From an uncultured Mycoplasmatota bacterium (GTDB lineage: Bacteria; Bacillota_I; Bacilli_A; RF39; UBA660): a stretch of DNA of 39,694 bases. The position numbers were made by a program, and so were the translations under genes. The notes beneath the pieces were generated by a model. The model was not told the origin of the DNA. It searched no databases and was given only the letters and a program-made list of their open reading frames with translations. This document shows positions 1 through 39,694 of the stretch, in pieces. The stretch spans positions 1-39,694 of the forward strand of contig CANRSQ010000006.1 of NCBI GenBank assembly GCA_947642475.1, written 5' to 3'. How positions within the stretch are numbered: the stretch's first letter is position 1; each line of letters opens with the position of its first letter.

Positions 1-6
1 CATATA

Positions 7-40
7 AAAATCTACGCGCTTTTTATTTCGTGTAGATTTT
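7..40 (-). terminator. Intrinsic terminator downstream of the FtsX-type ABC operon
   Basis: A 12-bp inverted repeat (7-18 with 29-40, one G-U pair) encloses a 10-base loop. On the minus strand it is followed by a T-rich run. It lies about 100 bases after the permease stop codon. The T-run on the plus side could also let it work for a gene entering from the left. Confidence 0.6.
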
Positions 41-139
41 CTTCGAGTCAGTTCTAGGTAATATTTTCCTTAGATATACCTTGTTTACATTTTCTATTTT
101 TGTAATATTTTAACATCTTCCACCATTACATCAAATAAA

Positions 140-1915
140 TTATTCATTACTCTTAAGTGAGCCATTCATATCTACCTTGCGAATTTTTCTTTTAAGTAAA
201 AACTCAGCTAGTAACACAAAAACTATAATCATTACAATTGTAAGTATATAATAATAAAAGTTAACATCTTTAATATTTCCAAACTCTAAAAATTCAAATA
301 AGAAATTTAAAAATATATATCCAAGCGGGATACCAATAATAATTCCCATTAAAGTCGTAATATTAATTTCACGATAAATATATCCACTAACCTCATTTTG
401 TTGATACCCCAAAACCCTAAGCGTTGCAATTTCACGTTTACGCTCCTGAATATTCATATTTGTAATATTAAAAATTACTAAAACACAAAGGATTGCAGCA
501 AATGCAATAATGACCAAAGATATAAGCGCAAAAGAATCTGCCATACTAATTGGAATTTTATCAGTATTCGGACTTATCGCAATCGCAAATAAACCAAAAC
601 CTGCAAAAGTCAAAGCTGTACTGCCTGCCACCGAAATAATTGTCATAAATAAATTAACCTTATAACGAAAGATATTTCTAAATGAAGACTTGTATTTAAA
701 ACTAAGTCGTTTCCATAAAAACGGAATTTTTTCCATTAAAATCTTTTTACCAGCCTTAGGAGATTTTGGCTTAAGTAAATCAGCAGATACACCTTTCATT
801 AAAGAAATAACCGATAAAATAGTTATAAAACATAAAATAACAAGCATAACTAAACCAGTAATAATTCCAGACATTATATCACGATAACCAGTCATATCAG
901 GCATAAAAAACATTGCATCAAATGCCGGATAAACCACTGAAGGAATTAAATTAATACCAATAAAGAATCCAAGTAATGCACCAATAAATACACTCAAAAA
1001 AGTAAATACAAAATATTTAATTACAATCATCATTTTAGAAATACCTAAAGAGCGGTAGCACCCTATAATTTCTCTTTCCTCAGAAATTAATCTAGTAATT
1101 GTCGAATAAACCACCAAAACACTTACAACAATAAAAAATAATGGAAATATAGAAGCAATAACATCAATTTTTTCACCATAGCTTTTAACAAGTGCAAAAG
1201 ATAAATTTTTATCTAAAGGTAAAACCACAAAATTAGAGTTTTCACTTTCAATGTTAGAAACTACCTTTTTAACCTCATTTTTATATTTATTAGAAAAAAT
1301 ATCAAATGGCACATCTAATTTAACATATAAATCAGTAACTAAATACTTAACTTGATTATCATAATAATTACTATCTAAATAATAAATATTGTCTAAATCC
1401 TTATTCTGAATAGATTGCTCCGGCTCCATAACATAATAAGAAGGATTACTAACTACACCAACCACTTTAAAATTAGAGCCCAACACCTTAACAGTATCCC
1501 CTATTTTAGCCTTACTAACTCTATCAACTAAAATTTCATTAGGACCAGTTATCTTTTCACCAGAAGTGATAGATAACTTATTCAAAGAATTATTATTGAA
1601 ATCTGAAATAATTACCCTTTCATTGTCATTGTCAATAGAAGTAATCGGTCTCACTTCTACAACTTTATTAGTATCCTCTATTTTTTTAATTTCATCTAAA
1701 GTAAAACCAGTTTCCGATTTAGTTTTAATAATTAAATCAGCACCATTATTATTCTTATAATAATTATTAATAGAACGTGTTAAAGAACTAGACAAAGTTC
1801 CAAGTCCAGAAACAAAAGCTATTCCAAGCATCACCACAAAACAAATTACCAAAAATCGGCTGATATTCTCAGTAAAAGTTTTTAAAGTAGATTTAAAAAA
1901 TGTCTTTCTTACCAT
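140..1915 (-). CDS. FtsX-family ABC transporter permease
   Basis: This is a 591-residue membrane protein with MacB/FtsX-type architecture. One transmembrane helix lies near residues 21-43, followed by a large extracellular domain (about 44-250). A three-helix FtsX bundle follows (about 255-380). After a short cytoplasmic linker with basic residues there is a second group of helices (about 420-580). The conserved FtsX feature, a cytoplasmic loop with an EERE motif and a short 'RSLG' turn, occurs in the first bundle, and 'ERKREIATLRVLG' occurs in the second. The ATG overlaps the stop of the ATPase gene by 7 bases (ATGGTAA), so the two are translationally coupled and form one transporter. Such transporters export peptides or lipids or act mechanically on the envelope. 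The substrate cannot be read from the sequence. Confidence 0.9.
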   Translation of the reverse strand: MVRKTFFKSTLKTFTENISRFLVICFVVMLGIAFVSGLGTLSSSLTRSINNYYKNNNGADLIIKTKSETGFTLDEIKKIEDTNKVVEVRPITSIDNDNERVIISDFNNNSLNKLSITSGEKITGPNEILVDRVSKAKIGDTVKVLGSNFKVVGVVSNPSYYVMEPEQSIQNKDLDNIYYLDSNYYDNQVKYLVTDLYVKLDVPFDIFSNKYKNEVKKVVSNIESENSNFVVLPLDKNLSFALVKSYGEKIDVIASIFPLFFIVVSVLVVYSTITRLISEEREIIGCYRSLGISKMMIVIKYFVFTFLSVFIGALLGFFIGINLIPSVVYPAFDAMFFMPDMTGYRDIMSGIITGLVMLVILCFITILSVISLMKGVSADLLKPKSPKAGKKILMEKIPFLWKRLSFKYKSSFRNIFRYKVNLFMTIISVAGSTALTFAGFGLFAIAISPNTDKIPISMADSFALISLVIIAFAAILCVLVIFNITNMNIQERKREIATLRVLGYQQNEVSGYIYREINITTLMGIIIGIPLGYIFLNFLFEFLEFGNIKDVNFYYYILTIVMIIVFVLLAEFLLKRKIRKVDMNGSLKSNE

Positions 1916-2613
1916 TCAATATCCTTAATATTTTTCGGATTTTCATTTACTTCTTCAGCCGTAATTCTACCATTTTTAATATAAACAACTCTGTCTGCCA
2001 TATCCTTAATAGCAGAGTTATGAGTAACTACAATAATCGCCTTATTTTCGCTTTTACAAACATCGTACAGTAAACCCAAAATTTTCTTACCAGTTTCATA
2101 ATCCAAAGCTCCCGTCGGTTCATCACAAAGTAAAATATCTGGATTTTTCGCCACTGCACGAGCAATAGAAACCCTTTGTTGTTCACCTCCCGAAAGCCTA
2201 CTAGGAAAATTATTCATTCTTTTTTTAAGTCCAACCTTTTCAAGTACCTCTTCAGGAGATAAATGATCCTTACAAAGTTCAGTCGCTAGTTCAACATTTT
2301 CTAAAGCCGTTAAATTAGGAATTAAATTATAAAATTGGAAAACAAATCCTACCTTATTTCTTCTATAGTTAGTTAAATCTTTATCTGATATTTTCTTTAA
2401 AGAAACGCCACTTGAAATTAAATTTCCAGAAGTAAGTGTATCCATACCACCTAATAAATTCAAAATAGTAGTTTTTCCTGCCCCACTAGGACCTAAAATA
2501 ACCACAAATTCTCCTTCATTAATTTCAAACGACATCTTTTCTATTGCCGTTACTTTATTACCACCAGTATCATATATTTTAGTTACATTTTTAGCGCTTA
2601 TAATTTTACCCAT
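1909..2613 (-). CDS. ABC transporter ATP-binding protein (LolD/MacB type)
   Basis: This is the nucleotide-binding subunit of the FtsX-type exporter. It shows Walker A GPSGAGKT (about residues 41-48), signature LSGGEQQR, and Walker [10 protein letters not shown] followed by the ALD loop, plus the switch histidine in 'VVTHN'. The size (234 residues) and motif spacing match the MacB/LolD class. The start at 2613 is chosen because GGAG lies 9 bases upstream. A longer frame beginning with TTG at 2631 would include that ribosome binding site and an extra 'MEMIL' stretch, and is less likely. The gene is first in a two-gene operon whose promoter lies immediately upstream. Confidence 0.93.
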
Positions 2614-2635
2614 AAGTATCATCTCCATCAAAAGT

Positions 2636-2644
2636 ATTATACCA
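2636..2644 (-). promoter_or_regulatory. Extended -10 promoter of the FtsX-type ABC operon
   Basis: The minus strand reads TGG-TATAAT. This is a perfect -10 box with the TGN extension and only a weak -35 box (TTTAAG, 17 bp upstream). Transcription would start near 2629, leaving a leader of about 16 bases that is mostly the ribosome binding site. Confidence 0.6.
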
Positions 2645-2756
2645 CTTAAAAAGTAAACCTTAAATTAAGATTTACCAATAACACAATTTAACATATTTTA
2701 ATTATTTATTTTTTTTATAAATCACAAATGTTACAAGCTCATAATCTTTATTGCAG

Positions 2757-3950
2757 TTATTCAGCTTCTTCTATTATCGCTTTTAATTTATTTATCTGTC
2801 TATTTAAAAGTATACATATTCTATTAATTCTTCTATCTGACATCTTAGTAACGTTTTGGTATTTATGAAGTAAATCATCAAACCACTCTACAATGTCCTC
2901 TAATTTAGATATATCTATTCTTTTTATATTTCTTACAATTTTAATAATATCATCAAAAGATTTAACTTCATAAAATAATCTTCCATGCCCTGAAATAACT
3001 ACTTCCTCTTCATCATAATAATTAATATTTAAAGCCATACCATTATCAAATATAGGTGCGACATCTAACCATTTCAAAGTATTAATGTCTCTTATTATCC
3101 CAAAATTATTTAAGTGTCTATCTTCATTCATTATAATAAAATCTAAGATATACATATTTTCTACTTTTTCTCTAGCATTTTCAATTCCATTTTCTTCTAG
3201 TTTCTTTATATATTCTTCAAAGTCTTCTTCAGTGTCATATCTTTTCATATCATTTTTTATTTGATAACAAGTAATAAGTTCAGTATCTTTATTGATAAAA
3301 CAAGGACATTTTGATACTACCATTTCTTTGTAAATATCTAATGTATAAGGAACGTGATTAAATCCTAAACGTTTACATATTTCCGTGGCTAACGCTTCAT
3401 TAAACGGTTGTAATATTTCATTTTTATAGCCACCTTTTAATAAATATCTAGTCCCATTTTCAATAATCCAAGCTTTTTTAAGCATTCCATCGGTAGTATT
3501 ATTAGGTGTCTTTAAGGAAGCTTCTTTTTTTATAGTTTTACTATTTAATGAAAGTGAGGCTTCTAGAAACTCTGAATAATCAAAATCATTGTCAAAAAAG
3601 TTAATATCATCATATTTAATATCACTTTCATAAGGTTTAATCCAATATTGGTCTGATAACGATAAACCAAATGCTTTGTCTAAAAGTTCTGAAGGCGTAT
3701 CTATATTTAATCTATGTAAAAGCAAGTCTAATTTATCTCTCCATGAAGGAATACCCCTACCTTTAAACCATTCACTTAAATTAGTTCTAAATGGATTATT
3801 ATTAAAATCATCTTCCATATAAAAACTTTTTAAAATATATGGAGCATAATTAATATTTTTAACTTCTATAATTCTTGTAAACACTTGTAATCCATCATCA
3901 TAGTCTGCAACTAATACTTCTGTATTTTTATTCATTAAAACACATTTCAT
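2757..3950 (-). CDS. HipA-like/CtkA-like protein kinase domain protein
   Basis: This 397-residue protein has a kinase fold of the HipA/PI3K-like kind in its C-terminal two thirds. A candidate ATP-binding lysine is in 'LLKGG' (Lys172), the catalytic loop is NEDRHLNNFG (Asp277, Arg278, Asn282), and the metal-binding motif is FDNG (Asp302). The first 150 residues match no domain I recognise. HipA-family enzymes phosphorylate serine or threonine in protein targets such as tRNA synthetases. No HipB-like antitoxin gene lies beside it, so this is not an obvious toxin-antitoxin pair. The start is supported by AAGGTG 7 bases upstream. A TGATATAAT extended -10 box lies at 3985-3993, so it probably has its own promoter rather than reading through from the DUF1848 operon. 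Confidence 0.8.
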   Translation of the reverse strand: MKCVLMNKNTEVLVADYDDGLQVFTRIIEVKNINYAPYILKSFYMEDDFNNNPFRTNLSEWFKGRGIPSWRDKLDLLLHRLNIDTPSELLDKAFGLSLSDQYWIKPYESDIKYDDINFFDNDFDYSEFLEASLSLNSKTIKKEASLKTPNNTTDGMLKKAWIIENGTRYLLKGGYKNEILQPFNEALATEICKRLGFNHVPYTLDIYKEMVVSKCPCFINKDTELITCYQIKNDMKRYDTEEDFEEYIKKLEENGIENAREKVENMYILDFIIMNEDRHLNNFGIIRDINTLKWLDVAPIFDNGMALNINYYDEEEVVISGHGRLFYEVKSFDDIIKIVRNIKRIDISKLEDIVEWFDDLLHKYQNVTKMSDRRINRICILLNRQINKLKAIIEEAE

Positions 3951-3984
3951 AATGACACCTTCTTTCTAATATATTCTATATATT

Positions 3985-3993
3985 ATTATATCA
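3985..3993 (-). promoter_or_regulatory. Extended -10 promoter upstream of the HipA-like kinase gene
   Basis: The minus strand reads TGA-TATAAT, with a weak TGAAAA -35-like element 17 bp upstream. It lies 35 bases before the start codon. Confidence 0.5.
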
Positions 3994-4090
3994 TATTTTA
4001 CTTGCTTTTTCATTAATATGACTTGAAATTATGATGCTTTTTAAGTGACTTTTCTTCATCTTAAAATATAGTTTTTACTCATATTATAGT

Positions 4091-4978
4091 TTATTTAATT
4101 CTTTCTTTTATTATATCATCATCTTGTAATTTGCTTGCAAGTAATGAAGAATTAGGGTTATGCTTATTAAAGTTATCATTAACTGTTCTTTCATCAAAGT
4201 TGGCATAGCAATATTTACAAAAGTGTTTGCACGAATTATATACACCAATATCTACCATTTCTGCGCAGTTGCATTTTCCTTCTTTTCTTGCTTTCCATTT
4301 TTTATAAGTTTTGCCGGTTAATTTATATGCAAGTTCATGTGACAAACATTCTCCTTCTTTGAATCCATACTCTACTAAGTTTCTATTTTCAAAACAAGTT
4401 TGAACAGTCATACCATGATTAGAAGCACTGTTACTAAAAGAAGTACCTATTTCTTTATAATCTTCTTCGGTAAAATTTCTATATCTTAAAATATTTCTAT
4501 TTTTTCTAACATTTTTGTAGTCATCAATAAATGAAACAATTATTTGTTTAACATAACCATCTAATAATGTACACATCTTCTCAAAGGCTTTTTTATGATA
4601 TTCTATATTATATTTATCGCTTAAAAATATAGGGTCATATCTAACTGCTAAATTGTCTATCCCAACTATTTTCGATAATTCTTTTATTGCTAGGATTATT
4701 TTTCCTTTAGGAGGTACGCTAGGTTCAATGTCATTCTTATAAGGTGTTAAAGTTACGTGAAATAAAATAGGCTTATTTATTTTATCTAAATGTTTTAAAA
4801 TCGGTATAGGATTTTTAGTACAAAATAAAATTGCATCAACATTTTCAAATTTTATTCTACTAATCAATTTGGGATTGAAAGGATTTCTGACATCAACAAA
4901 TCCTTCTTCATATCTATTCATAAACCATTCACTATAAAAGGCGACTATATCTGTTCTTCCACTAACATTTAATATCAT
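4091..4978 (-). CDS. DUF1848 family protein with C-terminal CX3CX2C cysteine cluster
   Basis: This is a 295-residue member of the DUF1848 family, whose function is not known. The body looks like an alpha/beta barrel, with the family's N-terminal 'NVSGRTDI' and 'LFCTKNP' motifs. The C-terminus carries Cys236-x-Cys238 and then Cys250-x3-Cys254-x2-Cys257 followed by YAN. The CX3CX2C spacing is that of the 4Fe-4S site of radical SAM enzymes, but here it lies at the end instead of the beginning of the protein. It is the last gene of the operon that starts with DUF3781. GGAGG lies 7 bases before the ATG. Iron-sulfur binding is inferred, not shown. Confidence 0.85.
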   Translation of the reverse strand: MILNVSGRTDIVAFYSEWFMNRYEEGFVDVRNPFNPKLISRIKFENVDAILFCTKNPIPILKHLDKINKPILFHVTLTPYKNDIEPSVPPKGKIILAIKELSKIVGIDNLAVRYDPIFLSDKYNIEYHKKAFEKMCTLLDGYVKQIIVSFIDDYKNVRKNRNILRYRNFTEEDYKEIGTSFSNSASNHGMTVQTCFENRNLVEYGFKEGECLSHELAYKLTGKTYKKWKARKEGKCNCAEMVDIGVYNSCKHFCKYCYANFDERTVNDNFNKHNPNSSLLASKLQDDDIIKERIK

Positions 4979-4997
4979 ATAGCCACCTCCATTTTTG

Positions 4998-5267
4998 TTA
5001 ATCTTTATCTTTCCAGTACCACCATTTTAATTTTTCTTTATCATGTTTTTCATTTTCTGCATAATATACAGCCATTCTAAATAAATATAACTGACATCTA
5101 TCTTCTTTAAATCCTTTTACCTTACAGTCCATTTCATAAAGTTCTAAAGGATCTTTCCCCTTTAAATCTTCTACATATCTAATTCCAATATTAATTAAGG
5201 ACTCTTTTGTTCTTTCACCAACACCGGGTATTTTTCTTAAATCTGTTTTCATATGATTAATTTCCAT
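4998..5267 (-). CDS. Helix-hairpin-helix protein, Cdd1 (pathogenicity locus) family
   Basis: This is an 89-residue protein of the Cdd1 family, named after the small gene beside the Clostridioides difficile toxin locus. It has a helix-hairpin-helix motif, 'KIPGVGERTKESLINIGI', near residues 12-29. The family's 'DCKVKGFKEDRC' and 'RMAVYYAEN' segments follow. HhH motifs bind DNA non-specifically and are common in repair proteins. It overlaps the preceding coiled-coil gene by 11 bases. The ATG at 5252 is an equally good start, because GGAA lies just ahead of it. The operon context, between a GyrI-like gene and DUF1848 and behind a LexA-like box, supports a role in DNA metabolism. That role is inferred. 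Confidence 0.85.
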   Translation of the reverse strand: MEINHMKTDLRKIPGVGERTKESLINIGIRYVEDLKGKDPLELYEMDCKVKGFKEDRCQLYLFRMAVYYAENEKHDKEKLKWWYWKDKD

Positions 5268-5634
5268 ATTCTATTAATTCTTTTATTTGGTTAATGTCTT
5301 TTTTTATTTCTAAGGGTATTTGATTTATGTCTTGATTAAAAAACACATTTAAATCATTATATAAACCAAACTCACGTATGTCATTTAAATAACTTGATAT
5401 TTTAGATTTTTTGTCATTTATTTTTGATATCATTGATTTATCTGTAGTTTGATTTAATAAACTAGTTACTTCTTGTTCTAAATCCTGAAGTTCATGATAT
5501 ACTTCCTGATATTCTTCTGGAATATGTCCTGAAGGTGCATAATGATAATTTCTAACATTATAAGTGGAATTTATTTTTTCTTTCTGCTCGAACATTTCTT
5601 GTTCATATATTTCTTCTATTTCTTCATTTGTCAT
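5257..5634 (-). CDS. Hypothetical coiled-coil protein of the DUF3781-DUF1848 operon
   Basis: This 125-residue acidic, helix-rich protein belongs to no family I recognise. Residues 1-20 are strongly acidic ('NEEIEEIYEQEMFEQ'). A likely coiled coil runs from about 40 to 90, and the C-terminus is again helical. There is no signal peptide or membrane segment. AAGGAG lies 9 bases before the ATG. It is the third gene of the operon, 29 bases after the GyrI-like gene, and its end overlaps the Cdd1-like gene, so it is probably co-translated and may be a partner of Cdd1. Confidence 0.65.
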   Translation of the reverse strand: MTNEEIEEIYEQEMFEQKEKINSTYNVRNYHYAPSGHIPEEYQEVYHELQDLEQEVTSLLNQTTDKSMISKINDKKSKISSYLNDIREFGLYNDLNVFFNQDINQIPLEIKKDINQIKELIEYGN

Positions 5635-5663
5635 TTTTCATTTCTCCTTTATATTTTATCTTA

Positions 5664-6305
5664 TTAATCTTCCTTAATCTTTTTAATTGGATGTCTAATA
5701 ACTGTTTTTAATTTATTTACATCACATCTTCTTGGGTCGCTTAAATAAATTTCATGATGAAATCTAGTATCAGTTATATCTAGTTCATATCCATTTTCTT
5801 TCATATATTCATGCATTAAATTAATAGTGGCTGGCTCATCATCATAAGAACCGATATGCATACATTGTACGCATAATCCTTCATCATAAGTTAAAAATTC
5901 TACTTTAGAAAAATCAGTTTTTTTCTTTTTAGTAGCCTCTTCTATCGCCCAATCAAAATCTTTTTTAGTAACAAAATCAGGAAGTCTAATAACAGAAATA
6001 AACTGCATATCATCTTTTCTATTATAATCAATACCATCAGTATTATCTTGCCACCAAAAACCTTCTAATGGTGGGACAACATACTGAAAATAACCATCTA
6101 TATTATAATCTCCTTTGTAAGACATTTTAATTGTAAAAGCAATCGCATATAATAATCCAATTGAATTTTTATATTCGCTATCTTCATCATTAGGATTACC
6201 CTTCCCTCTTACCGCAATATAATTCATTTTAGGTATAGTTATAATGCTAGGTTTATTTTTAGGCATATAAAATTCTTTGTATTCCTTTTTATAATCAAAA
6301 GCCAT
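5664..6305 (-). CDS. GyrI-like small-molecule-binding domain protein
   Basis: This is a 213-residue member of the stand-alone GyrI-like group. It has the typical start 'DYKKEYKEFYMPK', then 'MNYIAVRGKGNPND', the segment 'YQYVVPPLEGFWW'-like at about residues 73-87, and the C-terminal 'HHEIYLSDPRR'. There is no DNA-binding domain. GyrI/SbmC domains bind small molecules or hydrolyse cyclopropanoid compounds, and E. coli SbmC is DNA-damage inducible and protects gyrase. The gene overlaps the end of DUF3781 by 11 bases and has GGAG before its ATG. The LexA-like box ahead of the operon agrees with a damage-linked role, but no activity is shown here. Confidence 0.85.
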   Translation of the reverse strand: MAFDYKKEYKEFYMPKNKPSIITIPKMNYIAVRGKGNPNDEDSEYKNSIGLLYAIAFTIKMSYKGDYNIDGYFQYVVPPLEGFWWQDNTDGIDYNRKDDMQFISVIRLPDFVTKKDFDWAIEEATKKKKTDFSKVEFLTYDEGLCVQCMHIGSYDDEPATINLMHEYMKENGYELDITDTRFHHEIYLSDPRRCDVNKLKTVIRHPIKKIKED

Positions 6306-6567
6306 AGTTTATCTCCTTTTCATTTTTAATAGTATGCGCGGTTATAATTGTATAACTATATGAATTGATAGTTATTTTTATATTATCTATTTCGCAGTAC
6401 CAATTCTTACCTTGTTTATAAATATTACAGTTTTTATCTAGTATTTTATTTTTAAGATAATCTACTACATCATCCGTATCTAATTTCAGATTTTTATTAA
6501 TTCTTAATTTTCCTAAATCAGTAGTATGAACCTTATCTATATATGTAAGTAAAATTTCTTTATCCAT
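6295..6567 (-). CDS. DUF3781 family protein, first gene of a LexA-box operon
   Basis: This small protein (90 residues) matches DUF3781. It opens 'MDKEILLTYIDKVHTTDLG', continues with 'NLKLDTDDVVDYLKNKI', then 'GKNWYCEIDNIKITINSYS' and 'TIITAHTIK'. The function of the family is unknown, but it often travels with GyrI-like and other small stress genes. The start at 6567 is preferred over an upstream in-frame ATG at 6597, because GGAGG lies 8 bases before it and the upstream codons would overlap the promoter's predicted start site. It leads a five-gene operon (DUF3781, GyrI-like, coiled coil, Cdd1, DUF1848). Confidence 0.82.
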   Translation of the reverse strand: MDKEILLTYIDKVHTTDLGKLRINKNLKLDTDDVVDYLKNKILDKNCNIYKQGKNWYCEIDNIKITINSYSYTIITAHTIKNEKEINYGF

Positions 6568-6598
6568 ATTACTACCTCCTGCATTACCATTTACCAAA

Positions 6599-6628
6599 AT
6601 TATAACATTTGTTCGCTGCGGCAGTCAA
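6599..6628 (-). promoter_or_regulatory. Near-consensus promoter containing a LexA/DinR-like box (site 1)
   Basis: On the minus strand, TTGACT (6623-6628) and TATAAT (6599-6604) are separated by 18 bp. The element CGAACAAATGTTAT (6602-6615) fills the space before the -10 box and overlaps it. GAAC-N4-GTTA resembles the Gram-positive LexA site (GAAC-N4-GTTC), with a weaker second half-site. A repressor bound there would block the promoter. The same 17 bases recur before the two RhuM-type genes. Confidence 0.7.
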
Positions 6629-6665
6629 TACTTTTTTGTATAAAAAAGTACTTTTCTTATAACAT

Positions 6666-6695
6666 AAAAAAAGCAAATCTAATATAGTTTGCTTT
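6666..6695 (-). terminator. Terminator of the XRE regulator gene at 6706
   Basis: On the minus strand AAAGCAAA pairs with TTTGCTTT around a 10-base loop and runs into a T-tract. It lies just after the regulator's stop codon. Confidence 0.75.
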
Positions 6696-6705
6696 ATAAA
6701 ATTAA

Positions 6706-7416
6706 TTATTTACAATAATTTATTAATTCGTTAATAGTAACGTTTTTATTTTTAGTAGTAACCCAGTATTCATCATCTTCATCAAAATTACATCTATAAG
6801 CGTCATAAAATAAAGTATCATAATAAATAACATCACCAGTAGTCGTCGTTTTTAATCTAAACATTGGAGCCTCATCATTCATTTTAACATTAACATAATC
6901 AGTAAATAATAGAATTCCCATCGCCCCAAGAAATACTACTAAAAGTAACAACAATCTTTTATACCATATAATTGCATGGGTAATTCTGGAAATACCTATC
7001 ATAAATATTATTATTCCAAACACGGAATATATAGATCCCCAACTACTTTCTGAAGGAAATATCATAATTGCTGATAATGAAATGAAAAGTCCAAATATAA
7101 TTAAAATTAAAGAAATAACTGTACTGTATTTATTTAATCTTTTTGTTGAATAATCAATGGTGTTTACGATGTTTTCCTCAAATCTTTCTTGATAATTTTC
7201 TTCATTTATTTTTTCACCACTCATTAAATCATTGATTGTAATATCTAATTCATCACATAATGGTTTAAATAAAGATAAGTCTGGCATATTTCTTCCGTTT
7301 TCCCAGTTACTAATAGATTTTTCTGTTACTCCTAACCTTTCTCCAAGTTCAGATTGTGTCATCTTTTGTTGTTTTCGACATTTGGCAATAAACTTCCCGA
7401 TTTTTTCTTGATCCAT
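6706..7416 (-). CDS. XRE-family regulator with membrane-spanning C-terminus
   Basis: The first 60 residues form a Cro/CI-type helix-turn-helix ('SELGERLGVTEKSISNWENG'). The recognition helix is followed by the common 'RNMPDLSLFKPLCDELDITINDLM' tail. Three hydrophobic helices follow (about residues 98-120, 127-147 and 152-172) and then a short acidic C-terminal domain. The layout suggests a membrane-tethered transcription factor that senses an envelope signal. AAAGGAGAG lies 6 bases before the ATG. A TTGACT element (near 7485) with a poor -10 box is the only visible promoter candidate. Targets are unknown; the neighbouring VanZ gene is a possibility. Confidence 0.85.
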   Translation of the reverse strand: MDQEKIGKFIAKCRKQQKMTQSELGERLGVTEKSISNWENGRNMPDLSLFKPLCDELDITINDLMSGEKINEENYQERFEENIVNTIDYSTKRLNKYSTVISLILIIFGLFISLSAIMIFPSESSWGSIYSVFGIIIFMIGISRITHAIIWYKRLLLLLVVFLGAMGILLFTDYVNVKMNDEAPMFRLKTTTTGDVIYYDTLFYDAYRCNFDEDDEYWVTTKNKNVTINELINYCK

Positions 7417-7493
7417 AATCTCTCTCCTTTCACATTAACATCATATAATGTAAAGGTTATTTTTAACAGGAAACAATCCTAGAGTCAATACTT

Positions 7494-7952
7494 TTATTCA
7501 TCTAATTTTAATATTTTTCTAATAAATTTTAAATGGACGATAAAATATCCTATGCAGGCTCCTATCGTATTTAAAATAAGGTCGTCTATATCGGCAGAAC
7601 CTATCATAGTAATATATTGCGTTATTTCAACTGATGTTATTATTATTACCATTATTATTAAAAACTTCCAAAATTTATTTATTTTGTTTTGAAAAAGTAC
7701 AGGTAATGACATTCCCATTGGTAAAAATAATAATAGATTTACCGAAAAATTTTGAATGACAATGCTTGTATTTATAGAATTATCAGAAAGTTTAATAAAA
7801 TAATTAATTATTGTATTAAACGGAATAAAATTAGATAATCTAAAACTCATTCCATATCTATAATGGTTATGCATAAATAAAACGTATAATAAAACTAAAC
7901 CATATATAACAAATAACACTTTAATTATATTAATTATTTTTTTCTTACTCAT
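7494..7952 (-). CDS. VanZ-like family membrane protein
   Basis: This 152-residue protein has about four transmembrane helices and the VanZ signatures 'NFIPFNTI' (after helix 1), 'NLLLFLPMG' in the second/third helix region, and 'SADIDDLILNTIGACIGY' near the end. VanZ proteins confer low-level teicoplanin or lipoglycopeptide resistance in some species, but most homologues have no proven role. GGAG lies 9 bases before the start. A TGC-TATAAT extended -10 box is at 7984-7992. Confidence 0.87.
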   Translation of the reverse strand: MSKKKIINIIKVLFVIYGLVLLYVLFMHNHYRYGMSFRLSNFIPFNTIINYFIKLSDNSINTSIVIQNFSVNLLLFLPMGMSLPVLFQNKINKFWKFLIIMVIIITSVEITQYITMIGSADIDDLILNTIGACIGYFIVHLKFIRKILKLDE

Positions 7953-7983
7953 TTATACCACTCCATAATTAATATCTATCTCA

Positions 7984-7992
7984 ATTATAGCA
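7984..7992 (-). promoter_or_regulatory. Extended -10 promoter of the VanZ-like gene at 7494
   Basis: The minus strand reads TGC-TATAAT directly after the hairpin that ends the upstream small-gene operon. No good -35 box is present. Confidence 0.5.
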
Positions 7993-8003
7993 CACAAAAA
8001 GAA

Positions 8004-8027
8004 GGCTTTATAATCTACATTATAAAG
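8004..8027 (-). terminator. Hairpin after the small-gene pair at 8041-8660
   Basis: A perfect 9-bp inverted repeat (8006-8014 with 8019-8027) has a 4-base loop. The T-run on the minus strand is interrupted (CCTTCTTTTT), so termination may be partial. Confidence 0.5.
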
Positions 8028-8040
8028 TATGATTTAGCGA

Positions 8041-8244
8041 TTAGAGCTTATTAAAAATTACTGTCTTTTCTTTCATAGATATTTTGCCAACTTCATATCC
8101 ATATTCTTTGGATTCTTTTTTGTAAGTTAAAAATGAATGATCTATATCAAATCCTAAAATATTTTTAATTTCTTCATAGGACAACTTATAACTTTCTTTA
8201 TTATTTTCTTTTAAATACTTCCATAGTGGCTCATACTTACTCAT
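8041..8244 (-). CDS. Small conserved protein, DUF7662-like
   Basis: This 67-residue protein begins 'MSKYEPLWKYLKEN' and contains 'YEEIKNILGFDIDHSFL', a pattern I associate with a small domain now called DUF7662. The function is unknown; it is short, helical and soluble. The start at 8244 has AGAGGTG 8 bases upstream. An upstream in-frame start at 8268 is possible but unsupported. It follows the acetyltransferase-like gene by 26 bases and is probably co-transcribed with it. Confidence 0.65.
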   Translation of the reverse strand: MSKYEPLWKYLKENNKESYKLSYEEIKNILGFDIDHSFLTYKKESKEYGYEVGKISMKEKTVIFNKL

Positions 8245-8270
8245 TTTAAACACCTCTTTAAATTGCAATT

Positions 8271-8660
8271 TTACAATTCCATTTCATAATGAATAAAATT
8301 TCTTTCGGCAATTTTCTCTCTTCCAACTTCTTTAAAACCATATTTTCTAGCTAAGTCATTTCTTTCAACAAAAAAGTCATTTGACAAAGTTATTCTTATC
8401 GCCTTAAAACCTTTTTTCTTTAAAAAAGAGAAAATTTCATTCATTACTTCTGCATAATCAAACAAACTATTTGAAGACTTTTCTTCAACGCAAATATCTG
8501 CTATAAAATCATGCTTATAAAAGAAAAATTGATGTTTTTCGCCTTTATAATTAATAATGTAATATTCGGCGGTACCATTTTCTAAACACTCCTCTAAATA
8601 TGTTTTTTTATCACTTATGCTTTTTTGATACTGTTCTAATGTTAGTCTTTCTAAATCCAT
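8271..8660 (-). CDS. Divergent GNAT-like acetyltransferase domain protein (tentative)
   Basis: This 129-residue protein has beta strands and ends 'ARKYGFKEVGREKIAERNFI', which resembles the last part of GNAT acetyltransferases ('ly.k.GF...g'). The middle segment 'EIFSFLKKKGFKAIRITLSNDF' would be the acetyl-CoA-adjacent helix and strand. The canonical Q/RxxGxG/A loop is not visible, so catalysis is uncertain. GGGAG lies 8 bases before the ATG. A TGT-TATAAT promoter element precedes it at 8695-8703. Confidence 0.55.
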   Translation of the reverse strand: MDLERLTLEQYQKSISDKKTYLEECLENGTAEYYIINYKGEKHQFFFYKHDFIADICVEEKSSNSLFDYAEVMNEIFSFLKKKGFKAIRITLSNDFFVERNDLARKYGFKEVGREKIAERNFIHYEMEL

Positions 8661-8694
8661 AACTTCATCTCCCTTATAAATTACTATTTATCTA

Positions 8695-8703
8695 ATTATA
8701 ACA
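8695..8703 (-). promoter_or_regulatory. Extended -10 promoter of the 8041-8660 small-gene pair
   Basis: The minus strand reads TGT-TATAAT, immediately beyond the terminator hairpin of the ABC-2 operon. The two signals are separated by only a few bases. Confidence 0.5.
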
Positions 8704-8707
8704 TGAA

Positions 8708-8733
8708 CAAAAGTAGATTTACTAATCCACTTT
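8708..8733 (-). terminator. Hairpin after the ABC-2 operon at 8752-10425
   Basis: AAAGTGGATT (minus strand) pairs with AATCTACTTT around a 4-base loop, with one G-U pair. The T-run is short. Confidence 0.55.
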
Positions 8734-8751
8734 ATATTTCCTTATTCTATA

Positions 8752-9543
8752 TCAAACTAACTCTTTTTTATTATAACGAATTAATGTTAATACTAAGAAT
8801 AAAATTGATAAAATTATGCTTATTAATACTATAAATTGGTTTATAGTAACATCTGTTATTACGTTTCTAGTATCGGCTAGTGTAAATACTGATGCATATT
8901 TTAAAAATTCAGTTGTCTCGGCAAGTGAAGATAATACTTGAAGCACATAACTTATTAAAACTATTCCTAAACTAATACCTAACATCTTTTTAGTTTTATG
9001 GGTAAATGTTGATAAAAACATACAAGCAAAATATATTACCACTGAAGAAAATAATGGTGTGATGCTGAGTAAAATATACATTTTTTTATCAAAATCACCA
9101 CTTAAGGATAATCCTATATAATTAAATACACCAAGGATAAGGACCATTAAAATTATATATAATAATCCTGCGAATGCTTTTGTTAGCACAATAGTATTTC
9201 TTTTAATTGGTAAACTATTTAAATATTCAATTGTTTTGTCGCTTTCTTCTTTTAATAAAATATTAGAGCCAAGAATACCTGAGTAGCACCCCGTTAGTAA
9301 TAATACAAATACAAAACCTTCTGACTTTAACCATCCAAAAACACTATTAATAGAAGAAATATCCATATTAAATGCAGCTAATACTTCCTTTGGAAACATT
9401 TCCATCATTTCGTCCATCATTTTAATATTATCACTATTAATAATAGAAGGATATATCAAAAAAGCTACTGTAAAAATCCCAATTAATAAAAATAACCATA
9501 TTAAAAAACTTTTAAAATTTAACTTCATTTCTCTTTTAAACAT
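8752..9543 (-). CDS. ABC-2 type transporter permease
   Basis: This 263-residue protein has six predicted transmembrane helices (about 13-33, 70-92, 113-137, 155-178, 188-208 and 233-253). The cytoplasmic loop 'EESDKTIEYLNSLPIKRN' between helices 2 and 3 is characteristic of the ABC-2 family, where it contacts the ATPase. It lies 9 bases downstream of its ATPase gene, with AGGAG before the ATG. Such two-gene exporters resemble bacitracin/lantibiotic (BcrAB/NatAB-type) systems, but the substrate is unknown. Confidence 0.88.
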   Translation of the reverse strand: MFKREMKLNFKSFLIWLFLLIGIFTVAFLIYPSIINSDNIKMMDEMMEMFPKEVLAAFNMDISSINSVFGWLKSEGFVFVLLLTGCYSGILGSNILLKEESDKTIEYLNSLPIKRNTIVLTKAFAGLLYIILMVLILGVFNYIGLSLSGDFDKKMYILLSITPLFSSVVIYFACMFLSTFTHKTKKMLGISLGIVLISYVLQVLSSLAETTEFLKYASVFTLADTRNVITDVTINQFIVLISIILSILFLVLTLIRYNKKELV

Positions 9544-9552
9544 ACTTTTCTC

Positions 9553-10425
9553 CTATCTATAATAATGCATAAATATATCTTCTAACGTAGCTTCTTCTAT
9601 TAATATTTTATCTATTTTATATTTTGAAAGTGATTTTATAAGTTTATCAGAAGATAATTCATTTTTAAATCTGATTATACCGTTAGATTCTTTAATATCT
9701 AATTTTAAATCTTTTATAATTTTTTCATTTTCATTAGATTTTACCGTTACAAATGTTAAATTTTTCTTCTGCATTTCTTCCATTGTTTCGACATTTATTA
9801 ATTTGCCTTCTTTTATTATTCCAACACGATCACAAACTTTTGAAATTTCACTTAATATATGTGTTGAATAAAATATTGTTGTTCCCTTATCTTTTTCTTC
9901 TTTTAATAAATCGTAAAAGGTTTGCTGCATAATAGGGTCTAATCCACTTGTTGGTTCATCTAATATAAGTAATTTAGGTTCATGCATAAATGCTAGAACT
10001 ATCCCTAATTTTTTCAAATTACCTAAAGATAATTCTTCTATTTTTTTTGATTCATTTAATTTTAATTTTCGGGCTAACTCTTTTCTTCGCTTATGACAAT
10101 TTTTCTTATAAAATTTTTCATGATAATCAAGCATTTCTTTTACTGTTAAATCTTCATATAAATGAATTTCACTTGGTAAATAACCTATTAATTCTTTTAG
10201 TGAAATATTATCCTTATCTAATTCCTTCCCATTTAATAAAACACAGCCTTCCGTTTTATTAATAAGATTCATAATAGATCTAATTGTAGTTGATTTACCT
10301 GCCCCATTAGGTCCAATAAAGCCAAATACTTCACCTTCATAAAGAGTAAGAGATAAATCTTTTACACCTAAAACCTTGCCATAGTATTTAGTTAAATTTT
10401 TAATTTCTAATATTTTATTTTTCAT
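9553..10425 (-). CDS. ABC transporter ATP-binding protein (BcrA/NatA type)
   Basis: This is a 290-residue ATPase with Walker A GPNGAGKS (residues 38-45), Q-loop region 'IGYLPSEIHLYEDLT', Walker B 'LLILDEPTSGLDP' and switch 'YSTHIL'. The signature is LSLGN rather than LSGGQ, a variant seen in this subfamily. The C-terminal 70 residues form the regulatory tail found in BcrA-like proteins. AGGAGG lies 6 bases before the start. It pairs with the six-helix permease just downstream. Confidence 0.92.
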   Translation of the reverse strand: MKNKILEIKNLTKYYGKVLGVKDLSLTLYEGEVFGFIGPNGAGKSTTIRSIMNLINKTEGCVLLNGKELDKDNISLKELIGYLPSEIHLYEDLTVKEMLDYHEKFYKKNCHKRRKELARKLKLNESKKIEELSLGNLKKLGIVLAFMHEPKLLILDEPTSGLDPIMQQTFYDLLKEEKDKGTTIFYSTHILSEISKVCDRVGIIKEGKLINVETMEEMQKKNLTFVTVKSNENEKIIKDLKLDIKESNGIIRFKNELSSDKLIKSLSKYKIDKILIEEATLEDIFMHYYR

Positions 10426-10460
10426 TAAATCCTCCTATAACTTACGATTTATCTATCACA

Positions 10461-10469
10461 ATTATATCA
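10461..10469 (-). promoter_or_regulatory. Extended -10 promoter of the ABC-2 operon
   Basis: The minus strand reads TGA-TATAAT, only a few bases downstream of the XRE operon terminator. The -35 region would overlap the terminator stem. Confidence 0.5.
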
Positions 10470-10471
10470 TG

Positions 10472-10498
10472 AAAAAAGCAGATTTTATAATCTACTTT
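10472..10498 (-). terminator. Terminator of the XRE operon at 10503-11607
   Basis: AAAGTAGATT pairs with AATCTGCTTT on the minus strand around a 4-base loop and continues into six T residues. Confidence 0.75.
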
Positions 10499-10502
10499 AT
10501 AA

Positions 10503-10769
10503 TTAATCTCTACTTCTAAAAGGATGTTTTAATTTATCTTTTATTCCTTTAGATAATATATTCATTGCTGTTTCGTAAATTTTATTTGCTTCTATATCTG
10601 TAATATCTAATTTAGTTATAAATTCATTTATCATTATTTCTTTGTTTTTCTTACCTATTAGAAAATTATCTTCAAGTATATCATTGATAATTGTGCATTT
10701 TTCTTCATCATAGTTTAACCTATTTTGTAATTCTTTTATAAATTCAGTTTTATTCATTTTCATCACCAT
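10503..10769 (-). CDS. Small helical protein translationally coupled to an XRE regulator
   Basis: This is an 88-residue, charged, all-helical protein. The start of the domain, 'MNKTEFIKELQNRLNYDEEK', superficially recalls HU proteins, but the DNA-binding beta arm is absent. I do not recognise a named family. It overlaps the end of the XRE gene by 20 bases. AAAGGAAAG before the first ATG supports the start at 10769; ATGs at 10763 and 10757 are alternatives. Tight coupling suggests it works with the regulator, perhaps as a partner or modulator. Confidence 0.65.
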   Translation of the reverse strand: MVMKMNKTEFIKELQNRLNYDEEKCTIINDILEDNFLIGKKNKEIMINEFITKLDITDIEANKIYETAMNILSKGIKDKLKHPFRSRD

Positions 10770-11607
10770 AAATCTTTCCTTTAGAATCTAATTGTATCTG
10801 ATAACCGTATTCAAAAATGTAAGATATACTAAAAATAATTAGTCCTAAAGTAATACTTGTAAGTTCTAGTTCAGCATTCAAATTAATACCCATAATTAGT
10901 TGAGTTAGTATTCCTAAAATATAAGGAACAACAATATAAAGTAATACATATAATGATATTTTTCTAATATATGAAACATTATCCATAGTAAATGGTGTAT
11001 CACATTCGTTAATGTTTTTAAATAGTTTGTATAAATAATTCATAATCATTCTAAGTAAAAATAATGATACAATCAAACTAATTAAAATTATTTCTGCATG
11101 AATAATTATTTCAGCATTAGTATTATTGTTTAAATAATCAGTTATTACCGATACATCTGTTTTAGTTACATCACCAATTACAATATCATTTGCTTTTAAT
11201 TCAAAACCGTCAATTCTAACATCTCTAAGTGCGAATGGAAGTGAAATTGCAAGAACTGCTAATACAGCTATACCAACCTCAGTCATAATTTCACCAATCT
11301 TTGAAAGTACATAAATAAATTTACTAATAATTTTCATCTTTTTTTGTTTTTCTTTTTTAAACTTAACTACACTCATTTTAATTTCTTCGTCTAATGAATT
11401 TATGTCGGTAAAATCTTCTTGGACTAAATCATTAATATTACATTTAAAAACATCACACAAACACATAATGTTTTGCATACTAGGAAAGTTTTCTCCTGTT
11501 TCCCATTTAGATACTGATTGTCTAGATACTCCTAGTTTTTCTGCAAGTTCTTCTTGCGATATTTTTTTACTTTTTCTTATTTGTTTTAAATTGTCTCCAA
11601 ATTTCAT
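10750..11607 (-). CDS. XRE-family regulator with membrane-spanning C-terminus
   Basis: Residues 1-65 form a Cro/CI helix-turn-helix ('EELAEKLGVSRQSVSKWETG', 'NFPSMQNIMCLCDVFKCNINDLVQ'). The remainder holds a hydrophobic helix near 112-128, an extracytoplasmic stretch to about 165, and three further helices near 168-190, 215-238 and 245-265. This is a membrane-bound DNA-binding protein, a type common in Bacillota. AAGGAG lies 8 bases before the ATG. It is followed by a coupled small gene and a terminator. Confidence 0.87.
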   Translation of the reverse strand: MKFGDNLKQIRKSKKISQEELAEKLGVSRQSVSKWETGENFPSMQNIMCLCDVFKCNINDLVQEDFTDINSLDEEIKMSVVKFKKEKQKKMKIISKFIYVLSKIGEIMTEVGIAVLAVLAISLPFALRDVRIDGFELKANDIVIGDVTKTDVSVITDYLNNNTNAEIIIHAEIILISLIVSLFLLRMIMNYLYKLFKNINECDTPFTMDNVSYIRKISLYVLLYIVVPYILGILTQLIMGINLNAELELTSITLGLIIFSISYIFEYGYQIQLDSKGKIYGDENE

Positions 11608-11709
11608 TAGACACTTCTCCTTTCCTATATTTAAGTTTATTAGAAAATAGGAATAAATTCTACCAACTTTTAAGTGCGTTTTGTTTTTATAACAAAAAAT
11701 TATTTGTAA

Positions 11710-12273
11710 TTATTCGCAAGTGCCATTTTGATTTTTAAAATAGTTATTTATATTTTTTTCTGTTTTTTCTATATCACTAAAATCAATATATTTATCTTTT
11801 AATTCTTTTTGTAATTTATTAGAACAATTTGAGCAGTTAAAATATCCGTCGGTTCCTACTTCAATAATATATTCATTATCGTTTAATGAGCAAGATAGTT
11901 CTATTGACTCGGTATGGGTAATTACTGGCTCCTTTTTAACTACGGCAAATGCGATAAAAGTTATGATATCAATTACTAAGAAAATTATAAATAATATTCC
12001 AATTACTTTTAATATTTTAATAATTATTCCAGCTAGTTTTTCAGTGTTGCTTACTTTTGCTTCTAATATTCCTTTAACATCGTTATCAATTAATTCATCC
12101 ACGCTGATGCCTAATGCTTTAGATAGTAATTTTAGTTGTTCAGGATTTGGAGTAGTTTCTCCTAGTTCCCAATTTGAAATGGTTTGTCTTGTAACGTTAA
12201 CTTTTTCTCCTAATTGTTCTTGTGAAAGACCTTGTTTTTTTCTTAATTTTAAAATATTATCTCCTAGTTTCAT
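11710..12273 (-). CDS. XRE-family regulator with one membrane helix and a CxxC tail
   Basis: The N-terminal Cro/CI domain carries 'EQLGEKVNVTRQTISNWELG' and ends 'NPEQLKLLSKALGISVDELI'. A single hydrophobic helix lies near residues 84-106. About 70 extracytoplasmic residues follow with a CSNC motif, which could form a disulfide or bind metal, and one more cysteine next to the C-terminus. The ATG at 12273 is chosen because GGAG lies 8 bases ahead; an upstream in-frame start at 12297 lacks support. No partner gene follows. The architecture suggests a one-component transmembrane sensor. Confidence 0.85.
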   Translation of the reverse strand: MKLGDNILKLRKKQGLSQEQLGEKVNVTRQTISNWELGETTPNPEQLKLLSKALGISVDELIDNDVKGILEAKVSNTEKLAGIIIKILKVIGILFIIFLVIDIITFIAFAVVKKEPVITHTESIELSCSLNDNEYIIEVGTDGYFNCSNCSNKLQKELKDKYIDFSDIEKTEKNINNYFKNQNGTCE

Positions 12274-12455
12274 TTTTGTTTCTCCTTTCACTAACAATTA
12301 TATATTAAAATTATTTAACAAATCTACCAAAAGGCTTTGGAACTTTGTCAAAGATTTTTAACATTTTATAATTATACTAGTTTCGATAATTCCTTATCAA
12401 TTATTTTTACTTATTTTCATTATAACATACAAGCAAAGTAATTTTTTAATAAACA

Positions 12456-12486
12456 ATAAAAAACGGATTATTTCTAATCCATTTTT
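12456..12486 (-). terminator. Terminator of the RhuM gene
   Basis: An 11-bp stem closed by a GAAA tetraloop is followed by a T-run on the minus strand, immediately after the RhuM stop codon. A near-copy ends the ABC operon at 13584-13613. Confidence 0.8.
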
Positions 12487-12489
12487 ACA

Positions 12490-13503
12490 TCATTTACTTT
12501 CTTCTAATAATTTAGTTTCCTTTAAAAAATTATCAAAATCGCTAACTAATACTCTATCTTGTTTAACTCTAAATTTGTCATATTCTTTATAAGCGAGTTC
12601 TTTAGCGACAACCATAGAAACTTTACCAGCATTTTGTAATATTTCCTTACCATTGAATTGTAGAAAAGCATTTAACTTTTCTATCCAATCATTCATTGTC
12701 ATAGCATTATGATTTTCAGCTTGCATTTCGGCATAATCTAAATACATTGTAACTATTCTATTTAAATCTTTAAGTTCTTTTTCACTCAAATAATTTTTAG
12801 CAATATCTACATCATATTTATAACTTGGCCCATTTGGTGAATTTTTCCAATTAGTTAATCCCATATTCTCTTTATCTGCACTTGCCCTATTATAAATAAT
12901 CTCTGCGGCTGTATTTCCAGTTACTGAATAATGTAATTTATTTTGAACGGTCTTAAAAAAGTTTTTAGTTATTTCACTATCTTTATCATAATCAATACTA
13001 CACTGTGAATATATATCTGTAATTTTTTGATAAAATCTTCTTTCGCTAGAACGAATATTTCTAATTCTCTCTAACGTTTCCTCAAAATAATCTTCGCCAA
13101 AGATATAATTAGGATTTTTTAATCTTTCATCATCCATTACTACACCTTTAATCATATATTCTTTGAGTACTTTTGTTGCCCATATTCTAAAGTTAGTAGC
13201 TTTCTTTGAATTTACACGATATCCTACTGCAATAATCATATCTAAGTTATATATTTTTACTGGTTTTTTTGAATTAGCAACGTCGGTTTTTCCGACAGTG
13301 TTACTCTCACACAACTCACCCTCATTTAAAATATTGTTTATATGTTCTGTAATAGTACTTCTGGCAGTTCCAAATAATTCAGCTATTAAATTTTGTGTTA
13401 ACCACAAATCTTTATCAATTAGCATAACATTAACCTTTACATCCCCATTATTATCTTTATAAATTAAAAAGTCATGTGAAGTAATTTGTAATTTTGTTTC
13501 CAT
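12490..13503 (-). CDS. RhuM family protein
   Basis: This is a full-length (337-residue) RhuM family protein. The N-terminal domain ('IYKDNNGDVKVNVMLID', 'LWLTQNLIAELFGTARSTI') looks like a winged-helix DNA-binding region. The central family motif is 'KKPVKIYNLDMIIAVGYRVN', followed by 'ATNFRIWATKVLKEYMIKG'. RhuM was named from a Salmonella pathogenicity island but has no proven biochemical role; homologues often sit in restriction or mobile loci. The ATG at 13503 has AAGGAGG 7 bases upstream; a GTG directly before it is less likely. The promoter carries the LexA-like box, so it may be damage-inducible. Confidence 0.9.
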   Translation of the reverse strand: METKLQITSHDFLIYKDNNGDVKVNVMLIDKDLWLTQNLIAELFGTARSTITEHINNILNEGELCESNTVGKTDVANSKKPVKIYNLDMIIAVGYRVNSKKATNFRIWATKVLKEYMIKGVVMDDERLKNPNYIFGEDYFEETLERIRNIRSSERRFYQKITDIYSQCSIDYDKDSEITKNFFKTVQNKLHYSVTGNTAAEIIYNRASADKENMGLTNWKNSPNGPSYKYDVDIAKNYLSEKELKDLNRIVTMYLDYAEMQAENHNAMTMNDWIEKLNAFLQFNGKEILQNAGKVSMVVAKELAYKEYDKFRVKQDRVLVSDFDNFLKETKLLEESK

Positions 13504-13541
13504 CACTATTCCTCCTTACTCCTAATTATTCTCTTAAAACA

Positions 13542-13571
13542 ATTATAACATTTGTTCGTAGATTAAATCAA
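13542..13571 (-). promoter_or_regulatory. Promoter containing a LexA/DinR-like box (site 2, RhuM)
   Basis: On the minus strand, TTGATT (13566-13571) and TATAAT (13542-13547) are 18 bp apart. CGAACAAATGTTAT (13545-13558) overlaps the -10 box exactly as at site 1. Transcription would start about 35 bases before the RhuM start codon. Confidence 0.7.
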
Positions 13572-13583
13572 TAAAAATATAAT

Positions 13584-13613
13584 AAAAAAACAGATTATTT
13601 CTAATCCATTTTT
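13584..13613 (-). terminator. Terminator of the TetR-controlled ABC operon
   Basis: The stem-loop with a GAAA tetraloop and T-run overlaps the last permease's stop codon region. It closely resembles the hairpin after RhuM. Confidence 0.7.
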
Positions 13614-14760
13614 AAATAACTTTCTGTTTATATTTAGAAATAATATTATTTAAAATAATAAATAATATAGAAAAACCAAGAACTACTAACATATTGATAA
13701 AGATTGGGTGCAGACTAGTAAAATCTATAACCTCTATTGTCTTAAGTAAATCGTTAGAATTAATATACCAATAAGTAGGTAGTATATGTGCGAAAGTTAA
13801 AACAGAATTAGGAAGCCACTCGGCAGGTACAAAAGCCCCGCAAAGGAAAGAAGAACCAAGTGCCACCACATTAACAATTCCACTAACCGCATTTTTATTA
13901 GTAACAAGAGTACTTATAAATAAGGCAATCGTTAAACAACAAAAAGTAAATATAAACGAATTAAGCATATAAACAAGTCCCCTACTTGTAAACATAATAT
14001 CGCCAAGCATGATTATTCCAAGAAGGATAAAGAATACCCATAAGACGAACGAATAACCAAAACTAGCAAATAAAAGATCTCTATTATATTTTTCATAATT
14101 CATACTACTAACGATAGTTCTTTTATTAACCGTTTTTTCTTTAAAACTAGATAATACTAAACAAATAATAAAAATTATTACTGCCATAATACTGTAACTA
14201 GCAAATGAAAAATATGTAGAAGCATTAGATACTTTCGTAGTATCTAGTTTAGAAGTAATCTCTATCTTTGCATCCTTAGAAAGATTATTATTAATAAGTT
14301 TAATAAACTCATCTTCACTGCTTACACCAGTCTTATAAATATTTTGTACCTGGATATATCTCTTAAGCATCATTTCCGCTAAACTAGCCTGATAATCACC
14401 AGTAGACTTAATATCAATTTCGGGATTTTTGCCATTCATAATATCCTTACCATAATTTTTAGGAATACAAATAACATAATTTACGTTTCTATAAAACAAG
14501 GCATCATTAATTTCGTTTTTAGTTTTAAGATTATCAATGATATTACTATTATCGGAAATATATTTAACTAAATTATCAGAAACTTTGTTTCCTTTATCAT
14601 TATTAACAATTAAAACGTCAGGCTTACTATCTTCAAAATTAACATTGTTATCAGAAGTAGACATATTAATTGCCCCAAAGATAATCAAAATCATTGAATA
14701 TAAAATTATTGTCCCTTTATATTTTAGTAAAACTTTCCAAAAAGATTTAAATACTGTCAT
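13612..14760 (-). CDS. ABC-2 family transporter permease (second of two)
   Basis: This 382-residue permease has ABC2_membrane_3 layout. One N-terminal helix lies near residues 13-32, followed by a roughly 145-residue extracellular domain and then five or six helices from about 183 to the C-terminus. The conserved 'FLCGAFVPAEWLP' re-entrant segment, common to drug and haemolysin exporters, is near residue 310. It overlaps the end of the other permease gene by 14 bases, so the pair is co-translated and probably forms a heterodimeric channel with the upstream ATPase. Confidence 0.88.
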   Translation of the reverse strand: MTVFKSFWKVLLKYKGTIILYSMILIIFGAINMSTSDNNVNFEDSKPDVLIVNNDKGNKVSDNLVKYISDNSNIIDNLKTKNEINDALFYRNVNYVICIPKNYGKDIMNGKNPEIDIKSTGDYQASLAEMMLKRYIQVQNIYKTGVSSEDEFIKLINNNLSKDAKIEITSKLDTTKVSNASTYFSFASYSIMAVIIFIICLVLSSFKEKTVNKRTIVSSMNYEKYNRDLLFASFGYSFVLWVFFILLGIIMLGDIMFTSRGLVYMLNSFIFTFCCLTIALFISTLVTNKNAVSGIVNVVALGSSFLCGAFVPAEWLPNSVLTFAHILPTYWYINSNDLLKTIEVIDFTSLHPIFINMLVVLGFSILFIILNNIISKYKQKVI

Positions 14761-15919
14761 ACTTCTGCCTCCTTAAACCAAAATAAGAAATAAAAATCAT
14801 AACAAAAGAAAACCCAAGTAAACTAACAATATCAAAAATAAATCTATCTAAAGTACTATAGTAATATAAAGCATATAAACCGTCAGTAATCATACTAGCA
14901 GGATTAATCATATTAACTAAAGGTGCATTAGTATCAATTATATACTTCATTGTAATACCCATCATTCCGGATAAGAAACAACCAAGCATGGTAATGGCAA
15001 TTAAAATACCAGTTTTAGCATTTTCATTAGTCTTAATTAAAGTGGCTACTAAAACACCTAATGAAAGTCCAGCTAAAGAGCCTACTAATGCAAGTAAAAT
15101 CATTAAAGGTAAATTATTGCCATAATCTACTTTCAACACAAAAATTGTAAATAGAAATAAAATAGCAAGACCGATTAACTGAACCACATAACTAGCAAAT
15201 AAACTACCTAATAACATCTTTCCTCTATGAATTGGCGAAATAGCCGTTCTTTTGCCGACACTATTCATATTCGCAAGTTTGTAATTAACAATATACATAG
15301 ATAAAAGGCCACCATACAAACAAGCCATGGCGATTAAAGTATAATATTCAATCATCGTATAGCTTAAATTTTTATTAGAAATATTATGGATTTTGGCTGT
15401 ATCTTTACTTACAAGTTCATAAACATTTGTATAAATTTTTTCATAATTAATATTATAATTACCTTTTTGTAATTCATTATTAATTTCATTCGCACTCAAA
15501 GTATTAATCATCTCTTCATTACTACTAATTTCATTAACAACATATTTTAAAATCGTTTCATTAATCCCACTAGAAGCAACGACAATATTAATATTATTAT
15601 CAAATACTAAATAACCAGTAATCTTATCATCATTAAGTAAATTTTTAGCCTTATCTAAATTAGTATAAGTAATATCAAAAAGTTTATCATCACCTGTACT
15701 TAAACTTTCAAAAGCCTCTTTAAAAACAATATTCTTATCAAACTCTTCACTTTTAACCACGGCAATATCAATAACATCTAACTTTTCGCTATTTTCAATA
15801 TCTGAAAAAGCCATGTTAAAGAAAACACCTAATAAAATTGGAAAGGCAAATGTCCAAAAAATTAAAGACTTACTCTTAAATAAAACCTTTAAAGAATATA
15901 TAAAGTTGTGCCAAAACAT
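14747..15919 (-). CDS. ABC-2 family transporter permease (first of two)
   Basis: This is a 390-residue paralogue of the downstream permease. It has an N-terminal helix near residues 20-37, a large extracellular region to about 185, and then six membrane segments. The segment 'CFLSGMMGITMKYII' corresponds to the paralogue's re-entrant loop. The ATG shares a base with the ATPase stop codon (TAATG), a sign of translational coupling. The likely function is drug or peptide export under TetR control. Confidence 0.88.
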   Translation of the reverse strand: MFWHNFIYSLKVLFKSKSLIFWTFAFPILLGVFFNMAFSDIENSEKLDVIDIAVVKSEEFDKNIVFKEAFESLSTGDDKLFDITYTNLDKAKNLLNDDKITGYLVFDNNINIVVASSGINETILKYVVNEISSNEEMINTLSANEINNELQKGNYNINYEKIYTNVYELVSKDTAKIHNISNKNLSYTMIEYYTLIAMACLYGGLLSMYIVNYKLANMNSVGKRTAISPIHRGKMLLGSLFASYVVQLIGLAILFLFTIFVLKVDYGNNLPLMILLALVGSLAGLSLGVLVATLIKTNENAKTGILIAITMLGCFLSGMMGITMKYIIDTNAPLVNMINPASMITDGLYALYYYSTLDRFIFDIVSLLGFSFVMIFISYFGLRRQKYDSI

Positions 15920-16857
15920 TAATCTCTAAGTTCCTTACCAGTTAAACTTAAAAATACATCATTTAAAGTTGGTCTTTCAGAAAAGATTTTATTATAAGTA
16001 ACATTGTTTTTCTTTAAAAAGTTTATAAGTTCACCTAAATTGTTTTTGCCCTTTTTATATTTAACAGTAAGTACATTCATTTCATAAGTATAATCATCTA
16101 TATTGTTTAAATCACTAATTTGATTTAAAATACTCTCATCAATTTCACTTATTTCTACGGTGATTTTTTCATCAATATCAGATAGTTCCTTTAAATCAGA
16201 TGCGGTTCCACTAACCAAAATTTTACCCTTATCTAAAATGATAATTCTATCACAAAGAATTTCTGCTTCTTCCATATAGTGAGTTGTATAAACAATAGTT
16301 GCTCCACCATCTCTTAGTTTTTTAATACCCTCTAAAATATTATTTCTACTTTGTGGATCAACCGCAACTGTTGGCTCATCTAAAAATATTAGTTTAGGTT
16401 TATGAGCAATCCCGCAGGCAATATTTAATCTTCTAAGTAGTCCTCCTGATAACTGCTTAGGATAAAACTTTTTATAATCTAAAAGTCCAACTAACTCTAA
16501 AGCCTCATTAATATATTTTTCTCTAAGTTTTTTATCACTTATATATAAACCACAAAAATAATCTACATTATCATATACAGTTAATTCTTCAAATACCGCA
16601 ACCTCTTGAAAAACCACACCAATTTGTCTTTTTATATCATAAGAATCTGGTTTCATTTCTTTACCAAATATTTTAATAGAACCTTTTTGAAAATTAAGTA
16701 ATGACAAAATACAATTTAGTGTTGTCGATTTACCACTTCCATTAGGACCTAATAGTCCAAGAATTTCCCCTTCTTTAACTTCAAAAGACAAGTCATCTAC
16801 GGCTTTTAATTTTTTATATTCTTTCGTTAAATTTTTAACTTCAATTACATTTTTCAT
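15919..16857 (-). CDS. ABC transporter ATP-binding protein (multidrug/ABC-2 type)
   Basis: This is a 312-residue ATPase with Walker A GPNGSGKS (residues 37-44), Q-loop 'IGVVFQEVAVF', signature LSGGLLRRL, Walker B 'LIFLDEPTVAVDP' and switch 'YTTHYMEEAE'. The C-terminal regulatory domain ends 'RPTLNDVFLSLTGKELRD', as is usual for DrrA/CcmA-like exporters. It starts 3 bases after the TetR gene and leads straight into two permeases. Confidence 0.93.
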   Translation of the reverse strand: MKNVIEVKNLTKEYKKLKAVDDLSFEVKEGEILGLLGPNGSGKSTTLNCILSLLNFQKGSIKIFGKEMKPDSYDIKRQIGVVFQEVAVFEELTVYDNVDYFCGLYISDKKLREKYINEALELVGLLDYKKFYPKQLSGGLLRRLNIACGIAHKPKLIFLDEPTVAVDPQSRNNILEGIKKLRDGGATIVYTTHYMEEAEILCDRIIILDKGKILVSGTASDLKELSDIDEKITVEISEIDESILNQISDLNNIDDYTYEMNVLTVKYKKGKNNLGELINFLKKNNVTYNKIFSERPTLNDVFLSLTGKELRD

Positions 16858-16860
16858 ATT

Positions 16861-17421
16861 CTATCCTCTCTTTATTCCAGCAACCATTTCTATTACTGTT
16901 TCTCCTAATAATTTTTCTATTTCTTCATCACTAATTTTTACAGTTTTAGTAGCCACTAATGTGGCTAGCCCATGAGTGAAAATCCAAACTTTTAAATGGA
17001 AATCTTTTTGTTTATCATAATCAAAACCAGTAAATTCCATTCCATACTTTATAACATCATTACCAATATCGTCATTATCAATAAATAAATCTGGTGTAAG
17101 GTCTGTTTTATTCATAAAAATTGTTTTAAAATAATTTGGATAATCTTTAGCAAACTTAATATAAGCAAGACCCATACCTTTATATGATTTTTCTTCTTTA
17201 GAACCTTTAATCATATATTCACGGTATATATTATACATTTCTTTAAAAACTTCATTTTTTAAATCTTCCATATTTTCAAAATTATAAAATATTGGTTGAA
17301 CTGAACAATTTAGTTTGTTTGCAATTCTTCTGGCATTTAAACTATCCATGCTTTCTGTTTTTAATATTTCTAAGGATGTTTTAATAATATCTTCTTTTTG
17401 TACTTTTCTTATTGGTGGCAT
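16861..17421 (-). CDS. TetR family transcriptional repressor
   Basis: This 186-residue protein has the TetR helix-turn-helix in residues 8-55 ('KEDIIKTSLEILKTESMDS', 'LNARRIANKLNCSVQPIFYNF'). A helical ligand-binding domain ends in a TetR_C-like 'HLKVWIFTHGLATLV' segment. It is the first gene of the operon TetR-ATPase-permease-permease. AGGAGG lies 6 bases before the ATG. A 16-bp perfect palindrome next to the promoter is its likely operator, giving autoregulation and export induction by the transported compound. Confidence 0.92.
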   Translation of the reverse strand: MPPIRKVQKEDIIKTSLEILKTESMDSLNARRIANKLNCSVQPIFYNFENMEDLKNEVFKEMYNIYREYMIKGSKEEKSYKGMGLAYIKFAKDYPNYFKTIFMNKTDLTPDLFIDNDDIGNDVIKYGMEFTGFDYDKQKDFHLKVWIFTHGLATLVATKTVKISDEEIEKLLGETVIEMVAGIKRG

Positions 17422-17449
17422 GTCTTCCCTCCTATCATAACTACTGTTA

Positions 17450-17465
17450 TATAACGTACGTTATA
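17450..17465. promoter_or_regulatory. TetR operator (16-bp perfect palindrome)
   Basis: TATAACGTACGTTATA is its own reverse complement. It lies immediately downstream of the minus-strand -10 box, over the predicted transcription start, and 28 bases before the TetR gene. This is the usual place for TetR autorepression. Confidence 0.8.
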
Positions 17466-17474
17466 ATTATATCA
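17466..17474 (-). promoter_or_regulatory. Extended -10 promoter of the TetR-ABC operon
   Basis: The minus strand reads TGA-TATAAT and abuts the palindromic operator. A TTACTT -35-like element belongs to the upstream terminator. Confidence 0.6.
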
Positions 17475-17482
17475 CAGAAATT

Positions 17483-17510
17483 AAAAAAGTAATTACTAAA
17501 ATTACTTTTT
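17483..17510 (-). terminator. Terminator of the PfkB-SIS gene
   Basis: AAAGTAAT pairs with ATTACTTT on the minus strand around a 7-base loop, followed by T residues. It lies just after the stop codon of the fusion gene. Confidence 0.7.
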
Positions 17511-17523
17511 CTAACAAATATCT

Positions 17524-19461
17524 TTATAAATCTCCCTTATAAAAGTATATTTTCATAGCCTCTTCACTATAACTAGGTTTTGAAATGTCTATATTTAATA
17601 ATTTTGAAATATGATAAATAAAATATTGCATCGCAATTAATAAATCATATTCAGCAAGTAATCCATCATATCTACTTTCAATAATAATGTTTTCGCCCTC
17701 AGATAAATATTTTAATAACTTCTCTTCATATAAAGATTCGTTTTTTGTTTTTAAATAAATATTCATTTTGCTGCTTAAATGTTCATAGTTTATAAATCTT
17801 CCATGAGAAAAATTTTTCTTTTCATGTAGTAATACATTGAACACACCAGATTCTATAAATGTACTTTCTAAATCTATAGCAGCAGAAGAAGTAAAATCGC
17901 CATGGAATATATTTATTATATTTCCTCTTTTAAAAATACTCTTTAAATTTCTTTTATCTTCTTTGAATAAGTTATCAAAATATTTTTTCCAATATGTTAT
18001 AGAATTTTTAATAAATTCATCTATATCATTTCGTTTTAACTGTTTAAAATATAAACTTAAAAATAAACTAGCCGGTGCCATAACGCCCTCAAACGATATA
18101 AAACCTCTTTCTTTACCTTTATTTGAAGATGTACGATATGAAATAACATTATCAATATTGGTTTTTTCACATACCTTGTTAATCTCACCTTTAGTAATCA
18201 TAATTTTTTTACTATTTTCAATATTTTCTGTACCTACTAGTAAATCATTAGTAATTCCTGAATAAGAAAACATAAAACATTTATCTACTTTAGAATTGTT
18301 TCGATATTTAATGTTTCTAGGTAAATCAGCATAAGTATTCACACCATATAAGTAATTAATTACTTTAGATGCAAAGTTTGCAGCAGCAAATGATCCGCCA
18401 GTTCCTACAAATACACAATTACTTAATTTTTTAAATGGAATCTTATTTAATTCGTTTTTTGCTTCACTATTTACAGCATTTAATATTCTAGTCTCTAAAT
18501 TATTAACATTAATAGTATATCTTTTAGGAAGTTTTCTTTCGTGTATAACAAAATCTTCACACGTACACATTTGATTATCTTGTTTTACTTTGTATAATTT
18601 ATGTAAATGTCCTCTAGCGCCTATTTGTTTAACTACTTTTTGAGTTAATTTTATAGCCTTATCAAAAGTATTATCAATGTAATTCTCATCAATTATTTGA
18701 TTATTTTGTAAATATTCATAAATAAAAACTGAAAAGAAGGCATCCCCTGCTCCGTTAGCATCAACTTCTTTAGAAACTTTATTTAGTTTTTTATGTACCT
18801 TTTTATCATTAAAAACAAAATCAGCGCCTTCTTTTCCTCTCGTTATTATAATTAATTTAGAGTTAATTAATTTCGAAATATTTTTTATATCAAATAATTT
18901 TAATAGATATTTTTCTACTCTTTCATTTAAATTTACTATTTCAAATGGCCTTTTTAAAATATCTTTTATTTCCTTTTTTGAATATTTTTCCAAATCGTAA
19001 TATTGCCCCAAATCCAGCATAATTTTATTTTCAGTTTTATTTATTATTTCTATATTAACTTTATTTAAATTATCTAATACAAGCATATCCTCTTTTGATA
19101 TATTTTCTAATACATCACTAACAATCATTTTACTTTCATCATACCAATGTTTTTTATTACAAATAGGACAACGTTTTTTAGAAGTGAAACCATTTTTTGT
19201 CATATTGATATGAAAACATCTAGTATTTACATTCTCTAGTTTACAAATACCCGAAGTATCTACATTTAAATCGCTTAAACTTTTTATAGAAGTTTCACCA
19301 GCAATGTCATCACCACAAACACCAATAACAGATGTGTCGGCTCCTTGGCCTGCTAAATTGGCAACTATATTATGTGAAGACATTCCACCATTTACTCCTA
19401 ACAGTTTATTATCTTCATAAACATAATCTAATACTAAATCTCCTATACTTACAACCTTCAT
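17524..19461 (-). CDS. PfkB carbohydrate kinase-SIS domain fusion protein
   Basis: This is a 645-residue two-domain enzyme. Residues 1-300 are a ribokinase/PfkB fold: 'GDLVLDY' (7-13), 'GGMSSHNIVANLAGQG' (25-40), and the anion-hole/catalytic motif DANGAGD with the base Asp240. Residues about 340-640 are a SIS (sugar isomerase) domain with 'FVGTGGSFAAANFASK' near 351-366, as in GlmS and FrlB. Cys98-x2-Cys101, inserted in the kinase domain, and Cys299-x-Cys301 at the domain junction might together bind zinc. Kinase and SIS proteins work in sequence in fructoselysine or amino-sugar use (FrlD/FrlB), so the fusion may phosphorylate and then isomerise or deglycate a sugar conjugate. The AGGAG site is unusually far (16 bases) from the ATG. 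It follows a WYL regulator. Confidence 0.85.
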   Translation of the reverse strand: MKVVSIGDLVLDYVYEDNKLLGVNGGMSSHNIVANLAGQGADTSVIGVCGDDIAGETSIKSLSDLNVDTSGICKLENVNTRCFHINMTKNGFTSKKRCPICNKKHWYDESKMIVSDVLENISKEDMLVLDNLNKVNIEIINKTENKIMLDLGQYYDLEKYSKKEIKDILKRPFEIVNLNERVEKYLLKLFDIKNISKLINSKLIIITRGKEGADFVFNDKKVHKKLNKVSKEVDANGAGDAFFSVFIYEYLQNNQIIDENYIDNTFDKAIKLTQKVVKQIGARGHLHKLYKVKQDNQMCTCEDFVIHERKLPKRYTINVNNLETRILNAVNSEAKNELNKIPFKKLSNCVFVGTGGSFAAANFASKVINYLYGVNTYADLPRNIKYRNNSKVDKCFMFSYSGITNDLLVGTENIENSKKIMITKGEINKVCEKTNIDNVISYRTSSNKGKERGFISFEGVMAPASLFLSLYFKQLKRNDIDEFIKNSITYWKKYFDNLFKEDKRNLKSIFKRGNIINIFHGDFTSSAAIDLESTFIESGVFNVLLHEKKNFSHGRFINYEHLSSKMNIYLKTKNESLYEEKLLKYLSEGENIIIESRYDGLLAEYDLLIAMQYFIYHISKLLNIDISKPSYSEEAMKIYFYKGDL

Positions 19462-19498
19462 AAAATTAATTCATCATCTCCTCATTTTTAACATACCA

Positions 19499-19532
19499 CA
19501 AAAAAAGGAAACATTTGGTACTTATTGTTTCT
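19499..19532 (-). terminator. Terminator of the WYL regulator gene
   Basis: GAAACA pairs with TGTTTC across a 12-base loop and is followed on the minus strand by a run of seven T residues. The stem overlaps the stop codon. Confidence 0.65.
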
Positions 19533-20121
19533 CTTTTATTAATTTTATTCTTTCAATTTCAAAATGTCTTATATCATTTCTAAGTTCACAAAAGGCTGTA
19601 ATATAAACCTTATCACCATACTTAAAAATATGTAATGGATGTATCCATCTTTCTTTTCTTTCCCCATTAATATCTTCATAAACTATTTTAATTCTAGAGT
19701 TATCATTCATATACTTTTCTATTAAAGAAGTTAATTCATTTTTGTCAGATTCATCTAAATCATCAATGTATTTACTTTTTTCTTCTTCTATTTCATAAAT
19801 GTTTTTTACTTTTTCCATTAAAACATTAAACTTATCTAAGTTTTGAAAATCTGTATTTTCCAATTTTGAATAAACGCTTTCTAATAATTGTAAATCATAC
19901 TTATTAAATTTATTATAAAATCCGTTATTTTTAAGTAAAAAATAGCCACCATTGGGTCCCATAAATGTATCAATAAATATGCCTGCGTTTTCTAATTCTT
20001 TTTTATAATATTTTATCATTCGCTCAGTAACGCCTAATTTTTGTGCTAATTCATGGGCGGTATATTTGTTACCTGTATTTAGATAATCAAGCATTAATAT
20101 TACATTAGAAATTTTACTCAT
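19522..20121 (-). CDS. WYL domain transcriptional regulator (HTH_11-WYL)
   Basis: This 199-residue protein starts with a winged helix ('YTAHELAQKLGVTERMIKYY', wing 'GPNGGYFLL'). A helical linker follows, and then a WYL domain ('NSRIKIVYEDINGERKERWI', 'HPLHIFKYGDKVYITAFCEL'). WYL domains sense nucleotides or ligands and control stress and defence genes. The C-terminal WCX extension is short or absent. The ATG at 20121 has GGAGG 10 bases upstream; the TTG start at 20136 would overlap it. It lies directly before the PfkB-SIS gene, separated by a terminator, and may control it. Confidence 0.87.
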   Translation of the reverse strand: MSKISNVILMLDYLNTGNKYTAHELAQKLGVTERMIKYYKKELENAGIFIDTFMGPNGGYFLLKNNGFYNKFNKYDLQLLESVYSKLENTDFQNLDKFNVLMEKVKNIYEIEEEKSKYIDDLDESDKNELTSLIEKYMNDNSRIKIVYEDINGERKERWIHPLHIFKYGDKVYITAFCELRNDIRHFEIERIKLIKEKQ

Positions 20122-20146
20122 ACTACCTGCCTCCAAATCTAATAAT

Positions 20147-20155
20147 AGTATATCA
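20147..20155 (-). promoter_or_regulatory. Extended -10 promoter of the WYL regulator gene
   Basis: The minus strand reads TGA-TATACT about 25 bases before the start codon, with a GTGAAA element 16 bp upstream as a weak -35 box. Confidence 0.45.
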
Positions 20156-20215
20156 CATTTTTAAATACTTTCACGGTTTATAGAATATAAGTCTTTAAGT
20201 AAAATATATTAAGTA

Positions 20216-20241
20216 CAAAAAACAAACTAAACTTAGTTTGC
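20216..20241 (-). terminator. Terminator of the GT2-kinase-Nudix operon
   Basis: CAAACTAA pairs with TTAGTTTG on the minus strand and is followed by six T residues. It closes the four-gene operon that begins at 23770. Confidence 0.8.
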
Positions 20242-20252
20242 ATTATTACTTT

Positions 20253-20747
20253 TTATATATTAGGTTTATCATAAATTATATGTTCTAATTGATTGCTATC
20301 ATCACTTTTGATTTTTTCTTTTAAAATATCAAGTAAAAAATTATAATTATCAATTTCTGAAACTTTTGCCCACTTAAATTTAGATTTACCATCATGTTCT
20401 TCATCTAATGAATCATATTCTTTATCATCAGTATAACCTGTTTCATTTTCATCAATTTGCGTATTATAATAAAAACCAATTTCATGATATTTAGTTCCAT
20501 TAGGAAGGTTTGTAATTGCTTCTAATATATATTTTAAATGTACATCACATTCAATTCCTAATTCTTCTATCAATTCTCTTTTTATAGCACTATTAGTATT
20601 CTCCAAAGTCTCTAATCTTCCTCCTGGTAACATATAAATATCATGTTTTTGTCTTTGTACTAAAACCTTAGTATGGTCTTGGTTAAAAATTATTGCTCCA
20701 ACTCTTACACCAAACCTAGTTGTATCATCTTTTATTGTAATTACCAT
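20253..20747 (-). CDS. Nudix hydrolase
   Basis: This 164-residue protein carries a complete Nudix box: Gly43-x5-Glu49-x7-Arg57-Glu58-x2-Glu61-Glu62-x-Gly64-Ile65. It would hydrolyse a nucleoside diphosphate linked to another moiety, with metal bound by the box glutamates. The preceding 'YMLPGGRLE' is typical. GGAGG lies 6 bases before the ATG. It is the last gene of an operon with a glycosyltransferase, a HipA-like kinase and a P-loop kinase, which hints at a nucleotide-sugar or modified-nucleotide substrate. That hint is only inference. Confidence 0.92.
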   Translation of the reverse strand: MVITIKDDTTRFGVRVGAIIFNQDHTKVLVQRQKHDIYMLPGGRLETLENTNSAIKRELIEELGIECDVHLKYILEAITNLPNGTKYHEIGFYYNTQIDENETGYTDDKEYDSLDEEHDGKSKFKWAKVSEIDNYNFLLDILKEKIKSDDSNQLEHIIYDKPNI

Positions 20748-20786
20748 ATTGTCCCTCCATTCTATATACCATTATATCATGTTTTC

Positions 20787-21374
20787 CTATTTTCTATAAA
20801 TAGAATTACATTTTTCTCTCTTATTTAATCCTGCAATTTCTATTATTTGGTTCGTAACCTCCTCTAATGTCATATTAGAAACATCAATTTTTTTCGTATC
20901 TAAATCTGAAAAATCAGGAATTTTTTTTACTGCTCCATTAAATATTTCTTTTATACAACCTTTACAATACTCATCATCCGATAATTCTTTAGATACTTTT
21001 TCAATTCTTTCCACTAATCTACTATAAATTACATCAGTATCACACATTAAAGTAATGTTATAAAATTCAAATTGATGTCCCTGTTCTTTCAAATAATCAA
21101 TAATTTTATCAATAACACTCTTTTGATGTAAAATCCATGAAAATATAATATTTTCAAAGTTTTCATTATGTAAATGATTATTAAGCACATAACAAATATT
21201 ATCAACAGTTCTTTCCATCGTTTCATCATCAAAATGCCAATCAGATCCCTGTTCAAAGCACCAATCTCCATCTAACATCACACTAGAATTTAATTCATTT
21301 AAAAGTTTTCTTGCAGTTGTAGTCTTTCCTGAACAAGTTGTGCCACCTATAAAAATCAGTTTCTTTGTTTTCAT
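20787..21374 (-). CDS. P-loop kinase-like NTPase (AAA_33/shikimate-kinase fold)
   Basis: This is a 195-residue NTPase with Walker A Gly11-TTCS-Gly16-Lys17-Thr18 and a 'LDGDWCF' motif near residue 35 that matches the DxD-type substrate site of small-molecule kinases. A likely lid region contains 'VERIEKVSKELSDDEYCKGC'. The CKGC cysteines could bind metal. Proteins of this kind phosphorylate nucleosides, shikimate-like compounds or antibiotics. It begins 13 bases after the HipA-like gene and ends 39 bases before the Nudix gene, so all are one transcription unit. The substrate is unknown. Confidence 0.85.
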   Translation of the reverse strand: MKTKKLIFIGGTTCSGKTTTARKLLNELNSSVMLDGDWCFEQGSDWHFDDETMERTVDNICYVLNNHLHNENFENIIFSWILHQKSVIDKIIDYLKEQGHQFEFYNITLMCDTDVIYSRLVERIEKVSKELSDDEYCKGCIKEIFNGAVKKIPDFSDLDTKKIDVSNMTLEEVTNQIIEIAGLNKREKCNSIYRK

Positions 21375-21387
21375 ATTAAAGTCCCTT

Positions 21388-22773
21388 CTATATATTCATA
21401 ATATGTCTTTTTACTAATGTATGATTATCCTTTTTATTAACTCTTGAATAGAAATTTTCTATAAACTTTTTAAAAGCATATAATATTTCTTTTTTGTAAT
21501 TATCAGATAAAGTAAAATCATGATCTTTCTCTATCTCGTTAAAAATATTTTGAATACTATCTTCAGTAATAAATTGCATATAATAATCTATAATTTCATC
21601 ATTGTTTCCTTCGTAGTACAAATTTAATAATGCTGTAACCTTATCTTCTTGATAATTTTGACCGTAAGTTTGTAACAACAAAGTATGATTATTGAATAAA
21701 TTTTCTTCGCTTTGTTCTTCACTAGGTATTTGATTAAATCTTGGTTTATCAAAATGTAGCATATTACCATTATCAAAAGCCATTAATCTTATGTTTCTAT
21801 TTTGTTCATTTACAATTATTCCCCAATTATATGGGTTTCTATCAGGCTGTAATGTCATCAAGTCATAGATATATAATGTATTTATTTCTGACAATATATT
21901 TTCATTATAATTATACCCATTTTTTAAACAGAATTCTTTTATAGAAGATACCGTATCTTCTATATTACATCTTCTTACTAATTCCAATTTGTCTATATTT
22001 TCATCTGCACACGCTAATTGTGCAGATGAAATAAATTTTTCATCCTTATTTATAAAATTATAAGTTATTACTCCTTTATTTCCTTTATAAGTTGCTAAAT
22101 CATAATAACAAAATGGAAGTCCAAATTTTTGCATCAAATACATATTGAAAATTTCTGTATAACTTTCAAAACTACTTGGAGTTTCAGTTTTAAACATAAT
22201 ATATTCATTAAGCCAAAATTTATTTCTTGATCCTCCAATTTCTGGTCTTATTTTATCTAATTCAACATAATCATCAATAGATAGAAAACCGTTATTTCTA
22301 TTAGCACACTTTGTTAAATACTTAAATATAATAGGAAAGTTCTCTTCATATTCCTGCGGATCATCTGTCATGTGAAAAACATTGTCATAACTAACTTGCT
22401 GATCGTATATATGTTCATCTTGTGGTATTACTAAATGTCTATATTTTCGTCTTATACCAACTTTTAAATCTAAAACGTTTTGATACATATATTTTCCTTT
22501 TTGTGGTAAATATATTTTTTTATCATCTGGCAATTCAAGTTGCATAATATAAATATAATTATCTTTATATTTATCAACTAGACCATTGATTTTATATTCT
22601 GCTTTCCAAAGTTCTTCTTCTGAAAACGGATACAATTTTTTAATAAAATCAACATAATCTTCTCCTAAATCAACTTTCCAAAGATGATTAATTTTTGCTT
22701 GTTGTTGTATATCGTTAATTGCATTTTCAGCACTTTCACCTATAGAGTTCCACAAAACACCAAATAGCCTCAT
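21388..22773 (-). CDS. HipA-like kinase with an unrecognised N-terminal domain
   Basis: This is a 461-residue protein. The C-terminal part (about 190-461) resembles the HipA/PI3K-like kinase fold. The loop Asp311-Arg312-Asn313-Pro-Tyr-Asn316-Trp-Gly318 corresponds to the DRHxxN(W/F)G catalytic loop, and Phe333-Asp334-Asn335-Gly336 to the metal-binding motif. The usual histidine after Asp-Arg is replaced by asparagine. The first 180 residues ('MRLFGVLWNSIGESAENAIN', 'NVFHMTDDPQEYEENF') match no family I can name. GGGGG within the final codons of the glycosyltransferase gene serves as its ribosome binding site, and the genes are 4 bases apart, so synthesis is coupled. Kinase assignment is moderately sure; the target is unknown. 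Confidence 0.65.
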   Translation of the reverse strand: MRLFGVLWNSIGESAENAINDIQQQAKINHLWKVDLGEDYVDFIKKLYPFSEEELWKAEYKINGLVDKYKDNYIYIMQLELPDDKKIYLPQKGKYMYQNVLDLKVGIRRKYRHLVIPQDEHIYDQQVSYDNVFHMTDDPQEYEENFPIIFKYLTKCANRNNGFLSIDDYVELDKIRPEIGGSRNKFWLNEYIMFKTETPSSFESYTEIFNMYLMQKFGLPFCYYDLATYKGNKGVITYNFINKDEKFISSAQLACADENIDKLELVRRCNIEDTVSSIKEFCLKNGYNYNENILSEINTLYIYDLMTLQPDRNPYNWGIIVNEQNRNIRLMAFDNGNMLHFDKPRFNQIPSEEQSEENLFNNHTLLLQTYGQNYQEDKVTALLNLYYEGNNDEIIDYYMQFITEDSIQNIFNEIEKDHDFTLSDNYKKEILYAFKKFIENFYSRVNKKDNHTLVKRHIMNI

Positions 22774-22777
22774 TTTT

Positions 22778-23770
22778 TTACCCCCAATTTTTTTTTAATA
22801 TTTTATCAATTTGTGTAACAACATTTTGAATATCTATTCCTTCTTCAATAGAAATAAAATATTTATCCATATTTTTTACTGACTTTGCCTTATCAAGCAT
22901 TTGCTTTACATCATCTAAATATTCAAGTTCAAACTTTTCTTTTGCTAAAGTATCCAAGCATATCAATAAATTATGTAAAAGTGCTGCATTGTAATGATTT
23001 ATTGCTTCGTTAGTTAAAACTGGATACATATTTTTTATATCATATAATATCTTATCTGCATAGTGTATTAACAACATACTGTCTTTTCCAAAATGAGTAT
23101 GAACTAATGAATTCGGATTATTAAAGAAATGATTATAATTAGATCTTATATCGTGACAAAATACATTACTTTTTATTAATGAGTCCCATAAGGAAATGAA
23201 ATCTTCATTAATATTAGTTGCAGGAAACGTTAGATCTTTTATTAAATCTAGTTTATATAATTTTCCCCAAACTGCATTTGAAAGTTCAAAAGATAAGTAT
23301 CTCTTTAACATTTCTTCTTTATTTAAAACAACTATTTCTTCACCTACTGAATAAGGAACTATACTGCCATTTTCAAAAATAACTTTAATCCCACCTTCAA
23401 CAACACTTGCGTCATATTTAATCGCTGTTTCATATAAGTTCTTCAAAAAATTCTTGTCCAAACTATCATCACTATCAACAAATGTAACGAATTTTCCAGT
23501 CGCCTTAGATAAGCCAGCATTTCTAGCCTCTCCTACTCCACGATTTTTTTGATTTATCAATAAAATTCTATTATCGGTTTGTTGGTATTGTTTACAAATA
23601 TCAATACTATTATCGGTTGAACCATCATTAATAAGTATTATTTCCAATTTTTTGTATGTCTGATTAATAACCGAATTTAAAGTATTTGCCAAAGTATCTT
23701 CTGAATTATATATTGGAATAATAACCGATATGTATTCGTTATCTAAATTATTATTTATATTTTTTTCCAT
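22778..23770 (-). CDS. Family 2 glycosyltransferase
   Basis: This is a 330-residue enzyme with a GT-A fold in its first 200 residues: 'VIIPIYNSEDTLANTLNSV', 'LINDGSTDNS' and the metal-binding DSDD (99-102). It transfers a sugar from a nucleotide-sugar donor. The C-terminal 130 residues are helical without membrane segments, so it is probably cytoplasmic or peripheral. AGGGGG lies 6 bases before the ATG. It leads the operon continuing with the HipA-like kinase, P-loop kinase and Nudix genes. There are no wzx/wzy or other capsule genes next to it, which argues against an ordinary capsule locus. Confidence 0.92.
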   Translation of the reverse strand: MEKNINNNLDNEYISVIIPIYNSEDTLANTLNSVINQTYKKLEIILINDGSTDNSIDICKQYQQTDNRILLINQKNRGVGEARNAGLSKATGKFVTFVDSDDSLDKNFLKNLYETAIKYDASVVEGGIKVIFENGSIVPYSVGEEIVVLNKEEMLKRYLSFELSNAVWGKLYKLDLIKDLTFPATNINEDFISLWDSLIKSNVFCHDIRSNYNHFFNNPNSLVHTHFGKDSMLLIHYADKILYDIKNMYPVLTNEAINHYNAALLHNLLICLDTLAKEKFELEYLDDVKQMLDKAKSVKNMDKYFISIEEGIDIQNVVTQIDKILKKNWG

Positions 23771-23793
23771 TATTTCCCCCTTAATTTTTTATT

Positions 23794-23821
23794 ATTATAT
23801 ATTATAATAATAAAAAGTCAA
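23794..23821 (-). promoter_or_regulatory. Promoter of the GT2-kinase-Nudix operon
   Basis: On the minus strand TTGACT (23816-23821) and TATAAT (23794-23799) are 16 bp apart. The -35 box lies inside the 3' arm of the HelD terminator. The leader would be about 17 bases. Confidence 0.6.
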
Positions 23822-23851
23822 GAAAAACAAGGAATGTTCTCTTGATTTTTA
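23813..23851 (-). terminator. Terminator of the HelD gene
   Basis: ATCAAGA pairs with TCTTGAC on the minus strand around a long loop and is followed by TTTTT. It shares bases with the next operon's -35 box. Confidence 0.6.
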
Positions 23852-23871
23852 AAACAATTCTGAAACTAATT

Positions 23872-25962
23872 TTACTCAACAATATATAATTCATGCAACG
23901 CACGTGTCATTGAAACATATAATAATTTCAAATCCTCTACTTTTTCTTTATCAAATTTGGATTTACCTACGTCAAGTAGTATAACAACATCAAACTCCAA
24001 GCCTTTAGATAAATAACTGCTTATGCAACAAACCGAATTAGTGGTGTTTACATTGTTTGTATTGATTTTGTCTATTTCAATACTTTTAGATAAATTATCA
24101 TATACTTCATCTACACTAACCTGATTTTTACATATAATTGCAATACTTTTATGCCCGTTTATCAATGAAGTATTGACTATATTAATAATGTAATTGTATA
24201 AATTATCTAAATGAATGTTACAATGTTGAACATCCTTTCCATGTCTGATTACTGGAACAGCGAGAGAGTATCCTAATAATTCATTAATTTTATTAGCCTC
24301 ATTCATTATTTCAATAGTTGTTCTATAACTCTTATTTAAATATAACATTTCACAGTTACCATCAAACACAGGAACAATAATTTCTTCCCATGAATGTATG
24401 CTTTTATAAGAATATAGAGACTGGGCTAAGTCACCATAGATACTAAATGTAGAGTTATACATGATAACCTTTAATACATAAAATGTAAAAGTGTTATAAT
24501 CTTGTGCCTCATCTATAACAACATGGCGATATTTTGAATATTCTTCTGAACCAAATAAATTATACTGGATATACATAAGTGGCGTTAAATCTTCTACACT
24601 CATTTTTTTATTCTTTATTTGTTTTTGTTTTTGCTCTAAATCAAAATTATTATCTCTCAATTTATCGTTTTCAGCCAATATTTCTATATAAATTTGAAAT
24701 GGGGTTTTTATTAGTGATTTAAAATATGATTTTAAAATATTATTACCTGAAACATTCAATTCCTTTTTTAATAATTCTCTATCTTTTACCTTTTGACTTT
24801 GAATATCCTTAGTAATATCGTTTGATAATGCCTGAGATAAAATATTTTCTAATATATTATTCTTTCTTTCATCAATTTTCTTTGATAAAATAGATATTGT
24901 TTTATCAACCCTAGATTTTAAAGATTTATGTACCTTATCATTTATAGATAGAAATGTTTCCCTAATTATATTTGCATCTAATATTTTAAAGTTTTTAAAA
25001 TACAAATGTTCATTTGGAATTAAGGTTTCATAATACTTTTCTAAATATTTATCTATTTCCTTTCTAAATTCCATAGAAGTAATATAATAAGAAAATATAT
25101 CTTTTTTACCATTTACAACATCACTCAAAATATCCAATGAATTCCTTACATCCATTTTTTCCTCTAAATAAGTTTGTGCAAAATCAATAAAATCATATTG
25201 AATAACACCATTAGCGTCTAAATCTGGTAACACACTTGAGATGTAGTTACTAAAAAACTTATTTGGTCCAATTACCATATATTGATCTGGGCTATAGATA
25301 TCACGATTATTATAAACTAAATATGATGTTCTGTGTAAAGCCACTGATGTTTTTCCACTCCCAGCAACACCCTGTGTAATTGAATTACAGCTTAAATCTT
25401 TCCTTATAATTTGATTTTGTTCACTCTGAATAGTGGAAACAATGTTTTTTAATCTGTTATCAGCACTCACACCTAAAAAAGGTTTCAAAAGTTCATCATT
25501 ACTAACAGTATCAACATCAATAAAATTTAATAAGTTTCCATTTTCTATTTCATACTGTCTTTTTACAGTTAGTTTTCCTTCAATTTTTCCCTCTGGCGCA
25601 ATATAAGAGGTTTCTCCAATGTTGGAATCGTAATATAAAGTTGCGATAGGCGCTCTCCAATCAACCGTAATTATTTCATTATCGTAATTTGTTACACCAA
25701 TTTTTCCTATATAACAAATGTCCTTTATACTATCTTTTTTGTTTTCAAAATCAATTCTCGCAAAATAAGGTTTATTTTTACTACTATCTAAAACTTCTAT
25801 TTTTTTGGTTAATCTTTCTTTTTCTTCTAACATTTTATCATAATTATTTGGATAAAACTTTGGAAGATTTTTTATTTTTAAATTTGTATCACCAATAATT
25901 TCACTATACTCTTTTTGGACATATTTTAGATGTTTATTTTCCGATTCTAATTCTTTTTCCAA
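23872..25962 (-). CDS. helD: HelD-type UvrD/Rep superfamily helicase-like ATPase
   Basis: This roughly 696-residue protein fits HelD, the ATPase that frees stalled RNA polymerase from nucleic acid. The N-terminal coiled coil, which enters the polymerase secondary channel, covers residues 1-60. The segment 'DWRAPIATLYYDS' follows. The ATPase has Walker A 'QGVAGSGKTSVALHR', Walker B 'HVVIDEAQDY', and C-terminal motifs 'YLSKGLEFDVVILLD' and 'LLYVSMTRALHELYI'. A TTG start at 25962, with AGGTGA 5 bases upstream, is favoured; a GTG at 25971 is in frame. It probably has its own promoter at 25993-26021. It has no functional link to the next operon except for close packing. Confidence 0.88.
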   Translation of the reverse strand: MEKELESENKHLKYVQKEYSEIIGDTNLKIKNLPKFYPNNYDKMLEEKERLTKKIEVLDSSKNKPYFARIDFENKKDSIKDICYIGKIGVTNYDNEIITVDWRAPIATLYYDSNIGETSYIAPEGKIEGKLTVKRQYEIENGNLLNFIDVDTVSNDELLKPFLGVSADNRLKNIVSTIQSEQNQIIRKDLSCNSITQGVAGSGKTSVALHRTSYLVYNNRDIYSPDQYMVIGPNKFFSNYISSVLPDLDANGVIQYDFIDFAQTYLEEKMDVRNSLDILSDVVNGKKDIFSYYITSMEFRKEIDKYLEKYYETLIPNEHLYFKNFKILDANIIRETFLSINDKVHKSLKSRVDKTISILSKKIDERKNNILENILSQALSNDITKDIQSQKVKDRELLKKELNVSGNNILKSYFKSLIKTPFQIYIEILAENDKLRDNNFDLEQKQKQIKNKKMSVEDLTPLMYIQYNLFGSEEYSKYRHVVIDEAQDYNTFTFYVLKVIMYNSTFSIYGDLAQSLYSYKSIHSWEEIIVPVFDGNCEMLYLNKSYRTTIEIMNEANKINELLGYSLAVPVIRHGKDVQHCNIHLDNLYNYIINIVNTSLINGHKSIAIICKNQVSVDEVYDNLSKSIEIDKINTNNVNTTNSVCCISSYLSKGLEFDVVILLDVGKSKFDKEKVEDLKLLYVSMTRALHELYIVE

Positions 25963-25992
25963 GCAAATCACCTACTTTTTAATATCATTAAT

Positions 25993-26021
25993 ATATTACA
26001 TAAATATAGAACAAAAATCAA
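25993..26021 (-). promoter_or_regulatory. Promoter of helD
   Basis: On the minus strand TTGATT (26016-26021) and TAATAT (25993-25998) are 17 bp apart, about 30 bases before the start. A second possible -10 box (TATAAT) lies further upstream, next to the terminator of the histidine kinase gene. Confidence 0.45.
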
Positions 26022-26131
26022 TAATAATGAAAAAATATACAATCTTTTCTATAACTTTTGCATCACTTATTATTCAATTTTCACATAAACTTTAATATTA
26101 AAATATTTTTTCTCATTATACTATAAAAGCA

Positions 26132-26158
26132 GAAAAAGTAATCATTAAAATTACTTTC
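26132..26158 (-). terminator. Terminator of the hybrid histidine kinase gene
   Basis: AAAGTAAT pairs with ATTACTTT around a 7-base loop and is followed by T residues on the minus strand. The stem is like the hairpin at 17483-17510. Confidence 0.65.
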
Positions 26159-26161
26159 CCC

Positions 26162-27931
26162 TTAAAGATTTTCATTTAAAATTCTATCTAATTCTTTCTT
26201 TAAATCAGATTTTTTAATTATATCAGTAAAACCATCTTTTAAATAATGTTTCTTAATAAATTCTTTATTATCATTTATCATAACTATTACTGGAATATTA
26301 AAAGATTTATTTTTCTGTAATTCTCTAAGTACAGTTAATGCACTATCAGTATTAGTTTCATCATCTAATATTATTAAATCAAATTTATAATTTTCATTTA
26401 ATTTTTGAAGTGCATCCTTTCCATACAAAGAACTACTAACATGCATTCCTTTAGTTTCTAAATATTTCTTTATATCAGATAATTCTTTCGCATCATCATC
26501 AACGACCATTATATTACTACCTTTATTTAAAGTACTTTCATAAAGTGTTAATTTTTTATTAATTTCTTTATTTTGATGACTTGCTTCATAAATCTTTTGA
26601 TCTAAAACAATATTTACCATGGTACCTTTATTTTTCTCACTTTTAATCATAAAACTACCACCAATTTGATTAACTAATGATCTAACATTAATTAAATCTA
26701 AAATAGATTTATCATAATTAGATTCTTCAGGTAATAATTCTAAACTTAATATTTCATTTACTTTATCAAGGCTAATCCCTTCTCCACTATCAGTAATATC
26801 AATATTAAATCTGCATGTATCATATTTAATGATAGTATTTACGTCAAATGAAATAAACCCTTCTTTTGTATGCTTAATACTATTTTCCAAAACTGATGAA
26901 AGTATTTGTTTCACTTTAATAGAATCACCATAAACATACTGCGGTATGTTAGAACACAAATTATATTCAAATTTTATATTTCTACTCTTTTTATTTTCAG
27001 TCATACCTTTTACTTCATCGAATAAGTTCTTAGGATTATATTTTGAATTATAAACTTTTTCGTTCATAGATGCCATAGAACTAACATCAAGAGTATCATT
27101 TATAATATGATTTAAGTTTTTACCTAAAATATTAATTTTCATTAAATCCTCATTAGTTTTTTTAGAAGAAATCAAATTTATCTCATTAACAGATGACTTC
27201 ATATCTTGTGACAATTTAAACAAAAAGTTAGATGTACTTTCAGCATTACTTTCTATAATTCTTTTATTCTTATATAATTCTTCCATAATTTTTACATCAG
27301 GATTTTCAACAGTATGATACATCAAACAAGTCACAATTGCCTCTGCTGTTATTAAAAGCAATAAAGTAGGATTTAGAAATTGTATAACCATAACTATGCT
27401 TCCAAAAATAATAAATACAAATAATGGTAAAAACCTAGTTTTCTTAATTCTTTTAAAATTAATAAATAAACAATATAAAATAAATATTATAAAAATAGAT
27501 GACATTACATATACAAAATTAGTTGCTATACCATAATTAAAGACTCCGTCTTCTCCATTATGTATACTTAAAGGAAGCAATATAATCGCAAATACACATG
27601 CTAAATAAAATAAAAGTAAAAAGGTTTTAAGTTGTTTAGTAATTGTCTTACCGAATGATATAACAAATATATATAATGTAAAAATAGCAAGCCAACTAAA
27701 ATAATAAATTAAGCTCATTTTTGAAAAAAACATTATCAAAATAGAATTATTGAAAAAATAAGTAAATGCAATATATACTAAAATATCAAATATGAGTCCA
27801 AATAAATTGCATATTATCAAGACAGCATAAACATTATTCTCTGTACTTTTAACTCTTTGCTTTCTAAAATAGAAAAAACAAATTATAACAACAAAACATA
27901 ATGAGCATATTGAAAATGAAACACCAACCAT
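26162..27931 (-). CDS. Hybrid sensor histidine kinase-like protein lacking the phosphoacceptor His
   Basis: This is a 589-residue protein with seven predicted N-terminal membrane helices (residues about 5-205), a short helical linker, a dimerisation region, an HATPase domain and a C-terminal receiver domain. The HATPase has an intact N box ('SSVLENSIKHTKEG') and G1 box ('DITDSGEGI'). The receiver keeps the acidic pair ('VVDDD'), an Asp in 'LIILDDE' and a Lys in 'DIIKKS'. In the dimerisation helix the usual S-H-E is S-Q-D, so Gln242 replaces the phosphoacceptor. Autophosphorylation in the normal way is unlikely; it may be a pseudokinase or use a partner. The ATG at 27931 has AAGGAGG 9 bases upstream; an earlier in-frame start at 27964 lacks one. 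Confidence 0.85.
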   Translation of the reverse strand: MVGVSFSICSLCFVVIICFFYFRKQRVKSTENNVYAVLIICNLFGLIFDILVYIAFTYFFNNSILIMFFSKMSLIYYFSWLAIFTLYIFVISFGKTITKQLKTFLLLFYLACVFAIILLPLSIHNGEDGVFNYGIATNFVYVMSSIFIIFILYCLFINFKRIKKTRFLPLFVFIIFGSIVMVIQFLNPTLLLLITAEAIVTCLMYHTVENPDVKIMEELYKNKRIIESNAESTSNFLFKLSQDMKSSVNEINLISSKKTNEDLMKINILGKNLNHIINDTLDVSSMASMNEKVYNSKYNPKNLFDEVKGMTENKKSRNIKFEYNLCSNIPQYVYGDSIKVKQILSSVLENSIKHTKEGFISFDVNTIIKYDTCRFNIDITDSGEGISLDKVNEILSLELLPEESNYDKSILDLINVRSLVNQIGGSFMIKSEKNKGTMVNIVLDQKIYEASHQNKEINKKLTLYESTLNKGSNIMVVDDDAKELSDIKKYLETKGMHVSSSLYGKDALQKLNENYKFDLIILDDETNTDSALTVLRELQKNKSFNIPVIVMINDNKEFIKKHYLKDGFTDIIKKSDLKKELDRILNENL

Positions 27932-27987
27932 CAAAAAAGCCTCCTTATTATTACTAAAAAACATTATACACTATATTACCTTAAAAC

Positions 27988-28020
27988 ACAAAAAACATCC
28001 AATAAAAATTGGAATATTTT
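27988..28020 (-). terminator. Terminator of the acyl-CoA-synthetase-like gene
   Basis: AATATTCCAAT pairs with ATTGGATGTT across a TTTT loop on the minus strand and is followed by TTTTTT. It starts next to the stop codon. The T-run overlaps the weak -35 box of the histidine kinase gene. Confidence 0.75.
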
Positions 28021-29895
28021 TTATTCGTTAAATCTTATTTGATTTACTTTTACTAAAGTTTTGCCTTGTTTTCTTGAAGTAGAAAAATAATCAATATTAC
28101 TTGCATCAATTAAATAATTGATATCAATTTTACCACCCATATTATGAGGAATATTTTCAACAAATATAAATTCATAAGGAATTAATGGGCCATCAAGATT
28201 TTCAATACATAATAATTCTAATTTCTTTCTTGCGTTTTCTATATCTTGACCTTCTATTAATTTTACAAAAGCCACTGGAACTTTCTGTTCATCTGGATGT
28301 TCAATTCCGGCAACAGCACAGTCATCTACAAATGGTAAATTTAATATAAAATTCCTTATTGCTTTTGGATGAACATTATGACCTGATCTCATAAAGACAT
28401 CTTTAATTCTGCCAGTAATAAAGAAATGACCATCTTCATCAACATATCCATAATCTTTTGTATGAAGCCAAATTTTTCCATCTGAATGTTTTCTTAATAC
28501 CTTTTCAGTTTCTAAAGGCTTATTTAAATATTCTTTCATCACGGTAGGACCAGACACGCATATTTCACCGACTTCATTATATGGAAGTTCTTCATTAGTT
28601 TCTGAATCAAAGACAGACATATTTTCGAAAGGTAAAGGTATACCTTGTGAACCTAATTTATAAGAACCAACTTTACTATATGTAGCCGCTCCTCCATTTT
28701 CTGTCATTCCATAACCTTGCCTTATAAATATATCTTCACCAGTTATTTCTTCAGTATAATCATCATCTACCACATTTAAATATTTTTCAAGATCTATATC
28801 AAAGTCGGCACCACCAGATACAAAGTTTTTTCCATATGAAGGGAAATCATTACCGTCTTCTATTTTTTTACGAAGGTTTTCATAATGTATAGGACCGCCA
28901 ATAAAATGATCAGGTTTATATTTAGAAAGTAAATTATAAACATCAGTTTCCATAGTTGGAATCAAAGCCACATTTAGTCCTAATGCTGTAGAATAATGCA
29001 TCACTGAAAAACCATACCCTATAGATACTATCAAATCATCCATCAGTTTATCCTTTGGACTATAATTTAAGCCTCCTGCTAAGTGCTGAAGAGTCATTGC
29101 ATTAGCATTCTCGTTAGTAATAACAACATCACTAGGAATTCCAGAAGTGCCACTTGTTCCTATAACTGCCGCTGGACTATTTTTTTCATAAACTGGAGTT
29201 AATAATTCTGGTATTTCTTCTTTTAATTTTACAAACTCATTCCAAGTTACAATTTTTTCATTATAAGATATTTTTGAATTTCCAGATTTTTTCCCTTTAA
29301 TTCTATCAATTAAATCTTTAAAAAATAAAATTTGTTTTGGAATACTTTCAGTTCCGTTTAACGGCACTATAGTTTCAACATTTTTATTTGTAAGTAACAT
29401 CTTACTATATCTTTCATAAAAACCATCAAATATAAATACTTTTTTAACTTCATTTTCACTAATTATTCTATCTAATTGTTTAGGCGCAAGCATAGGTGTA
29501 ATAGGATATACAACGGCTCCCAGAATATTACTAGCATATATTAATTCACGGGCCTCTGGAATTTGAGGCAAAATCAAGATAACCATTTCATTCTTTTTTA
29601 CCCCTAACCTATTTAACGATTTTGAATAATTATTTATACATTCAAATAGTTTTTTATATTTTATTTTAATATCAAAGTAAGTAAGTGCTGTATCATTCAT
29701 TCTATCCTTATTAAATTCCTCTATTAATTGATACATTGACATTGCTGGAATATCGTATTCATCAGCGCCACTCTCATAATATTTAAGCCATGGTCTATCA
29801 ATACTTGCATATCCAGTTAATTTTTTACTACCATCTTTATCTAATGTAAAAGAAGTTTCTCCTACTTGCTCATAAACTTCAAGATTTTTTATCAT
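28021..29895 (-). CDS. AMP-binding (acyl-CoA synthetase-like) adenylate-forming enzyme
   Basis: This is a 624-residue member of the ANL superfamily, which activates a carboxylate as an acyl-adenylate. Motifs seen are A3 'GTSGTSGIPSDV', A5 'GYGMTENGG', A7 'LHTKDYGYV', A8 'TGRIKDVFMRSGHNVHP' and A10 'GGKIDINYL', which holds the catalytic lysine. The P-loop lysine normally in 'TSGTTGxPK' is replaced by Ser/Asp, which is unusual. No carrier-protein or thiolation gene is adjacent, so the acceptor is unknown. The ATG at 29895 has AGGAGG 7 bases upstream; an upstream in-frame start at 29922 would include it. The promoter is at 29935-29963. Confidence 0.88.
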   Translation of the reverse strand: MIKNLEVYEQVGETSFTLDKDGSKKLTGYASIDRPWLKYYESGADEYDIPAMSMYQLIEEFNKDRMNDTALTYFDIKIKYKKLFECINNYSKSLNRLGVKKNEMVILILPQIPEARELIYASNILGAVVYPITPMLAPKQLDRIISENEVKKVFIFDGFYERYSKMLLTNKNVETIVPLNGTESIPKQILFFKDLIDRIKGKKSGNSKISYNEKIVTWNEFVKLKEEIPELLTPVYEKNSPAAVIGTSGTSGIPSDVVITNENANAMTLQHLAGGLNYSPKDKLMDDLIVSIGYGFSVMHYSTALGLNVALIPTMETDVYNLLSKYKPDHFIGGPIHYENLRKKIEDGNDFPSYGKNFVSGGADFDIDLEKYLNVVDDDYTEEITGEDIFIRQGYGMTENGGAATYSKVGSYKLGSQGIPLPFENMSVFDSETNEELPYNEVGEICVSGPTVMKEYLNKPLETEKVLRKHSDGKIWLHTKDYGYVDEDGHFFITGRIKDVFMRSGHNVHPKAIRNFILNLPFVDDCAVAGIEHPDEQKVPVAFVKLIEGQDIENARKKLELLCIENLDGPLIPYEFIFVENIPHNMGGKIDINYLIDASNIDYFSTSRKQGKTLVKVNQIRFNE

Positions 29896-29934
29896 TATAA
29901 TTCCTCCTAAAATATACAGCAAACTACGAGTGTT

Positions 29935-29963
29935 ACTATATCACTTTTGCCTTAATATTTCAA
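29935..29963 (-). promoter_or_regulatory. Promoter of the acyl-CoA-synthetase-like gene
   Basis: On the minus strand TTGAAA (29958-29963) and TATAGT (29935-29940) are 17 bp apart, about 40 bases before the start. Confidence 0.65.
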
Positions 29964-29966
29964 GTT

Positions 29967-29998
29967 AAAAACAAAAACAAACTATTTTTCAAGTTTGC
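29967..29998 (-). terminator. Terminator of the DUF5661 gene
   Basis: CAAACT pairs with AGTTTG on the minus strand and is followed by TTTTTGTTTTT. The stem overlaps the stop codon. Confidence 0.65.
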
Positions 29999-30245
29999 TT
30001 TGCAAAAAGGTTTCAAAGACTCTTAAGCCATATTCCCTACTATAGTAGTTAGGAAATTCATTTAAATGCGCTAAAGCTATTTTAGCAGTCATAATTAAAT
30101 CATTATTTGTTACATTAGTACTTGGATTAATAGTTCCATGTTCAAGTTCTATATTAATTCCATCTAAAAACTCTGAAGGAGTATATTTATCAAATGTAAC
30201 ACCTAACACTGATGCAGCATACAGTGCATCATTAATATTAAACAT
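29982..30245 (-). CDS. DUF5661 family protein
   Basis: This 87-residue helical protein matches the DUF5661 pattern: 'LGVTFDKYTPSEFLDGINIE', 'ELEHGTINPSTNVTNND' and 'KIALAHLNEFPNYYSR'. The function of the family is unknown; it is often found as a small domain in phage and stress-related proteins. GGTGATT precedes the ATG. It follows DUF5131 by 79 bases and may be the third gene of that operon, although a TATAAT (30255-30260 region) gives it a possible promoter of its own. Confidence 0.72.
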   Translation of the reverse strand: MFNINDALYAASVLGVTFDKYTPSEFLDGINIELEHGTINPSTNVTNNDLIMTAKIALAHLNEFPNYYSREYGLRVFETFLQSKLEK

Positions 30246-30324
30246 ATAATCACCAATATATTATATGTTTGTTTTTGATAGACGAAACATCTTATAAAGC
30301 TAGTTGTCTATTATAAATTACTGT

Positions 30325-31041
30325 TTAGCAATTACTTTTATAATCAATATTTGCTAATCTGGCTTGTTTACATAAGTCTTTTGTCTGTATTTTATACTGC
30401 TTTCCGTCCTTTATTGTATAAGTTCCACACTGTCTAAATTCAAAATCAACATTTTTTCTTATACATTGTTTTCTAATATCTAATGCCCAATCATAATTAA
30501 ATGGTCTAGCATTATAATCTGACTCCCCGCCTACTACTACAAGTTCTATGTCGTCAAGATATTTTTCTATATCTATTTTTTCTAATAGTGGCTGCGCTGT
30601 TATGCATTTATGTTTTATTGGTAAGTTTTTAAAAATTGATAATTTATAATCGGCATTTTTTTGGTTTTCAATAGTACAGCATACAACCACATTATCATAT
30701 CCGTCATTCCATTCATCTGGAATACATTTCATAAATCTATCTATTCTTTTTGTTAGAAACAAAAAAGTACAATCTTGTCTGTCTTTAATCATGTTCCAGC
30801 AATCATTTCGCCATTCATCTGCTTCCTCAATAAGAAAATCAGTAGAAAAACATAGATAAACTATTCCAGATTTCATTTTGTAACTTCCATTTTTTAACTT
30901 TTCTATTGGTTTATAAAAATCTTTTGTCTTTATAATTTCATTAGTATTTATATTTCTTTTTAAATCACCTTTATGAATATAGCAATGTAAACACCCATCA
31001 CTACATTTTTTACATCCTCGCCAAGGATTCCACATTGCCAT
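30325..31041 (-). CDS. DUF5131 (phage Gp37/Gp68) radical-SAM-like protein
   Basis: This is a 238-residue member of the Gp37/Gp68 family. The N-terminal 'WNPWRGCKKCSDGCLHCYI' contains Cys13-x3-Cys17-x2-Cys20, the radical SAM iron-sulfur motif, plus Cys10. Further family motifs are 'CTFLFLTKRIDRF', 'VVVCCTIENQKNAD' and 'VVVGGESDYNARPFNYDW'. The reaction is unknown; the family is common in phages and often neighbours nucleic-acid genes. It begins 36 bases after the RhuM-chimera gene and is probably co-transcribed from the LexA-like-box promoter at 31573. AAGG precedes the start at a distance of 10 bases. Confidence 0.88.
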   Translation of the reverse strand: MAMWNPWRGCKKCSDGCLHCYIHKGDLKRNINTNEIIKTKDFYKPIEKLKNGSYKMKSGIVYLCFSTDFLIEEADEWRNDCWNMIKDRQDCTFLFLTKRIDRFMKCIPDEWNDGYDNVVVCCTIENQKNADYKLSIFKNLPIKHKCITAQPLLEKIDIEKYLDDIELVVVGGESDYNARPFNYDWALDIRKQCIRKNVDFEFRQCGTYTIKDGKQYKIQTKDLCKQARLANIDYKSNC

Positions 31042-31077
31042 TTTATCACTACCTTCTAAATTATAATTTATTTATAA

Positions 31078-31542
31078 TTATTTTTTTAATTTTTTAAATA
31101 ATTGTTGTTTTTTCTCTTTTAAAGTAAGTTCATGAGTTACATTATATACACAAATTAATTCATAGGCAATACCGACTCCATATAATACTCCTTGTACAAA
31201 TTCTTCAGCATTTGGTGTGAATATTACTCCTAAAAAATGAAGGTAGTTATTTAGTATCGCTAAAACTAAAATACACCAGCCTATTTTTAAATTAAATTGC
31301 CATACCTTACTTTTGTCTATCACTTCTTTTTGAACTATTTCCATTTTGGAAACAGTTGAGTCTTTTATTAGTTCACCATCTTCATAGATGTTATATAAAT
31401 GTTTATTTATCGCGGGAACATTGACATCAAAAAGTTCTGCCATATTTTTTTGAGTAAGCCAAATAGTTTCAGATTTTAGTATGACATCAATATTAACTTT
31501 TCCATTAGTATCTTCGTATAAGACTATATTGCTTTCTTCCAT
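31078..31542 (-). CDS. Chimera: RhuM N-terminal domain fused to a two-helix membrane tail
   Basis: Residues 1-72 correspond to the N-terminal part of RhuM ('NIVLYEDTNGKVNIDVILKS', 'IWLTQKNMAELFDVNVPAI', 'GELIKDSTVSKMEIVQKE') and align with the full-length RhuM at 12490-13503. The rest of RhuM is missing. Instead, residues about 80-137 hold two hydrophobic helices around 'FTPNAEEFVQG', ending with the basic tail 'KEKKQQLFKKLKK'. The frame is open throughout and has AGGAGG 5 bases before the ATG. This may be a deletion that joined two genes or a genuine membrane-anchored DNA-binding protein. It is first in an operon with DUF5131. Confidence 0.75.
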   Translation of the reverse strand: MEESNIVLYEDTNGKVNIDVILKSETIWLTQKNMAELFDVNVPAINKHLYNIYEDGELIKDSTVSKMEIVQKEVIDKSKVWQFNLKIGWCILVLAILNNYLHFLGVIFTPNAEEFVQGVLYGVGIAYELICVYNVTHELTLKEKKQQLFKKLKK

Positions 31543-31572
31543 GTAAACCTCCTGACTTTTTAACTTACACCC

Positions 31573-31601
31573 ATTATAACATTTGTTCGTAGTTTTTACA
31601 A
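31573..31601 (-). promoter_or_regulatory. Promoter containing a LexA/DinR-like box (site 3, RhuM chimera-DUF5131)
   Basis: On the minus strand TTGTAA (31596-31601) and TATAAT (31573-31578) are 17 bp apart. CGAACAAATGTTAT (31576-31589) overlaps the -10 box as at the other two sites. The leader to the chimera's ATG is about 30 bases. Confidence 0.68.
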
Positions 31602-31627
31602 TAACTTAATTATAACTATCAAAACAG

Positions 31628-31660
31628 AAAATGATGATTAAATATTAACCATCATTTTTT
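31628..31660 (-). terminator. Terminator of the flavodoxin-AhpD-cupin operon
   Basis: AAAATGATG pairs with CATCATTTT around a long loop just after the cupin gene's stop codon. The hairpin is nearly symmetrical. Confidence 0.65.
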
Positions 31661-31662
31661 AT

Positions 31663-32097
31663 TTATAAATTATTGTATTCTTCGTCTGATACTGGTTCTA
31701 ACCATTCATTACTAGTATTTTCTCCAGGCACTTCTACTGCAATGTGACTAAACCAAGAATCTTTTTTAGCACCGTGCCAATGCTTAACATTAGCAGGAAT
31801 ATTAATAACTGTTCCAGGTGTTAAACTAACGGCATCTTTCCCCTCTTCCCTGTACCACCCTTCACCAGCGGTACATATTAACAATTGTCCACCACCTTTA
31901 TCAGCATGATGAATGTGCCAATTATTTCGACATTCAGGTTCAAAAGTGACATTGACTAAAAACAAAGAACATTCTTTTGGATTAGTAAGTGGATTTAAAA
32001 AACTTTGCCCACTAAAATATTCTTTAAAAGCATCATTTGGATTTCCTAGTCCAAAAACATTTACTTTATCAAATTCTTCTTTATTCATCTTTACCAT
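31663..32097 (-). CDS. Cupin domain protein
   Basis: This is a 144-residue single-domain cupin. Metal ligands are visible in 'NNWHIHHADKGGGQ' (cupin motif 1) and 'NIPANVKHWHGAKKD' (motif 2), both in the order expected. The group is often encoded with carboxymuconolactone-decarboxylase-like proteins, as here, where it lies directly downstream of one and overlaps it by 17 bases. The start is uncertain. The ATG at 32097 lies only 3 bases after AGGAGG and the ATG at 32088 lies 12 bases after it. The likely role is in oxidative or electrophile stress handling. Confidence 0.85.
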   Translation of the reverse strand: MVKMNKEEFDKVNVFGLGNPNDAFKEYFSGQSFLNPLTNPKECSLFLVNVTFEPECRNNWHIHHADKGGGQLLICTAGEGWYREEGKDAVSLTPGTVINIPANVKHWHGAKKDSWFSHIAVEVPGENTSNEWLEPVSDEEYNNL

Positions 32098-32404
32098 ACA
32101 CCTCCTCTACTAGTGGAAATACACTCCACGCTTTAGGCAAGCCGCAATAAAACGCAAGTTGTGTAACTATTTCTACTACTTCTTCTTTTTTTAATCCATG
32201 TTTTTTTCCTAATATTAAATGAGCTTTTACTTGGGGATATAATCCCTGTGCCATTAAAGCAGATATTGTTATCATACTTCTATCTCTTAATGATAACTTA
32301 TCTTCTCTAGACCAAACCTCTCCAAATAATACATCGTCATTAAGCTCGGCAAATTTAGGAGCAAGCTTTCCTAAATTATCTCTACCTGCAGTTTGTTTTT
32401 CCAT
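32081..32404 (-). CDS. Carboxymuconolactone decarboxylase (AhpD-like) family protein
   Basis: This 107-residue all-helical protein has the CMD fold ('SREDKLSLRDRSMITISALM', 'GLYPQVKAHLILGKKHG', 'EEVVEIVTQLAFYCGLPKAW'). The CxxC of true AhpD peroxidase-coupling proteins is absent, so it is not a disulfide reductase. It begins directly after the flavodoxin stop codon with AGGAGG in place, and is the middle gene of a three-gene operon controlled by the divergent MerR gene. Confidence 0.9.
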   Translation of the reverse strand: MEKQTAGRDNLGKLAPKFAELNDDVLFGEVWSREDKLSLRDRSMITISALMAQGLYPQVKAHLILGKKHGLKKEEVVEIVTQLAFYCGLPKAWSVFPLVEEVYGKDE

Positions 32405-32893
32405 TTAACTTTCCTCCTTTATTCTATCAATCCAATTATCAATTTCTGTTTCATTAGTAACTAGTTTATCACTATAACCTTCAAACACAATGTTTAATTC
32501 ATCTTCAACGTTTGAATTAGGGCATAATGATTTTATTTCGTTAAAAGTTCTTCCAAGCCAGCCGGCATTCATCGCAAATGGTTTTATTACTTTATTTGAT
32601 AAATCATTTTGTGTTAAAAATGTCCTAATAGCAGGAACTGGTCTATACCACCATACAGGAGTTCCTAATATTATTTCATCATATTTTGTTAAATCTACGT
32701 TTATATCTTTTATTTCCGGTAAATGATTGCTTGCTTCACTATTGTGTTCATCATTTACAACAGTTTGATAATCACTAGAATATGGAATTACTGTTTCTAT
32801 CTCTAATATATCACAGTTTAATTTATCCTTTATTTTGTGTGCAATCATTTTTGTATTACCTGTGTATGAAAAATATACTACTAATTTATTCAT
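32405..32893 (-). CDS. Flavodoxin-like protein
   Basis: This 162-residue protein has a flavodoxin fold. The phosphate-binding loop is 'SYTGNTKMIA' (residues 9-18), and the flavin-contacting loop is 'LGTPVWWYRPVPAIRTFL'. It binds FMN and acts as a low-potential electron carrier or small quinone reductase. GGAGG lies 8 bases before the ATG. It is the first gene of the operon leading into the AhpD-like and cupin genes. The promoter has the spacing characteristic of MerR-activated promoters. Confidence 0.92.
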   Translation of the reverse strand: MNKLVVYFSYTGNTKMIAHKIKDKLNCDILEIETVIPYSSDYQTVVNDEHNSEASNHLPEIKDINVDLTKYDEIILGTPVWWYRPVPAIRTFLTQNDLSNKVIKPFAMNAGWLGRTFNEIKSLCPNSNVEDELNIVFEGYSDKLVTNETEIDNWIDRIKEES

Positions 32894-32937
32894 TCTATCA
32901 TCCTCCTTGACATATCTTGTTTTAATATGCTAGTATA

Positions 32938-32968
32938 ATTGGAACACCTAAACCTGACTTTAGGTCAA
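32938..32968 (-). promoter_or_regulatory. MerR-type promoter and operator of the flavodoxin operon
   Basis: On the minus strand TTGACC (32963-32968) and TCCAAT (32938-32943) are 19 bp apart. The dyad ACCTAAA-N6-TTTAGGT (32946-32965) fills most of the space. A 19-bp spacer with an internal dyad is the hallmark of MerR regulation, where the regulator untwists the DNA. The plus-strand MerR promoter region (TATAAT at 32934-32939) overlaps it, giving autoregulation. Confidence 0.72.
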
Positions 32969-32996
32969 TACTAAATTTAAAAACGGAGGTAAAAGT

Positions 32997-33434
32997 ATGT
33001 ATAGTATTGGTGAAGTATCAAAAATGTTTGATATTCCAGTATCAACTTTAAGATATTATGATAAAGAGGGATTACTTATAGATTTAGAAAAAGATAAATC
33101 TAGGATTAGAAAATTTAATGAAAATAATTTAGAGGCTTTAAGGGTAATTGAATGCTTAAAAAAATCTGGAATGCAGATAAAAGATATTAAAGAATTTATG
33201 CATTGGTGTTCTTTGGGCGATAAAACAATTACTAAAAGAAAAGAAATGTTTTTAAAACAAAAAGAAAATATTGAATTGGAAATTAAAGAGCTTCAAAAAG
33301 CCCTTAATATGATTAATTATAAATGTTGGTATTATAGTGAAATGGAAAAAGACGGCAATGAAAAAAGGATGAAAAATATCACCCTTCAAGATATGCCAAA
33401 GGAAATTAAAGAAATTTGGAAAAATGCACATTAG
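32997..33434 (+). CDS. MerR family transcriptional regulator
   Basis: This 145-residue protein is the only plus-strand gene in the window. A MerR winged helix covers residues 1-70 ('YSIGEVSKMFDIPVSTLRYY', 'DKEGLLIDLEKDKSRIRKF'). A dimerisation coiled coil follows (about 80-115), and then a short effector tail with one cysteine. GGAGG lies 7 bases before the ATG. It is divergent from the flavodoxin operon and almost certainly controls it through the 20-bp dyad in between. The stop codon overlaps the end of the convergent surface-protein gene. Confidence 0.92.
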   Translation: MYSIGEVSKMFDIPVSTLRYYDKEGLLIDLEKDKSRIRKFNENNLEALRVIECLKKSGMQIKDIKEFMHWCSLGDKTITKRKEMFLKQKENIELEIKELQKALNMINYKCWYYSEMEKDGNEKRMKNITLQDMPKEIKEIWKNAH

Positions 33435-33448
33435 TAGTGTATTTTTTT
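33425..33448 (+). terminator. Weak terminator overlapping the MerR and surface-protein stop codons
   Basis: TGCAC pairs with GTGTA (one G-U) around a 7-base loop and is followed by seven T residues on the plus strand. The loop contains both genes' stop codons. On the minus strand the stem has an additional mismatch. Confidence 0.4.
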
Positions 33449-36400
33449 ATACTTATTTTTTCTTATTATGAAGTGAGTAACAAATCCACCAAATACAATA
33501 ATAGTTCCACCAATTGCATAAGGAAGATAATTAGTTTTTTCTTCTTTTTTCTTTATTTCTTTCTTATCGTTATCTTTATTTATCTTTTCATTGGTAACTT
33601 CATCGGTACTATCTATTTCGTCATCTTTATATGAAATAATATATTTACCTAATCCGTCATCATCAAAAACAGCTTCATTATTTTCGTTAACTTTAGCATT
33701 TAACTCTACAACACTATTATCTGGTCTAACAACATAAACAGCAGCAAATGTTTTATCAGGATTTAATTTTATAACATGAATTAATGTTGTGTCAGATAAG
33801 TCAATTATGCTATTATCATCTGACTTTAAAGAAAGTTCATAAATTTCACTATTTTTTCCATAACGGTGTTTCTGGGCATCACTTAAAGTAAGTTTTTTAT
33901 AATCCAAAGAAACCTCACCATACTGGGCTAATACAGAATTTGGAATTTGAACATTAATATTGCCTTTTGTTATAGTTTTATATGTTTGTTCTTTCTTTGA
34001 TGAAGCATTAGCAATATTTTTATTAGAAGTTACTTTAGTACTTGTATTATTTTTCTGAGGTGCTTTTTTATTTATCCAGTTTACTTTTGCAGTTGCATAT
34101 CCAATATTTCCAGCTCTATCAACAAATTCAAATGTGTATTCAGCATTTTCGCGGAAAGTATAAGTTTTCTTACCATTTAAAACGGTAACTTCTTCACTTG
34201 GTTTTAAAGTTGCAACTACATCTTTATCCGTTGGCAAAGTTGTACTATATTCAATAGTTGCCGTTGGAGCTTTTTTATCAATCCAATTTACTCTGGCAGT
34301 TGCGGTACCTTTATGACCTACTCTATCAATAAATTCAAAGGTAAATGAACCATTTTTAGTGAATGTATATGTATCTTTTCCGTCATTATTTGTAACCGTA
34401 ACTTCTTCACTTGGTTTTAGGGTTACTACGACATCTTTATTTGTCCATTTTTTAGTATTATATTGGAAGTCAGCTGTTGGATTTTCTTTATCAATCCAAT
34501 CTACGGTTACGGGAATAATTCCGATATTTCCGTTTTTATCTTTGTATTGGAATTCAAAAGTTCCATTTTCAGTAAATGTATATTCATTACTAGCATTATT
34601 GTTAAATATTTGATAACCTTTTTCAAGTTCTAATGTGGCTTTAACGTCTTCTGTTGTTAGTTCTTCTGTTGAATATTTGACCTTGTATTGTGGTAATGGA
34701 GCAATCCAATTTACATCTACTGTGGCAGTACTGACATTTCCAGCTTTATCAACAAATTCAAAAGTAAATGAACCATTTTTAGTGAATGTATATGTATCTT
34801 TTCCGTCATTATTTAAAATTGTTACTTCTTCACTTGGTACTAATGTTGCGACTACTTCTTTATCAGTTATATTAGTTGTACTAAATTCAAATTCAGCAGT
34901 TGGAGCTTCTGTATCAATCCAATCTACGGTAATTGTTTTTTTGCCAACATTTCCTAATTCATCTTGGAATTCTAATTCTATACTATCATTTCTTGAGAAA
35001 GTAAGGGTTTTGCTTCCGTCTACTGGATCTTCAGAAATCGAAGCATCTGATATTACTGTTACATTTTCTTTATCAAATGTAAGGGTTGCGACTACTTCTT
35101 CATTTGTTATATCAGTAGTACTAAATTTTACATCTAATTTAGGTGGAGTTTTATCAATCCAGTCTACTTTTGCGGTTGCACTACCTTTTTTACCATTTTT
35201 ATCAACAAATTCAAAGGTAAATTCACCATTTTTAGTAAATGTATGAGTTTTTTTACCACCATTGTTAGTGACAGTAATTTCTCTATTTTCATTTACTAAT
35301 TCAGCAACGACATCTTTATTTGTTTTTTTAGAAATATCATAACTTACCTCAGCAAGTGGTATTTCGCTTACTGTTGGATTTTCATATAAGTTTAATACTG
35401 CAACTGAAACGAAAGATGTTAATGCGGGAGCATTAATTTCGGTAAACTTAATACTTACATATTTTGCAAGTCTAGGTTCATCAAAAGTTATTTTTTTAGC
35501 AGTACTATTATTAGCTAAATTATTTACAGATGCTGCCGTAGTCCAATTTGTATAATCTTCACTTACTAGTACGGTTATAGCTTTGGCTTTTCCAGTTTCA
35601 TATCCTCCCATAGCTGTTTTAGCATTAGCAAATGGAATATAATCTAACTCTGATACATATCTAGGTTCATCTAGTTCAAGAATAACATTTGCTTGTTGGA
35701 ATCCTTGACCAAATGAAGATTCTTTACTATACCATGCAGTATTGATATTTCCATCTAGCATATTACTGAAACTACCTTTACCATGAACTGCTGCCGCTTT
35801 AACACTAATTTTAGCTCTTGGAATAAATCTATTTGTTAATGAAGATGCATTTGTTGTAAATGTATAATGAACAGGTTTAGTTGTTGTATAAACACCGGTT
35901 GCGATCATTCTAACATAAACGACAACGTCTCCTTTAAATAGTGGGGTTGCATCTGAGAATGGTTGCCATTCACCGTTTACTGGATCTAGTGTCCATTCCA
36001 TTTTATTATTTACGCCATTGAAACGATTTTCAAAATCATCAATAGTTACACCACTAGCAGGGAAACTACCTTGTTTAATATCAATTGTAAAAATATTTGC
36101 TGCAGTTTTTGGTAATCCGCTAATATGAACTTTAATATCATTTTCTGGGGTAACATTTTCTAATTCTTCTTTTGTTAGTTGTACAAAACCATCAGCACAA
36201 TCTACCCAATTATCTCCACCATCTAAACTATATGACCAACTTGTTTGAGCACTTTGTAATTGCTTAGATAATACTATTTTACCAGCATTTGCTCCGTCAA
36301 ATGAGAAAGTAGCTATCTTATTATCTGTTATTCCTAAAAGCGCGTTAGCGATTACTGGAACTTCTTTAGTATAAATTGTATTTGCACCTGTTGCTTTTAC

Positions 36401-38413
36401 AGCTTTATGTAATGTTTCATCTTGTAATGTCATTAATTTAGCATAGTATGCTTGTGATGATGATTTTAATTTAGCTGCAAATCTTCTTGTTGAATCATAC
36501 ATTGGTAGTGGATGATAAGTATAAGCTTCAGCGACTTCTTCAGCTAAATTATATAAATCTTCATCTGTTTTTGTATCATCAGCAAGATATACATCGGTTA
36601 AACCAATCCATGCATCTAAATTGATTTTTTCTTCATTTAAAGCATCACGATAAATTTGTTCTAGTTTTTTCTTATCATTTTTATAAACATCGGCTTGTAA
36701 TAAAATAAACTTTGCTTTTTCATATTTGTCATATTCATTTTGAGCTTCTTGCCCAAGTAATATATAGGAACCTGATTGAATTCCGCCACTATTTGTAGCA
36801 TATCTAGTTCCCCAACCATTGACGGCACTACCACCAGTGTTAGCCCAGGCTGTATTAGCATTATTATACGCTAATTGCCATGCATTTTTTCCGCCACCAG
36901 CATTATATAAATAAATATAAGCAGCATGCCCAGGTTGTCCTACAACACGAGCAGGATATCCCCATACACCATAAAGGTTAGCTGATGTTTTTGATATTCC
37001 TCCACAAACGGCTCCTTCTTCAAATACTATCCATAGTTTAGGTTTTCCAGCTTGGTAAGTTATATTATAAGCAGATAAATTATACTTAGCATCCCACTTA
37101 TCATAATTTGCAGCACTATAATATTGTGGTCTACCATAACTATAGCCTTTTGTATATCCAAAATAATTACCCATGACATAAAACCTTTTAGCTCTATCTG
37201 GAAATCTCTTTAAAGAATAATCACGAAGCCACAATATTTCTTCATCATCAATGTTAGTCGCCATAACTTGTCGCATCTCATCTATAGTATAACTTTCAAA
37301 CATTGCATTTGATTCAAGTTTGTTATTTAAATGCATTTGTTTATAAATATCGTAACGTGTCACAGCATCTGAAAGTTGATTACCCCCAACCCATAAACCA
37401 ACGTTGGCCGCATGAGATAAAGATAGTGATACCATCATTTTCAAATATAAATCTTTATATTTTGTTCCTAATGCAGTTTCGTTTTCATTTTTCAAATCAT
37501 CTTTATATGCGTGATATAAATTACTAAGTACTTCAAGAGATCTTTCATATGTTCCACTTGGTTTTCCACCCATAGTCCATAAACGAAGTGCTTGTTCATC
37601 ATTTAAAAACCAATCTAACATTTGGGCGTGTTTAGGATCCTGGCCTAAGAATAAACGTAATCTATATTGACCAATATTTTTGATAAAATCTCTTTGAAGT
37701 AAGGTAAGTTTTAATTCGTCACTAACAGCACCTGATTGATATTTTGATTTAATAATTTCATCGTATTCTTCTACGGTTTTCATAACGTTTTTGTTATAAC
37801 CTTCTTTTACTAATTTAGCGTCACCCCATACGGCGTGGTCGCTAGCATCAGAAGCGCATCTATCGGCATAAAGTCTAATATAATTAGCATCTCTAACATC
37901 AATTCTAGCATAAACGGCATTATCTGAACCTTTTAAAGCAGAAGGGTTTTCTTCTGTTCTTAAAGTCCAATTTTCTCCGTCTTGTGAAGTATAAATATAG
38001 AATTTTACACCGTCACCAGCTTTTGATGTAGTATTTAAACCATAGTATGTAGTAAAATAAGCATAATCTTTATAATTACTAATGTCGTATTCGACAGTAG
38101 ATGTAGCGTGAGCCCAAATACCTTTTTTAATAACGGTTGCAGTTCCATCGATATTCATTGTTAAAGCGGCATTGTCTACTGTTTTATCAAGTCCGATAGT
38201 TTTCCAACCTATTTCAGCTTTCATATAAGGAATATCAGACAAATATACAACATCTTCTAATTTATCACTATCATAAGAAAGTGCTCCCTCTGTTTCAAGA
38301 TTTTTTTCTGTACTAGATTTAAATACATTAAAACCAGTAAATGTAACTGTTAATACAAGTATAATACAAAAAATTAATACATAAGTTTTTTTGAATTTCA
38401 AAAACTTCTTCAT
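33431..38413 (-). CDS. Large surface protein: NPCBM, transglutaminase-like, discoidin, six Ig-like repeats, C-terminal membrane anchor
   Basis: This is a 1660-residue extracellular protein. An N-terminal signal-anchor helix lies at about 9-28. An NPCBM-like domain (about 55-206) has the motif 'KKGIWAHATSTVEYDI'. A transglutaminase-like region centred on 'VFEEGAVCGGISKTSANLYG' (Cys470) and 'GQPGHAAYIYL' (His496) would be the catalytic part. TPR-like helices follow, then a discoidin (F5/8C) domain at about 865-1010. Six tandem 65-75-residue Ig-like repeats end in a Trp-Ile-Asp/Asn signature (about 1020-1440). After a Lys/Ser/Asn-rich linker and a beta domain, a C-terminal helix with a basic tail anchors it; there is no LPXTG. 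Carbohydrate adhesion and transamidation are inferred roles. AGGAG lies 7 bases before the chosen ATG; the TTG at 38419 is less likely. Confidence 0.9.
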   Translation of the reverse strand: MKKFLKFKKTYVLIFCIILVLTVTFTGFNVFKSSTEKNLETEGALSYDSDKLEDVVYLSDIPYMKAEIGWKTIGLDKTVDNAALTMNIDGTATVIKKGIWAHATSTVEYDISNYKDYAYFTTYYGLNTTSKAGDGVKFYIYTSQDGENWTLRTEENPSALKGSDNAVYARIDVRDANYIRLYADRCASDASDHAVWGDAKLVKEGYNKNVMKTVEEYDEIIKSKYQSGAVSDELKLTLLQRDFIKNIGQYRLRLFLGQDPKHAQMLDWFLNDEQALRLWTMGGKPSGTYERSLEVLSNLYHAYKDDLKNENETALGTKYKDLYLKMMVSLSLSHAANVGLWVGGNQLSDAVTRYDIYKQMHLNNKLESNAMFESYTIDEMRQVMATNIDDEEILWLRDYSLKRFPDRAKRFYVMGNYFGYTKGYSYGRPQYYSAANYDKWDAKYNLSAYNITYQAGKPKLWIVFEEGAVCGGISKTSANLYGVWGYPARVVGQPGHAAYIYLYNAGGGKNAWQLAYNNANTAWANTGGSAVNGWGTRYATNSGGIQSGSYILLGQEAQNEYDKYEKAKFILLQADVYKNDKKKLEQIYRDALNEEKINLDAWIGLTDVYLADDTKTDEDLYNLAEEVAEAYTYHPLPMYDSTRRFAAKLKSSSQAYYAKLMTLQDETLHKAVKATGANTIYTKEVPVIANALLGITDNKIATFSFDGANAGKIVLSKQLQSAQTSWSYSLDGGDNWVDCADGFVQLTKEELENVTPENDIKVHISGLPKTAANIFTIDIKQGSFPASGVTIDDFENRFNGVNNKMEWTLDPVNGEWQPFSDATPLFKGDVVVYVRMIATGVYTTTKPVHYTFTTNASSLTNRFIPRAKISVKAAAVHGKGSFSNMLDGNINTAWYSKESSFGQGFQQANVILELDEPRYVSELDYIPFANAKTAMGGYETGKAKAITVLVSEDYTNWTTAASVNNLANNSTAKKITFDEPRLAKYVSIKFTEINAPALTSFVSVAVLNLYENPTVSEIPLAEVSYDISKKTNKDVVAELVNENREITVTNNGGKKTHTFTKNGEFTFEFVDKNGKKGSATAKVDWIDKTPPKLDVKFSTTDITNEEVVATLTFDKENVTVISDASISEDPVDGSKTLTFSRNDSIELEFQDELGNVGKKTITVDWIDTEAPTAEFEFSTTNITDKEVVATLVPSEEVTILNNDGKDTYTFTKNGSFTFEFVDKAGNVSTATVDVNWIAPLPQYKVKYSTEELTTEDVKATLELEKGYQIFNNNASNEYTFTENGTFEFQYKDKNGNIGIIPVTVDWIDKENPTADFQYNTKKWTNKDVVVTLKPSEEVTVTNNDGKDTYTFTKNGSFTFEFIDRVGHKGTATARVNWIDKKAPTATIEYSTTLPTDKDVVATLKPSEEVTVLNGKKTYTFRENAEYTFEFVDRAGNIGYATAKVNWINKKAPQKNNTSTKVTSNKNIANASSKKEQTYKTITKGNINVQIPNSVLAQYGEVSLDYKKLTLSDAQKHRYGKNSEIYELSLKSDDNSIIDLSDTTLIHVIKLNPDKTFAAVYVVRPDNSVVELNAKVNENNEAVFDDDGLGKYIISYKDDEIDSTDEVTNEKINKDNDKKEIKKKEEKTNYLPYAIGGTIIVFGGFVTHFIIRKNKYKKIHY
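34341..34391. repeat. 51-bp exact direct repeat inside the Ig-like repeat region (copy 1)
   Basis: The segment is identical to 34764-34814. It encodes the 'DGKDTYTFTKNGSFTFE' part of an Ig-like repeat. The 423-bp offset keeps the reading frame, which suggests recent duplication or gene conversion between non-adjacent repeats. Confidence 0.85.
34764..34814. repeat. 51-bp exact direct repeat inside the Ig-like repeat region (copy 2)
   Basis: This is the partner of 34341-34391. It lies two repeat units nearer the protein's N-terminus. Confidence 0.85.
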
Positions 38414-38467
38414 ATACAACTCTCCTTAATACTTTTCCCTTCTATATATTAAATATTTTCTAATAAT

Positions 38468-38496
38468 ATATTATCGTTTTTTTGCAATTATGTCAA
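38468..38496 (-). promoter_or_regulatory. Promoter of the surface-protein gene
   Basis: On the minus strand a consensus TTGACA (38491-38496) and TAATAT (38468-38473) are 17 bp apart, about 55 bases before the start codon. Confidence 0.7.
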
Positions 38497-38529
38497 AAAA
38501 AATCGCTAAAATAGTATAAATTTTTTACT

Positions 38530-38556
38530 AAAAAAAGAACAATAATTATTTGTCCT
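38530..38556 (-). terminator. Terminator of the C39-VanZ operon
   Basis: GGACAA pairs with TTGTTC around a 7-base A/T loop and is followed by seven T residues on the minus strand. The stem overlaps the VanZ stop codon. Confidence 0.7.
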
Positions 38557-39181
38557 AAAATCCATATAATAACGAAGCCATAAAATATTCATTAAAGAAG
38601 AAAAACCTTCCTAAAAATATTACTAAAACAATAATAACCATTTCATATTTACAATAACGTCCCCCACTATCAAATTTAAATATCTTGTTAAATAATCTAA
38701 AAACAACAAAACCTATAAAGGCTCCTAAAGTATTTAAAATTAAATCATCAATATCGGCTGAACGATTATTTAAAAGTTGACTGGATTCAATAAGTAATGA
38801 AAATAAAAATCCAAAGCCTATAATAAAAGAAGGTCTATTTAATTTTTTCCAAATAAGCGGTACTAAAAAGCCAAAAGGAATAAATAAAATTATATTAAGC
38901 AAATACCCAGTAGTATCAATATTATTAGAAAAAGGCAAAACATTAATATATTCATATCTAACATCAAATTCTTTAAAAATACCATCCCAAATAGTTCCGC
39001 AGCCTGTAAAATAAAATATCCCAGTTATATATAGTGCAAATAAAATAAGTAAAAAAGCTCTTTTCCTATTAACCCCATAATTATATTTTTCCTTATAAAA
39101 GTAATTTAAAATAAATAATAAAATAATAAACGGAATAAAACAAGTTAAAACCTCATACTTAATCATAATAAATCTATCCAT
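38555..39181 (-). CDS. VanZ-like family membrane protein
   Basis: This 208-residue protein has about six hydrophobic helices and the VanZ motifs 'YINVLPFSNNI', 'NIILFIPFGFLVPLIW' and 'SADIDDLILNTLGAFIGF'. The same 'ADIDDLILNT.GA' motif is in the VanZ-like protein at 7494-7952, but the proteins otherwise differ. AGGTGATT precedes the ATG. It follows the C39-like peptidase gene by 12 bases and shares its transcript. The pairing with a cell-wall-type peptidase fits an envelope role; glycopeptide resistance is not implied. Confidence 0.87.
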   Translation of the reverse strand: MDRFIMIKYEVLTCFIPFIILLFILNYFYKEKYNYGVNRKRAFLLILFALYITGIFYFTGCGTIWDGIFKEFDVRYEYINVLPFSNNIDTTGYLLNIILFIPFGFLVPLIWKKLNRPSFIIGFGFLFSLLIESSQLLNNRSADIDDLILNTLGAFIGFVVFRLFNKIFKFDSGGRYCKYEMVIIVLVIFLGRFFFFNEYFMASLLYGF

Positions 39182-39193
39182 ATATTAATCACC

Positions 39194-39694
39194 TCAAACA
39201 CTAAACGACCATAAATTCTTAATTTGATCTTCTAACCTATCATAATCCCATAAAAGACTACTGCGCTTCTTACTATTAGGATCATTAACCATAATCTTTC
39301 CATTAGAAATACCAGTTAAAACAATAAAATGACCCTGAGTTGTAAAATCACCCTCACGCATACTTGCAATAATCGGATGTCCATTTTCAAGTTCACCAAA
39401 AACATTATTTTTAGATAAAGAAAGTTCCTTACCTTTAATTCCAAAAGCTGCACTACCACTAGTCATCAAACTCCAGCTAGTTCCAGTTCCATTAACATAA
39501 AAGCCATTATCTTCCGCATACTTGGCCACCTTATAAGGAGTAATATTACTATCACCAGTAAGACCAGAAGCCACCATTGCTAAAGACGTCGGCGCACATC
39601 CACTAATCGCAATTATATTTTCACCGTAAGAAGCATAACCCCATCTTTCATCCCACTGTAATAATAAAGGAATTTCACCTTTCCTTACCTTAAT
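39194..39694 (-). CDS. C39-like cysteine peptidase (5' end outside the window)
   Basis: The open frame continues to the right edge, so the N-terminus is missing; 166 residues are visible. The edge-proximal part contains 'LLLQWDERWGYASYG' and then the active-site segment 'SGCAPTSLAMVASG' with the nucleophilic cysteine. The histidine lies in 'TTQGHFIVLTGI' and the aspartate in 'VNDPNSKKR'. This is the peptidase C39-like family 2 pattern found in secreted or wall-linked proteins. A signal peptide would lie beyond the edge. An internal ATG at 39577 is not the start, because the catalytic cysteine is upstream of it. Confidence 0.87.
   Translation of the reverse strand: MKVRKGEIPLLLQWDERWGYASYGENIIAISGCAPTSLAMVASGLTGDSNITPYKVAKYAEDNGFYVNGTGTSWSLMTSGSAAFGIKGKELSLSKNNVFGELENGHPIIASMREGDFTTQGHFIVLTGISNGKIMVNDPNSKKRSSLLWDYDRLEDQIKNLWSFSV

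Follow-up and report, generated by a model that had tools for sequence, protein, structure and literature searches.

The described systems that come closest to the locus studied here are of several kinds. CtkA of Helicobacter pylori, HipA and HipT share the fold and the catalytic motifs of one of its domains, with CtkA ranking first by both profile and structure comparison. Nucleoside diphosphate kinases (NDK, PF00334) resemble another of its domains in predicted fold and in an N-x-x-H-x-[TS]-D motif with an invariant histidine. As for gene sets, the PADLOC system PDC-M03 pairs M03A, whose models match the kinase domain (E=1.8e-17), with M03B, and exopolysaccharide, capsule and nonulosonate loci (GT2, NeuA/NeuB, Wzx/Wzy) have a GT2 glycosyltransferase in common with the locus. 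We analysed a window of 39,694 nucleotides, by which we mean the whole stretch of DNA under study, where four genes on the minus strand encode a GT2, a kinase, a P-loop kinase and a Nudix hydrolase. A first-pass annotation had held that this combination matches no known system. No standard exopolysaccharide locus explains the gene order, and we found no literature on the combination.

The four open reading frames and their coordinates were confirmed, as were the intergenic gaps of 4 (GT2/kinase), 13 (kinase/P-loop kinase) and 39 bases (P-loop kinase/Nudix) given by the first-pass annotation. A plausible ribosome binding site precedes each gene, and that of the kinase gene (GGGGG) lies, as had been noted, inside the final GT2 codons. 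Because the GC content of the genes (0.235-0.272) matches that of the window (0.267), a foreign origin by composition was rejected. The single promoter originally proposed is recognizable as a promoter-like site (TTGACT-16-TATAAT; 23794..23821, minus strand) that matches the consensus at 11 of 12 positions, stands at a suitable distance from the GT2 start and has the joint top score in a scan where sites of listed quality numbered 40 against 36.6 expected from shuffles, that is, without excess; judged by consensus, it could serve the GT2, the kinase, the P-loop kinase and perhaps the Nudix gene. That it serves all four is doubtful, however, because a second promoter-like site with an extended -10 (TTTATA-18-TATAAT, with TG before the -10; 10 of 12 positions; 20771..20800, minus strand) precedes the Nudix gene, and its TGATATAAT is also present in the sister species G398, where the Nudix gene occurs without the other three. 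The Nudix gene may therefore not be co-transcribed with its neighbours here. The terminator first proposed at 20216..20241 (minus strand) can be read as an AT-rich hairpin with a T-run, but it falls below the scan threshold, and a weak terminator is plausible.

The kinase gene (21388..22773, minus strand; 461 aa), which no Pfam or NCBIfam family matched, had been described as HipA-like. This holds for the C-terminal two thirds of the product, for which CtkA is the closest solved structure, but it overlooked an N-terminal NDK-like domain, so that the protein consists of an NDK-like part (residues ~1-160) and a CtkA/HipA-like kinase (~165-461). The former (aa ~1-158; 22300..22773, minus strand) was characterised by alignments, an AF2 model (pLDDT 90.7, pTM 0.86) and Foldseek, where the top 50 PDB matches are all NDKs or NDK-domain axonemal proteins (probability 1.00, TMq about 0.4-0.5). 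It retains the N-x-x-H-x-[TS]-D motif, whose His134 is invariant in 25 sequences, and the invariant residues in the alignments are W8, Y48, K61, K104, R108, H134 and E141. By sequence, no significant NDK family match was found with Pfam or hhalign among the 25 members: the best Pfam NDK match, in one member, has E=0.063, and the hhalign alignment (P=0.067) covers the His motif only. Beyond that motif, sequence support for NDK homology is weak, and judged by sequence alone it is not significant. The domain also differs from PF00334 in this invariant set of its own and, as judged by eye, in an apparent Trp at the position of NDK Lys12 and an apparently missing Kpn loop. The domain belongs to a family of predicted NDK-like fold for which no Pfam or NCBIfam match was found. 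One could go further and see in it a new family of phosphoryl-transfer domains that depend on a histidine and have been joined by fusion to glycosyltransferases, to CtkA-like kinases and to radical SAM enzymes. Such a domain would pass on phosphate received from an enzyme of protein-kinase fold, for the making of a phosphorylated or nucleotide-activated building block of glycans that is new to science; we consider this unlikely.

The CtkA/HipA-like domain (21388..22299, minus strand) was assigned from its PADLOC match to PDC-M03A, from profile comparison with the PDB (CtkA 3akj, 5e-19), from Foldseek (CtkA, 5e-9) and from its intact catalytic residues, namely K195 in FKTE, DRNPYN at 311 and DNG at 334, which supply the catalytic Lys, DRxxxN and DNG-type residues of HipA/CtkA-like kinases. 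Unlike CtkA, HipA and HipT, it is fused to an NDK-like domain and set among genes for a GT2 and a P-loop kinase. The operon genes encode neither a HipB-like antitoxin nor a HipS partner and therefore do not make up a HipA toxin-antitoxin system, and the likeness does not imply a protein substrate. The GT2 (22778..23770, minus strand; 330 aa), of GT-A fold, matches PF00535 with E=1.8e-39 (135.8 bits, cutoff 23.3) and carries NDGSTD and DSDD motifs, the DXD-type motif being FVDSDDSL. The P-loop small-molecule kinase (20787..21374, minus strand; 195 aa) has the Walker A motif GTTCSGKT, matches AAA_18 (2.1e-12) and Zeta_toxin (3.4e-7), and has adenylate-kinase-like 4cvn as its top PDB match (E=0.005). 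The Nudix hydrolase (20253..20747, minus strand; 164 aa), possibly its own transcription unit, matches NUDIX (5.6e-11; PF00293, 43 bits) and the PADLOC candidate family PDC-S07, and its Nudix box GRLETLENTNSAIKRELIEELGI is intact with respect to GX5EX7REUXEEXGU.

The NDK-like domain is the marker of a module that recurs among RF39-like Bacilli. Among the 27 non-redundant loci that carry it, 11 have GT2, P-loop kinase and Nudix genes together, and 10 of these add an APH-fold kinase; 22 of the 27 have a Nudix gene no more than 6 kb from the domain, and 15 have radical SAM genes alongside. A contig of the same genus (C13 of G392; locus L191) has the window's five functions in a different order and fusion: Nudix, NDK-like domain, CtkA-like kinase, a P-loop::GT2 fusion and a YgjV membrane protein. 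Fusions vary by locus (P-loop::GT2::NDK-like, NDK-like::kinase, P-loop::GT2) while the set is constant. The window GT2 belongs to the same clade as all GT2s associated with the NDK-like domain (support 97/93, 96% of bootstraps), and the window kinase is sister to that of L191 (92/93). Given the L191 locus, the GT2 clade and the kinase sister pair, the gene set is real and rearranged rather than a chance stack, with the Nudix gene exempted; for the GT2, the NDK-like domain and the kinase, chance stacking of unrelated genes was rejected. The weakly resolved tree of NDK-like domains did not join those of the window and L191 in a clade. The functional linkage proposed at the outset gains from the co-inherited clades of the GT2 and of the kinase, and the suggested check of co-occurrence finds the homologues clustered in further genomes as well, in changed order and with varied fusions. 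Since carriers are rare (15 of 386 genomes of the family), the product is dispensable.

The genes that surround other carriers point to sugar chemistry. They include NeuB/NeuA, CMP-sugar synthetases, HAD phosphatases, a polysaccharide pyruvyl transferase-like protein and UDP-glucose-dehydrogenase/epimerase/flippase-like genes, and in this the related loci resemble exopolysaccharide, capsule and nonulosonate loci. In L049 and L191 the module is followed by a membrane protein of the YgjV family (PF10688), and proteins that resemble it occur in L050, L066 and L067. Unlike exopolysaccharide, capsule and nonulosonate loci, the module sets two or three domains for phosphoryl transfer against one glycosyltransferase, and neither a flippase nor a polymerase is encoded by the four genes or the scanned neighbours, which therefore do not constitute a Wzx/Wzy locus; flippase-type (Polysacc_synt) proteins are encoded elsewhere in the genome, which has 1.1 Mb.

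We suggest, with confidence that is about evenly balanced, that the operon represents one of the layouts of a biosynthetic module that recurs in RF39-like Bacilli, rearranges freely and probably serves to decorate a surface glycan or glycoconjugate with a phosphorylated or nucleotide-activated group. The domains, the intactness of their catalytic residues and their joint inheritance are observed, whereas the substrate, the sequence of steps, the product and its location are inferred. The core would comprise the GT2, the NDK-fold domain, a protein-kinase-fold kinase and the P-loop kinase, usually with a Nudix gene nearby. The kinase slot would be taken by an APH-like enzyme in most loci and by a CtkA/HipA-like one in the window and one same-genus relative; kinases of the APH/fructosamine-kinase/choline-kinase-like group (PF01636, 1.2e-16, in L066) are another family than the CtkA-like domain, and the substitution is a putative one. 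The protein-kinase-fold enzyme might phosphorylate a small polar substrate, be it a sugar, an amino-alcohol or a nucleoside. Additional phosphoryl transfers, or the binding of the nucleotide, might fall to the P-loop kinase and the NDK-like domain, and the GT2 might move an activated sugar to an acceptor carrying or receiving the phosphoryl-derived group, with the Nudix hydrolase clearing nucleotide by-products. A decorated surface glycan or glycoconjugate would be the likely product. Against this reading speak the rarity of carriers, the weak sequence evidence for NDK homology, the differing subfamilies of the Nudix proteins and the occurrence of the window's Nudix gene outside the module in G398. 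The earlier proposal of a modified nucleotide-sugar or a glycosylated target is partly supported, through the linkage of the genes.

Whether the Nudix gene belongs to the module at all deserves consideration. In G398, which lacks the GT2, kinase and P-loop genes, a HelD gene is followed directly by a Nudix gene 92% identical in amino acids and 90% in nucleotides to that of the window, the 90% DNA homology beginning where the P-loop gene ends; together with the extended -10 site, this would fit the landing of a cassette of GT2, NDK-like::kinase and P-loop kinase between HelD and an unrelated Nudix gene already in place. The P-loop and Nudix pair that adjoins HelD in G386, without GT2 or kinase, can be taken as support for such a landing, but their pairing also suggests that the two belong together. 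The proximity of Nudix genes in 22 of the 27 loci and their position directly before the NDK-like domain in L191 speak against a chance neighbour; Nudix proteins of separate module loci are of different subfamilies. We regard the landing as a minority possibility. A secreted specialised metabolite, such as a modified peptide or small glycoside, instead of a surface glycan is brought to mind by the radical SAM genes in 15 of the 27 loci, by the NDK-like::radical SAM fusion beside YcaO and C39-peptidase genes in L192, and by the carbamoyltransferase-like/ATP-grasp protein and methyltransferase beside the domain in L069. However, no precursor peptide or dedicated exporter was seen in the window operon, and the genes found with most other carriers are GT2 or nucleotide-sugar genes, which makes this reading improbable.

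An anti-phage or toxin-antitoxin system, with the CtkA/HipA-like kinase as a toxic effector modulated by the others, appears quite improbable. It would account for the PDC-M03A and PDC-S07 matches, the patchy distribution, the WYL regulator alongside, the restriction/methylation-like neighbour at L105, and the distant relatives of the kinase in Vibrio phage records of only 14-15 kb. Yet M03B, detected beside a relative in L012, which indicates that the PDC-M03 test works, is absent from the window's four genes; the window has an M03A match only, in a kinase whose gene neighbours encode the GT2, the P-loop kinase and the Nudix hydrolase, and assignment to PDC-M03 is not supported. Moreover, the kinase has its closest relative (L191) within this same set of biosynthetic genes, and most loci have an APH-fold kinase in its stead. 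The four phage matches are weak and concern the kinase domain alone. A mobile or phage origin was rejected since viral contigs and plasmids gave no matches to the kinase or the NDK-like domain.

The NDK-like family offers a means of finding loci for the envelope or for specialised metabolites in a large lineage of uncultured gut bacteria, about whose surface chemistry very little is known. The window further suggests that a small-molecule kinase can be replaced by one of the CtkA/HipA type, which is commonly interpreted as a toxin or a defence protein, and calls for caution in automated defence annotation.

The immediate upstream neighbour of the operon is a HelD-type helicase gene (23872..25971, minus strand; PDB 6wvk, E=9e-79), and such helicases adjoin the module in 7 of the 27 loci. 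A WYL regulator gene also adjoins the operon, and a restriction/methylation-like gene neighbours the related site L105.

The four open reading frames of the operon, re-read from the sequence, lie on the minus strand with the coordinates and intergenic gaps (4, 13 and 39 bases) of the first-pass annotation: a GT2 glycosyltransferase (22778-23770; Pfam GT2), a 461-aa two-domain protein (21388-22773), a P-loop kinase (20787-21374; Pfam AAA_18/Zeta-toxin-like) and a Nudix hydrolase (20253-20747; Pfam NUDIX). Ribosome binding sites are plausible. The proposed single promoter and single terminator held only in part: in a promoter scan the main promoter-like site matches at 11/12 and is convincing by position, not by statistics, but a second site with an extended -10 precedes the Nudix gene, and the operon-end terminator is a weak, AT-rich hairpin. 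A near-perfect 13-bp inverted repeat within the kinase coding region (21999-22031) reads as a plus-strand terminator.

The operon was also said to encode a HipA-like kinase. Pfam and NCBIfam assigned no family to the 461-aa protein. It consists of two domains: in the first genome search, residues 1-165 and ~165-461 drew separate sets of relatives. The description fits the C-terminal domain, which is CtkA/HipA-like with intact catalytic residues, and not the N-terminal one. In an alignment of 25 N-terminal sequences, W8, Y48, K61, K104, R108, H134 and E141 are invariant. The domain also has the motif DNVFHMTDD, whose resemblance to the nucleoside diphosphate kinase (NDK) signature N-x-x-H-G-S-D was spotted ahead of structure modelling. 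The AF2 model (pLDDT 90.7, pTM 0.86) returned NDKs or NDK-domain axonemal proteins as its top 50 PDB matches (best E 5.4e-4, prob 1.00, TMq ~0.4-0.5). Because sequence methods detect the motif alone, and because Trp apparently stands in for NDK Lys12 and the Kpn loop seems to be lacking, we call the modelled domain NDK-like by fold only. A canonical NDK is encoded elsewhere in the genome (G000:C13:7184-7582), although NDK was detected in just 7 of the 80 genomes sampled from the class.

One public scan with the N-terminal domain yielded 26 loci, all in uncultured MAGs with Bacilli-, Clostridia-, Mycoplasma- or Erysipelotrichaceae-type titles. Carriers numbered 15 of 386 family genomes, 14 of 288 in the order draw and three of 346 in the class draw, one of the three outside the family. 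Within 6 kb of the 27 loci left after removal of near-duplicates, we counted Nudix in 22, radical SAM in 15, GT2 in 11, P-loop kinase in the same 11, APH-fold kinase in 10, NeuB in 10, NeuA in nine and HelD in seven. One type of locus encodes a single P-loop(CoaE-like)::GT2::NDK-like protein, then an APH/fructosamine-kinase-like protein, Nudix and often a radical SAM protein; another combines NeuB, usually NeuA, the NDK-like domain and Nudix, often with radical SAM.

Conservation of gene order had been set as a check. The full set recurs in the same genus at L191 (G392 contig C13), with order and fusion changed: Nudix (10376-10867), NDK-like domain (10954-11454), CtkA-like kinase (11447-12367), a P-loop::GT2 fusion (12345-13877) and a YgjV membrane protein (13877-14380). 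The window's GT2 groups with all 15 GT2s associated with NDK-like domains, to the exclusion of the 29 best other GT2s from the family (support 97/93, 96% of bootstraps; 93/67 before L191 was added). The window and L191 kinases are sisters (92/93, 94% of bootstraps); the weakly resolved tree of NDK-like domains did not recover that pairing.

The operon's upstream neighbour is a HelD helicase. In a sister species (G398), HelD (69% identical to the window's) is followed directly by Nudix (92% identical), and DNA homology begins where the P-loop gene ends, so the genes for GT2, kinase and P-loop occur, or are missing, as one block. In G386 a HelD remnant adjoins a P-loop and Nudix pair, and other NDK-like cassettes adjoin HelD in G401 and G392. 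Since these contents vary, the ground beside HelD in this genus is a cassette site. HelD-type RNA-polymerase-associated helicases lie beside the NDK-like domain in the window (23872-25971) and at L045, L049, L050, L054, L063, L065 and L066.

As two or three phosphoryl-transfer domains accompany each glycosyltransferase, we propose that a small substrate might be phosphorylated stepwise, yielding a building block in activated or phosphorylated form for GT2 to use, with the Nudix, a candidate member of the window's cassette, as clean-up; substrate, step order and product are inferred. The exchange of the CtkA-like kinase for an APH-like small-molecule kinase between loci argues that here the CtkA-like enzyme has a small-molecule substrate. 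Envelopes in RF39, the probable order of this genome, are predicted to be thin-walled and mostly peptidoglycan-containing, and standard teichoic acid synthesis is predicted absent in the novel families (Field et al. 2024, PMC10868615), which makes unusual surface polymers plausible. PDC-M03 (M03B is missing), HipBA and a standard Wzx/Wzy locus were rejected for this operon, and the open literature yielded no description of this enzyme combination.

The NDK-like domain also has other settings. At L192 (G783:C16, 4905-10594) it is fused to a radical SAM enzyme beside a nucleotidyltransferase-like protein, a YcaO protein and a C39-like peptidase, which looks like a modified-peptide cluster. L069 (7374-11286) is another cluster type: a NodU-like carbamoyltransferase carries an ATP-grasp-like part and is followed by a stand-alone NDK-like domain and a methyltransferase. 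A larger genome from a different family encodes a 545-aa protein with a C-terminal NDK-like domain (L141, G517:C44, 7204-8841), inside a polysaccharide locus that also holds UDP-glucose-dehydrogenase-like, epimerase, glycosyltransferase and flippase-like genes. Upstream of the window operon, its strand also encodes a histidine kinase/response-regulator protein and an AMP-binding enzyme (26162-29922); both occur at L112, and at L140 (5729-13884) the pair precedes ParB-like, CMP-sugar synthetase and Nudix genes. At 17524-20136 a PfkB fusion with a SIS-like C-terminal part adjoins a WYL regulator, a pair kept in several same-genus genomes (L102, L103, L104, L105) with varying neighbours, among them a DNA methyltransferase-like gene.
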